A stretch of 49,026 bases of DNA, from positions 1 through 49,026 of the forward strand of contig JACRFA010000018.1 of the NCBI GenBank assembly GCA_016218065.1. The letters are read 5' to 3'. The translations under genes and the position numbers were made by a program. This stretch comes from Ignavibacteriota bacterium. Its GTDB lineage: Bacteria > Bacteroidota > Ignavibacteria > UBA10030 > UBA6906. The notes under the pieces are model-generated. The model searched no databases. It had not been told where the DNA came from and saw only the letters and a list, made by a program, of their open reading frames with translations. Within the stretch, counting starts at the first letter, position 1. Every line of letters starts with the position of its first letter. This document shows, piece by piece, positions 1 through 49,026 of the stretch.

Positions 1-345
1 CGTGTCCCTACCTCGATATTGCACTAGGGACATGCCTCCGGCATGTCCTGCATTAGAGACGACTCGAACACGATTCTTTCATACCCACCGATAGGGCACG
101 ACGGAGTCGTGTCCCTACCTCGATATTGCACTAGACGACTCGAACACGATTCATTCATACCCACCGATAGGACGCGACGGAGTCGTGCCCCTACCTCGAT
201 ATTGCGGTAGGGCCATTCCTCCGGCATGTCCTGCATTAGAGACGACTCGAACACGATTCATTCATACCCACCGATAGGAAACGACGGAGTCGTGTCCTAC
301 CTCGATATTGCGGTAGGGACATGCCTCCGGCATGTCCTGCATTAG
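1..345. repeat. Tandem array of ~107-bp REP-like units
   Basis: The anchor CGATATTGC recurs at 14, 121, 197 and 303, giving unit lengths of 107, 76 and 106 bases. A full unit holds two palindromes: a GGACATGCC-tcc-GGCATGTCC type (28-48, 317-337, degenerate near 208-230) and a GACACGAC-gga-GTCGTGTC type (95-114, 171-190, 279-297). They are joined by a conserved spacer containing ATACCCACCGATAGG. The second unit lacks about 31 bases, exactly the GGACATGCC palindrome and its flank. The array abuts and slightly overlaps the 3' end of the adjacent RAYT gene, as expected for REP/BIME arrays and their transposase. Its left boundary is outside the window. Confidence 0.85.
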
Positions 346-1004
346 ATGACTCGAACGCGACTCATCTTCTTCGAATCTAAAACCATGTATAGCGCCTGTC
401 CGGTGATGCCGAATTTCTTGACCAACAGTTCTTCGAATTCTGCAAAGGATATAGACTTTGCCTCTGGATTATCAATGTCGTATTCCCAGATGAGGGGATT
501 TAGTTCGATGTACTGTTGAATCATGTAGAGATCGAAATCGCTCCTGATAATGTGATCATAGAAACGCGACTGCCAAATCGATTTGCCACTGAAGCCTGTG
601 TTGCGAGACTTGATTGTCACACCCGATTTGTACGCACCAATGATTGAAGAAACAGAACCACTAATCGGTTGACCGAACCTGCGTTCGCATTTGTTCATAG
701 TTGGACATGACGGAGTCATGTCCCTACTAACACGGTCGTTGATCGTGATGATTCCGTGCAAATGATTCGGCATTACCTGAAATGCATCAAGCGAGACATT
801 AGAATAATGACTGGGGATTGCTCTCCAATCCTGACCAACGATCTTGCCAATTTCCGACAGATGTATTTCGGCATTCTTCACGCTTCCAAGAATACAATGT
901 CGATCCGCTGTGCAGAGCGTTATGTAGTACGATCCTGCGGTGGAATAATCATAGTCCTTCAAGCGAATCGACGATCGATGATGAACGCGAGGATTATATG
1001 ACAT
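342..1004 (-). CDS. REP-associated tyrosine transposase (RAYT, IS200-like Y1 family)
   Basis: 220 residues. The HUH motif is MPNHLHG with H81 and H83, and the tyrosine nucleophile is probably Y149 in the WQSRFYDHIIR segment, followed by the typical QQYIELNP helix. RAYTs are single-copy, domesticated relatives of IS200/IS605 TnpA that nick and move REP palindromes. Palindromes flank this gene on both sides, so it is the likely mobiliser. The start is an ATG with a weak AGGA upstream. Two oddities are visible. Residues about 94-101 (RDMTPSCP) are encoded by a REP palindrome inserted in frame between the HUH motif and the tyrosine region. The last codons and the stop read into the tandem-repeat sequence. 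No frame break is seen, so the gene could still be active. Confidence 0.88.
   Translation of the reverse strand: MSYNPRVHHRSSIRLKDYDYSTAGSYYITLCTADRHCILGSVKNAEIHLSEIGKIVGQDWRAIPSHYSNVSLDAFQVMPNHLHGIITINDRVSRDMTPSCPTMNKCERRFGQPISGSVSSIIGAYKSGVTIKSRNTGFSGKSIWQSRFYDHIIRSDFDLYMIQQYIELNPLIWEYDIDNPEAKSISFAEFEELLVKKFGITGQALYMVLDSKKMSRVRVI
703..723. repeat. REP palindrome inside the RAYT coding sequence
   Basis: GGACATGAC-gga-GTCATGTCC is a perfect 9-bp-arm inverted repeat followed by CTAC, identical in design to the intergenic copies. It keeps the RAYT frame open and adds a short loop to the protein. Confidence 0.85.
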
Positions 1005-1025
1005 AGTAATTTCGGTATCCTATTG

Positions 1026-1092
1026 GGACATGACGGTGTCATGTCCCTACTTCTAAAAAGGGGTTCTGTAGGGACATGCCTCCGGCATGTCC
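1026..1092. repeat. Two solo REP palindromes
   Basis: GGACATGAC-ggt-GTCATGTCC at 1026-1046 and GGACATGCC-tcc-GGCATGTCC at 1072-1092 lie in opposite orientation, 25 bases apart, upstream of the RAYT start. Such inverted pairs are the usual BIME arrangement. Confidence 0.85.
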
Positions 1093-1141
1093 TGCCTCAT
1101 ATTCCGGAAAATCCTCAATGAGTTCATCGATATCACCTCTT

Positions 1142-1182
1142 GGACACGACGGAGTCGCCTGACTGTCGGCAGACAGGTGTCC
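1142..1182. repeat. REP palindrome split by a second palindrome
   Basis: A GGACACGAC-gga-GTCG...TGTCC element has its right arm interrupted at 1158-1177 by a 20-base imperfect palindrome of the CCTG...GGCAGACAGG type. Removing those 20 bases restores a perfect REP. The inserted sequence resembles the TGCCTGCCGGCAGGCA palindrome at 5814-5829, so a second family has jumped into the first. It lies just past the GH127 stop codon. Confidence 0.75.
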
Positions 1183-1191
1183 CTACGCAGT

Positions 1192-3168
1192 TCATTTTCT
1201 AGGCAGCCACACCTTCATCGTACCCACTCCACGATTCGACCATGCGTAATAGGGAATCGCTGTAAGCTTCAACTCCTTGCTTCCAACTCTTGAGCGAGCG
1301 TTCCCAGTAATGACATTGACACCGCCCAGCAATTCGTTTCTCTTTTCCAGACGGAAGACTGCGTCATCAGGAATCGCGAGATCAGCTACTCGACTCTCGT
1401 TATCAATTCCTTCAACGCAATACACCAGCGGACCGCATTCGAGCGCGGTCAGGTTTACATCATCCTTCACTCGCTCGTTGGCAACGACACGGCGGACGTT
1501 CATCGGAAAGTGGATGCCAACACTGTCTCCCTTCTGCCATGATCGGGTGATTGCAGCGTAGCCCTGATGTGTATCGTACTCCAATTCTTTGCCGTTCAGT
1601 GTGATCGTTACTGTGCCCCTTGGGACGTGGCTGTATAAATACAAATCGCCTGGCAAGACTTTGTTCTGCGCCCACGAGGGGATGCGGACCTTCAGCGTGA
1701 ATCGTCGGGTCTTGTCGGGATTGATTTGGATATTGACGGATCCGCTCCACGGATACTCAGTTTGTTGCTCGATGTTGACGCTGCTGTTCTCCAACTTGAC
1801 GTCTGCTTTGTTAGATGCGTACAGATTGACATACAGTGTGTCTCTCTGAGCCGCATAGATCAAGCCGGGAAGCGAGGGTACAAAACGAATGAGGTTTGTC
1901 GGACAGCATGAGCAATCGAACCATGGCTGACGTGTGTTGGTCTTCTCATTGAATTTGAATATGCCATCCGCTTCGAGCGGGTTCGTGTAGAAAAACTTCT
2001 TGCCGTCGAGCGATAGTCCTGAGATCAATCCATTGTAGAGCGTGCGCTCGATGACATCGAAGTACTTCGCGTCGCCCGAGAGCATGAACAGGCGGGCATT
2101 CCAAAAGACGTCGCCAATCGATGCGCAGGTCTCACCGTACGCCGTCAGATTCGGAAGCTCGTAATCCTTCCCCAGTGCTTCGCCTTCATGCTTCGCGCCG
2201 ATGCCGCCCGTGAGATACATTTTTCGCTCGACCATGTTCTGCCAGATTCTCATCACGGCGTTGAGATACAGCGAATCATTGTACAGGGCGGCAATATCGG
2301 TCATGCCGGCGTACATGTAAACGGCGCGCACGGCGTGTCCCACGATCTCATCCTGCTGAGTAACGGGCTTATGGTCTTGACTGTACTCGCCGTACAATGT
2401 GTGCGTAGTGGAATCGCCTCGCCAGTCGAGATACTGTTTCGCGAGCGTCAGATATTTTTCATTGCCCGTAACCCGATACAGCTTGATCAATCCCGTTTCT
2501 ATGATTTGATGTCCGGGCGGAATTGTCAGCTTGCCGGAACCGAAGTTCTCCACAAGCAAATCGGCGTTCTTGACGGCGATGTCGAGAAAGTTGCGCTTGC
2601 CTGTTGCTGTGTAGTGCGCGACCGCGGCTTCAAACATATGTCCGCTGTTGTACAACTCATGGCTCGATTGCTCGCGGGTCCATCTCGCTCCGGTTTTCGG
2701 CACCCATGATGAAATAGGATTCGTCGGATCGATGGTGAACCACGTGGTGATGTAGCCATCCGGCTCCTGACCGATTTTAACGATGGCAATGATGGAATCG
2801 AGGTACGTATCCAGTTCCCTGTTCGGCGCGCTGATGAGCGAGAGCGATGCCCCTTCGATGACTTTGTAGATGTCCGAATCATCGAACGGAAATTTGCCGC
2901 GAACCTTTCCCTGCTTTTTCTTCCCGGCGATCAGGAAACTTTCGAGCCGTCCCTCTTCATCGCATTTCTGGAATCCGTACGCAATGGTTGTGCGCTGCAC
3001 GGTTCTGATTTTCGGAAGCCAGAAGCTGTCGGTAAGCTCGACCTTCTTGATGTCAACCATCGAGATGGGGTAGTCGGCGTGCTTCTCCTGGGCATGGCCG
3101 GGCAGGGGAATGAGCAACAGGCACACGCAGAGCAACGCTGTCGTTTTGAATTGCGATTTCTGTTCCAT
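1192..3168 (-). CDS. GH127 beta-L-arabinofuranosidase, secreted
   Basis: 658 residues from the chosen ATG. The N terminus has a signal peptide (MEQKSQF, then a hydrophobic stretch ending GHAQ), so the enzyme is exported to the periplasm or beyond. GH127 enzymes such as HypBA1 remove beta-1,2-linked L-arabinofuranose from plant hydroxyproline-rich glycoproteins using a zinc-bound cysteine nucleophile. The expected zinc and catalytic set is present: E346 and C348 in GETCASIG, and C419, C421 and C422 in CSCCPTN, closely matching the family spacing. An in-frame ATG 60 bases upstream falls in the AACCCTTTCAGGGTT repeat and spoils the signal peptide, so I reject it. No strong ribosome site is seen. 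It is the last gene of the glycan locus. Confidence 0.9.
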   Translation of the reverse strand: MEQKSQFKTTALLCVCLLLIPLPGHAQEKHADYPISMVDIKKVELTDSFWLPKIRTVQRTTIAYGFQKCDEEGRLESFLIAGKKKQGKVRGKFPFDDSDIYKVIEGASLSLISAPNRELDTYLDSIIAIVKIGQEPDGYITTWFTIDPTNPISSWVPKTGARWTREQSSHELYNSGHMFEAAVAHYTATGKRNFLDIAVKNADLLVENFGSGKLTIPPGHQIIETGLIKLYRVTGNEKYLTLAKQYLDWRGDSTTHTLYGEYSQDHKPVTQQDEIVGHAVRAVYMYAGMTDIAALYNDSLYLNAVMRIWQNMVERKMYLTGGIGAKHEGEALGKDYELPNLTAYGETCASIGDVFWNARLFMLSGDAKYFDVIERTLYNGLISGLSLDGKKFFYTNPLEADGIFKFNEKTNTRQPWFDCSCCPTNLIRFVPSLPGLIYAAQRDTLYVNLYASNKADVKLENSSVNIEQQTEYPWSGSVNIQINPDKTRRFTLKVRIPSWAQNKVLPGDLYLYSHVPRGTVTITLNGKELEYDTHQGYAAITRSWQKGDSVGIHFPMNVRRVVANERVKDDVNLTALECGPLVYCVEGIDNESRVADLAIPDDAVFRLEKRNELLGGVNVITGNARSRVGSKELKLTAIPYYAWSNRGVGTMKVWLPRK

Positions 3169-3208
3169 CGCTGAGTTACCCGCTGATTTTGTACAAACCG
3201 AGTTATTG

Positions 3209-3449
3209 AACCCTTTCAGGGTTCGCATTTACGTATGGACTTTTTGTCGGGGCTTCGCCCCGAGCTATTCGTATTGGACGCCTTCGGCGTCAGCGTCCCC
3301 AAAGTGGATGAATCTGAAAGGGGCGGTGGTTCTAAAACTGACGCATGGAATTTCGGCGTCAGCATCCCCAACGGGGATGAATCTGAATAGCCGTGGGCGA
3401 AGCCCTCGGATGAATAACAACAATTCCGTTCTAAACCCTGAAAGGGTTT
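3209..3449. repeat. Composite dispersed element bounded by AACCCTTTCAGGGTT inverted repeats
   Basis: AACCCTTTCAGGGTT at 3209-3223 and its reverse complement AACCCTGAAAGGGTT at 3434-3448 bound about 240 bases. Inside are a TCGGGGC-ttc-GCCCCGA hairpin (3247-3263) and a ~35-bp direct repeat (3284-3318 and 3353-3387) ending in GGATGAATCTGAA. Open frames across it show low-complexity peptide and no recognisable domain. It looks like a non-coding, MITE-like intergenic repeat filling the GH97-GH127 gap. From 3450 to 3571 I see nothing else. Confidence 0.65.
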
Positions 3450-3571
3450 AATCGTTCATCGCGAACATTGGTTCAACCCGTCGCGCGTAATACCAGTGAC
3501 TTCAGTTCTCGACGCGGTCATCGTGGCCCACAAAGTGCACCGAAGCTCCGAAGGAATGCCTTGGGCAGACC

Positions 3572-5521
3572 TCAGGGCGACGAGGCTACCTTGAGCATAA
3601 ATCCATCGTTCGCTTCCAGCACAATTCCGAGTGGCTGCTTCGGATCAATCTTGTTCGTCCTAACTTCAAACGAACGGCTATCCGCACCGCTCGTGATCAG
3701 AATGCTTGATTCCGGTTTTCCAACGAAGCCAAGGTTCAGCGAGAGCTTCCTCTCCGTCGCTTCGCCATTGATGCCGGCGATGTGCCACACAGAACCTTTT
3801 CTTCGCGCGATCACCACGTACTTCCCCGGATAGCCGTCAACGAATTTCGATTCATCCCACGCAACGGGGACTTCCTTTAATATCTGTCGTGCTTCGGTCG
3901 GGACTTTTGACATTCCTTCCGGCACTTCAGCAAAGTGTTGAATGCCGGAAAGAAACAACACTGACAATGCCAACTCAAAACTGTTCGTGGTTCTGCGTTG
4001 GATGTTTGGGACTTCGCTGAAACAGACCGGCGTGAAATCCATCGGGTCAAAAAGATTCCGCGTAAACGGAATCACGGCGCAATGGCTTGGCTGCTTGTCG
4101 GCATCAGGCTGGTCGAACGTAACAAACTCGAAGCCCTTGATCGATTCCATCGTGACGAGATTCGGATATGTGCGCTGCCACCCGCGCGGAATCGTGGCGC
4201 CGTGACAATTCACCATTAAGCCGTGTCGTGCAGCGTCTTCAAAAATATCCTGATAGTACGCCATCACCGATTGCCCATCGCCGCCGAAGAAATCCACTTT
4301 CACTCCTTTCACTCCGTGTGACGCGAGCTTCTTGAATTCCGTCTCTCGTGATTCCTTTGTCAGCATTTTGTCGCGAGGAGTATATGGCGTTGTGTTCCAG
4401 CTGCCCGCCGAGTTGTACCACACATTGATGCCGACATTCTTCGATGCGGCGTACGCGCAAAGCTCACCCAATTTGTCGTCGCCAATCTTCCGATCCCAAT
4501 CGGCATCGACGAGACAGTATTCCCAGTTCATTGCCGAGGCGAAGTCAACGAAGCGGTTTTGTACAGAGAAAATCGTTGAGTCGTCTTTGAACAGCACCCA
4601 ACTCCATGATGACCGTCCCGGTTTGACAAATGAAATGTCAGAGAGAACTGAAGGCTCGGCGAGATCCGTTCCGAGCGTTGATTCGACTAACGTTGCGAGT
4701 GTATCGCTGATTGCAATGACGCGCCAGGGCGAGTACCAGGGCAACGTCGATTCAGGATTCAGCCCGCCATCAGGCATTGTCTCCGCGCGTTGCGGAAATC
4801 CGATCTTAAAAGTTGTACTTCCGCTGTCATGCGTCAGGCGACATCCGCAGTAGTTTCGCCCGAGTCCGGTCTCACTGAGTGCAATCCAACAGCCTGCAGA
4901 TTTGAATAGCGTTGGGAATGCCCAGCCCGGCTCATGAGAAGGAAGCGACGCGACATCAATCTCATGATAGTAGTGCTCTTCATACGAAGGATTCGTCGCG
5001 TTCCAACCCGACTTTGCTTTTGCAATCGGTTGAATCCATGCACGTGTTTCTTGTGAAAGATTGAACGACGTCCGCTCATCGATAATCTTCTTTACACCAT
5101 CAGATTGCTCGCCGGGAAAGAGGTAGCGGAACGCAACTCCGTCGTTTGAAATCTGGAAGACAACATCGAATCCCTTGTCCTCGCGGTTCCTGAAGTGAAA
5201 GATTTTCTTGTTGGCGTTGTACGTGCATTGAATTTTCTTACCGTGCATCAGCGTGTACTGATCTTCCACCTGCTCGACATCAGAAGCGGAAATAAATCGC
5301 ACGTGATCGGAGAAGTCCGCGTCGTCTCGCACCAAGCCAAGCCGGCTCTTCTTCATGACAGACCTCCCCTTGTAGAGGAGATCGAATTCTGGTGTGCCGT
5401 CGGCGCCCACATTCAAGACAACCTCTATCACTCCGTTCGGACTCGTGACGTTGTTCTCCCTCGGCTCGGCAGAGACAATTGAGCAAAGGAGAAACGCCAA
5501 AGGCCGTAAAGCTACTTTCAT
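3572..5521 (-). CDS. GH97 glycoside hydrolase, retaining type
   Basis: 649 residues from the chosen ATG, which begins the signal peptide MKVALRPLAFLLCSIVSA. The layout is a GH97 N-terminal beta-sandwich (about 25-270), a TIM barrel (about 280-560) and a C-terminal beta domain. The barrel carries VKVDFFGGDG, whose Asp (D410) matches the nucleophile of retaining GH97 enzymes, and TMESIKG with a Glu (E459) placed like their acid/base. Retaining members are alpha-galactosidases or beta-L-arabinopyranosidases, unlike inverting SusB-type alpha-glucosidases. Next to GH127, GH35 and the ara genes either activity fits, and I cannot choose. An ATG 36 bases upstream lies inside a REP palindrome (5552-5572), so the shorter start is preferred. 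Confidence 0.88.
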   Translation of the reverse strand: MKVALRPLAFLLCSIVSAEPRENNVTSPNGVIEVVLNVGADGTPEFDLLYKGRSVMKKSRLGLVRDDADFSDHVRFISASDVEQVEDQYTLMHGKKIQCTYNANKKIFHFRNREDKGFDVVFQISNDGVAFRYLFPGEQSDGVKKIIDERTSFNLSQETRAWIQPIAKAKSGWNATNPSYEEHYYHEIDVASLPSHEPGWAFPTLFKSAGCWIALSETGLGRNYCGCRLTHDSGSTTFKIGFPQRAETMPDGGLNPESTLPWYSPWRVIAISDTLATLVESTLGTDLAEPSVLSDISFVKPGRSSWSWVLFKDDSTIFSVQNRFVDFASAMNWEYCLVDADWDRKIGDDKLGELCAYAASKNVGINVWYNSAGSWNTTPYTPRDKMLTKESRETEFKKLASHGVKGVKVDFFGGDGQSVMAYYQDIFEDAARHGLMVNCHGATIPRGWQRTYPNLVTMESIKGFEFVTFDQPDADKQPSHCAVIPFTRNLFDPMDFTPVCFSEVPNIQRRTTNSFELALSVLFLSGIQHFAEVPEGMSKVPTEARQILKEVPVAWDESKFVDGYPGKYVVIARRKGSVWHIAGINGEATERKLSLNLGFVGKPESSILITSGADSRSFEVRTNKIDPKQPLGIVLEANDGFMLKVASSP

Positions 5522-5551
5522 GAAGTTGGCTGCATTTAGTTCGGCAAGATT

Positions 5552-5572
5552 GGACATGGCGGAGCCATGTCC
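5552..5572. repeat. REP palindrome upstream of GH97
   Basis: GGACATGGC-gga-GCCATGTCC followed by CTAC belongs to the REP family near the RAYT. The arm sequence differs from the left-end copies by compensating changes (TGAC to TGGC, GTCA to GCCA), which preserve the hairpin. Confidence 0.85.
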
Positions 5573-5655
5573 CTACTTGTGCCCTGTCATTCTGAGTTTC
5601 ATGATCACGCCGAAAGCAAGCGTCGCTATTTGAGACAACGATGTGCGACCCCATT

Positions 5656-5862
5656 TGTCATTCTGAACCCTTCGACTTCGCTCAGGGGAGACTCAGCGGA
5701 ACGAAGTGAATGCCGCTTCGCAGGCATCCCTTTGGGAGAATCTCGACGGTCCCTATGGGTCGTAGACGAGTCTTCGACCAGATCAGAGCACAACTGGGTT
5801 TCTGGATTCTTCCTGCCTGCCGGCAGGCACGGCGGCTCTGAAAAGCGAGCCTCAGAATGACA
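5656..5862. repeat. MITE-like 207-bp element with TGTCATTCTGA termini
   Basis: TGTCATTCTGA (5656-5666) and TCAGAATGACA (5852-5862) are perfect 11-bp terminal inverted repeats. The interior holds the subpalindrome CCCTTCGACTTCGCTCAGGG and, near the right end, the perfect 16-bp palindrome TGCCTGCCGGCAGGCA (5814-5829), apparently a nested insertion. No coding capacity is credible. A further CATTCTGA half-site lies at 5588, and a solo right end (TTCACTTCGTTCAGAATGA) sits at about 8734-8752. The element occupies the GH35-GH97 gap. Confidence 0.7.
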
Positions 5863-5881
5863 TGACGACGCATTGACAACT

Positions 5882-7705
5882 CTACTTGTACGTGTACAAC
5901 TTCACCTTCTGTATGCCATACGCACCGCCGGGCAGATGCAGGTGTCTGCCCTGATGATCCTGATCGCCATTCATCCGGCGACCGGCAATCCATTTTCCGT
6001 TCACGAATGTTCCTTCGTCCATGCTGGCGATGCCTGCCTGCCGGTGGGCATGGCCGGCGATTGAGCCATCATTCGACGACGAACGAAACGTTACGACAAC
6101 GCCGCTGCCCGCAATATAGAATTCATCCTCGGCAGTCATGATGATCAGTCCGCCGAATCGCGGCGTCTCACCTTCTCTGCGCGGCGCATAGGGCCACGTA
6201 CCTTCGTGCTTCACGGTGAAGATGTAGTTGCCAAGCTTGATCTCCGCCGTTTGCGCGGCGCTGTCGAGCAAGAAACCGGTCATCGTTCCCTTGCCTTGAT
6301 GTTCAAGAATCAGCGGCGTGAGCTGATGAAGAATGTCGTAGCCTTTGTTGAATTGATTGTTCGCCGGATCGTCCATCGATTCGATCGAGAAGGGACAATA
6401 GCCCATCGCGTTGTGGCGTCCGATGGCATAGAATGCATTGGTGACGCTTTGGGTACGATCGACTTCGGGGATGAACATTGCATTCCCGTCGCGGTCGAAC
6501 TTGCCGACCCATTCAGCAAATGTCTTAAAGTAAATATCGGGCGAGAGAAAATCGATGTGGGGTGCGCCTGCCTTCCACACATCCATCAAGTGCGGCAACG
6601 GTCCGGCGCTCGGATATTGTCCCGGTTTGTAGTTGGGACGAATCAACGCTGCGTTGACAAACATTGGCAGAGCGTACTCCTTCTTTCCCGCTGCAGCCAC
6701 AAAATCGGTGTACTTCGCGAAGTGCCACGCCATGAAAATCTCGTCGGCGTGCAGTCCCTTGCCGAACACTTCTTCCCACGTGCCCGATGATTTCATTCCA
6801 GCGCTGTTCCATGCGCGCTGCAATTCTTCTGTCAGCGTGGCGTTCCTCTTCTGAAGAAACGCGATCAGTTCGGCGGGAACATTCTGTTTGAACGCCTGTT
6901 CCGCCTCAGCGCAATAGTCTCGCGCTTCCGGTATCATGCCGATTTCATTTTCGACCTGAATCATCACAACCGTATTCGTTTTCTCATCCACGGCGCGCAG
7001 GTGCTTCATAAACGCGGCGAATGCCCGTGCGTCGGCGTTTCTGTTTTCATCGTCGAATGGAGTGAGAATCTCAATCGCTTTTCCCTCCTTCGTACGCGAG
7101 CGCGGAAAGCGTTTCTGATTCGTCTTCACCCAATACGGCGCGTAACACGACATGCTGTTCTTCCATGAACCAAACCAAAGCATCACCACTTTCAAATCAT
7201 GCTTGCGAGCAGCGTTGAGAAGACTGTCCACAAGTGCGAAATCGAATCGTCCTTCGGTGGGTTCGATAAGCTCCCAGTACACGGGCATCAGTATTGTATT
7301 CAGCTTCATCGCTTTCAGATTCGACCAGAGCGGCGCCATGTAGTTCACATCCGAGGCGCTGGAGTTGCCCAGCTCTCCGCCGAGCATCAGGAAAGGTTTG
7401 TTGTGTACGATGAGCTGAGTTGCTGTGCCTTGCTTCTTGAGGTGAGGATGGGATGAGTTGCTTTGCGCGTAAATCCCTTGAAGAGTAAAGAGGGAGATCA
7501 AGAGGAAGAAGGCGCCGCGCTGATTCCAACGGGGCAGGGGGGACTTCCTCGGAATGACATGTACATTTTTTTTCGTCAACCCCACTTTATTGGAACCTGC
7601 GCTCAACACTCCCCTTCTCCTCACAGGAGAAGGGGCCGGGGGATGAGGTCTGAAACCAGATAGCATACAAAGCGCCATCTTGCTCAACGCCAGTGAATGG
7701 ATCAT
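5882..7705 (-). CDS. GH35 beta-galactosidase (DUF5597 type), secreted
   Basis: 607 residues. The barrel shows the GH35 signatures VYWELIEP, WFGSWKNSMSCYAP, an acid/base Glu in VENEIG and a nucleophile Glu in FIPEVD. The C-terminal part matches the DUF5597 beta domain seen in xyloglucan-active GH35 enzymes such as the Cellvibrio one. The start is the ATG eight bases past the esterase stop, with a GAAAGAG ribosome site in the end of that gene, implying coupling. The N terminus is odd: a short hydrophobic run (MIHSLALSKMALCMLSG), then about 50 residues derived from dispersed repeats, then a second export-like segment (FFLLISLFTLQGIYAQ). A third repeat insertion adds HAHRQAG near the C terminus. 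How it is exported is uncertain. Confidence 0.85.
   Translation of the reverse strand: MIHSLALSKMALCMLSGFRPHPPAPSPVRRRGVLSAGSNKVGLTKKNVHVIPRKSPLPRWNQRGAFFLLISLFTLQGIYAQSNSSHPHLKKQGTATQLIVHNKPFLMLGGELGNSSASDVNYMAPLWSNLKAMKLNTILMPVYWELIEPTEGRFDFALVDSLLNAARKHDLKVVMLWFGSWKNSMSCYAPYWVKTNQKRFPRSRTKEGKAIEILTPFDDENRNADARAFAAFMKHLRAVDEKTNTVVMIQVENEIGMIPEARDYCAEAEQAFKQNVPAELIAFLQKRNATLTEELQRAWNSAGMKSSGTWEEVFGKGLHADEIFMAWHFAKYTDFVAAAGKKEYALPMFVNAALIRPNYKPGQYPSAGPLPHLMDVWKAGAPHIDFLSPDIYFKTFAEWVGKFDRDGNAMFIPEVDRTQSVTNAFYAIGRHNAMGYCPFSIESMDDPANNQFNKGYDILHQLTPLILEHQGKGTMTGFLLDSAAQTAEIKLGNYIFTVKHEGTWPYAPRREGETPRFGGLIIMTAEDEFYIAGSGVVVTFRSSSNDGSIAGHAHRQAGIASMDEGTFVNGKWIAGRRMNGDQDHQGRHLHLPGGAYGIQKVKLYTYK
6031..6054. 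repeat. Palindrome inserted in the GH35 C-terminal domain
   Basis: TGCCTGCCTGCCGGTGGGCA followed by TGGC is an imperfect copy of the TGCCTGCCGGCAGGCA family. On the coding strand it supplies the seven residues HAHRQAG between GSIAG and IASMDEG. Deleting 21 bases would give a smooth loop. No frame break results. Confidence 0.65.
7611..7635. repeat. Palindrome inserted in the GH35 N-terminal coding region
   Basis: CCCCTTCTCCT-cac-AGGAGAAGGGG has perfect 11-bp arms and is followed by a GCCGGGGGATGAGG tail. Translated in the GH35 frame it gives PHPPAPSPVRRRGV, a low-complexity proline/arginine stretch inside what should be the signal-peptide region. Confidence 0.8.
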
Positions 7706-7712
7706 GAGAAGT

Positions 7713-8645
7713 TCACTCTTTCGATAGAATGTTGTTCGCGCGAAGGAACTCGCGAATCGCGACAAAAGTGCTGATCAGCGTTTCTCTGTTGAAGCCGCCA
7801 TGTTTGCCGCCGCGGACTGTCATGAGCTTGTTCGGAACGCCGGCTTTGTCCAGCGCCTTGTGCAAGCGTTCAGCATGCGAGTAAGGAACGAGGTTGTCTT
7901 CATCACCGTGTATCGTGAATACAGGCGGCAGACCCGACCGCACGTAGGTGAGCGGCGAGACAGCTTCTGCAAGTTCCTTCCGGTTGCTCTTGCTGCCGAG
8001 CCACTCAATTGCGTAGTGCTTGGCGTTGGGACCGTCAAGAAGATCGGCAACATCTGTAATGCCGAACCAGTTGACGATCGCAGCGACGCTCACACGCGGC
8101 TCCGTTCCGCTGGTCCACCGAATGCTGTCGTTCGTAGGACATTGACGATCAAAGGGAGAGTTTTCGGGCAGCATTCCCGTAATGAGCGCAAGATGACCTC
8201 CGGCTGAGCCGCCAGTCAAGACAATCTTCGTAGCATCGAAGTTGAATTGCTTTGCGCGCGATGCAACCCAGCGAAGAGCACATCGGCAATCCTCGACTGC
8301 CGCGGGCGCCAGAGAGTTGTTCGCGAGCCGGTACTCAACGTTCACGACGGCCCAACCCATCGATAGATAAGGAAGGAGTTGAAATACATTCTGCTCCTTC
8401 ATTCCCGCAACCCAGCCGCCGCCGTGGAAGAGAATGAGCGTCGGCAGTGGGGCCGGACGATTCCTTGGCACATACACATCAAGCTTCAGCGCGGTGTTGT
8501 TTGCCGTCGCGTACGTGATGTTGGAAATGATCTCGTATTCGCCTGATACATAGTCAACCCATTTCTCCGTCCCAACAGACTGTGCTTGAACGGAGTGAGC
8601 AATGGACAGTAGGAGGATGAAGAGCGCGAGAAGAATTCGAGTCAT
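7713..8645 (-). CDS. Secreted alpha/beta-hydrolase, carbohydrate-esterase-like
   Basis: 310 residues with a clear signal peptide (MTRILLALFILLLSIAHSVQAQ). The fold signatures are the oxyanion-hole motif HGGGW (74-78), the nucleophile elbow GGSAGGH with Ser147, an acidic residue in HGDEDNLVP, and a late histidine in GGKHGG. This is the hormone-sensitive-lipase/BD-FAE-like group, whose polysaccharide-locus members remove acetyl or feruloyl groups from plant glycans. That role fits its position between the T9SS cargo genes and GH35, but the substrate cannot be read from sequence. A TTG nine bases upstream is also in frame; I prefer the ATG. The stop lies seven bases before the GH35 ATG, so the two are surely co-translated. 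Confidence 0.85.
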   Translation of the reverse strand: MTRILLALFILLLSIAHSVQAQSVGTEKWVDYVSGEYEIISNITYATANNTALKLDVYVPRNRPAPLPTLILFHGGGWVAGMKEQNVFQLLPYLSMGWAVVNVEYRLANNSLAPAAVEDCRCALRWVASRAKQFNFDATKIVLTGGSAGGHLALITGMLPENSPFDRQCPTNDSIRWTSGTEPRVSVAAIVNWFGITDVADLLDGPNAKHYAIEWLGSKSNRKELAEAVSPLTYVRSGLPPVFTIHGDEDNLVPYSHAERLHKALDKAGVPNKLMTVRGGKHGGFNRETLISTFVAIREFLRANNILSKE

Positions 8646-8774
8646 GACGTCCAAATTATTTGTGCAAGTTGAAGTTTTCTGTTAGCCCAGACGTTTGAAC
8701 GATGGCCGGTTTGGGCTGTCATTTATAGGATATGGATTCTTCACTTCGTTCAGAATGAGTCCCCTTAAAGCAAA

Positions 8775-8805
8775 TGCAGCCCGCTCTTATGTCGGGCGGG
8801 CTGCA
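8775..8805 (-). terminator. Hairpin terminator after the FG-GAP/UnbV gene
   Basis: TGCAGCCCGC and GCGGGCTGCA form a perfect 10-bp stem with an 11-base loop, 20 bases beyond the stop codon. There is no strong U run on the minus strand (reading on: ATTTGCTTTAAGG), so it may be a partial or bidirectional terminator. The esterase-GH35 pair beyond it may be transcribed at a lower level. Confidence 0.6.
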
Positions 8806-8824
8806 CCTGTGGACTACAAAAGCG

Positions 8825-11800
8825 TCACTTCATGAAGAGCAGTTTCTTCACTGCGGTGAAGCTGCCTGCTCCATCCTGGCCTTTGGCCTCAATGCGATAG
8901 AAGTAAACGCCAGTACTTACGCCGACCGCATTCCATTCAATTCTGTGTCTGCCCACCGTCTGGACTTCGTTCACAAGAGTTGCGACCTCGCGACCGAGCA
9001 CATCATAGATGGTGAGTTTAACATTTGAACTCTTCGGAATGTCATACCGAATGATCGTCGTTGGATTGAACGGATTTGGATAATTCTGCATGAGTGCATA
9101 CTCCGTCGGCACTCCTGCGTACTCCTCGACAGCCGTTGTTCCGGTGGTGAAGAGTCGCGCCGATGATGCATTACCAAACCCACCGACGTTCCCAGCGTAA
9201 AGCCGCCAGAAGTAGTCAACCTCCGAGCCGAGTTGATGTGCCGGCCCCAAAATGCAGAGCGTATCCTCATAGACGACAGTATCACGAATAATTGTGGCGA
9301 AGGCATTATCCGTGGCTATCTGCAGTCTATACTTCGCTGCGGTTGCTACAGGACCCCATGTGAACTTCGGATTTCGTGACACGCCCGTAGCGTTTGCGGC
9401 TGGCGCCGACGGTTGTGGCTGTCCCGGGACCGCAATAATGGTCGTGAACGCGAAGGCGGTAGTGTAGTAGCCCGTTCCACCTGCGTTGATGGCCTCAACC
9501 TTCCAGCTGTAGTTGGTGAGCTTTGCAAGGTTTCTGACCTTATACGTCGTATCCGTCAGTCCATTATAGGTAACGCTTGTGTTGACGGTCGAGAGCTGCA
9601 AGTTGTAGCTTGCTGTGTTCGGCACAACCCTCCAAACAAAGACCACACTATCCGAGGGGACGTTCACCGCGTTGTTTGTCGGCGCGAGGAGGGTTGTTCG
9701 TCCTGGCGGAGGCATGATGGTGAACGTATCAATTGCAGAGAAAGTGGAAGAGCCAAGGTCATTCATTCCGCGCGCGCGCAGATAGAATGTCTGGCCGCCG
9801 GTAAACTGTCCTGCGTAGGTCGTGTCAGCCGTCGTAGCGTTCACAACGAACGTAGTGAACGACGGCAGCGTGGACACCTGCCAATTATACCGTGACGCAT
9901 CGGTCGTCCTTCGGACTTTGAGCGTCAGCAGCGCGGGCTGGTTCGTGGAACCGCTCACCGGAGCAACTATCGTCGGAACTTGCGTCGCTGCACTGCCTGT
10001 CGTGGTGAAGTTGAAGGCAGCAGTGTAGTCGCTCATGAAGCCGCCATTGACCGCGGCAACACGCCAGTAATACTTCGTGGCAGCACCAAGTGAATACGCA
10101 TAGCTGGTGCCGGTCACTACTCTATTGACTGCCAAGAGTGCGGCATTTGCAAACGTCGCATCCAGAGACGCCTGGACACGGTATCCGGTAGCACCCGTGG
10201 CCGCATTCCACTGCAGGTTGCCCGTCTGCGGTACAGCGGTCGCGTTATTGGGCGGGGAAACAAGTGACGGCATGTTCGGGATGGTCGAACCTTGGTTGAC
10301 CGTCCAGTATCTGTCGATGGCAAGTCCTGTGTAGCTGCCTCGCGTGCCATCAGGCCATCTCACGACGACGCTGTCGATGGACGTGTTGATGCCGATGCCG
10401 AAGAGGGCCCTCATTTCGCCATGACCTGCTGCGTTGCCTTCTCCCTTGATGTAGCGATACTGTTTGATGGCGCCGCTCTGCGTGTACAGTGTGAAGACTG
10501 CGCCCACGGCGTTCTTGTTGTGACCTATCCCGACAGGCGTGAAGCCAATCCAATGATTCGAGTTGCCACTGCTCTTCTGCAACACCGAATTAAGTCCGGT
10601 ATAATTGTAAATATCCAGGAAGCCGTCGTTATTGTAGTCAACAAAGCCGCCGGCTCGCCCGCCTCCTGCAGTCGTCACGTTGTTCTGGTTTGTCACTTCA
10701 GTAAACGTACCATTGCCGTTACCTCTGAACAAACGTGTGGCGCCGAAGGTCGTGCTTGCATAAACATCCGGGATTTGATCATTGTTGTAATCGCCGATGT
10801 CCCACGCCCGGATACCGCCTGATGTAGGCAATCCCGCGTCAACGATGTTCGACCCGTTCCACTTGAATGTGAATGTGCCGTCTCCCTTTCCGTAGAGGAG
10901 GACAATGTTCGTTGCCCTTCTCAGGCCATCGTAGTTATTAGCCTCTGTCCCGGTCATAATCAAATCCCACTTGCCATCGTTGTTCAGGTCGCCGAAGGTG
11001 CTTCCGATGGCGTTGAAGTGACGCACCGTATCTTCAACGATGATCCCAGTGTCGGCGATAGCTCTGCCGTAGAAGACTCCACCGGACAAGGAATCAACAG
11101 CATAAAGTGTCCGGCCCAGTGTTGTTGCATTCGGGACGTAGAACCTGCCGGTCCCGTTGTTCAGGTACAGAATACTTCCTTTTTTGGCGCCGATGGTGTC
11201 GGATCCGCCGGCAAACGCTCTGAACCCGTGGCGGAAACTTGGCATCCACAAATCTACCCAACCATCGTTGTTTGCGTCGAGGAAGTGTACATCCCAGGTC
11301 TCGAATGCACGGCTGGTATCGATGGCAAGATTTCCGGGGGCTGATCCAATTCCCGCTTTGGTAAAGCCGGATGGTCCTCCCTTCAGCAACGTGATACCCT
11401 CGCCTGGTTTGTAGATGAAGCCATCGCTCCACGCCGCTTGCTTGAAACCGTGCCATGCTGCACTCAGGTAGTTGCTGTGGTCGATATCGGCTACTGCCAT
11501 ACCGGCGAAGACACTGCCCGTGGATGATGCGATCGTAAGATCGCCAGCGGCTGTTGGCGGAACATAGACGCCTGCGCTGTCATAGAACAGACCCGTTTGC
11601 GGTGCCGCGTTATTCGTCGACCAAATATCAGGAACTCCATCGCCATTGACATCTGCGAAGAGTCCACCGACGGAGTTGACGACTCCGGTGAGACGCGAGA
11701 CATTCGCGGTGGGCACCGCTGTAAAATACGTGATGTTGTTCAGCAAAACATTGTTGGGTGGAATCCAGACATCCTGAATGCCGTCTCCATTGATATCCAA

Positions 11801-11944
11801 CCATGCGAAGCCGCCGTTTGAAGCACCGTTCGGCGGAGTGACGGGCGGTCCGATACTATATCCAACTTCCTGGGCGACCAACGAACCAAGCCCCAGCAAC
11901 AGGAGAAGCGCTACTGTCGCTATTAACTGTACGAACTTTTTCAT
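8825..11944 (-). CDS. T9SS-exported FG-GAP/UnbV protein with fibronectin-like modules
   Basis: 1039 residues. The ATG is fixed by CGGAGGATTC immediately upstream and a classic signal peptide (MKKFVQL, then a leucine-rich run, then LVAQ). The first ~430 residues carry at least six FG-GAP/VCBS-type calcium loops such as DINGDGIQD, DVNGDGVPD, DANNDGWVD, DLNNDGKWD and DYNNDGFLD, implying a beta-propeller. Next is an ASPIC/UnbV domain (GAVFTLYTQSG to VVVRWPDGTRG), then four Fn3-like modules, and a C-terminal T9SS sorting domain starting NYPNPFNPTTIIRYDIP. The protein is probably surface-anchored or released and may bind glycan, but no catalytic motif is visible. It shares the ribosome-site style of the two upstream genes and likely their transcript. 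Confidence 0.88.
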   Translation of the reverse strand: MKKFVQLIATVALLLLLGLGSLVAQEVGYSIGPPVTPPNGASNGGFAWLDINGDGIQDVWIPPNNVLLNNITYFTAVPTANVSRLTGVVNSVGGLFADVNGDGVPDIWSTNNAAPQTGLFYDSAGVYVPPTAAGDLTIASSTGSVFAGMAVADIDHSNYLSAAWHGFKQAAWSDGFIYKPGEGITLLKGGPSGFTKAGIGSAPGNLAIDTSRAFETWDVHFLDANNDGWVDLWMPSFRHGFRAFAGGSDTIGAKKGSILYLNNGTGRFYVPNATTLGRTLYAVDSLSGGVFYGRAIADTGIIVEDTVRHFNAIGSTFGDLNNDGKWDLIMTGTEANNYDGLRRATNIVLLYGKGDGTFTFKWNGSNIVDAGLPTSGGIRAWDIGDYNNDQIPDVYASTTFGATRLFRGNGNGTFTEVTNQNNVTTAGGGRAGGFVDYNNDGFLDIYNYTGLNSVLQKSSGNSNHWIGFTPVGIGHNKNAVGAVFTLYTQSGAIKQYRYIKGEGNAAGHGEMRALFGIGINTSIDSVVVRWPDGTRGSYTGLAIDRYWTVNQGSTIPNMPSLVSPPNNATAVPQTGNLQWNAATGATGYRVQASLDATFANAALLAVNRVVTGTSYAYSLGAATKYYWRVAAVNGGFMSDYTAAFNFTTTGSAATQVPTIVAPVSGSTNQPALLTLKVRRTTDASRYNWQVSTLPSFTTFVVNATTADTTYAGQFTGGQTFYLRARGMNDLGSSTFSAIDTFTIMPPPGRTTLLAPTNNAVNVPSDSVVFVWRVVPNTASYNLQLSTVNTSVTYNGLTDTTYKVRNLAKLTNYSWKVEAINAGGTGYYTTAFAFTTIIAVPGQPQPSAPAANATGVSRNPKFTWGPVATAAKYRLQIATDNAFATIIRDTVVYEDTLCILGPAHQLGSEVDYFWRLYAGNVGGFGNASSARLFTTGTTAVEEYAGVPTEYALMQNYPNPFNPTTIIRYDIPKSSNVKLTIYDVLGREVATLVNEVQTVGRHRIEWNAVGVSTGVYFYRIEAKGQDGAGSFTAVKKLLFMK

Positions 11945-12145
11945 GAATCCTCCGAGATGTATTGTTGTTGAGATGTTAGTTAGGACTAAAAACAATACCC
12001 CCAGCACATTCCCATCACACACAAAGAATGATCGCGTTTAAGGACTTGCTCGTGCTCGAATCACTTCCTTCATGCTGCGGTCCGCGTTGAAATACGATTG
12101 CATGTCAATAGTGCATGCATGTTTCGTGGTTGAGAAACTGCCGCA

Positions 12146-12174
12146 TGCGGGCTTGCAAACATCGAAAGCCCGCA
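12146..12174 (-). terminator. Hairpin after the beta-helix gene
   Basis: TGCGGGCTT and AAGCCCGCA form a perfect 9-bp stem around an 11-base loop, 11 bases past the stop codon at 12185. Its GCGGGC core matches the hairpins at 8775-8805 and 35351-35384. It would terminate or attenuate transcription entering the FG-GAP gene. The rest of the gap (11945-12145) holds the FG-GAP ribosome site and nothing else I recognise. Confidence 0.6.
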
Positions 12175-12184
12175 CGCGCCAGAA

Positions 12185-13924
12185 CTATTTCATCAAGACC
12201 AACTTCTTCGTGATCGAGTTTTCGCCGTACTGCAATTTGTAGAAGTAAATTCCGGTTGCGATTTTGGCTGCATCGAACGTAACGGTGTAGTTGCCGGCCT
12301 TCTGCTCGCCGTCAAACAATGTCGCCACCTCTTGTCCGAGCAAATTGTATATCTTCATCGACGCGTGTCCTGCTTGCGGAATCGAATAGTCGATCTTGGT
12401 TGTCGGGTTGAACGGATTAGGATAGTTCTGGCTCAGAGCAAATTCCGTCGGAATGCCCGGTCTCTCTACGACACCCGTAATGCCATTGGTCAACCAGTAA
12501 AGAATCTGTGTCTTCTCGGTAGCCTCCTGCGCTTTCCACGAATTGTAGCGCGTCTTGTCCCAATGGAACAGGTCGCCCACTGGATAGCCTCCCATTGCTG
12601 CAGTTCTCAATGTTGCGTTGCCAATCTTCGCATTCTCTGGCAATGGCCATGATTGAGCAAGACTTGCTCCCGGATCGAAAGCCCAGTTCGTATCAGCGTT
12701 GTTCGTCCATTTGAAATAGAGGAAGCGTTTGATTGCCGGAATGTCTGATGGAGCGAGGAGCAGATTCGGGTTTACTCCATCATAGAGGTTTTGTCTGTTC
12801 ATGAATGGCCACACTTTTTGGCCACTCACTGTTGTGTCAAAAAACATTTTCGTCCTTTGATTCAGCATCGGCGCGGGCTTAGGATCCATGAGCGTACTTG
12901 CTGTATCGGAATACGGGTTGTGCGCCATCCAATCGACGAGCCACGGCTCGCATACGTATGCGCTGTGTGAGAGCAAAATATGGCGTTGTGCGTCCGTGAA
13001 TGGCGGCGAAAAGCCAAAGTTCGAAACGCTATCGATCCGAAACATTCCCGGCTCCGGATTCCCGTTGTTCTCGCCAATGTCGCCAAACATAAACGTGTTC
13101 ACAAACATGGAGTTTGTCACGGACAGCCAATACCACCAAGGTGATTCCAAAACGTACATCATGGTGTTGATGAAGGTGCAGTGATTGAACGAGAGAAAGT
13201 CCGTGTACTCACTCCCTTCCTGCATGATCACATAGCCCATGTTTGCAAACGTGCAATTCACGAACTTCAGGCTATCAGTGTGCCAACCAGTTGATTGGTA
13301 CGGAAATGACACGGCCCTGCCGTAGTAGCGGAAATGGCGGTCCGAGCAGTTTCTGAAATAGCAATTGGTGAATGTGCCACGGAAATGCCTCGCAGTCACA
13401 CTGATTGCGCCAGAGGCGTCAGCGCCAATCTGGGAGTAGTCGAACAGGCATCCTTCAAATGTGGCACGTTGCCCGTTGATCGTATCTGGAGAATCCTGGA
13501 TTCGCAGACTCGTGCCCGTTTGGTTTCCCGAAGTCGTAGCGTAGAACAACCAGATGTTCTTTAGTGAGATGTCGCCGAAGCAATTGAAGTTGTACGTGGT
13601 CGTCACTGTACCGCTTGTGCTCCATGCTATCTGCGGCGGGGCCGAATTTTGATCTGATCCCGGCTCATTTGCGACAATCGTGAGTTTCTTCCCCACGGGA
13701 ACCGTTATCTCCCCTGTCAGGACGTATAGCCCGTACGCCTTTAGTTTGAACACCTTGTTATTCAATGTGCCGTCATTTATCGCCGCGGTAACCGCATTGT
13801 TCAGTGTCCCTTCTGTGCCGCCGGTTTCGAAATAGTCAGGAACATTCACTGTGTCAACTACCGCGTACAGGGAACGGGGCAAAACAAACGCCATGAAAAG
13901 TGCGACTCCAATAAAGTATTTCAT
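12185..13924 (-). CDS. T9SS-exported right-handed beta-helix protein
   Basis: 579 residues. Start fixed by AGGAGGTCAAC before the ATG and the signal peptide MKYFIGVALFMAFVLPRSLYA. Residues about 100-320 show the short hydrophobic rungs of a parallel beta-helix with repeated N-C-x-F steps (FEGCLFDYSQ, FTNCYFRN, FVNCTFANMG, FNHCTFINT), the fold of pectate lyases and related polysaccharide lyases or depolymerases. I see no clear catalytic lysine/arginine or calcium cluster, so enzyme activity is not claimed. The last ~90 residues are a T9SS sorting domain (NYPNPFNPTTKIDYSIP to KLVLMK). It lies 69 bases after the TonB-dependent receptor gene, suggesting a surface partner that binds or cuts the imported glycan. 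Confidence 0.8.
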   Translation of the reverse strand: MKYFIGVALFMAFVLPRSLYAVVDTVNVPDYFETGGTEGTLNNAVTAAINDGTLNNKVFKLKAYGLYVLTGEITVPVGKKLTIVANEPGSDQNSAPPQIAWSTSGTVTTTYNFNCFGDISLKNIWLFYATTSGNQTGTSLRIQDSPDTINGQRATFEGCLFDYSQIGADASGAISVTARHFRGTFTNCYFRNCSDRHFRYYGRAVSFPYQSTGWHTDSLKFVNCTFANMGYVIMQEGSEYTDFLSFNHCTFINTMMYVLESPWWYWLSVTNSMFVNTFMFGDIGENNGNPEPGMFRIDSVSNFGFSPPFTDAQRHILLSHSAYVCEPWLVDWMAHNPYSDTASTLMDPKPAPMLNQRTKMFFDTTVSGQKVWPFMNRQNLYDGVNPNLLLAPSDIPAIKRFLYFKWTNNADTNWAFDPGASLAQSWPLPENAKIGNATLRTAAMGGYPVGDLFHWDKTRYNSWKAQEATEKTQILYWLTNGITGVVERPGIPTEFALSQNYPNPFNPTTKIDYSIPQAGHASMKIYNLLGQEVATLFDGEQKAGNYTVTFDAAKIATGIYFYKLQYGENSITKKLVLMK

Positions 13925-13993
13925 GTTGACCTCCTATTGTTTGTTGTTGAGTTCATCTCTCACATGCTTTTGCTGAGCAAGTCCGACGACCTG

Positions 13994-16900
13994 TCACAGC
14001 GTGAATCGGACTCCGAGATTCGCAGTTAGTCCATAGTTTTGCTCATTGGTAAATCCTCCGAAAGATACTTGTGATGATTGGTTCCTTCTCGCATTAATGT
14101 TATTCACGTCAATAAAGAGTTGAAGCCCCGCCCATGGCAGTATCTGTCGGGCCGAGGCATCTACGCGAAAATAGTCTCTTGTGAATCCGTCTTGAACATC
14201 AAAGGCACCGATCCGACTCACTGAATTTCCTTGGAATACTAAAGTCAACCTCGTAGAGAACCCCTCGTAGTCGTAACCAATATATGCGTTCAGAACATCG
14301 TCGGGCTGAAATATCAAGCGACCGGTTCTGGTGCTGTCGATGAGTTTGGACCCAATGGTACGCGGCGGAATGAGATAGGAGCGTTCATCTCTCCAAGGGT
14401 AGGTCGCTTTGGACCAAATGTGCGTGTAGTTCATCCCGAAGACCATTCCGTCGAATGGCGCTGGCAGATACCAGAATCGCAGCTGAATGTCCGCCTCAAT
14501 ACCTTTGACGTAAGCGTCATACGGACTGTTGATGTACGTATTCAACGTGGCACCGTTTTCCGGATTCATCCCCCCAATCGAATAGCTGCCAACCGAGTCA
14601 AGCCCCTCCGGTATTTGTATTGTTGCTGACCTTTTGTAGAGTCTGTATGTTGTGAAATACGTGAACCGAGATACTGTCTTATAGAATGCGCCGACCGAGA
14701 TCAGGCCAAGGTCATTCGAATGGAATGTAAATTGAAGGTCGTGGTTGTAGGATTGTGCGGGCTTTAACCTTGGGTTCCCTGCGGTGACCTGACGCCTGTC
14801 AAAACTCATTGTAATGTGTGGCGAAAGCTGGTGATAGTCGGGCCGGGCAAGGGTCTGCGTGTATGCGTAGCGCACATCGAGCCAATCAAAGATATTATAC
14901 TTTGCCTGTACCATCGGGAGCCAAAAGTGATTCTCCGGATGGACTTGAACCGGATACACCTCCTGAGAGAGTAGGTTTCGCCCGTCTCTCAGATTATAGG
15001 TATCATAGAGAGACCTGACTTGCTCATAGCGCGCACCACCCACGACACGAAGATCGGGACCCAGGCCCAGTTCTGCCATCGCATATCCGGCGTAATACTT
15101 CTCAATGTACTTATAGTCGTTCGGCAGATGCTGGAAGGCCCCGTCATACCAACCGCCCGGATTTGTGGCGCCTGCTTCACTTGCGTTGAACCGTGGGTCA
15201 GACCTCGTATAGTCGAGAATGGCATCGATTATCCGCGGATCGTTAATCCAAAGGACTCCACCAAACTTGTTGTCAAGGAAACTGCCGATTAGTTCTCCGT
15301 CGGATGACGTGAAGTTGGAGGCCGGGAACATTCCTTTTCCTGCGTCATACTCAATACCGAAGCGAGCGCGAATAGAATCTATGACTGCCCGCGAAATGAC
15401 GCCGGGACCACTGGTCGGTTGAAGATAAGGGGTCGATTGATCGTTTTCGCGATTGTTATATCGGTATTCTCCTCCAACCTTTATGAAACCTGAAAAATCT
15501 GACCCCAATGCAAGCGGAAACTTGAGGTCAGCTTTGTAAACCTGATCATTCGCTTTGTAGTCGGCTTCAAATAGGGAGATCGTATTCAGGTAGATATCGC
15601 GATCTCGGGTATGCTTGATGCTCCAGAGCATGTCTTCGGGCAGAACGTTATCATAATTCACCCCAGTTGTGCTAATTCCGTTCGTCTCACGAAATTGATA
15701 GTACTGCGAACTTGGGAGGTGGTTCCTTGAATATGTATTGGCAACCTTGAGATTGAGCAGCATGAAGTCAAAATCGTTTTCAAACTCCAAGATGTTGATC
15801 GCGAGGTCTGTTTCCGTCTTTGAGCGCCTGAAAGAGAAATCGATATTTCCGGACTTGTAATTTAGCGATGTCTGATAGTCGTTAACGTTGGAGTTCAACC
15901 GACTAAACATGTTGATCGAACGAAGCATACCGTGCGGGAGAGCATAGTCAAGGATTGCGTTTACCCCGTAACGTTTTCTTGTTTCGATGTGACGTTGGAG
16001 AGCAACATCCACTATTCGCGCAGGCACATAACCATTGGAGCCAATTACCGTGCCGTTAGGTTCGTAGTTACCGTTCATATTGTCGGAGGCGCGATCGTAT
16101 TGTTCAGCGTTCCCCAACACATACACGCCGAGTAGTCCATCAAGGAAGCGATCACTCGCAGAGAGGATTGCTCGATAGTTTCCATACTCCTTCGTTTTGT
16201 TTGTATAGCCTGACTGCCACATAAGCTCTGTGTGAAATCCTGGCGGCGCCTCTCTCAACTCCATATTCACAAGACCGCCAATAGCGTTTGCGTTCATGTC
16301 AGGAGTCAATGTCTTATACACTGCAATGGATTTGATCATGTACGGCGTAACCATGGTAAGGTCAACACTTCGGTCCTGATTGATCGATCCGCCGCTGAGT
16401 GAGGTGAATCCAATCTGTGTGCTACCCGTCGGAGATAGAGAAATGTTGCTTATTGAAATGATGTTGAACTGCGGAGCCAGACCGCGGATGACAACCTTGT
16501 TCGCTTCTCCTGAACTCGATAGCGTGGAGACGCCCGGCAGTCGTGATATCGCTTGCGCAGCGTTGAAGTCGGGCAACTCTTGAATCCTTGCTTCGGAGAC
16601 GATGTTTGCAATCTTGTTCGACGCGAGTTGCTGGTTGATCGCCTGCATCTGTCCGCGCGCTTGCGCCGTGACGACGACTTCTTCGCCTTCCAGTGTGGTC
16701 GCTGTCAGCGCAATGTCGCGAACGGTCGTCTCGCCTTCATTCACGTTGACGACAACACTGGTGGAGATGTATCCGATGTACGAGACAAGAAGAGTCTGGT
16801 CGCCCGCGGGCACTTTGTAGAGGTTGAAGACTCCGGACGGACTGCTCACGGCGCCGAGGCTCGTTCCTTTCACAACAATGTTGGCGCCCGGCAACTCTTC

Positions 16901-17026
16901 TTTCGTTGTCTTGTCTATGACTTTGCCTTTGACGGTCCCGGTCTGCGCGTAAGTCAGTTGCAGCGTGACGAAGGAGAGTAGAAAACATGCCAGGAAAATT
17001 CTTCCGGCTGAGTAACGAAGAGACAT
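13994..17026 (-). CDS. TonB-dependent outer-membrane receptor with N-terminal regulatory-like domain
   Basis: 1010 residues. Start fixed by CAGGAGGTCACA before the ATG. A signal peptide (ending LTYAQ) is followed by a carboxypeptidase-regulatory-like domain (TGTVKGKVIDKTTKEELPGA to VRDIALTA, about 30-115), a plug domain (about 125-260, with RLPGVSTLSSSGEANKVVIRG) and a 22-strand barrel ending in an aromatic-rich strand with terminal LGVRFTL. The linker INQQLASNKIANIVSEARIQELPD resembles the Caulobacter-type sugar receptors more than SusC, and no SusD gene is adjacent. It would carry oligosaccharides across the outer membrane using TonB energy. It lies between the sugar symporter and the T9SS cargo genes, all on one strand. 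Confidence 0.92.
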   Translation of the reverse strand: MSLRYSAGRIFLACFLLSFVTLQLTYAQTGTVKGKVIDKTTKEELPGANIVVKGTSLGAVSSPSGVFNLYKVPAGDQTLLVSYIGYISTSVVVNVNEGETTVRDIALTATTLEGEEVVVTAQARGQMQAINQQLASNKIANIVSEARIQELPDFNAAQAISRLPGVSTLSSSGEANKVVIRGLAPQFNIISISNISLSPTGSTQIGFTSLSGGSINQDRSVDLTMVTPYMIKSIAVYKTLTPDMNANAIGGLVNMELREAPPGFHTELMWQSGYTNKTKEYGNYRAILSASDRFLDGLLGVYVLGNAEQYDRASDNMNGNYEPNGTVIGSNGYVPARIVDVALQRHIETRKRYGVNAILDYALPHGMLRSINMFSRLNSNVNDYQTSLNYKSGNIDFSFRRSKTETDLAINILEFENDFDFMLLNLKVANTYSRNHLPSSQYYQFRETNGISTTGVNYDNVLPEDMLWSIKHTRDRDIYLNTISLFEADYKANDQVYKADLKFPLALGSDFSGFIKVGGEYRYNNRENDQSTPYLQPTSGPGVISRAVIDSIRARFGIEYDAGKGMFPASNFTSSDGELIGSFLDNKFGGVLWINDPRIIDAILDYTRSDPRFNASEAGATNPGGWYDGAFQHLPNDYKYIEKYYAGYAMAELGLGPDLRVVGGARYEQVRSLYDTYNLRDGRNLLSQEVYPVQVHPENHFWLPMVQAKYNIFDWLDVRYAYTQTLARPDYHQLSPHITMSFDRRQVTAGNPRLKPAQSYNHDLQFTFHSNDLGLISVGAFYKTVSRFTYFTTYRLYKRSATIQIPEGLDSVGSYSIGGMNPENGATLNTYINSPYDAYVKGIEADIQLRFWYLPAPFDGMVFGMNYTHIWSKATYPWRDERSYLIPPRTIGSKLIDSTRTGRLIFQPDDVLNAYIGYDYEGFSTRLTLVFQGNSVSRIGAFDVQDGFTRDYFRVDASARQILPWAGLQLFIDVNNINARRNQSSQVSFGGFTNEQNYGLTANLGVRFTL

Positions 17027-17149
17027 TGTGACCTCCTGGGTGATTATTTCGTTGTTCCGAACAACTCAAGACTTGCTGAAAGCTCCGGCGTAGCCGCCGG
17101 TGTGTTGCATAGAACTCATGGCGTGGCGAGAACCGCCACTCAAACACCA

Positions 17150-18562
17150 TCAGGACGCGAAGAGCTTGCGTCGTTCCGCCAACTCCGTGGTAATCTGGAT
17201 CTCCGCTTGCTTGTCGATGCTGTAGAAGAACAAGCAGACTGCACAGAGCGCAAATGTAATCGCCGGGTAGATGCTCATGGTCATGACGATACCCGACAAG
17301 GCGTCTCCATTTTGCGCGGCGTTGGGAACATATCCATACGCCGAGAGAATGTATCCTGTAATTGCTCCGCCGAAGCCAAGCCCGGCCTTGAGCGCAAAGA
17401 CGATTGCGGAGAACACGATGCCGGTTGCGCGCCGCTTGTTCTTCCACTCGGAATAATCCGCAACATCCGCCATCATTGCCCACAACAACGGAATCGTGAA
17501 GCCATAGACAAACTGCCGCAGCATTTCAGTGGCGAACATCAGTTCAATGGCAGTCGGGGGCAGAAAGAAAAAGAGTGCACAGAACAGTGCAGTGCCCGCC
17601 AGGCCTCCGATGAACACGTTGCGTTTGCCAAATTTCATCGCGAGCCCTTTGGAGAAAAAGATGCCGATGATCGTGGCAACCGTTCCGAAGACATTGAAGA
17701 AACTGAAGGTGGTCGCGTAATTTTCCGTGGCTACGAAATAGCGGAAGTAGTAGAAGACCACGCTCCCGCGCATCGCTAATGTGATGAACAGAATCAGGGT
17801 CAGAATAAACATAACGCCCCAAGGACCATTCTTTAGCAAATCTGCAAAGTGGTCTTTGATCGTTCCCTTTTGCGCCGGATCGGGGTGAATACGCTCTTTC
17901 GTCGAGAGGAATGTAACAACAAAGAGTACCACTGCCAGCGACGAGAAGATTCCCATCGTGTATTGATAGCCGACTGCACTATTTCCTTCACCAAAATAAC
18001 TCACCATCGGCAAGGCTAGACCCTGAATGACGAGCTGCGCGAGCATTGCAAATACAAATCTGTACGATGAAAGGCTCGTGCGGTCTCCGAGATCTCCCGT
18101 CATCACGCCGCTCAGCGCCGAGTACGGAAGGTTGTTTGCCGAGTAGATCATCATCAACACGATATAGGTCACGTACGCGTAGATGAGCTTTCCGTCCACG
18201 CTGAAATCGGGAGTCATGAACGCCAAAAACCCCATGATGCCGAACGGCAGCGCGGTCCCAAGCACCCACGGCCGGAATTTTCCCCAGCGCGTATTGGTCT
18301 TGTCGGCAACGATGCCCATGATCGGGTCGAAGATCGCGTCCCATACGCGCACGACTACCAGCAGCGTTCCTGCCGCAGCCGCAGTGATGCCAAACGTGTC
18401 CGTATAGAACGCGAGCTGGAACATCACCATCGTTTGGAAAATAAAATTGGCGGCCGTATCGCCGAGAGCGTAGCCGACCTTCTCGCGTATCGACAGCTTT
18501 TCGGTGGATGATTTCAACGATGCCTGTGTCGTCTGCCCGATGATTTGCGTTTCAGTGCTCAT
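17150..18562 (-). CDS. GPH-family (MelB-like) sugar:cation symporter
   Basis: 470 residues with about 12 membrane helices. The first helix region (KVGYALGDTAANFIFQTMVMFQLAFYTDTFG), given here only as a block at about 29-59, and the loop DPIMGIVADKTNTRWGKFRP are hallmarks of the glycoside-pentoside-hexuronide:cation symporters. Family members import mono- or disaccharides, pentosides or xylosides with Na+ or H+. With an intracellular-type GH3 enzyme immediately upstream, it probably brings in short oligosaccharides for cytoplasmic cleavage. The start ATG lacks a strong ribosome site. The 123-base gap to the receptor gene contains two small GC hairpins (CCGGCG-tagc-CGCCGG and GTGGCG...CGCCAC). 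Confidence 0.9.
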   Translation of the reverse strand: MSTETQIIGQTTQASLKSSTEKLSIREKVGYALGDTAANFIFQTMVMFQLAFYTDTFGITAAAAGTLLVVVRVWDAIFDPIMGIVADKTNTRWGKFRPWVLGTALPFGIMGFLAFMTPDFSVDGKLIYAYVTYIVLMMIYSANNLPYSALSGVMTGDLGDRTSLSSYRFVFAMLAQLVIQGLALPMVSYFGEGNSAVGYQYTMGIFSSLAVVLFVVTFLSTKERIHPDPAQKGTIKDHFADLLKNGPWGVMFILTLILFITLAMRGSVVFYYFRYFVATENYATTFSFFNVFGTVATIIGIFFSKGLAMKFGKRNVFIGGLAGTALFCALFFFLPPTAIELMFATEMLRQFVYGFTIPLLWAMMADVADYSEWKNKRRATGIVFSAIVFALKAGLGFGGAITGYILSAYGYVPNAAQNGDALSGIVMTMSIYPAITFALCAVCLFFYSIDKQAEIQITTELAERRKLFAS

Positions 18563-18663
18563 CTGTATCGCTACTCCAAATCAGTAGGTGTTCGATGAAG
18601 AAGGTTAGTGGATTAGAGTACGTCCTGGGTTGTTTCAGCGAGCGGTGCGTCGCTCTCGACTCA

Positions 18664-20979
18664 TCAAATAACCTGCAGGTTTGTCTTCATGAGATCACGA
18701 TCGCGCGAAGAACTCCCGACCATGATCTCGAACTCGCCCGGCTCGACTACGAATTGCTTCTCGATGTTCGTGAACGCCAGATGCTCGGGTCGGATCTCAA
18801 ACGTCGCCGTTGCCGACTCGCCGGGGTTCAGCGCAATCTTGCGAAAGCCCCTAAGCTCCTTGACAGGCCTGGTTACCGAACCGACCAGATCGCGGACATA
18901 CAACTGCACAACTTCTTCACCGTAGCATTTGCCTGTGTTCTGTACCCGTACTGACACAACAGCCGGCTCACCTTTGCGGATGACCGGCTGTTTGATGTTC
19001 AAATCACTCAACGAGAATGTCGTATAGCTGAGACCAAAACCAAACGGATATAACGGGGTCACATCGTCGAACAAATATCCCCGTCGCGCGGATGGTTTGT
19101 AATTGTAATACGCCGGAACATGTCCCACCGATCGCGGGAATGTCATCGGCAGTTTTCCTGAAGGATTGTACTCGCCGAAGAGTACATCCGCCACCGCGTG
19201 TCCGGTTTCTTGTCCTAAATACCAGCACTCCAGGATCGCGTCGGCGTGTTCGTCCAGATAGGTGATTGACTTGGGTCGTCCGTTGAACAACAGCACGATC
19301 ACCGGTTTTCCGAGTGCAATGATCTGCTGCGCCAATTCATTCTGCATGCCAAGCAAATCGAGACTCGGTCTGTCGCCCATGTGAACTCGGCTCCACGCTT
19401 CACGCGAAGTTTGTTCGTTCCCTCCAAGCACGAGAATCACCGTCTCTGCTTGACGAGCCGTCGCGACGGCCTGCTCAATGAGTTTCTTGTCCTCATTGTG
19501 GTCCGGCAGATGGACCGGGTCTTCGTTCCACGATCCGCCGATGGTTATTCTGCACCCTTCACTGTACAGGACGTTGACATCAGAGCCAACTTTCTCCCGG
19601 ATTCCCCGCAAGACGGAGGTGTAGTACTTTGGCTTGCCGCTGTAACCGCCAAGCAGTTCGCGATCGGCATTCGGTCCAATGACTGCAATCGTTTTCTTTG
19701 AACGCGCAAGAGGCAAGGCGTTGTTCTTGTTCTTCAGCAGGACGATCGTTTCGCGGGCCGCTCTCAGCGCCAACTCTCTCTCACGCTCTAACTCGACGTC
19801 AATGTGGATTGATTCTGCATCGACGTAGGGATCTTCGAAAAGCCCGAGTTGGAATTTTTGCCGCAGCAGCGGACCGACCAACTCGTCAATCGCAGATTCG
19901 CTGACGACTCCCTCGTGAACAAGGCGAACAAGAAATGGGTAGCAGTCAGGATCAGGCGTTTCAAGATTTACACCGGCATTCACTGCGAGCGCGGCCGCTT
20001 CGGCCTTATCCGACGCCAGCGCATGGCTTGTTGCTTCGTCGCGTTTGTTCAGCTCGGTAATCGCATAATAATCCGACACGACAGTTCCATCAAACCCCCA
20101 CTCTGTGCGCAACACATCTTTCAGCAGCCATGCATTCGCGTGTGAAGGAACGCCGTCGATCTCATTGTACGAAGCCATGACGCTCGCTGCCTTTGCGTCG
20201 CGGATGACTTCGAGGAACGGATGGAGAAACACATCGCGCAATACGCGTTCAGAGACATTCACCGGGCCGCAGTTCATCCCCGACTCCGGTTGTCCGTGCG
20301 CGGCAAAATGCTTCAGCGTCGCGAGCACATGCTTCTTGTCGGTGTATGTTCTGTCTCCCTGGAAGCCATTCACGGCTGCGTTTCCCATCGCGGCAACCAG
20401 ATGCGGGTCCTCGCCAAATGTTTCTTCGACTCTTCCCCAGCGCGGATCGCGCGCAACATCGACGACGGGAGTCAGCGCCTGATGAGTTCCGCGCGAGCGT
20501 GCAGTGGCAGCAATCGCCGAGTAGATTGCCTGCACAAGTCCGGGATTGAATGTTGACGCAAGCCCAATCGGTTGCGGATAGCTGGTCGATTCTTTTGCGG
20601 CGAGACCGTGCAAACACTCCTCGTGAAAAATAACCGGAATACCAAGACGGGTCTCTTCAAGAAAAAACCGCTGAAGCGTATTCGCAAGTTCAGCGGTTTC
20701 TTTTGCCGTCAGTCCTTTTCCCGTGTCGCTTAGTCGAGCAATCTGCCCGATGCCATGCGGGAACTGCTGACGAAGATGGGTCAGATCGAACTCGTGCTTC
20801 TCGTTGAAAAGCAGAGTCTTCTTCTGCCCCCAGATGCACATCATCTGGCCGACTTTCTCCTCAATGGTCATGCGACTCAACAGATCGCGAACCCGATCAT
20901 CAACGGAAAGACCGGGACTTTTGAAGTCGGGCGATTCATCTTCGACAACTTGATCGATTGGAGATGTTTTCTCAGACAT
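18664..20979 (-). CDS. GH3 glycoside hydrolase (beta-glucosidase/xylosidase-like), probably cytoplasmic
   Basis: 771 residues. It starts at MSEKTSPIDQ; an in-frame ATG 75 bases upstream adds residues without homology. No signal peptide is present. Domains: the GH3 N-terminal barrel (about 20-330), with KHFAAHG, RDPRWGRVEETFGEDP and the nucleophile Asp303 in VVSDYYA; the GH3 alpha/beta-sandwich C domain (about 375-620); and an Fn3-like C-terminal domain (about 660-755). The segment HEECLHG is typical of bacterial beta-xylosidase/beta-glucosidase GH3 enzymes. Specificity (beta-glucoside, beta-xyloside or alpha-L-arabinoside) is not decidable. It is the first gene after the promoter/operator at 21152-21193 and likely leads the glycan operon. 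Confidence 0.9.
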   Translation of the reverse strand: MSEKTSPIDQVVEDESPDFKSPGLSVDDRVRDLLSRMTIEEKVGQMMCIWGQKKTLLFNEKHEFDLTHLRQQFPHGIGQIARLSDTGKGLTAKETAELANTLQRFFLEETRLGIPVIFHEECLHGLAAKESTSYPQPIGLASTFNPGLVQAIYSAIAATARSRGTHQALTPVVDVARDPRWGRVEETFGEDPHLVAAMGNAAVNGFQGDRTYTDKKHVLATLKHFAAHGQPESGMNCGPVNVSERVLRDVFLHPFLEVIRDAKAASVMASYNEIDGVPSHANAWLLKDVLRTEWGFDGTVVSDYYAITELNKRDEATSHALASDKAEAAALAVNAGVNLETPDPDCYPFLVRLVHEGVVSESAIDELVGPLLRQKFQLGLFEDPYVDAESIHIDVELERERELALRAARETIVLLKNKNNALPLARSKKTIAVIGPNADRELLGGYSGKPKYYTSVLRGIREKVGSDVNVLYSEGCRITIGGSWNEDPVHLPDHNEDKKLIEQAVATARQAETVILVLGGNEQTSREAWSRVHMGDRPSLDLLGMQNELAQQIIALGKPVIVLLFNGRPKSITYLDEHADAILECWYLGQETGHAVADVLFGEYNPSGKLPMTFPRSVGHVPAYYNYKPSARRGYLFDDVTPLYPFGFGLSYTTFSLSDLNIKQPVIRKGEPAVVSVRVQNTGKCYGEEVVQLYVRDLVGSVTRPVKELRGFRKIALNPGESATATFEIRPEHLAFTNIEKQFVVEPGEFEIMVGSSSRDRDLMKTNLQVI

Positions 20980-21151
20980 TTCGAAGCCTATAAGAGAGGA
21001 TTGAAATCCCAGGGCAGGATAAAGGCGGGTGACGTTTCGCGGTGAGGAGGTCAAAACACGATGTAACTAACGCTGGAAACCGTCACCCTCCAAAAAGCTG
21101 CTTACTCAACAAGAACGGATTTCATTTAGGATTACTACGATTCAAGCATCG

Positions 21152-21165
21152 TTGAACCGGTTCAA
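21152..21165. promoter_or_regulatory. LacI-type operator palindrome
   Basis: TTGAACCGGTTCAA is a perfect 14-bp palindrome with the central CG typical of LacI/GalR-family operators. It overlaps the last base of the -10 hexamer and the likely start point of the minus-strand promoter, a position suited to repression. No lacI-family gene lies in the window, so the regulator is presumably encoded elsewhere. Confidence 0.65.
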
Positions 21166-21193
21166 TTATACAAACGCCAACTTCAAAAAGCAA
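21165..21193 (-). promoter_or_regulatory. Sigma70-like promoter for the GH3-led glycan operon
   Basis: On the minus strand TTGCTT (21188-21193) and TATAAT (21165-21170) are separated by exactly 17 bases. Flanking DNA at 21190-21230 is AT-rich. The transcript would have a leader of about 170 bases before the GH3 ATG. The rest of the gap (20980-21151 and 21194-21427) shows nothing else I recognise. Confidence 0.6.
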
Positions 21194-21427
21194 GTTAAAA
21201 ATCAATCTTGATAAAAAATTTTTCACTATCCCGAACAATCTACCAAGAAACAACCGACTGGTGATTGTACTCTCCTCGACACCTCGTGGCCATTTCTGTG
21301 AACAGACAATCCCTCTCGCCGACAATTCTGCTCTGGAAAATGAGTTGTCACTCCGGCACAAGAATTGGTGCAAGGAGAATTCGGTTCTCCTTGATGCCTG
21401 TTGAACGAAACTTCGACTGACCCTGAC

Positions 21428-21910
21428 ATGAAATCAACTCAGGCAACGACCCTCATCATCATGACCCTCCTCTCCACTGCGATCGTAAGGGGACAAGGCA
21501 CGCATGATCTTCCACTGGTTGTCACGTCTGCGAATGCCGAACATTGGCAAGATGTTGTGGAAAAGGAAGAAGATTATATAATCTCGATCGTCCGTGAGCA
21601 CATAGTTGGCCACATCTTTCGTGTTACGATTGGGTTCATGATCGAAGATGAACACTTTTGGCAGGATCCTACCTTTTCCATATTCGCCGCGCATCCCGAT
21701 GGTTTTGTTGAGCGGATTGAAGTTGACACAACATCGATGTATTCCAAGTGCGACAACTGTCTCGAAGTGACATTCGAAATTTCGACTACGCGTCCCGGAT
21801 GGCTTGCGTGCTACTGCTTTCCGTCGGACTACGAAATTCTCCGACCGACACGCGAGTATCTCGCCCGCACAGGCGTGCAACGACTGATCTACCTCCGTCT
21901 CTGGTATTGA
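21428..21910 (+). CDS. Small secreted protein of unknown function
   Basis: 160 residues, unrecognised. The ATG start gives the signal peptide MKSTQATTLIIMTLLSTAIVRGQ; a TTG 27 bases upstream is in frame but unnecessary. The mature part is acidic and mixed alpha/beta, with a CDNC pair and a second close pair in ACYCF that could form disulfides. An overlapping minus-strand frame of similar length has no signal peptide or domain, so I prefer this strand. It lies 151 bases before the Asp-box propeller gene on the same strand and diverges from the glycan operon. Function cannot be inferred. Confidence 0.55.
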   Translation: MKSTQATTLIIMTLLSTAIVRGQGTHDLPLVVTSANAEHWQDVVEKEEDYIISIVREHIVGHIFRVTIGFMIEDEHFWQDPTFSIFAAHPDGFVERIEVDTTSMYSKCDNCLEVTFEISTTRPGWLACYCFPSDYEILRPTREYLARTGVQRLIYLRLWY

Positions 21911-22061
21911 TCGTTCGATGGGGAATATCCACCCTTTCACTCTTGCGTCTCTCGATTACGAAACATAGATTGGACTCCACTTCGGCAAGCTCGATTGCTA
22001 TTCCGTCGAAGAGTTGTCAGCGGCACAAAATATTCTGTTCCTTTCCATAATGGAGGTGACT

Positions 22062-24182
22062 ATGAAGACCCCAATGCTTTGGTGTGTGGTGTTTGCAGCA
22101 TTCGTACAGCATGCAACCGGACAGTGGCTTCAGGCTAATGGACCTTACGGAGGACTTATAGTCGCCGCCGGCATCAACACCGCGGCGCCCGGCGGAACAA
22201 CACTCTTCGTTGGAACGCTCGGCGGTGGGAATTTCCGCTCGACGAACAACGGTGCATCATGGACTGCAGTGAACAACGGACTTGGATTCGGGGGGACGTA
22301 TTTTGGCGCAACGGCATTCGCGGCAAAAGGTACAGCCATGTTCTGCGGGACAAGCAGCGGAGTATTCTTCTCTCCCGACAACGGCTCAACGTGGACGGCA
22401 CGGAACACCGGTCTGACGAACACAGGCGTCACTGCTGTTCTCGTCAGCGGAAGCACGATCTTTGCAGGTACGGCTGGAGGCATGTTCCGCTCGATCAATG
22501 ATGGAGCGAACTGGACCGCGATCAACACCGGATTGTCAAACATAAGCGTGCGCGCACTTGCAGTGATAGGCTCGAATGTGTTTGCAGGAACCCAAACCGG
22601 CGTCTTCATCTCAACCAACAACGGTACAGATTGGTCGCCTGCAAACTCCGGACTCACAACTATCATCAACGCGCTCGCAGCGAACGGTACAACACTTTTC
22701 GCCGGCGCCGGCACGGGAATCTTCCGATCGACAAACAACGGAACAAGCTGGAGCAGCGTCAATGCGCTGGTCACGACTGCTCTTGCAGTGAGCGGATCAG
22801 CGGTATACGCGGGCGGCAGCGGAGCGCTCGTTTCGACAGACAACGGAGGAAACTGGTCGCCGATCAATACAGGATTGACAAGCTCGATCATCTTCTGTCT
22901 CACAGCCAACGGATCAACTCTCATCGCCGGCGGCGCCGCATATTTTGCCGGGGTGTATATTTCGACCAACAACGGATCGTCATGGAGTGAGTCGAACCTC
23001 GGCGTTGCGGCGACGCAGATCAGATCGTTCCTGGCCAAGCCCAACGGAACAGGAGGATTTGATCTTTTCGCAGGCACAAATGAAAACGGCGTCTATCGTT
23101 CGTTAGACAACGGCACGATCTGGACGCCGGTCAACAACGGACTCTCCAACGCAGGCGTGGAAGCGCTCGGCTACATCGGCGGCGCAAATCTTTTCGCGGG
23201 CGGATTCTCGGGCGTGTATTTCTCAAGCAACAACGGCGCAAGTTGGTCTGCGCGCAGCGCCGGCCTTCCGGCAGTGACTACCATGCAAACGTTCGCCACC
23301 CTCGGCTCGAATATTTTTGTCGGATCCTCCGCTGGCGTTCATCGCTCAACGAACAACGGCGAGAGTTGGACGCTGATGAACACGGGATTGGGAACAGCTG
23401 CAGCGCGAGTACTTGCGACTTCAGGAACGAATCTCTATGCAGCAGGAAACGGAATGTATGTATCGACCAACGAAGGCGCCTCCTGGACTTCGATAGGAGC
23501 AGGAATCACGAGCACCAGCATCAGAGCAGTTGCGTTCATCGGCTCGGGTATTTTTGCCGGAACGCAGAACGGCGTTTTCCGCTCGACAAACACCGGCACG
23601 AGCTGGACTGCTGTGAATACCGGACTGACAAGCACGAACGTTCAATCGCTTACATCCTTCGGAACAAATCTCATTGCCGGCGCAGGATTCGGCCTCTCCG
23701 TCTCAACCAATAGCGGCGCAAACTGGGCGCCGGTGAACGCGGGTCTGCCCAACGTCTTCAACCTCATTTTTCCGACATTCAACACACTGACTGCAGTTCC
23801 GTTTACATCGGGCACAATGGTGTTCGCCGGCTCGTTTCTCCTCGGCGTCTGGAAGAGACCCGTCTCTGAAATAACAAGCGTGCAACTCACTTCATCCACT
23901 CTTCCTCAACAGTTCGAGCTTTTGCAGAACTATCCCAATCCGTTTAACCCGACGACAACGATTCGATTCGCGGTTCCTGCCAAGGTGGGGACAGGGCATG
24001 CCCTGTCCCTACGTGTGTTTGACGTGTTGGGAAAAGAAGTGGCAACCTTGGTGAACGAAGAGATGCAGCCAGGAACTTATGACGCGACGTTTGACGCCGG
24101 CAATCTCGCGAGCGGCATCTACCTCTACCGCCTGCAGGCAGGCGACTTTGTTTCAACGAAGAGAATGGTGTTGATGAAATGA
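22062..24182 (+). CDS. T9SS-exported Asp-box (BNR) beta-propeller protein
   Basis: 706 residues. Start fixed by TGGAGGTGACT before the ATG and the signal peptide MKTPMLWCVVFAAFVQHATGQ. The body is about fourteen imperfect ~43-residue repeats, each with the Asp-box-like core S-T-N-N-G-x-S-W-T followed by N-x-G-L and F-A-G-T. This is the architecture of sialidase-like/VPS10-like seven- or multi-bladed propellers; no sialidase arginine triad is evident, so a binding or structural role is more likely. The C terminus is a T9SS sorting domain (NYPNPFNPTTTIRFAVP to MVLMK). A perfect 22-bp palindrome inserted within the sorting domain adds about eight residues. Near-identical blades could promote recombination. 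Confidence 0.88.
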   Translation: MKTPMLWCVVFAAFVQHATGQWLQANGPYGGLIVAAGINTAAPGGTTLFVGTLGGGNFRSTNNGASWTAVNNGLGFGGTYFGATAFAAKGTAMFCGTSSGVFFSPDNGSTWTARNTGLTNTGVTAVLVSGSTIFAGTAGGMFRSINDGANWTAINTGLSNISVRALAVIGSNVFAGTQTGVFISTNNGTDWSPANSGLTTIINALAANGTTLFAGAGTGIFRSTNNGTSWSSVNALVTTALAVSGSAVYAGGSGALVSTDNGGNWSPINTGLTSSIIFCLTANGSTLIAGGAAYFAGVYISTNNGSSWSESNLGVAATQIRSFLAKPNGTGGFDLFAGTNENGVYRSLDNGTIWTPVNNGLSNAGVEALGYIGGANLFAGGFSGVYFSSNNGASWSARSAGLPAVTTMQTFATLGSNIFVGSSAGVHRSTNNGESWTLMNTGLGTAAARVLATSGTNLYAAGNGMYVSTNEGASWTSIGAGITSTSIRAVAFIGSGIFAGTQNGVFRSTNTGTSWTAVNTGLTSTNVQSLTSFGTNLIAGAGFGLSVSTNSGANWAPVNAGLPNVFNLIFPTFNTLTAVPFTSGTMVFAGSFLLGVWKRPVSEITSVQLTSSTLPQQFELLQNYPNPFNPTTTIRFAVPAKVGTGHALSLRVFDVLGKEVATLVNEEMQPGTYDATFDAGNLASGIYLYRLQAGDFVSTKRMVLMK
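23988..24009. repeat. Palindrome inserted in the T9SS sorting domain of the propeller gene
   Basis: GGGACAGGGCATGCCCTGTCCC is a perfect 22-bp palindrome followed by TACG, a variant of the REP family near the RAYT. In frame it yields KVGTGHALSLR between FAVPA and VFDVLGKEVATL, where other sorting domains in the window have a four- to six-residue turn. Confidence 0.8.
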
Positions 24183-24221
24183 GGACGATCCGTTGGAGCC
24201 GCGTACTGATACTCGCGTTGC

Positions 24222-24896
24222 TTACCTGATTGGACGCTCGCTTGCATCCTGAGCTGCATTCATGCAGCCTTCACATGACGTTCTGCGGACGAGCGTTTCG
24301 TTATTGCAAGTACGTCGAATATCAACCGCCACGGAATCGGCAATCGCTGCGACCGCCTGCTCCATCGCTGAAGCAAGCGAGGCAAAGTTCTCATTCGTCC
24401 ATCGTGGTGCAGAAGCTGAGTACACTTTGTGCAGCAGCACTTTCGGCTCATCGGCAATCAACGCGTTCGTGGTGAGGCTCAGGGCGAGTCTGAACTGGAT
24501 GTTGCCGTTATCGCTGCCGAGCATGTCGAGGACTCTTCCTTCAAGCGCGTAATCGGCTTGTAAGGCAGAAGACGTCTGGTCAGTGATCTCGCAAAACAAT
24601 CGTCGTGTCTGAAAATTGTCGATGAAGAAATCGGTGACAAGCTCGTGCGGTTCCTGAATCCACCGATCATAGTAGTGTGTGTTGATGGCATTGGTGCTAT
24701 CCGTTGTGAGGATGTACTCCGTCTCGTATGCACTTGCAATCGTGAATGGCTTGATGCGCACCGAGCCGCAGAGCGGAGCGCTTGCGGGTTGCGCCAAGGG
24801 TCGGGATTGAAGTCGATAGTACATGACGCTCGATTCACCGCAACCCGCAAGCGCCATCACGACCGAAAGCCAAAGCAGCATTTTCATGGAGTTCAT
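24222..24896 (-). CDS. ABC-transport auxiliary lipoprotein (PqiC-like)
   Basis: 224 residues. The signal sequence ends in LAGC, a lipobox, so the protein is a lipoprotein. The mature part matches the ABC_trans_aux/PqiC pattern: YYRLQS near the start, VRIKPFTIASAYETEYI, then a tyrosine-tryptophan segment (YYDRWIQEP) and a lipid-groove strand/helix core. Such proteins partner MCE complexes in lipid trafficking between the membranes. The ATG overlaps the stop of the upstream mce gene (ATGA), giving translational coupling and deciding this start over the ATG nine bases downstream. It is the last gene of the seven-gene operon. Confidence 0.8.
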   Translation of the reverse strand: MNSMKMLLWLSVVMALAGCGESSVMYYRLQSRPLAQPASAPLCGSVRIKPFTIASAYETEYILTTDSTNAINTHYYDRWIQEPHELVTDFFIDNFQTRRLFCEITDQTSSALQADYALEGRVLDMLGSDNGNIQFRLALSLTTNALIADEPKVLLHKVYSASAPRWTNENFASLASAMEQAVAAIADSVAVDIRRTCNNETLVRRTSCEGCMNAAQDASERPIR

Positions 24897-26248
24897 TTTT
24901 TGGGTGTGCGAAGAACCTGGCCTGGATTGTCAAGCAGCGTACGAACTTTCTTTCTTCCCTCTCTGCTTGTTTGTTGAATGTCGTCCAGCACTTCTTCTGC
25001 ACGGATGAGCGTCAGATTCATGCGGAGCAGCAACTCGGGTACTCCTGCCAGAAGAACTGAATCAACGTGTGTCGGCAGAGCATTGATCCTTTCTACCGCC
25101 TCCGGACTTTTGAAGAGCAGTCGTGTTGCCAATCCATTGCCGCCATCTTCTTCGAGAACTGCGCGGGCGCTCGATGTTGCCGCGCGCAAATCTCCGATCA
25201 TGTCGTTCATCTCTGCCAAGGTGTTCCGTTCCAGCAAGAAGCGCGACAGCATTCCGTTCCCCTCTTCCTTCGAACTAACTGAGGAAACGTTCCGCAGAAG
25301 TTCGTTGATGTCGGCAACTGCACGCTCGTAGCGGTTTGCCGGCGACGCGTTGATTTTGGATCGCGAGAACAAGAATGCCCCTGCGTTTTCCACTAAACCC
25401 TGGACATCCAGATCCAATTGTGGCGCAAATTCTTTGACGCTGGATCGTCGATGCTCAATCAACGACACGGTTGAGTATGACGGCAGCAGTTGAATCGATG
25501 GCTTGGCAATTCCAAACAACGTCGCAACACGCACTTCCGAGCCGTAGCCCGTCAGATGCGCAAACGTCGGGCGCAACGAATCAGGGAACCCGCCTGCACT
25601 CACGACTTCATTGCTGTCCACTTCCACACGAATGCGTGTGAACGATTCGATGTCGCGCCACTCCAACTTCATCCCGCCAAATCCAACAACATCTCCGTCG
25701 CGCAGAAAAGCCGACTCGCCAGCTCTGAGCGTAACCTGCTCATCGTTGATCATGAGCACGCCTGACTGCGCTTCGGGCGTCAGGAGCCAAGCGCCTCGTT
25801 GTGCTCTGGAGAGTTGGAATGTTGTCGGTGCATGACGCAGAACTGCTTGCGTGAGCGACATGAGAGTGAGTGTCGTCTTTCCGTTGTCGAATATGATTGA
25901 ATCGGGCGGGAAGAGAGTCGCAACTTCCGATCGCACAACAAGTCCCGGCTGCACAACGCGAAGTTGCAGACCGAGCAGTGCTGGCCGAATCTCGCGTATC
26001 GTTCCTACTTTCACACGATGCAAAAGCACTTGCGTCCGTTCATCGACGTCCACGTTGCCCGGATAGTACACGACAAACGCCGGCTTCGTTTCATCCGACA
26101 TCGTTCTGCACACGAACGGAATCACCGCAAAGACAATCGCAATGAACGCGCCGAGCACAGCAACTCCCCCGACAACATTCTTCCAATCGATTTCGTCTTT
26201 GACCTGAACGGGTGTTTCGGGAGGTATGACCGAAGAGTGCGATGCCAT
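24893..26248 (-). CDS. MlaD/Mce-family lipid-binding protein
   Basis: 451 residues. One N-terminal transmembrane helix (about 27-48, VVGGVAVLGAFIAIVFAVIP) anchors it in the inner membrane. It is followed by an MCE-like domain (VYYPGNVDVDERTQVLLHRVKVGTI) and a long helical C-terminal region (about 280-440) with heptad-like leucines, as in MCE proteins that form hexameric rings with a helical tunnel. Between them, residues about 155-215 form an extra beta-rich segment (SAFLRDGDVVGFGGMKLEW) that loosely resembles an FHA or similar beta-sandwich. That assignment is tentative. The gene starts one base from the stop of the permease gene. No MlaF-type ATPase is adjacent, so it must be shared from elsewhere. 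Confidence 0.78.
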   Translation of the reverse strand: MASHSSVIPPETPVQVKDEIDWKNVVGGVAVLGAFIAIVFAVIPFVCRTMSDETKPAFVVYYPGNVDVDERTQVLLHRVKVGTIREIRPALLGLQLRVVQPGLVVRSEVATLFPPDSIIFDNGKTTLTLMSLTQAVLRHAPTTFQLSRAQRGAWLLTPEAQSGVLMINDEQVTLRAGESAFLRDGDVVGFGGMKLEWRDIESFTRIRVEVDSNEVVSAGGFPDSLRPTFAHLTGYGSEVRVATLFGIAKPSIQLLPSYSTVSLIEHRRSSVKEFAPQLDLDVQGLVENAGAFLFSRSKINASPANRYERAVADINELLRNVSSVSSKEEGNGMLSRFLLERNTLAEMNDMIGDLRAATSSARAVLEEDGGNGLATRLLFKSPEAVERINALPTHVDSVLLAGVPELLLRMNLTLIRAEEVLDDIQQTSREGRKKVRTLLDNPGQVLRTPKK

Positions 26249-26249
26249 C

Positions 26250-27053
26250 TCATATCTCCTTCCACAATAGAATCGTCAGCACAACGCACATCGTGATGGA
26301 CGTGACGCTGCTTTCCCACACGGCGTAGTGGAGATCATACGTTTCCTCGCGTCTGGAGATGAAACGCTCGGCGGCTTGAATCCCAAATGCGCAGGCAGTG
26401 TACGCGACGATAGCGCCATAGAGAATCGACTTCCACAGTCCTGAAACAACGGCTTGAGAAAATGTCTCGTTGGAGAGAAAGTCCTGAATATCCGCCGGAG
26501 AAAATGAAATCTGATTGCCGCCCGAAAAGTAACCCGTGCCGACACAGGCAACAAGAATAAGAAAGAACGCTCCTGAGGTGATCACCGTCGCGACAATTTG
26601 CGGCAACACTTCCAACTCAATGGCATGCGCTCCGAATGTCAGGGTCTCCGTCGAGCCGCGTGTTGCTGACGACGCAAACTTTGCGGCGATGGTTGCGCCG
26701 GTACGCGCAGTGAGAACAAGCGCGAGCAAAAGCGGCAACACATCGCGCAACACAACGGGCATGATGACTGCTTCAAAATGCGGACGCAATATTTCGCCAA
26801 GCGCCGCCGTCACAACTCCCAATCCAAATCCAGCAAACGCGCCGACGCCCACAATTACAACAATGCCGCGCATAAACGCTTTGACTGTCTGCCGCATGCT
26901 TTTGCTGAGAACCTGGAGCCGCTTCGGCGTGACCAATCGCGAAATCGCGAGCAACGTTGCTTCGCCGAATCGCACCGAAAACGTCAGCAGACTCAGCGGA
27001 TTCTCGATCCAGACATGCCCGACACGGGCGAAATATCGAAGCACTCCGTTCAT
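26250..27053 (-). CDS. MlaE-type permease of an MCE lipid ABC transporter
   Basis: 267 residues with about five or six hydrophobic helices. The motif LTARTGATIAAKFASSATRGSTETL matches the conserved cytoplasmic coupling region of MlaE permeases (R-x-G-x-x-x-A-E-L-G-x-M-x-x-x-E-Q in Proteobacteria), though the usual GTM-x-x-x-EQ is altered. The N-terminal amphipathic helix is followed by a long membrane hairpin (VKAFMRGIVVIVGVGAFAG). Two bases separate it from the phosphoesterase stop upstream and one base from mce downstream, so the three are in one transcript. It would drive lipid movement with an ATPase not encoded in this operon. Confidence 0.82.
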   Translation of the reverse strand: MNGVLRYFARVGHVWIENPLSLLTFSVRFGEATLLAISRLVTPKRLQVLSKSMRQTVKAFMRGIVVIVGVGAFAGFGLGVVTAALGEILRPHFEAVIMPVVLRDVLPLLLALVLTARTGATIAAKFASSATRGSTETLTFGAHAIELEVLPQIVATVITSGAFFLILVACVGTGYFSGGNQISFSPADIQDFLSNETFSQAVVSGLWKSILYGAIVAYTACAFGIQAAERFISRREETYDLHYAVWESSVTSITMCVVLTILLWKEI

Positions 27054-27055
27054 GG

Positions 27056-28600
27056 TCAGATCGTTATACGTTCGACAAGTGAGAGCGGCTCCATGCGTTC
27101 GGCGTCGTCATTCCATCGCTGCAACGATGTCGGTTGAAGCCGCCCGCGCTCATCAGGCGCTAGCCGGAGAAATGTGTATGTCTTGTCATGACGTATCTCC
27201 GCGCTCGATGCTTCGAGAATCGGAATCCATGTGCCGGTGTTGAAGTACCAGCGCCCGTTCTCTTCCAACTGTTCCGGATTGTGTGTGTGCCCGAACGTGA
27301 CAATCCTATACTCCGAATGGTTCATGAGAAGCGATTTCGCATCTTCGGCGAGGGAGTTTGGTTCACGCAATCGGAACCACGCCACAAAGCGCCCAAGCCA
27401 GTACGAAACAATTCCTGAGCCGACGATGCCGCCGAGATCTCTCAACACGCCGATCCCCTGTCGCAACACGAACCCCGACACCGGCGTTCCCGCTGTCGAT
27501 GTCTCTGACGAAGAACTGCTCAGCAGCGGACTCACGATGTCGAACAGTTGGATCGCGACAACGAGAACCGGTACGCCAATCGCAAGAACAAACAGCGCGG
27601 GCATGCCGAACATGAACGCGAAGTATCGCTTCCTGATCATCTTCAATCCGAACGGAAGATGATAGAAGAGAAGCTTCAGCGCGAGCGGAAAATGTTCCCG
27701 CACGAGAAACGAGAGCATGCTCTGCTGCGGACGGACATTGTCGATGTAGGGATAGGAAAGCTCGATCTTGTTGATGAGATAACGATTGAAAAACGAGCCG
27801 AACGGAATATTCAACTCACTCCGTTTCTTGAGCAGAATGGCGCCCACGACACTGGAGAACTTGTCGAAGCAATGTCCGTGCTCGACGTAACAGTCGCCGT
27901 CGATCAACAATGATTTGTCAACGAACGTCACCGCGGGTAAGACGACTTCCGCCAGAATCTGTTCGACCGGCAATGCGCGGGACTCGGCAATGTGTTCGGC
28001 AAGAACGAGGCGCAGGTAATTCCGCACCAGCAGCCAATACCATTCGAGATCATGATTTCCTTTCGTGATGATCAGAGAATGGCCTGAATCAATCCACTTC
28101 GCAAGCGACTGAAAGATTTCAGGATGCCCGGCAACTGAAGCCGAGAGTTTCCACACCGACTTGTAATCATCGGTCTTCAGTCCGTATTCAATCTCCTTTT
28201 TAGAAACACTCGCACGCAGCTCGTCGATAGTCTTGTTCACGCCAAGGCTGGAAAGAATGTGTTGCCACGCCAGTAACTCCGCTTCACTCGCAGGGACGCG
28301 GACAATGCGGATGAAGTCGATGAAGTCCCCGTTGATGATCAGCAGTGCCTTCTTCTTCGGCTCTTTCAACAAACCGATTTCAACAAAACGCCTGAAAGAT
28401 GCATCGGCAAGAAAATTCTCCGTCCCGCTGAACACGCCATCCTTCCGCTTCCCTGCCGCAATATGCAGATCGCTGATGACAATAACTTCTCTGCCGTGAG
28501 AACTGATCGTCACCGGGTCGCTCGATGAATCTGCGTAAGCAGATGCGGCGCCGCTGCTCTCGCAGTTGAGAAGTATTATCGCTGCTGTTTCGGTATTCAT
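27056..28600 (-). CDS. Membrane-associated calcineurin-like metallophosphoesterase
   Basis: 514 residues. All metal-binding motifs are present in order: SDLHI (D and H), GDFID, GNHDLEW, EHGH and GHTH near the C terminus, with the expected YFNTGTW after it. Two hydrophobic segments (about 318-340, FMFGMPALFVLAIGVPVLVV, and about 378-405) interrupt the phosphatase fold and would tether it to a membrane. LpxH-type UDP-diacylglucosamine hydrolases share this motif order, and a lipid phosphodiester substrate would suit its place beside MCE lipid-transport genes, but that is inference. Spacing is 18 bases after the cytochrome gene and 2 before mlaE. Confidence 0.8.
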   Translation of the reverse strand: MNTETAAIILLNCESSGAASAYADSSSDPVTISSHGREVIVISDLHIAAGKRKDGVFSGTENFLADASFRRFVEIGLLKEPKKKALLIINGDFIDFIRIVRVPASEAELLAWQHILSSLGVNKTIDELRASVSKKEIEYGLKTDDYKSVWKLSASVAGHPEIFQSLAKWIDSGHSLIITKGNHDLEWYWLLVRNYLRLVLAEHIAESRALPVEQILAEVVLPAVTFVDKSLLIDGDCYVEHGHCFDKFSSVVGAILLKKRSELNIPFGSFFNRYLINKIELSYPYIDNVRPQQSMLSFLVREHFPLALKLLFYHLPFGLKMIRKRYFAFMFGMPALFVLAIGVPVLVVAIQLFDIVSPLLSSSSSETSTAGTPVSGFVLRQGIGVLRDLGGIVGSGIVSYWLGRFVAWFRLREPNSLAEDAKSLLMNHSEYRIVTFGHTHNPEQLEENGRWYFNTGTWIPILEASSAEIRHDKTYTFLRLAPDERGRLQPTSLQRWNDDAERMEPLSLVERITI

Positions 28601-28618
28601 GGGATAATTGAGATGTAT

Positions 28619-30934
28619 TCACTTCCCCGGTTCGTCATCGAGCGCGAGCAAGAACGCGACAAGCGCTGAGATTTCCTCGCCGCCCGGCGTATCGTCAATC
28701 CAGTACTCGTGCCCGATGCCTTCAATCTGCAACGAGGTAATAGCGACTTTCCGTGACGAGCCGGGAACAGGATAGATCTTCTGTTGATTCGCGGTGATGA
28801 CTTTCGCCCGCTCATCCTGCAACAGCAGCGCCTGCAAACTCAATGCTGCGTTTGCGCGAAGATACGTTTCCGTTTCCGCTTCGCGTCGGGTAAGAATTTG
28901 CGCCACACCATACATCTTGTCGTTGTCAGGTCGCTTCAAGAGCGCAATCAGATCATCTCTTTCGCCGCCGGCTTCGGGCTTCAATGCAACCGCAACGCCG
29001 CCATCATGCAAATACGGCGCAGAACCCCAGAGGTACCGGAGCGTTGATGTTTTGTAGCCGGGCTTCTTTCCGCCAAAAATATTCGAGACGAAGCCCGCGA
29101 ATCCGCCGACCGTTGCTTTGCCCGAACCCGGTTGGTACGGAGGCGCGAGCGCCTGCAGAAGTTCAGTCGCTTTTGTTCGTGCAATGTTCGTCCCAATTTC
29201 TTCCCTCGGCACAATTCTATTGTCGGTCAGTATCGGTCCCGCATGACAATCGGCGCAACCATTACTCTTGAAGACTTCATACCCTTTCTCGATCAAGCCA
29301 CGCGTACGCGCATTCGAGAGGAGCGCAGTCCGGTTCGGAGGCGGCTGCACCCAGTCGAGCATCACACTCACGGCCTCCGTGACGAACTCATCTTTGCTCA
29401 GTCCGTAGCGCTGCTCAAGATCATCGAGGTTGTATGCAGTTCTGTAGAGAGGCGGCGTGACCACTCGAGTACCAAGCAGTCCGACCAACGGACCGCGCTG
29501 CTTTCCATCATCACCAAAATCACCGGGCGATCGGAGCCGATGAGCATTGCCCGGACGATCCACAATCTCATCCGGAATCGCGCCGGGAACGCCTTTGATC
29601 AACACCATCGCTTCGGGATCGAGCAAACCCGGAACTCCATCCGATACGCCCAGGATGTCATCAACAAGTTTCTTCCGCATGCTGCCGTTATGCATCACCG
29701 CGGGCGAACGCGAAACAACAATGTCGGCGTACTCTGCGGCCGAGAGCGCGGAGTACAAGCCTTGTTCTTCCCAGAAGATGATCTTCGCGGTTTTGCCTCC
29801 GCGATCATTACAGAGCGCGACGAGCTGCGTAAGATCGAGTCCCGTCGTCCATACATTATTGTTGCGGTCCGACGCATTCAGCATGACGCCATCGATGTTG
29901 AATGGCCAGTTGAGATGAGTGAACAACGAAGGAAACTGCAACGGATTGTGCAATCCATCGGGAGTGTCGTCGGCGAATCCCCGCGGCATCATCACAAGTC
30001 CGCGGTTCACTTCCTTTGCGATCGTGTCGGGGTTGGTTTTATACGTCTTGAGAATCCGCTGCGCCCACTCTCTTGCGGCGCTCGGCCTTGATTGTTCGGG
30101 AATGCCGGAGTTTTCGAATCCCGCAATATCGTTCGCCGACAGCGCGAAAATCCAACCGAGATGCACATCCTGATTGCCGATTGCCCACGCGTGCTGCGGT
30201 TTGTACGGACTTCCTTCCGTCGGCTCGCTCAGCTTTGCAGACTTGAGGTCGGGCTTGCCATCCCAATCGACATCGAGAGAGTAGTGACACAATGCGCAAC
30301 TCACGCCGAGACGAAATTTTTCTCTCCCCGCAAACGGACCAATGCCTTGAGGGATGTTCGAGAACTTTGCGGGATTGATGACGTAGGGCAACGACTTCTC
30401 GCTGGAGGAGACGTGGACCGGAACTATTCCAAGCGGCAGCGGCGAGCCGGCTTCCACGTCTAGACCCGTATGAAGTTTTTCGGGAACTGGAATGGTTGAG
30501 CTAAGAAACGTATTGGGAGGAAACGAGAGAACAAGATCGCTCGTGTACGCGTCGCCGTTGCCGAGAAACAGATTGCCGCGAACGCCGTCGAGCGCGTCAA
30601 GAGCTTGCAGAAACACCTGGAGTACGGAAAGATTCTGAACAACGTTTCCCTTTCTCACCTGCACGGTTCCGTTCATCAAACCAACAATGTCCGTGAAGAC
30701 TCGCTCGTTGCCGAATGTTTCCGCTCTGAACCATTGCTCGCCGAGAGAGATCATCTGGCGGTGCACGCTTTCGGGAATCGTGTCGCGATACACCGGACGC
30801 GACGCTCGTTCAGGTGGAGAGTTCAGTACATCGTAATCACCCCAATCGCGTCCCGAGGGTTGGCCGCAGCCTCGATAGATCGCCGATGCCAGAACTATGA
30901 GAAGCGAGAGAAAGAGAATCCGCACAACCACCAT
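28619..30934 (-). CDS. Exported two-heme cytochrome c
   Basis: 771 residues. Start fixed by AGGAGGCAGC before the ATG. A signal peptide or uncleaved anchor (MVVVRILFLSLLIVLASAIY) precedes a cysteine at 23, but the preceding residues (YRG) do not make a good lipobox. Two c-type heme sites are clear: CALCH at 213-217 and CADCH at 560-564. Between them is a large conserved-looking region without further cysteine-heme motifs, and no third heme site was found. Size and heme spacing loosely recall the RoxA/MauG-type diheme proteins, but I cannot confirm this. It likely takes electrons from the GMC flavoprotein encoded two genes upstream, or itself acts as an oxygenase or peroxidase. Confidence 0.8.
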   Translation of the reverse strand: MVVVRILFLSLLIVLASAIYRGCGQPSGRDWGDYDVLNSPPERASRPVYRDTIPESVHRQMISLGEQWFRAETFGNERVFTDIVGLMNGTVQVRKGNVVQNLSVLQVFLQALDALDGVRGNLFLGNGDAYTSDLVLSFPPNTFLSSTIPVPEKLHTGLDVEAGSPLPLGIVPVHVSSSEKSLPYVINPAKFSNIPQGIGPFAGREKFRLGVSCALCHYSLDVDWDGKPDLKSAKLSEPTEGSPYKPQHAWAIGNQDVHLGWIFALSANDIAGFENSGIPEQSRPSAAREWAQRILKTYKTNPDTIAKEVNRGLVMMPRGFADDTPDGLHNPLQFPSLFTHLNWPFNIDGVMLNASDRNNNVWTTGLDLTQLVALCNDRGGKTAKIIFWEEQGLYSALSAAEYADIVVSRSPAVMHNGSMRKKLVDDILGVSDGVPGLLDPEAMVLIKGVPGAIPDEIVDRPGNAHRLRSPGDFGDDGKQRGPLVGLLGTRVVTPPLYRTAYNLDDLEQRYGLSKDEFVTEAVSVMLDWVQPPPNRTALLSNARTRGLIEKGYEVFKSNGCADCHAGPILTDNRIVPREEIGTNIARTKATELLQALAPPYQPGSGKATVGGFAGFVSNIFGGKKPGYKTSTLRYLWGSAPYLHDGGVAVALKPEAGGERDDLIALLKRPDNDKMYGVAQILTRREAETETYLRANAALSLQALLLQDERAKVITANQQKIYPVPGSSRKVAITSLQIEGIGHEYWIDDTPGGEEISALVAFLLALDDEPGK

Positions 30935-30950
30935 GCTGCCTCCTGCACGT

Positions 30951-31364
30951 TCACTGCACTTTGGGTTTCTTGATCATGCCGATGAACATCGTCACGAAAC
31001 CGATGCCGATGAGCACGCCGCCAATCGGCACGAGAATGAACTCTTTGCCGGCGGATGTTGCGCCGCTTTGAATCACGCCGAGAATAAATCCTCCGGGCAA
31101 CAGCAGAACTCCCGTAACAAAAATAATCGCCGCCCACTTTCGGACTTGTTCCGAGAGATTTACCTTGTCGAGGTAGAGGCCGAACAAAAGTGTCACGATT
31201 CCCAGACCCGCAGCGTGTGCGTGTCCCATCGGAATGAGATGCTGCCGAATCGGACTCTCCGTCCAGAACGGATTTTGCGTGATGATCAGATACGACATTC
31301 CTCCGCCGCTCACAAGAAGCACCGACAACAATCCCCAGCCAAGAATTTGACAAAAGCGTTGCAT
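30951..31364 (-). CDS. Small four-helix membrane protein
   Basis: 137 residues with four hydrophobic helices (about 8-28, 50-66, 77-100 and 110-131). A GHAHAAGLG motif at the start of helix two contains two histidines that could ligate heme, as in many small respiratory membrane proteins. I do not recognise the family. It starts with ATG after AAAGGAACGAACAGC and sits 16 bases before the cytochrome c start and 58 bases after the GMC fusion stop. A role as membrane electron carrier or assembly partner for those two proteins is plausible but unproven. Confidence 0.6.
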   Translation of the reverse strand: MQRFCQILGWGLLSVLLVSGGGMSYLIITQNPFWTESPIRQHLIPMGHAHAAGLGIVTLLFGLYLDKVNLSEQVRKWAAIIFVTGVLLLPGGFILGVIQSGATSAGKEFILVPIGGVLIGIGFVTMFIGMIKKPKVQ

Positions 31365-31422
31365 GCTGTTCGTTCCTTTCTCACAATTAACTTTGACTAG
31401 TGACCGCCTGCCTGCTTAATCG

Positions 31423-34400
31423 CTATTCCCCCGCCGCAATCCGCTCGCTCGCGAGCGACGCCAGCGCCATGATCGTCCACTGCGGATTGACGCGAATGCC
31501 GCGCGGGAAGACGCTCGCGTCACAAACATAGACGTTCGCACAATCCCTCACACGAAAATCAAGCTCAACAACACGCTCGGCAATGGAATCGCTCGCCATC
31601 ATATTCCCACCTTGCGGATGAGCTGTCACAAAATTGAAGAAGCGTTTCTCGACGAAAATCTTTTCCATCATCCGCACAACGTCTCCGATATTTTTGTCGA
31701 GATGGAGACGAAGGACAGGATGCGTGGGAAGGAGAATCTCTTTTGCGCCAGATGCTTGCGCGATCTGTATGATCGTGATGAGTGATTTTCTCATGCGATT
31801 CAAGTCGGACGCGGTCGGCGACCACTGAATCGCACGCCCGAACAAGACATCGCGTTCACGCGACACCGATCCCGCCGGATCGCTTCCAACCAGAGCCGTG
31901 AAGTTTACAGCTCTCGGATAAGCACTCATGAGCTGCGCATGGTGTTCGAAATATTGGGGGAAGGAAATCGCGTACGAGCCGGGCGGAAAAAACGTCGTCT
32001 CGAAAACAGCCTCCTGCGATTCGGGCCGCGCGTACATCGCCATCTGCAATCCGTCGAACGCATTGACCGGCTCATCGAAGATGACAACAGGAGGAACGGC
32101 ATAATTGCACGAGAGTCCCTGACCGACTCCGCTTCCGCCGAGTTCGCTTCTCATCAGAAAGCGACTGCTAGCAATCGCGCCCGCCGCGACAATCACTGCT
32201 TTGCGGACCTTGATTCTGGCAAAGCCGCCGTTCTCCGTGCGAACGATGACCGACTTCGCCTTCTGTGTGCCGCCATTCTTCTCCACTTCGCACCGCACAG
32301 CGCTCACGGATGAAACTATGGACACACCGTGCGAGATTGCCCAGGGAATGTACGTCTCGAGAACGGAAAGCTTTCGCATGTACTTGCAGCCGCAGTTGCA
32401 GAGACCGCAGCCCGTACAATTGAGGAAGTTTCCGCTGTTCCGTTGCGCAGGCTGAAGGGGACCGAGTCCCTCAAGCACATCGTTGTATCTCTTCACTCCT
32501 TCGGTGAAGAGCTGCTCGACACGAGCATTCACCGCGTTGTCGGCAACGACGCCGATGTTGATTTCATCTGCGACGCGTTGGTAATGCGGCCCGAGATCGT
32601 CTGCATCGAAGCCAAATGCGCCCCACTCTCCCCGTGCAATCTCCGGCATCTGAAAGCAGACCGCGTTGTTGATCACTGTCGTTCCGCCAACGCATTCTCC
32701 CTGAAGAACCGTAAAGTCGAAGCTGCGCGAGACTTGCAGGCCGCCATCGGTGTAGAGCGTGCGGAAGACCTTCATCTCATCATCGGAAAAATCCCGCTGA
32801 GGGCTGTAGTAGCCTCCGCGTTCGAGAACGCAGATGGAGTCCTTGTTTCCTTTGGCGAGTCCAAGGCGATACGCAAGCAATCCGCCTGCCGCGCCGGAGC
32901 CAATGATGCAATAGTCGACCTCCGATGGAATGCGCGATGCGCTTTGAACAGCAGTCGTGCGCGGCGAGAGGAGCCGCTCGCCGTTACGATTGCTGGGGCG
33001 CGTTCCGCCCGTCGGGCCGTCGGGAAGTGGCGCAGCGTCAACTCCAAGCGGCGGACGGCTGGCAGCCATCTCGCCCTGCAAGCGCTCCCGCGCATCCGGC
33101 TCAACGTATCCTACCTGGCGCCACGAGCGTTGAGTTGTGAAGTACGACAGCGTCACCAACGCATGACAAATGTCCCCTATCTGATAGAGAAACTCAGCGA
33201 GCGCGGGAAGCGCAGCCTTCACACGCTCATGCCGCGCACGAAGCATGTAGCGCCGCAGCATCCATCGTTGCTCGTCGCGCGACATCACCGAAAACGCAGG
33301 ACGCAGAAACAGAAGCACAGGGAAAACATGTTCGACCAACCAGAACGGAAAGGCCAGAAGTCCGCGGCGGCGTCCTCTGATCCCAACAATGTACTCGTCA
33401 ATGCGTCGCACAACTTCCTTCGCAGACAACTCAGGCGCTTGCGAAGACTCGCGGAGCGCTTGATGAAGAGCGACGACGCATTCAGCCGAGCCGGGCTTGA
33501 GCGCTGTGATCTGTAGATCGACATGGTACTGAAGCCTCCGCAGCGCGAGCAACAACGCAAGTCCGCCGCCATCAACAATCAGATGATTCACCATGAACCA
33601 CGGCAGAGTCACCGGAACGCCATTTCGGCTGAAGAGAACGGTGCTGCCTTGCAGTCCGTAGATGATCGTGGCGAGAAGGCTGAACGAAAACGCGATGACG
33701 AGCGTCGGCGCCATGTAGCGCCGCATGTCGTCGCGCTTGTACAGAAACCAGCCGAACGCCGCCAACGTGCCGTACTTGGTGAGACTGTTGCTGACCAGCG
33801 GATCAGGTCCGCCGAAGACAGCGCCAAGTCCCGACTCCGGCGCGCCGGCAATTCTAAAATACAGAATCGCGGCTGTGAAGAATGAAAAGAGAGAGGCAAA
33901 GGCAAGAAAGTATAATCGATAGAACGAAGAAGCGGGCGAACGAACTTCCGCATCGACAGTCTCCTCCAGACTCCGGTCTTGTGAAGGCGCGATGAGATAG
34001 TACACGAGAACGACAAGCAGCGCGCCATCACCAATTACACTCGAGAGAAGGAAACTCTGCTCATCGGGAAACAGAGGATTGACGGGATACGCAAAGTACA
34101 ACCCGAGAGATGCGCCCACGGAAATCAGATGCCCGATAGTCAGAAGGAGCGCCGCTTCGCGCCTGACCCCCGCATTGAACGCCGCAAGGTTCGCGAGCGA
34201 CACCATCAGCGTGATCTTCATGATCGTGTTGATCGTCTCCGGCGGATTGATGAAGAACATTCCGACGACAGGCAGATCTCTTCCGTTCACCATCAACCCG
34301 ATCAGCATGTACACGAAGTAGGTTCCGTACGCGAAGAAGATGAACCGCATGAAGTAGAAGCCGAAGTCACGTCGGGGCTTCATCGTGTTCACGCCAACGA

Positions 34401-34944
34401 CTGAGTCGCGGAACAATGCTGTTTCTTCTTCGAGAGAAAACGCGGCTGGCTTCTTCCAGCGCCTCACGATGAGCTGCTGCAGTAAGACGGAGACAGGAAC
34501 AACAATCGTTTCGATCACGCCCGCGACGATTGCTATCAAAAGAGGATGTTGCAAACCGAAGATTGCTCCTTCGCGAAATTCCCAGATGCGCGGCGCCCAA
34601 AGTTTTCCCGTGCTGTGAAACCCTCCTGCTCCGAATTCCCACGTCATGAAGAAGTAGTGATTGAACAACACAAGAAATGCAAACGCGCCGCCGACAATCG
34701 CCATTGGCACCCAAAGAGCGGACTTGCGCAGAAGTACCAGCAGCGGTCCGAGACCGAACGCCCAAATCCCGATGACAGCATAGATCGTCATGGGGCTGGC
34801 ATTCTCAAACACATCCAGCACTTCGATGCCGACATATTCGAGCGCAAAGCCGACGATGCCGGTGATTAGTATAGAGAGTATCATCCGCCAGGTCGTCGAG
34901 AGTGAATCGAGACCCGAAGGTTCCCATCGTTTATCAAAGAACAT
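31423..34944 (-). CDS. Fusion of a polytopic membrane domain with a GMC flavin oxidoreductase
   Basis: 1173 residues. Residues 1-470 contain about eleven to twelve hydrophobic helices with no recognised family. Residues 505-620 form a helical cap ending in ITALKP-distal SYFTTQRSWRQVGY, like the N-terminal part of long-chain-alcohol/cholesterol-oxidase-type GMC enzymes. From 676 a GMC domain begins: FAD motif IIGSGAAGG (680-688), VGGTTVINN (752-760), a cysteine cluster at 843, 846, 849, 851 and 853 (NCTGCGLCNCGC), HPQGG and NPQWTIMALA near the end. GMC enzymes oxidise alcohols, sterols or sugars. No signal peptide is needed, since the first helices insert it. It is the first gene of the seven-gene operon, so expression of the lipid-transport genes follows it. 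Confidence 0.85.
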   Translation of the reverse strand: MFFDKRWEPSGLDSLSTTWRMILSILITGIVGFALEYVGIEVLDVFENASPMTIYAVIGIWAFGLGPLLVLLRKSALWVPMAIVGGAFAFLVLFNHYFFMTWEFGAGGFHSTGKLWAPRIWEFREGAIFGLQHPLLIAIVAGVIETIVVPVSVLLQQLIVRRWKKPAAFSLEEETALFRDSVVGVNTMKPRRDFGFYFMRFIFFAYGTYFVYMLIGLMVNGRDLPVVGMFFINPPETINTIMKITLMVSLANLAAFNAGVRREAALLLTIGHLISVGASLGLYFAYPVNPLFPDEQSFLLSSVIGDGALLVVLVYYLIAPSQDRSLEETVDAEVRSPASSFYRLYFLAFASLFSFFTAAILYFRIAGAPESGLGAVFGGPDPLVSNSLTKYGTLAAFGWFLYKRDDMRRYMAPTLVIAFSFSLLATIIYGLQGSTVLFSRNGVPVTLPWFMVNHLIVDGGGLALLLALRRLQYHVDLQITALKPGSAECVVALHQALRESSQAPELSAKEVVRRIDEYIVGIRGRRRGLLAFPFWLVEHVFPVLLFLRPAFSVMSRDEQRWMLRRYMLRARHERVKAALPALAEFLYQIGDICHALVTLSYFTTQRSWRQVGYVEPDARERLQGEMAASRPPLGVDAAPLPDGPTGGTRPSNRNGERLLSPRTTAVQSASRIPSEVDYCIIGSGAAGGLLAYRLGLAKGNKDSICVLERGGYYSPQRDFSDDEMKVFRTLYTDGGLQVSRSFDFTVLQGECVGGTTVINNAVCFQMPEIARGEWGAFGFDADDLGPHYQRVADEINIGVVADNAVNARVEQLFTEGVKRYNDVLEGLGPLQPAQRNSGNFLNCTGCGLCNCGCKYMRKLSVLETYIPWAISHGVSIVSSVSAVRCEVEKNGGTQKAKSVIVRTENGGFARIKVRKAVIVAAGAIASSRFLMRSELGGSGVGQGLSCNYAVPPVVIFDEPVNAFDGLQMAMYARPESQEAVFETTFFPPGSYAISFPQYFEHHAQLMSAYPRAVNFTALVGSDPAGSVSRERDVLFGRAIQWSPTASDLNRMRKSLITIIQIAQASGAKEILLPTHPVLRLHLDKNIGDVVRMMEKIFVEKRFFNFVTAHPQGGNMMASDSIAERVVELDFRVRDCANVYVCDASVFPRGIRVNPQWTIMALASLASERIAAGE

Positions 34945-35350
34945 GAGCTTTCCCGATTTAGAAGTTTAAGAGTTCAGGAAACAGATTCTCGTCGACAAAT
35001 GCTTTCACTACAACTCAAGTGCGAGACAATCCGCTACATTTTCTCCCAGAAATGTTCTGCCGAGTTTGACAGCAACGAAAAGAAATCTACTCGTAATGGC
35101 ATGGCTTGATTAGTCGTTTCGATGTGGGGTGATGTTGGAGACTTCGATACTCATGGTTCCTCTCACAATGTAAGGTCAACATCTTCTTCGAGATCGAGAA
35201 AAGCGTCGCGTACACAGACGCGTGCTGCTGTCCACAACAACGTTCTAACGTGGGAGAGCAAGATACAATGATGGGTGACTTAATGTCAAGAAGTTTTTTG
35301 GGGAGAGAGATCAGGCCTCTGCTTGACAGAGGTCGAAGGTGCAACAGCGG
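34945..35350. other. Gap without recognised genes
   Basis: About 400 bases between the GMC fusion start and the YceI terminator. It should hold the promoter of the seven-gene operon. A GGGAAAGCTC ribosome site precedes the GMC ATG, but I find no convincing -35/-10 pair. An 85-codon frame on the minus strand (35087-35344) has no domain or signal and is dismissed. Confidence 0.5.
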
Positions 35351-35384
35351 AAAGCCCGCACAGCATCACTGCCGAACGGGCTTT
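35351..35384 (-). terminator. Hairpin terminator after YceI
   Basis: AAAGCCCG (35351-35358) pairs with CGGGCTTT (35377-35384) around an 18-base loop, 22 bases past the YceI stop. The A/T-ending stem is typical of bidirectional intrinsic terminators. The weak following U run makes efficiency uncertain. Confidence 0.65.
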
Positions 35385-35406
35385 CAATATTTACGTCGCT
35401 TTGAAG

Positions 35407-35952
35407 TTATGCTGCTTTGTGAACAACCTGCGCCTTGGTGAACTCGGCAAGGATCTCGATCTTCACTTCGTTGCTGACGACTACGCCGCCCGCCTCCGTC
35501 ATGGCATTCCATTGCAGTCCGAAGTCGAAGCGATTGATCTTCGCCCTGATTTCGAAGCCGGCAACCTTGCTGCCTCCGAATCCTGCAACCGTTCCGTTGT
35601 AGATGACGTCGAGCGTAACCTCCCGTGAGACGCCACGGATCGTCATGATGCCGTCAACTTGAAGCTCGTGGTCTGAGAGTTTCTTGACGGATGTTGAAGT
35701 GAACGCGAGCATCGGGTATTGCGCCGCATCGAAGAAATCAGCCGACTTCAGATGCGCGTCGCGCTGTCCGTTCTTCGTGTTGATGCTGTTGGCGTCCGCC
35801 TCGAACACAATTTTCGCATCGGTGAAATCATCGCTCTCACCTTCGATCGTTGCGGAATACGAATCAAAATGTCCCGTCACTGTCGAAACGACGAGATGCT
35901 TCACCTTGAAGTTGACTTCGGAATGTGTCGGGTCGATTGTCCAGCGTGTCAT
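35407..35952 (-). CDS. YceI-family lipocalin-like protein, cytoplasmic form
   Basis: 181 residues, the usual YceI length without a signal peptide. Family motifs: TRWTIDPTHSEVNFKVKHL at the N terminus, GHFDSYSATIEG, a central AQYPMLAFTSTSVKK and ITIRGVSREV-like MTIRGVSREVTLDV. YceI proteins form a lipocalin-like barrel that binds a polyisoprenoid or similar hydrophobic molecule. Because export is lacking, a cytoplasmic role is expected. AAGGA lies ten bases before the ATG. It has its own terminator, and a Crp/Fnr regulator gene lies 150 bases upstream on the same strand. Confidence 0.92.
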   Translation of the reverse strand: MTRWTIDPTHSEVNFKVKHLVVSTVTGHFDSYSATIEGESDDFTDAKIVFEADANSINTKNGQRDAHLKSADFFDAAQYPMLAFTSTSVKKLSDHELQVDGIMTIRGVSREVTLDVIYNGTVAGFGGSKVAGFEIRAKINRFDFGLQWNAMTEAGGVVVSNEVKIEILAEFTKAQVVHKAA

Positions 35953-36102
35953 AGGTAGTTCCTTTGTGTTTGATAATGATATTGGTTAACTGACTGCACC
36001 AATATAGCATCACCCCAAACCCGGCGCATTCACATCTGGTAAAAAGAGTGATGAACGTATGATAACTACATGGCGGGATACGATCCGGGCGCAGGGAGAG
36101 GA

Positions 36103-36681
36103 CTACTTCTGCGAAAGCTCCTTGCGAATGCGGCTGAGCGACTGCGGCGTGATGCCCAGATAGGAGGCAATCTGGTTCTGCGGGACTTGCTCGACGAGCG
36201 CAGGATACGTCTTCATGAATGTGAGGTATCGATCTTCTGCCGAAGTTGTGAGCGATTCGGTGAGGCGTCGATGCGTAGCAATGTAGTTTGCCTCTAACAA
36301 CAAACGAAAGAAGCGCTCCATCTTCGGCACACTCTCAAGCAGCTGTTCTCTAGCTCCTCGTTCAAGAAGCAACACTTCGGAATCGTGCACCGCGTCGATG
36401 AAGTGTGTGGAAGCAGCGCCACAAAGAAAACTCTGCAAATCCGAAATCCACCAATCCGCAATGGCGAACTGCAATACGTGCTCTTCGCCTTTGTGGTCGA
36501 CGGAATACGCTCGAAGACAGCCGGAGTTGACGAACGCGAGATATTTGCAGACGTCTCCCTCCTGCAGAAGAAACTGTCGTCTTCTCACTCTGCGCGGAGT
36601 GAAGAACGTCGCGCAGCGTGCGAACTCCTCTTCTCCAAGATGAACTCTCTTCTCGATATGTGCCCGCAGAAGTTCAAGCAT
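36103..36681 (-). CDS. Crp/Fnr-family transcriptional regulator
   Basis: 192 residues from MLELLRAHIEKRV. A longer in-frame start 135 bases upstream adds a stretch without homology. It has an N-terminal cyclic-nucleotide-binding-like beta-roll (FTPRRVRRRQFLLQEGDVCKYLAFVNSGCLRAY) given as residues about 25-60, a dimer helix and a C-terminal helix-turn-helix (QNQIASYLGITPQSLSRIRKEL as the recognition end). The phosphate-binding arginine pattern of true cAMP binders is not clear, so the ligand is unknown. This is the short Bacteroidota-type Crp/Fnr group, often autonomous regulators. It may control the adjacent YceI gene. Confidence 0.85.
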   Translation of the reverse strand: MLELLRAHIEKRVHLGEEEFARCATFFTPRRVRRRQFLLQEGDVCKYLAFVNSGCLRAYSVDHKGEEHVLQFAIADWWISDLQSFLCGAASTHFIDAVHDSEVLLLERGAREQLLESVPKMERFFRLLLEANYIATHRRLTESLTTSAEDRYLTFMKTYPALVEQVPQNQIASYLGITPQSLSRIRKELSQK

Positions 36682-36958
36682 GAGCGTGCGTACCGATGAA
36701 AAGACAAGTGATTTGATCTTGAGAGAAGATACAAAACACTCGCGGCTTGGAGCAAGCGCGCTCCTTGCGACTGAATCTCCAGGGACGTTGACGAGAAGTT
36801 GTCTTTTCCATTTCACTGCGCAGTAATTGAAACGAGAACGACGGCTTAGTTTTGAGAATGCTACTTTTCGTCCACGTCCCTAGCGCAAGAGGATCAGCGT
36901 TCTCGTTTGAGTGACGCCATTTGTGGATCAAAGCCGGTGGCGATCGTCGGTCTATTCC
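36682..36958. other. Gap without recognised genes
   Basis: About 280 bases upstream of the Crp/Fnr start and past the small secreted protein stop. It should contain the promoter of the regulator. No hairpin, repeat or credible reading frame was found. Confidence 0.4.
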
Positions 36959-37177
36959 TCAAAGGCGGTCCCGGATACGGAGCGACTCCTTAACGAAGAA
37001 TGTGTCTTGACCAATTATGTATTCGAGCCAATAGATCTGTTCCAGCGCGTAGGAGAGAATAGAATACTCTGCAAGAAGCTGATAGTCGGGATCATGCGAT
37101 TGCGCTCGCACATTTGTAGTGAGCAGAAGTAAGAGCAAGACAAAGAGGCTCGTTTTCATTGGTGGAGAAGTTTTCAT
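36959..37177 (-). CDS. Small secreted protein of unknown function
   Basis: 72 residues from the ATG at 37177; an alternative ATG at 37159 gives the same signal peptide in tidier form (MKTSLFVLLLLLLTTNVRAQ). The mature peptide is about 45 residues, acidic and tyrosine-rich (YQLLAEYSILSYALEQIYWLEYI). The two starts are in a short duplicated MKTS block. It follows the next gene by 23 bases on the same strand and is probably co-transcribed with it. No family is recognised. Confidence 0.5.
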   Translation of the reverse strand: MKTSPPMKTSLFVLLLLLLTTNVRAQSHDPDYQLLAEYSILSYALEQIYWLEYIIGQDTFFVKESLRIRDRL

Positions 37178-37200
37178 GGGATAATTTTTCCGCCAGTGAG

Positions 37201-38322
37201 TCACTTCTTGTTCTTGAATCTCTCGATATCTTTCATCATTTGTTCGCGCAGTTCTCCTGGATCCGCGTGCAACGCTTCATCCAAGTGGGCTTTCAATTCG
37301 GTCGGCACGGTGCTTTTCATCTCCTCCAGAAAGTCTTTCACTTTCGGATGTTGTCGCGCATTGGAACACAATGACCATCGTGCCGAAGCACCCGTCAAGT
37401 AGAGAGGAATCGATTCTTTCTCATCGCAGAATCGCATCTCAGAAACAAGCCTTTCAATTAAGCGTCGGTCACCGGAGGCAAAGAATGCTCCCCATAGCAT
37501 ATCGTTCACCGATGGATGATGACTGTTCCAATGCAGCACGGTGTCTTTGTTGCGTGAGAGGGAGTAGCAATACGAAAAAAAGGCTTTGCTCTCGCCAAGT
37601 GTGTTGATTGTGCCCGCGAAATAATCACTATCACCCGGCGCTGCTGCCATCGCCAGAGTGAAGAAGCCGATAATGGGTGATTGAGCGCTTTGCTTGTCGA
37701 GAGTTCCTGCCTTCTCGATCGTTCGCATCAGAGCAGGAAGTACGAGCGGATTCGGTTTGCGATAATAAAACGTAAGCTGACGGTTCATTGCTTCAGCCGA
37801 AAGAATACTATCCTCAATCACCCGAAATGAAAAATCAATCGGCACAGTTTGGTTTCGGACATTCTCGAAAACGGTTGCGTGGATCGTATAGATTCCTAAA
37901 GGATCAGTTTTCTCCAGACGAATGACGACCGGCTGCTTCACTAAGTGCATCATGGGCGCCGGAGCGTCTTTCCAAATCACCAACTTGTCATGATGACCAT
38001 AGACCGAGCCGTCCGGCTTTCTGATAGTAATATCGTACGTGAGGTCAGCATTGCCGTTCTGATCTTTCGCGGACGTCGCGAAAATGATTATCGGGATTAC
38101 TTCATCGCCGCGTCTGAATGTATCTACAGATTCGATGCGGGGCATTTGCGGCTTCTGCCACTCATCGAAGAACTCCCTATCATCAATAAGTGCTCCTATG
38201 ATATTGAGTCCATCACCCTGGTACTCTACCCGCGAGCGAAGGGTATCACTTGCAGTTGCATATGATTGACAGACGCCCATCACGAGCACTGAGACGAGCG
38301 TTGAGAATTGTCGTATGTTCAC
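37201..38322 (-). CDS. Exported protein of unknown function
   Basis: 373 residues from a GTG start preceded by AAAGG ten bases away; a further GTG 72 bases upstream is in frame but gives an unlikely leader. The signal peptide is NIRQFSTLVSVLVMGVCQSY with cleavage after ATA. Residues about 60-180 look like a beta-sandwich (LTYDITIRKPDGSVYG, LGIYTIHATVFENV), and the C-terminal half is helical with a HEAT- or TPR-like feel (DMLWGAFFASGDRRLIERLV). I do not recognise a family or active site. Similar layouts occur in periplasmic proteins that present a sandwich domain, but no function is proposed. Confidence 0.7.
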   Translation of the reverse strand: MNIRQFSTLVSVLVMGVCQSYATASDTLRSRVEYQGDGLNIIGALIDDREFFDEWQKPQMPRIESVDTFRRGDEVIPIIIFATSAKDQNGNADLTYDITIRKPDGSVYGHHDKLVIWKDAPAPMMHLVKQPVVIRLEKTDPLGIYTIHATVFENVRNQTVPIDFSFRVIEDSILSAEAMNRQLTFYYRKPNPLVLPALMRTIEKAGTLDKQSAQSPIIGFFTLAMAAAPGDSDYFAGTINTLGESKAFFSYCYSLSRNKDTVLHWNSHHPSVNDMLWGAFFASGDRRLIERLVSEMRFCDEKESIPLYLTGASARWSLCSNARQHPKVKDFLEEMKSTVPTELKAHLDEALHADPGELREQMMKDIERFKNKK

Positions 38323-38561
38323 TTTGTTGTAGCCTTTCAATGAGACGCTTGTGGCAGAAAGAGAGGATGTCTTGCCATCAACATGGCATCGCACTTCACA
38401 TCATTCAAACGCAACTTCAAGGTTGATAGTGATACTAGGGAAGACAACGCGGGCCGCGCATGACGATATGAAAGGAACAAGTATTCTGTGCGCCGGTTGA
38501 AAGATGGGAAAGGTTTGCGTGAATGTCAACCTCTCCCCGCCAACCAAAGATCTAACAGGAT
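38323..38561. other. Gap without recognised genes
   Basis: Sequence between the exported unknown and the large inverted repeat. It carries the upstream GTG alternative start and possibly that gene's promoter. Nothing else is identifiable. Confidence 0.4.
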
Positions 38562-38667
38562 GTTGAAAAAGAAAGGAAATGATTCACGAAGACCACGCCT
38601 GCTGCCCGCCGCTTTGCCCCGGCACGCAGGCGTGACCTTCGTGGATAAAGACTAAGAATTTTTCAAC
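38562..38667. repeat. Nested inverted-repeat element, 106 bp
   Basis: Three pairs of arms nest around one centre: GTTGAAAAA/TTTTTCAAC (38562-38570, 38659-38667), TTCACGAAG/CTTCGTGGA (38583-38591, 38637-38645, one mismatch) and CACGCCTGC/GCAGGCGTG (38594-38602, 38626-38634, perfect). The intact fold would be a long cruciform hairpin. It sits 14 bases beyond the TfoX-N stop on the minus strand, so it may serve as that gene's terminator, or be a small non-autonomous mobile element. Confidence 0.7.
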
Positions 38668-38680
38668 AACCCGCAAAAAG

Positions 38681-39046
38681 TCAAAGCGATGTGCGAGGGT
38701 CACGCCTCGTCCGTTGTCCTGAGCTTTTTGCCCGCTTGTTGAAAGCACGCGCGAGCTTCAGCCAGTAGTCAAGATCACTCTTGGATTTTAGACTCTCCCC
38801 GCTCACATAGACGAACCCCTTGTACGCCCGACCCTTCATCTTCACAGTCCGGGCGCCCGGGCGTTGCAATGCGGCGTCGTGCAGTTCGGGATCAATCCGA
38901 CACATCAGCCGATCATGACCCACGGTGACGCACATCTTTTTGTTCACCATGAATGCAATGCTGCCGAACATTTTCTTTTCCTCGACATGCCGAACACGAG
39001 CAAGTGCAGCTCTCACTCTGCCAGCCAATTCTTCATTTAAGGTCAT
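38681..39046 (-). CDS. TfoX N-terminal domain protein
   Basis: 121 residues, about the length of a stand-alone TfoX-N domain. Recognisable features are KKMFGSIAFMVNKKMCVTV, RIDPELHD and the ARTVKMKGRAYKGFVYV strand, in the order of the family. TfoX-N proteins are linked to competence regulation in gammaproteobacteria, but stand-alone versions in other phyla have no assigned role. The C-terminal tail is basic (KRAKSSGQRTRRDP). It lies just upstream of the large inverted repeat on the same strand. Confidence 0.85.
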   Translation of the reverse strand: MTLNEELAGRVRAALARVRHVEEKKMFGSIAFMVNKKMCVTVGHDRLMCRIDPELHDAALQRPGARTVKMKGRAYKGFVYVSGESLKSKSDLDYWLKLARAFNKRAKSSGQRTRRDPRTSL

Positions 39047-39193
39047 ACGTTTCGTTCTCTATGACAAGCATGAGCCACCAAAGTAGATGGCAACGGAATG
39101 GTTCTTGCCACATTATAAGCACGTGCGAAGCCCGATGTCAACTCTGTTTTTGGGCTGCGCCTTTGATGATACGCCACAGCGCCAGCCCGACCT

Positions 39194-39865
39194 TTACCCC
39201 CTCGGTCTTCGTGGAAACAACATCGGCGTTCTGGATTTGTACTCCAGGTATGACGCGCCAAACCGAATCTCCAGCTCACGTTCTTCGAACACCTTCACGT
39301 ACGTAAGCAACGCCGGTGCAAACAGAATGAGCACCCAGAGCAGAAACATGAGCGATTGAAACCAAATCCCCATTGAGACTCCCAACGCCAGGACTGCAAG
39401 CACCATCGGATTACGCGTCCACGCGTACAACCAATCCACCGCCAACTTCCGACTGAGCGCGACAGCAAAAGGTGCACCGAGTCCTTTTAACGCAAGATTT
39501 ATCACGCTCAGCAGAGAGGCAGCACCGGTGAGAATGACAAGCACGAACCCGAGCTTAGTTGGTATGGGAAGTAACCAGCCAGACCACTGTTGATGAGTCT
39601 CTATTGCTCGGATGATGGCTACGCCTCCAAGAATCACCACGGCATAGTGAACAATCGTAGTGACCCAGACGGCACGGCTCGTCGTTGGATTCCTGTCAAG
39701 CATATTTCTCCCAACCCAAGCGATTGGGAATATCAGCAGAACTCCTCCAGCAATGATTGCAGTGTCGATGATGTGTGAAAGCTCTTGACCGATCGCCCAC
39801 GACCAGAGAAACAGAACGAGGACGAAAAGAGCAATCCGACCAAATGCCTCAAGGACTTGTCTCAT
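39194..39865 (-). CDS. Isoprenylcysteine carboxyl methyltransferase-like membrane protein
   Basis: 223 residues with about five membrane helices. The C-terminal third has the ICMT/PEMT fingerprint: YAWTRNPMVLAVLALGV followed by a paired helix and EERELEIRFGASYLEYKSRTP. This family transfers methyl groups from S-adenosylmethionine to isoprenyl-cysteine or phospholipids; the bacterial members are mostly uncharacterised. AGGAGG lies ten bases before the ATG. No neighbour suggests a substrate. Confidence 0.8.
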   Translation of the reverse strand: MRQVLEAFGRIALFVLVLFLWSWAIGQELSHIIDTAIIAGGVLLIFPIAWVGRNMLDRNPTTSRAVWVTTIVHYAVVILGGVAIIRAIETHQQWSGWLLPIPTKLGFVLVILTGAASLLSVINLALKGLGAPFAVALSRKLAVDWLYAWTRNPMVLAVLALGVSMGIWFQSLMFLLWVLILFAPALLTYVKVFEERELEIRFGASYLEYKSRTPMLFPRRPRG

Positions 39866-39916
39866 GGCAATTACAACCTCCTGTCATTGTTCGTCGCACC
39901 AGTAGTCGAAGCGCCG

Positions 39917-40492
39917 TCAGTATGGTAACGCTACATAGACAACGCCGCTTTCGAATCCGAACGGATGCGGACTGGTGTTCTTGATATCGAATGGAATTGT
40001 CTGGTCGCTTCTGCCTGTAAATGTTCCTGCAACATCAAAATGCAAATGCGGATGATTGCTGTGTCCAGAATTGCCGCTTAATCCCAGAGTATCACCCGGC
40101 ATCAGCAGTTGGTTTCCGGCGACGAGCGCTCCATTGATTGTCAAATGAACGTATCGGGCGTATGTGGAATCCTCATGCATCACGATAACAACATTTTCAT
40201 GCCCTGCCGCATGATCATCGTCCGAATAATTTTCGACGACATAGACGACACGACCACTGCGAGCCGCAGTGACGAGAGTTCCGATGGACATGTCGAAATC
40301 AACGGAGTAACTGAAGGTGCCATAGTGAGAAAACGATGAGTTGAAGCCCTGTGAACATGTATAAGCCTTTCCAACAGGATACGGCAGAACGAACTTTGCT
40401 TCTGCGGATGTTGCTTTTACTGGTTCAGGCGAATCGCGATTGCATGAAAGAAGAAGTGAACCGAGCACGAAAAGTAGTATTACTGTTTTCAT
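39917..40492 (-). CDS. M23/LytM-type peptidoglycan peptidase lipoprotein
   Basis: 191 residues. Start fixed by GGAGGTTTC before the ATG. A lipobox (LLLSC) makes it a lipoprotein. The M23 core follows: a histidine and aspartate in SHYGTFSYSVDFDM, the HLTING region and the HPHLHFDV motif that completes the zinc site. M23 enzymes are metalloendopeptidases cutting peptidoglycan cross-bridges, or amidase activators when metal ligands are lost; here they seem intact. It lies 51 bases from the methyltransferase gene downstream, probably its own unit. Confidence 0.88.
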   Translation of the reverse strand: MKTVILLFVLGSLLLSCNRDSPEPVKATSAEAKFVLPYPVGKAYTCSQGFNSSFSHYGTFSYSVDFDMSIGTLVTAARSGRVVYVVENYSDDDHAAGHENVVIVMHEDSTYARYVHLTINGALVAGNQLLMPGDTLGLSGNSGHSNHPHLHFDVAGTFTGRSDQTIPFDIKNTSPHPFGFESGVVYVALPY

Positions 40493-40541
40493 GAAACCTC
40501 CAGATTATGAAATGTTGTATGCTGCAATGCTACGTTATCTA

Positions 40542-40703
40542 TTATTGATTCTTGGAATCCTCCATCAACCTTTTCACATCCTCCATCTTCATCGCCTTAT
40601 CTGCCGGGATCGTGAGGTAATCGATGACCCACGGAGACCAATTGTCACGTTCGAGAGACGCGATCTTTGATTGTTCTTCGTCCAGCTTCGAGGAAAACTC
40701 CAA
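40542..40703 (-). pseudogene. Possible gene remnant with coding character
   Basis: A 53-codon open stretch without an ATG (only TTG at its start) reads as a charged helical peptide (LEFSSKLDEEQSKIASLERD, then NWSPWVIDYLTIPADKAMKM). It stops normally and looks like the C-terminal end of a real protein. An upstream in-frame stop at 40704 and a different frame beyond it suggest decay by frameshift or truncation. It could be chance. The rest of 40493-40997 shows no other gene. Confidence 0.35.
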
Positions 40704-40997
40704 TCATAGCCGCGTCACGTCGCGGTGAATCATCAATGACTAATGGCCAATTGCCTACTAATGCCGGCGTTCTATGGTCAATCGTCAATACAGCAGTCGC
40801 GCGTTGCATCGTTGAATCCGGTTTCATGAGCATTTCAAAACACAAGCATGCCACGCAATGAGTACACGGCTCATTGGTTTTCTCTTACTGCATTTCCTGA
40901 TGGTTGGGAAATTGAGAATGGCATCGGTGAATTGGAAGGAACATTCGGCAGAACGAGTGTACGATACTAAAGCGACGGGACATTTGCAAACGGAGAA

Positions 40998-41363
40998 TCA
41001 ATGGTCAATCATTGTCCACGAAGTTCCCGCCAGACGGTGTTTGAGCACGTAATCTGTCGCGCCGTTCTTCAGCGATTCGATTGCAACCTCTTCGCCCAAC
41101 GTACCCGACACAAAGATGAAAGGAATATCGGGCGCAAGCTCGCGGGCAAACCTCAAGGCTGCGAGTCCGTCAAAGCCCGGCATCGAGTAGTCGGTGAGTA
41201 TCACGCTCCAGTTTCCCTGCTGCAGCGCTGTAATGAAGTCAGCGCGGGAATCGACGCGGACGGAGCTGACATGGAATCCTTCCGACGCAAGCAGTTCATC
41301 CTGCAGTTCGGCGTCGAGAGGATCGTCTTCGAGGTGCAGAATACGCAATGGTGTGGCGGTCAC
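40998..41363 (-). CDS. Truncated stand-alone receiver domain, paralogue of the hybrid kinase N terminus
   Basis: 121 residues from a GTG start preceded by GGAG. It matches the first 116 residues of the kinase at 42488-43978 along its length: RILHLEDD, DAELQDELL, TDYSMPGFDG with the phospho-accepting Asp, DIPFIFVSG, and ATDYVLKHRLA. The last receiver helix is missing and replaced by GTSWTMIDH. Key acidic residues and the conserved Lys remain, so phosphorylation is possible, but output or partner binding may be lost. It is the last gene of the phosphorelay operon, 15 bases from the next. Confidence 0.75.
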   Translation of the reverse strand: MTATPLRILHLEDDPLDAELQDELLASEGFHVSSVRVDSRADFITALQQGNWSVILTDYSMPGFDGLAALRFARELAPDIPFIFVSGTLGEEVAIESLKNGATDYVLKHRLAGTSWTMIDH

Positions 41364-41378
41364 GGAATCCGCTCCTGA

Positions 41379-41834
41379 CTATGATTGTTTCCGGATGGTT
41401 CCTGGCGGAGGCTCGTTCACGACTGCCCAGAACAAACCAATCTGTTTGACTGCAGAAACAAACTCATGAAAATTCACCGGCTTCACCACGTACGCATTCA
41501 CTCCGAGGTTATAGCCTTCAACCAAATCGCGTTCCTCACGTGAAGATGTGAGTATCACGACGGGAATCAATTTGAGCGCAGGGTCTTTTCGAACCTCCCG
41601 CAGCACCTGTAAGCCATCGACTTTCGGCATTTTCAAATCCAGCAGCACGAGTCCCGGATTCCCCTCCGCTCGATGCTTGTAGGCTCCTTCGCGCCGCAAG
41701 AACGCGAGCGCCTCGGCGCCATCGGGTACCACGACAACTTCGTTCACTATATTGTTCTCCTGAAGCGCAGAGAGTGTCAACTCCACGTCGCGTGGATCAT
41801 CTTCGGCCATCAGAATGCGTTTCGGTTCTTCCAT
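41379..41834 (-). CDS. Rcp1-like single-domain response regulator
   Basis: 151 residues. Start fixed by GAGGAAGAG before the ATG. It is a receiver domain alone, with AEDDPRDVELT at the acidic pocket, LLDLKMPKVDG around the phospho-accepting Asp, VVILTSS and AYVVKPV containing the conserved Lys. Rcp1/CheY-type regulators without an output domain usually partner a phytochrome-like or PAS/GAF kinase, such as the one encoded first in this operon. Its position between the NarL-type regulator and the truncated receiver supports phosphotransfer among the five proteins. Confidence 0.9.
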   Translation of the reverse strand: MEEPKRILMAEDDPRDVELTLSALQENNIVNEVVVVPDGAEALAFLRREGAYKHRAEGNPGLVLLDLKMPKVDGLQVLREVRKDPALKLIPVVILTSSREERDLVEGYNLGVNAYVVKPVNFHEFVSAVKQIGLFWAVVNEPPPGTIRKQS

Positions 41835-41862
41835 CTCTTCCTCATTGAATGTCTGTTCGTAC

Positions 41863-42501
41863 TCACGTCGTCAGGCTATGTTCAATTCCATAATGAATGA
41901 GATCGGTGTTGTTCTTCAGATTCATCTTGATCAAGATGCGTGCACGATAGGTACTGATCGTTTTTACGCTCAGCGACAGGATTTCTCCGATCTCGGTGAG
42001 GTTCTTGCCTGACGCGATGAACCGCAGCACCTCAAACTCCCGATCCGACAGAAGCTCGTGCGGGAGTTTGTTCGCCGGACTCGTCATTTCGCTCGCAACC
42101 ATATCCGCAACGGACTCGCTCATGTACTTGTGGCCGCGAATTACTTTGCGTATGGCGTTCACGAGTTCCACCGGAGCGGAGTCCTTCATGATGTAGCCGG
42201 ATGCACCGGCGCGGAACGCACGCAGCGCGTATTGATCTTCCGGATGCATGCTCAACATAAGCACGGAGATCGCAGGATAGTGCAGCTTGATATCTTTCAG
42301 AACGTCCAGCCCATTCCTGTCGGGCATGGTCACGTCGAGTATGACGAGGTCACACTTCTGCGAAGAGAGCAATGCCAGCACCTCACGGCCTTTGCTTGTT
42401 TCGGCTATGACATGCATATCGGTCTGCTCGGCAATGATCTGCTTGAGTCCTTGACGCACGATAGCGTGGTCATCAGCGATGAGTATGTTAAGCATCGTCA
42501 T
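41863..42501 (-). CDS. NarL/FixJ-type response regulator
   Basis: 212 residues. An N-terminal receiver (IADDHAIVRQGL, VILDVTMPDRNG with the phospho-Asp, and the K in MKDSAP) is joined to a C-terminal LuxR-type helix-turn-helix (LSDREFEVLRFIASGKNLTE, then SVKTISTYRARI). The ATG lies inside the end of the kinase gene, overlapping it by 14 bases, so translation is coupled. It is the DNA-binding output of this phosphorelay, with a HisKA_3-type partner kinase right upstream, a standard cognate pair. Confidence 0.92.
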   Translation of the reverse strand: MTMLNILIADDHAIVRQGLKQIIAEQTDMHVIAETSKGREVLALLSSQKCDLVILDVTMPDRNGLDVLKDIKLHYPAISVLMLSMHPEDQYALRAFRAGASGYIMKDSAPVELVNAIRKVIRGHKYMSESVADMVASEMTSPANKLPHELLSDREFEVLRFIASGKNLTEIGEILSLSVKTISTYRARILIKMNLKNNTDLIHYGIEHSLTT

Positions 42502-43978
42502 TTGTGTCCGGTTCAGAATCGATGGGGATTGTCAATTGAATTGTCGCTCCGCCCCCCGCCGTCTCCAAAAACTCCAGCTCACCTCCCAGAAACGATGCAC
42601 GCTCCCGCATGCCGAGCAATCCCAGCGATCGTTGTGCAGTAACGTCGGGATTCATTCCTCTGCCGTTATCGCTTACTTCCAGGGTCAGCTCTCTTCCGGC
42701 GCGATGCAGTGTGGCCTCGACGCGTGAAGCGCCCGAGTGCCGCGCGACGTTGGTGAGCGATTCCTGAAAGATTCTGAAGATCGCGGCGGTTCCCACGCCG
42801 TCGAGCGGGAGGTGATCGATATTTGACAAGAATGTACACTCAATGCCGGTGCGCCGCTGAAATTCTTTCGCTTGCCAGTCAAGCGCTGCGACAAGACCGA
42901 GATCGTCGAGTATGCCCGGCCGAAGTTGCGTGGCAATTCTGCGCACGGTCTTCACGGCGCTGGTCATGTAGTTGATCATGGAGGCAATCTTCTCGGCCTG
43001 TTCGTAGGACGACTGGAGACGTTTCTGCAACCACACGAGATCCATCATCAACACAGTCAACTGCTGCCCCAGCTCATCGTGAATCTCGCGTGCAATATTC
43101 TTCCGCTCCTCTTCGCGTACTTGCTGCAGGTGTCCGGTTAACGCCCGCAGTTGCTCTCTCGATGTTGCGACCGCATCTTCGACTCGCTTGCGTTCGGTGA
43201 TATCGTTGATCACGGCGAGGAACACATTCTCCTCACCCGTCTGGATCATCTGCAGAAACACTTCAACAGGGTACAAACTGCCGTCGCGCCGTCGGTGCTC
43301 GGTCTGAAAGACCAGTCGTTCGGTCTCGTGCGTCAACAACGGCTGGACAAACGAGCGGAAAGACGTCTCCGTGAACCGCGGCTTCAGGTCAAGTGGCGTC
43401 AGCTCCCTGATTTCATCTTCCGTGTACCCGAGGTTTCGCAGTGCGCCGGCGTTCATGTACTTGAACCGGAGAGTGCTCGCGTCGAAGATGTAGATCTCAT
43501 TGAGAATTCTCTCAAGCACTTCCAGCAATCTGCTCTCTTCTTGCTCTGCCCGCTTCCGCTCGGCAGCTTCACGCTCGTATCCCTTTCGCTCCTCAGCTTC
43601 TCGCAGCGCCCGGCTGATGACCGGCGCAAGACGAGCCAGCCGTTGCTTCACAACATAGTCCGTTGCACCGCTTTTGAGCATTTCAATCGCAAGCTCTTCG
43701 CCGAGCTTGGCTGAGACGAAAATAAATGGAATGTCGGGAGCTTGCTCTCGTGCAATCTGCAACGCAGAGAAACCGTCAAAGCCGGGCAACGAGTAATCTG
43801 CGAGAATAACGCTGAACCCGCTTCGCTGTATCGCCGCAACAAAATCCGCGCGTGTCTCTACTCGAATCGATTCGACATCAAAGCCCTCCTTGCACAGAAG
43901 CTCATCCTGCAACTCTGCATCGACAGCGTCATCCTCAAGATGGAGGATGCGAATGTGTGATGTGTTTTTGAGTCCCAT
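42488..43978 (-). CDS. Hybrid receiver-PAS-histidine kinase (NarX-type HisKA_3)
   Basis: 496 residues with no membrane segment. Domains: receiver (about 1-125, with LADYSLPGFDG), a short coiled coil (about 130-160), a PAS domain with PAC end (about 165-280, ending VINDITERKRVEDA), and a HisKA_3 dimer/phosphoacceptor region (AREIHDELGQQLTVLMMDL, phospho-His in this motif). The ATPase domain follows (RIFQESLTNVARHSGAS, DNGRGM, LGLLGMRERA). It is a cytoplasmic sensor that probably phosphorylates the NarL-type regulator it overlaps. The receiver domain at its N terminus is duplicated as the truncated gene at 40998. Confidence 0.9.
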   Translation of the reverse strand: MGLKNTSHIRILHLEDDAVDAELQDELLCKEGFDVESIRVETRADFVAAIQRSGFSVILADYSLPGFDGFSALQIAREQAPDIPFIFVSAKLGEELAIEMLKSGATDYVVKQRLARLAPVISRALREAEERKGYEREAAERKRAEQEESRLLEVLERILNEIYIFDASTLRFKYMNAGALRNLGYTEDEIRELTPLDLKPRFTETSFRSFVQPLLTHETERLVFQTEHRRRDGSLYPVEVFLQMIQTGEENVFLAVINDITERKRVEDAVATSREQLRALTGHLQQVREEERKNIAREIHDELGQQLTVLMMDLVWLQKRLQSSYEQAEKIASMINYMTSAVKTVRRIATQLRPGILDDLGLVAALDWQAKEFQRRTGIECTFLSNIDHLPLDGVGTAAIFRIFQESLTNVARHSGASRVEATLHRAGRELTLEVSDNGRGMNPDVTAQRSLGLLGMRERASFLGGELEFLETAGGGATIQLTIPIDSEPDTNDDA

Positions 43979-44003
43979 TACCTTACGCTAGAGTGTTGCG
44001 TCT

Positions 44004-46508
44004 TCATACCTGGCATGTGCTTGTCTCCCGGAGGGGGAGTGAAAAGTAGAATGCCGCGCCCCCATCAGGAACACCTTCGGCCCATGCTCTTCCGCCATGA
44101 CGATGAATGATCCGGCGAACGTTCGCTAAGCCGACTCCTGTTCCTTCAAATTCATGTGTTCCGTGGAGTCGTTGAAAGAGTCCGAAGAGTTTTTCCACGT
44201 ATTGCATGTCGAACCCTACGCCATTATCTCTGACAGCATAAACCACCTCGTGAGCGTCCGGCTGATGCGCCGAGATTTCGATGACTGCCGTTGGCCGCGT
44301 GCTTGTGAATTTAACCGCATTCGAGATTAGGTTCGTCACAACCGATTTCAACAACGTGCGATCGGCAAATACCGGAGGGAGAAAACCAATGCGCCAGTCG
44401 ATGTTGCGCCCCGTGGTATCCACATGCAGATCTGCCATCACCTGTTGCACGAGTTGGTCAATATGAACTTCGGTCTTCTGAAGCGCTGCACGTCCCATTC
44501 TGGAGAACGCAAGCAGCTCATCGATGAGCGTTCCCATTTGTCGAGCCGCATTCGCTATGGTGGTAAGATAATGACGGCTCTTTTCATCCAGCCCGGAAGC
44601 ACTCTTGTTCAGCAGTTCGACGAAGCCGGAGATATGTCGCACGGGCGCGCGCAAGTCGTGCGATACCGAATAGCTGAACGACTCCAACTCGTCGTTCATA
44701 CCTTCAAGTTCTGCAGTGCGCTCACGAACACGCTCTTCAAGTTCGGCATTCAGCTTCTGGATTTCTCGCTCTGCGTTTTTGCGATCGGTGATATCGATGA
44801 ACGTTGAGAGAATCGCCGCTTCGTTGTTGAAGAGAACCAACTCCAGCGAGGCAATCACCGTTCGCGTGTCCCCGGGTTTTGTCTGGATGATCGCCTCATA
44901 ATTTCGTATCGAGCCTGTTGCATGCAGCCGCTGTACGAGTTCAGCCCGTTGGTCGGGGTGGAGGTAGAGGTGGAAGTCCGAGGTTGGATGCCCGAGCAAT
45001 TCATCGCGCTGATACCCGACGAGTTGAGTGTATGCCTCATTCAACTCAAGGTATCTGCCATCGCTCGCTCGCGTGATTTTCATTGCGCCGGGATTAGAGT
45101 GAAAGGCCTTTGAGAAATTCTCTTCCGCCTTCACGCGCTCCGCTTCGGTGTCCATCGAATCCAACGCAAAGGAAATGTCGGTCCCCATTTCTTCGAGCAA
45201 GCGAATCTCGGCGGCCGCTTGAAACATGCCGGCTGCGGGCGAGATCAAGCTCAGAACGCCAACAGCTTTCCCCCGCAGGCGGAAGGGAATCGCAGCAAAC
45301 GCGCGGCAATCGCAGCTCTGGAACAATTCTCGAATGGTGGTGTTCCGCTCTTCGACCTGGAGATCGATGCACGTAACGACATTCGATGTGCGGATGCTTT
45401 CGGCGATGAGCGCCTTGATCTGCGACTCTGGATCGATGTTGAATGGCAGCAACCCGCACTTCTCCGGTTTCACGCCGGCGAATGCGACGGAGCGGACATC
45501 GGTCGTTTCAACCAATCCGATCCATGCGCACGCCAGACCGCCGAACTTTGTCGACACATCGCAGATAGCCTGATAGAGTTCAGCGGGCGTCTTCACGCGG
45601 ACAATCGCCTGATTGACCTGACTCAGCATTGCGTACAATCGAACGGCGATTGCCTCCTGCTCCTCCGCGCGCAAAAGCATTCTCGCGCCGAAGTAGATCG
45701 CAACCGAGAAGAAGACCACGAGCAATGTAATGAGGACCACCAGACCCGCGTGTGTGCCGACGATTCCTCTATCGACACACAAGTCAATCAGCCATCCGAG
45801 GACGATGATAACAACCGTTGTGAGAACCGTCGCCAACCGTATTGTCCTTCCGCCCGGCAACGCCGACATGAGTAAGCTCGTGATCGCGCCTGTTGGTCGA
45901 GCGGCAAGAAAACCCAACGAGAGAAGGATGAAGAGAATTGAAGTTGGAAACGCGACTGCAGTGTAACCGGCAAAGCGATAGAGCAAACCAAAACCAAACA
46001 GGTTGCCGATGAATGCGAGCAGTGAGAGAAAATATGCGGCGGTGAACAGATATTGCCCAGCCGGTTTCGCGATAAGGACAATCCCAGCCGCCAGTAGAAT
46101 GAACGCGACGCCCGTCACGGGGGCCATTCTGCCCGGATGCGATGTCAGGTGAGTCGTCTCATCACGAAAGAGAATTTCATCTATCCCAAAATTCCATCCG
46201 CCAACATACTGGATCGCTGACAACAAGCCGATTGTAAAAACAAGTGCGGCGAGAATCTGAGTGACTTGTCTCTTCGTGGTCCGAAGTTGCACGCTTCGAA
46301 GCAGCCCAAGGGCCACGCCGACGAGAAGAAAACATACCGCCGTGTTTGCCTTCATCGACACGGAGCCGGGGATTCCGCTTTTCAGAAAAGGAATCTCGAG
46401 CGCCCATCCAACCAAGACAACGATCCCAATGGTGATCGTGAGAGCACTCACTACCTTCACGAAGATTTGAAGGAGTGATTTTGTATCGATATGAGATCTA
46501 CTATGCAA
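44004..46508 (-). CDS. Membrane sensor histidine kinase with GAF and PAS domains
   Basis: 834 residues from a TTG start after GAGGGCAGT; no in-frame ATG exists near the membrane region. Residues 1-300 contain about eight to nine hydrophobic helices, an undefined membrane-sensing unit. A GAF domain (about 305-465), a PAS domain (about 470-590, LELNEAYTQLVGYQRDELLG), a coiled coil and a HisKA domain with phytochrome-like H-box (FSYSVSHDLRAPVRHISGF) follow, then an HATPase (LISNAVKFT, DNGVGFD, GTGVGLANV). It is the first gene of the operon, 25 bases before the hybrid kinase. The input signal is unknown. Confidence 0.9.
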   Translation of the reverse strand: MHSRSHIDTKSLLQIFVKVVSALTITIGIVVLVGWALEIPFLKSGIPGSVSMKANTAVCFLLVGVALGLLRSVQLRTTKRQVTQILAALVFTIGLLSAIQYVGGWNFGIDEILFRDETTHLTSHPGRMAPVTGVAFILLAAGIVLIAKPAGQYLFTAAYFLSLLAFIGNLFGFGLLYRFAGYTAVAFPTSILFILLSLGFLAARPTGAITSLLMSALPGGRTIRLATVLTTVVIIVLGWLIDLCVDRGIVGTHAGLVVLITLLVVFFSVAIYFGARMLLRAEEQEAIAVRLYAMLSQVNQAIVRVKTPAELYQAICDVSTKFGGLACAWIGLVETTDVRSVAFAGVKPEKCGLLPFNIDPESQIKALIAESIRTSNVVTCIDLQVEERNTTIRELFQSCDCRAFAAIPFRLRGKAVGVLSLISPAAGMFQAAAEIRLLEEMGTDISFALDSMDTEAERVKAEENFSKAFHSNPGAMKITRASDGRYLELNEAYTQLVGYQRDELLGHPTSDFHLYLHPDQRAELVQRLHATGSIRNYEAIIQTKPGDTRTVIASLELVLFNNEAAILSTFIDITDRKNAEREIQKLNAELEERVRERTAELEGMNDELESFSYSVSHDLRAPVRHISGFVELLNKSASGLDEKSRHYLTTIANAARQMGTLIDELLAFSRMGRAALQKTEVHIDQLVQQVMADLHVDTTGRNIDWRIGFLPPVFADRTLLKSVVTNLISNAVKFTSTRPTAVIEISAHQPDAHEVVYAVRDNGVGFDMQYVEKLFGLFQRLHGTHEFEGTGVGLANVRRIIHRHGGRAWAEGVPDGGAAFYFSLPLRETSTCQV

Positions 46509-47081
46509 ACTGCCCTCGCATGCTATTAGAATAGAATAGCGAAGAACCGGGATGAGAACGAATTCAGCAGCGGACTGCTTTCAGGTTTGCTCATCCATTG
46601 TCAAAGAGTGGGCTAATCGCGAAGAGGAGATCAGACTGTCGGGTGCGACGGATGTACCGACCCCAAAAAGACCATCGGTCGCACGTATGGCGTTGATGGC
46701 ATCGTACTTCATGAAGATGAGTTCGGCGTTCGGTATGTCATTGTGTTTTTCTCCCCTCGGTCCGTTGACCGTGCGATTTCGAATTTGAGGCAAGTTGGAC
46801 ACTAGTCTCGTTCTGATTGTGGTAGGTGAATGACTCCACTGCGACCCCGGAGCAATCCATCTGCAAAGAACGCTGCGTCAATGTAGCAGATTGAGGAAGG
46901 AATGTCAATGGCGCGCGCGCGGGTTTGGACAGCGAGTTTTCTATTGGTTTGACATTGAATGGACTTGTTGGTATGGGCTTTCAACCGGTGTTCCTCCGTT
47001 AGGCAGGCGGAACAGCCTGCGTCGGCGCAACGAGTGTCGCCCCGCCTACCCGCAAGCTGGTTTGTCTCGGTATTGAAATGA
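46509..47081. other. Gap between kinase operon and araA
   Basis: About 570 bases. It should contain the promoter of the kinase operon, and 47001-47050 holds an imperfect inverted repeat (AGGCAGGCGG near the left, CCGCCTACC on the right) that could end araA transcription. A 73-codon minus frame beginning with GTG at 46802 (with NAELIFMKYDAINAIRATDG) looks slightly protein-like but has no recognised domain; I leave it unannotated. Confidence 0.4.
47001..47050 (-). repeat. Imperfect inverted repeat downstream of araA
   Basis: GGCAGGCGG and CCGCCTACC can pair around a ~31-base GC-rich centre (GCCTGCGTCGGCGCAACG). It lies 32 bases past the araA stop. It may be a terminator or a further short palindromic repeat. 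The evidence is weak. Confidence 0.4.
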
Positions 47082-48575
47082 CTACACGCGAAAGCACGCG
47101 TCATTCCATCGCAGTTCCTTCTTGAACTCCGCAAGCGACGTGCGATCGTCGATGACAAGCAATTCAACTCCCGCGATCTCTGCGTAGTCTTCCAGACATT
47201 CTGTGGGGACGGATTGACTGAACACCGTGTGGTGTGCGCCGCCCGCGAGAATCCAGGCGGCGACTGCTGTGTCGAAATCAGGTTTCGGAATCCAGAGAGC
47301 GCGCGCGACGGGAAGTTTCGGAAGCGGCTCCGGCGGCGCGACGGTTGCAACTTCATTCACGATGAGCCGGAACCGGTTTCCCATATCGACAAGAGTTGCA
47401 TTGATTGCATTGCCCGCAGCAACATCGAAGACCAACCGCGGCGGATCGGCTTTGCCGCCAATCGAGAGCGGATGAATTTCCAATCGCGGTTTCGTCGCAG
47501 CTATCGACTCACAAATCTCCAGCATGTGAGCGCCGAGGACGAGCGCGCCCGCAGGATCAAGATGGTACGTATAGTCTTCCATGAATGACGTTCCGCCATA
47601 AAGTCCCGATGCCATGACTTTCACGGCGCGCAACAATGCAGCTGTTTTCCAGTCTCCCTCGGCGCCAAAACCATATCCGTCCGCCATCAATCGCTGAACG
47701 GAGAGTCCGGGAAGCTGCTCAAGTCCGTGCAGGTCTTCAAACGTTGTCGTGAACGCCTTGCAGTTGCCGTTTTTCAGAAACGCTCGAATGCCAAGCTCAA
47801 TACGCGCAGCATCGCGCAACGACTGGCGCTTCGCACCGCCAACGCGCAGCGTTGCGACAAGCTCGTACCTGTTTTCGTATTCTGAAAGAAGAGAATCGAT
47901 CTCAGCGTCAGTCACAGTTCTCATCACGGCGACCAGATCGCCGACACCGTAGCCGTTCACCGCGTAACCAAATCGCAACTCCGCTTCGACTTTGTCGCCT
48001 TCGGTCACGGCAACGTTTCGCATGTTATCGCCGAAGCGCGCAACCTTCATCCCTTGGCCGTCGGCCCATGCCGCGGCCGCCCGCGCCCACAGACCGATCT
48101 TCTGCTGCACCTTCACATCCTGCCAAAACCCGACAACAACCTTGCGCGGTTTCTTCATGCGCGCAGTGATGAAGCCAAACTCCCGTCCGCCGTGTGCAGT
48201 CTGGTTCAGGTTCATAAAATCCATATCGATTTCTCCCCACGGAATATCGCGGCCGAACTGCGTGTGCAAATCCAGCAACGGCTTGTTGAGCGCCTTCAGT
48301 CCGCCGATCCACATCTTTGCGGGAGAGAACGTATGCATCCAGGCAACGACACCGACGCATGAGTGTGTGTTGTTCGCTTCGAGACACACTGTGAAGATTG
48401 CATCGGGCGTCGTCAAGACGGGTTTGAAAACAACGCGCACAGGGATCTGCTCCGACTGCGCCAATTCCTTGACGATCAATTCCGAATGCTCGGCAACGCT
48501 TCTCAGCGTGTCGGGTCCGTAGAGATGTTGACTGCCGGTGAGGAACCAGATTTCGTATTGTTTGAGATCAATCAT
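47082..48575 (-). CDS. araA: L-arabinose isomerase
   Basis: 497 residues, near the 500 of the E. coli enzyme. It converts L-arabinose to L-ribulose in the cytoplasm, the first step of bacterial arabinose catabolism. Motifs: [11 protein letters not shown] at the N terminus, [15 protein letters not shown], and the metal-site residues in [27 protein letters not shown] and GGAHHTVFS (Glu, Glu, His and His). The ATG has no strong ribosome site. It follows araD by 25 bases, so they share a transcript. L-ribulokinase (araB) is not in the window and would be expected upstream of araD. Confidence 0.97.
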
Positions 48576-48600
48576 GGGGTTCTGCTTTCTTCGAGAGAGA

Positions 48601-49026
48601 TTACTTTTTCTGACCGTAGTACGCGTTCGGTCCGTGTTTTCGATGAAAATGTTTGGAGAGAATGTGAACCGGCAATTCGCTCAACGTTGGATTGAGCTGC
48701 AACGAGCCGAGCGCCATCTGAGCCACTCTCTCAAGCACCAGCGCGTTTGTCGCGGACTCGCTCGCGGTCAGGCCGAACGCAAACGGCGCGTGGCCTGCCA
48801 CCAGAATTCCCGGCATACTCAACGGATCCATTCCGGCAAACCGCTCGACGACAATGCTGCCCGTGTTTCCCTCGTAATCTGCTTCGACTTCCTCGCTTGT
48901 GAGAAAGCGCGTCACGGGAATCGTGCCGTGAAAATGGTCGGCGTGCGTTGTGCCGAAACAAGGAATCTCCTTGCATGCTTGCGCAAACATCGTCGCGTAC
49001 GTGCTGTGCGTGTGACTGATTCCGCC
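48601..49026 (-). CDS. araD: L-ribulose-5-phosphate 4-epimerase, 5' end outside window
   Basis: The visible 141 codons are the C-terminal part; the gene continues beyond 49026. The sequence opens with [12 protein letters not shown], whose two histidines are the zinc ligands of the class II aldolase/epimerase fold. The third histidine follows in AGHAPFAFG. Other matches are [23 protein letters not shown] and KHFHRKHG. The enzyme interconverts L-ribulose-5-phosphate and D-xylulose-5-phosphate, feeding the pentose phosphate pathway. It lies 25 bases upstream of araA on the same strand. Confidence 0.95.

Follow-up and report, generated by a model that had tools for sequence, protein, structure and literature searches.

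Seven adjacent genes, encoding a membrane-fused GMC oxidoreductase, a small membrane protein, a di-heme c-type protein, a metallophosphoesterase (MPE), an MlaE-family permease, an MlaD-like protein and a PqiC-like lipoprotein, form a conserved, putative operon of known families. They lie in a 49,026-nucleotide stretch of DNA from an Ignavibacteriota bacterium (the window, which here means that whole stretch), and no described system with the same gene combination was found in the literature searched. Because the same group is present in related genera, it is probably a real and hitherto undescribed route by which an envelope lipid is modified and moved. In our best reading, a lipid-modifying pair of enzymes, the MPE and the GMC oxidoreductase, feeds, or is fed by, a divergent MCE conduit. 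That the locus is a single putative transcription unit with this task is a proposal we favour tentatively, at somewhat less than an even chance.

Locus organization

All seven ORFs between positions 24222 and 34944 were confirmed (7/7) on the minus strand, tightly packed, the intergenic gaps being 58, 16, 18, 2 and 1 bases, with a single overlap of 4 bases; the coordinates, gaps and overlap of a preliminary description of this DNA were reproduced throughout. Its proposal of one operon-like unit is supported. A promoter or terminator splitting the group was looked for, and neither type of site was in excess. The group held 18 terminator-like sites (14.5 ± 3.7 expected), and two promoter-like sites were found on the minus strand, one upstream of the GMC start (35289-35260) and one within the GMC gene (33879). 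The former, a sigma-70-like promoter candidate at 35260..35289 (minus strand), is a consensus match only and is not above chance. A YceI-like gene lies upstream of the operon. The host genome measures 5.17 Mb in 319 contigs and is 97% complete.

Conservation of the gene set

A profile of the MPE, run over species genomes, yielded 38 named loci. GMC and MPE are a recurrent pair: at 22 distinct loci besides the window, a GMC gene stood within 3.3 kb of the MPE on the same strand. Most of these pairs are without MCE genes. Cultivable carriers of the pair include Spirosoma telluris and Flavitalea. Two loci, L048 and L053, have the order GMC, MPE, MlaE, MlaD-like protein and lipoprotein exactly as in the window, with genes that overlap or are near-adjacent and with the GMC and the membrane part as separate genes. 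A third locus (L051, in genome G018) keeps the MPE, MlaE, MlaD-like and lipoprotein genes; in place of the GMC, it has an FAD oxidase of the ALO type upstream, together with a membrane protein, and no GMC match was found in the G018 genome.

Searched genome-wide and regardless of position, the MlaD-like profile was found in 4 of 391 genomes of the class, namely at the window, L048, L051 and L053 loci and always near an MPE, and in 395 phylum-wide genomes it matched the window's own copy alone. The MCE-containing set is known from a small sample of three genera in two families, L048 and L053 belonging to one genus; the full order from GMC to lipoprotein thus comes back in a second genus, which is from a different family than that of the window. 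A separation of the GMC from the mce genes, named in the preliminary description as an outcome that would refute it, did not occur; of the four genomes having the MlaD-like family, three show the two linked. This synteny makes a chance neighbourhood of GMC with MPE, or of MPE with MCE genes, unlikely, and the MPE is the most conserved partner in the operon.

In the GMC tree, the window copy joined, at full support, the long fusions found in G044, in L043 and in Spirosoma telluris (L056), and the L048 and L053 copies grouped with Ferruginibacter paludis (L046). Forcing the three MCE-linked GMCs into one clade was rejected (AU p = 1.9e-7, some end branches being long), and judged by sequence the operon GMCs are two distinct lineages. 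Since they are not one clade, a GMC would have joined the MCE-containing operon, or been replaced in it, on two or more occasions, and this speaks for a functional link. In the MPE tree, the window copy was placed away from the three further MCE-linked ones. A single clade of MCE-linked MPEs was neither shown nor rejected (AU p = 0.166), and a separate origin of these copies could not be shown.

Metallophosphoesterase

The MPE (514 aa, 27056..28600) scored 27.4 against the Metallophos cut-off of 21.5. Eight residues of metal-ligand type (D44, H46, D92, N182, H183, H241, H438 and H440) are invariant in 37 sequences, and a hydrophobic helical or membrane hairpin is inserted at about 290-410. The protein is without a signal peptide. 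An AlphaFold model built from the 37 sequences had a pLDDT of 82.7, and its best structural matches were to LpxH, the UDP-2,3-diacylglucosamine hydrolase (Foldseek E 8e-5; VIA Z 15.9, 2.9 Å over 202 residues; next group Z 12.8). No sequence-level PDB match was found. In the model, the fold is thus closest to that of LpxH, a lipid phosphoesterase of the membrane-surface type, with the lipid-binding helical cap compared by fold alone, and both halves of the active site appear to be located on the same side of that predicted hairpin.

The MPE differs from LpxH in its large helical insert with the hydrophobic hairpin, in its patchy distribution (5/296 genomes of the phylum), and in carrying GNHD, with N182 and H183 invariant, where LpxH has GNRD as its metal/phosphate motif. 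The modelled fold suggests that the MPE may work like LpxH; membership of the LpxH family is not claimed. We know of no described role for an LpxH-fold phosphoesterase family of this kind. An anti-phage role, raised by a weak NF053862 match, was rejected, as no PADLOC match was obtained at 1e-3. The neighbours of other MPE copies are of lipid type (alpha/beta hydrolase, ALO-type FAD oxidase, 3beta-HSD/epimerase type and lipase-like).

GMC fusion protein

The GMC gene (31423..34944) encodes about ten predicted TM helices (residues 1-470), a basic linker (470-660) and a GMC domain (residues ~675-1165) scoring above cut-off for both PF00732 (GMC_oxred_N, 84 bits) and PF05199 (GMC_oxred_C, 58 bits). 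The domain carries the FAD motif GSGAAG (682-687), CTGCGLCNCGC, AHPQGG (H1109) and VNPQWTI (N1153). H1109 and N1153 are conserved across the long-fusion GMC group, and the active-site motifs (FAD motif, catalytic His and His/Asn pair) are intact. Full-length relatives of the fusion were found in G044 (L017), L043 and L056, the last split by a frameshift. The G044 match, from the same order, had an E-value of 6e-233, and the other six operon genes were not found on the 9.8-kb contig that carries it. Nothing was found when the fusion was used as the query for related loci. To our knowledge, no role has been described for membrane-fused GMC enzymes.

Alternate loops of the ten helices are enriched in K/R, and hydropathy and charge together place the GMC domain in the cytoplasm, a prediction made by simple hydropathy instead of a trained predictor, for which a possible eleventh helix at 529-547 would reverse the orientation. 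The periplasmic GMC-to-cytochrome chain of the preliminary description is unlikely given this placement. Against the cholesterol oxidase model NF058674, the GMC scored 63.3 bits (equivalog cut-off 850).

Probable MCE-type transporter

The permease gene (26250..27053) scored 52.3 bits against PF02405 (cut-off 22.5), and its profile matched the MlaE chains 6ic4/6z5u at 1.3e-5. In MlaE, the cytoplasmic loop between TM2 and TM3 is the coupling helix that contacts MlaF (PMC7790496). The canonical motif of this helix (E-Q-x-x-x-L; SEQ(I)xxL) is replaced in all four members of the operon family, an alignment result from which loss of function does not follow.

The next gene (24893..26248) encodes a protein with a single N-terminal TM helix, an MCE-like start and a long C-terminal region. 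It gave no Pfam match, PF02470 included, and hhalign against the host genome's own MlaD was not significant. Its only two PDB matches under E 1 were both to MCE proteins and were weak (E 0.75 and 0.92). The label MlaD-like (divergent MCE) is accordingly a weak one, given by position, the N-terminal helix and these two matches. The last gene (24222..24896) encodes a PqiC-like outer-membrane lipoprotein (PF03886, ABC_trans_aux, 40.8 bits, cut-off 26) with the lipobox LAGC.

No ABC ATPase was present in the window or in the L048, L051 and L053 neighbourhoods, which confirms locally the missing ATPase noted in the preliminary description. The host genome has two MlaE genes, the operon copy and a canonical copy beside MlaF and MlaD on another contig (C30); that canonical mla locus holds the genome's only MlaF, the next match having 39% identity. 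Either this MlaF is shared with the operon transporter, or the conduit needs none.

Di-heme protein and small membrane protein

The exported 771-aa c-type protein (28619..30934) has two CxxCH sites, CALCH at 213-217 and CADCH at 560-564, and an (A)PYLHDGGV signature around H643; it is about double the size of CCP. The signature is close to the PYLHNGSV given for MauG, PA2077 and PA2078 (PMC4496055). Family matches were sub-threshold (PF21419, 17.4 of 26.7; NF040606, 23.3 of 150), the C-terminal heme region matched CCP chains, and the AlphaFold model, with few relatives to draw on, had a pLDDT of 30. These CCP/MauG/RoxA-type motifs suggest a RoxA/FadCcp-type di-heme oxygenase or peroxidase that may act on a lipid as a lineage accessory. 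A role as a plain electron carrier was rejected, since the motifs point instead to di-heme lipid oxygenases/peroxidases (PMC4496055).

The cytochrome occurs in 2 of 391 class genomes, the other copy (G461, locus L033) being 53% identical over the whole length. A draw of 296 phylum genomes yielded none besides the window's own, and tblastn of the cytochrome and of the MlaD-like protein against plasmids gave no match. In L033, the gene lies about 6 kb from an MPE in divergent orientation, a closeness that position alone would produce in about 0.2% of cases (12 kb out of 4.9 Mb). The cytochrome is an add-on outside the conserved core, though both copies are near an MPE. The 137-aa small membrane protein (30951..31364), which has a GHAHAAG motif and no Pfam match above cut-off, has distant relatives in two other genomes out of 150; no MPE lies close to these relatives in the sequence covered.

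Discussion

In the simplest picture, the enzyme pair works in the cytoplasm and the di-heme enzyme in the periplasm, one on either side of a lipid conduit. The MPE, tethered at the cytoplasmic face through its hydrophobic insert, would strip a lipid of a phosphate or nucleotide headgroup, and the membrane-anchored GMC, with FAD, would oxidise the lipid alcohol so released, also at that face. An MlaE dimer, a tube of the MlaD-like protein and the PqiC-like lipoprotein would carry the lipid between the inner and outer membranes, either with no ATPase of their own or with the help of the one MlaF that the genome encodes. In the window lineage, the periplasmic RoxA/FadCcp-type enzyme may oxygenate this lipid or something formed in its breakdown. 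Export after synthesis is slightly favoured over import followed by oxidation, because an LpxH-like enzyme would act on a biosynthetic, headgroup-activated lipid.

G018 keeps the MCE genes without a GMC, and most GMC-MPE pairs stand without MCE genes, so the two halves can work apart. The same observations fit an account of two neighbouring functions on one transcript, with GMC and MPE acting on a membrane alcohol beside an ordinary Mla/Mpc-type phospholipid transporter that serves outer-membrane upkeep, borrows MlaF and shares no substrate with them; the one MlaF of the genome could indeed be shared. Against such independence, the MlaD-like family occurs with an MPE in 4/4 cases, two separate GMC lineages are joined to its operon, and the permease differs from canonical MlaE in its coupling-helix motif. 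We regard two separate functions as unlikely, while giving them an appreciable chance. A stronger form of the lipid-modification proposal, in which the MlaE-MCE-PqiC conduit has lost ATPase coupling and is driven by dephosphorylation and oxidation of its cargo at the inner membrane, with the di-heme oxygenase as an accessory, seems to us improbable.

Lipid scavenging would reverse the flow. A terpenoid or fatty acid from outside would be cleaved or oxygenated by the di-heme enzyme and imported through the MCE conduit, and MPE and GMC would process the imported lipid for catabolism, by a logic like that of Mce4. The PYLH(N/D)G motif and double CCP size that the cytochrome shares with RoxA/FadCcp enzymes (PMC4496055), the upstream YceI-like gene, and the lipase-like and FAD-oxidase genes that stand next to MPE copies elsewhere are in keeping with scavenging. 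Catabolic genes are, however, absent from the operon, an LpxH-like phosphoesterase suits synthesis better than catabolism, and the cytochrome is not core; we consider scavenging very doubtful. Least probable is the scheme of the preliminary description, in which a periplasmic GMC oxidises a lipid or sterol, passes electrons to cytochrome c and is coupled to lipid import or export. The gene order GMC, small membrane protein, cytochrome fits it, and MCE systems can import sterols, as Mce4 does. The predicted cytoplasmic GMC, the rarity of the cytochrome, with no GMC in the other genome that carries it, and its resemblance to di-heme enzymes all speak against this chain. A sterol or hopanoid substrate was rejected, as the 97% complete genome has no SQHop_cyclase_C match and the GMC falls far below the cholesterol-oxidase cut-off.

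The power source, direction and cargo of MCE systems are open questions in the field. In this operon, enzymes expected to act on the cargo accompany an MCE-type transporter that has no ATPase gene of its own, and identifying the lipid acted on by the MPE and GMC would name that cargo and possibly the direction. The LpxH-fold phosphoesterase family and the membrane-fused GMC enzymes both gain function-bearing neighbours. If true, an ATPase-uncoupled conduit would mean that metabolism can drive lipid transport between membranes.

Among described systems, the nearest is the Mla-Pqi chimeric (Mpc) system MpcEFDA of Brucella abortus, in which a single operon likewise encodes an MlaE-type permease, a long protein of MlaD type and a PqiC-type lipoprotein (PMC12436622). 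Mpc keeps its ATPase in the operon and has four components, none of them an enzyme of the kinds added here (PMC12436622), whereas the window operon is without an ATPase gene and adds two or three enzymes; its permease also has a degenerate coupling-helix motif, and its MlaD-like protein is too divergent for Pfam. The phospholipid transporter Mla (MlaFEDB) has the same permease family, PF02405, and likewise an MCE-like partner encoded directly downstream (PMC7790496), but the window operon is without MlaF and MlaB, and a canonical mla copy stands elsewhere in the genome. As in actinobacterial Mce4 and cholesterol oxidation (for steroids see the review PMC6678751), MCE lipid transport would be used together with an alcohol-oxidising flavoenzyme; the operon, permease and GMC type differ, and no sterol genes were recognised. 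The cytochrome resembles the RoxA rubber oxygenase and the FadCcp oleate dioxygenase PA2077 in its two CxxCH sites, roughly double CCP size and PYLH(N/D)G (PMC4496055). Unlike them it falls far below curated family cut-offs, and its heme sites are 347 residues apart, compared with 199 in RoxA and 235-245 in PA2077/78.

Gene neighbourhood of the operon

Other copies of the metallophosphoesterase (MPE) lie in a wider, recurring neighbourhood of lipid type. Genes adjoining MPE at six loci (L036, L044, L051, L042, L045 and L046) were of the 3beta-HSD/epimerase, Rce1-like CAAX protease, ALO-type FAD oxidase and lipase-like types. Two families that had no match in Pfam also recur near MPE: one, lipoprotein-like and some 290 aa long, in ten loci (L029, L035, L036, L037, L039, L042, L045, L054, L015 and L018), and the other, of 190 aa, in nine. 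In the window, the family scan placed a YceI-like gene (lipid/isoprenoid-binding type) and a Crp-like regulator gene at 35407-36816 (-); the two share the operon's strand and immediately precede it, with a gap of 462 bases in between.

Sequence features of individual genes

The GMC oxidoreductase of the window retains a CxxCGxC..GC cysteine motif (residues ~842-854), as do shorter GMC relatives, and this motif is missing from the complete long-fusion relatives at L017 and L043. At L053, which has the gene order GMC-MPE-MlaE-MlaD-like-lipoprotein, near-identical PSPLKRGSKKEMEEAVDSTLQGE repeats form an in-frame insertion within the MlaD-like gene (12666-14264).

Elsewhere in the window, judging solely from inspection of the translated ORFs, the genes at 1192-21054 and 47082-48575 appear to form a glycan-utilisation-type set. 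Its members are GH127-like, GH97-like and beta-galactosidase-like genes, a GH3 gene, an esterase, a TonB receptor, a sugar/cation symporter and an ORF resembling L-arabinose isomerase.
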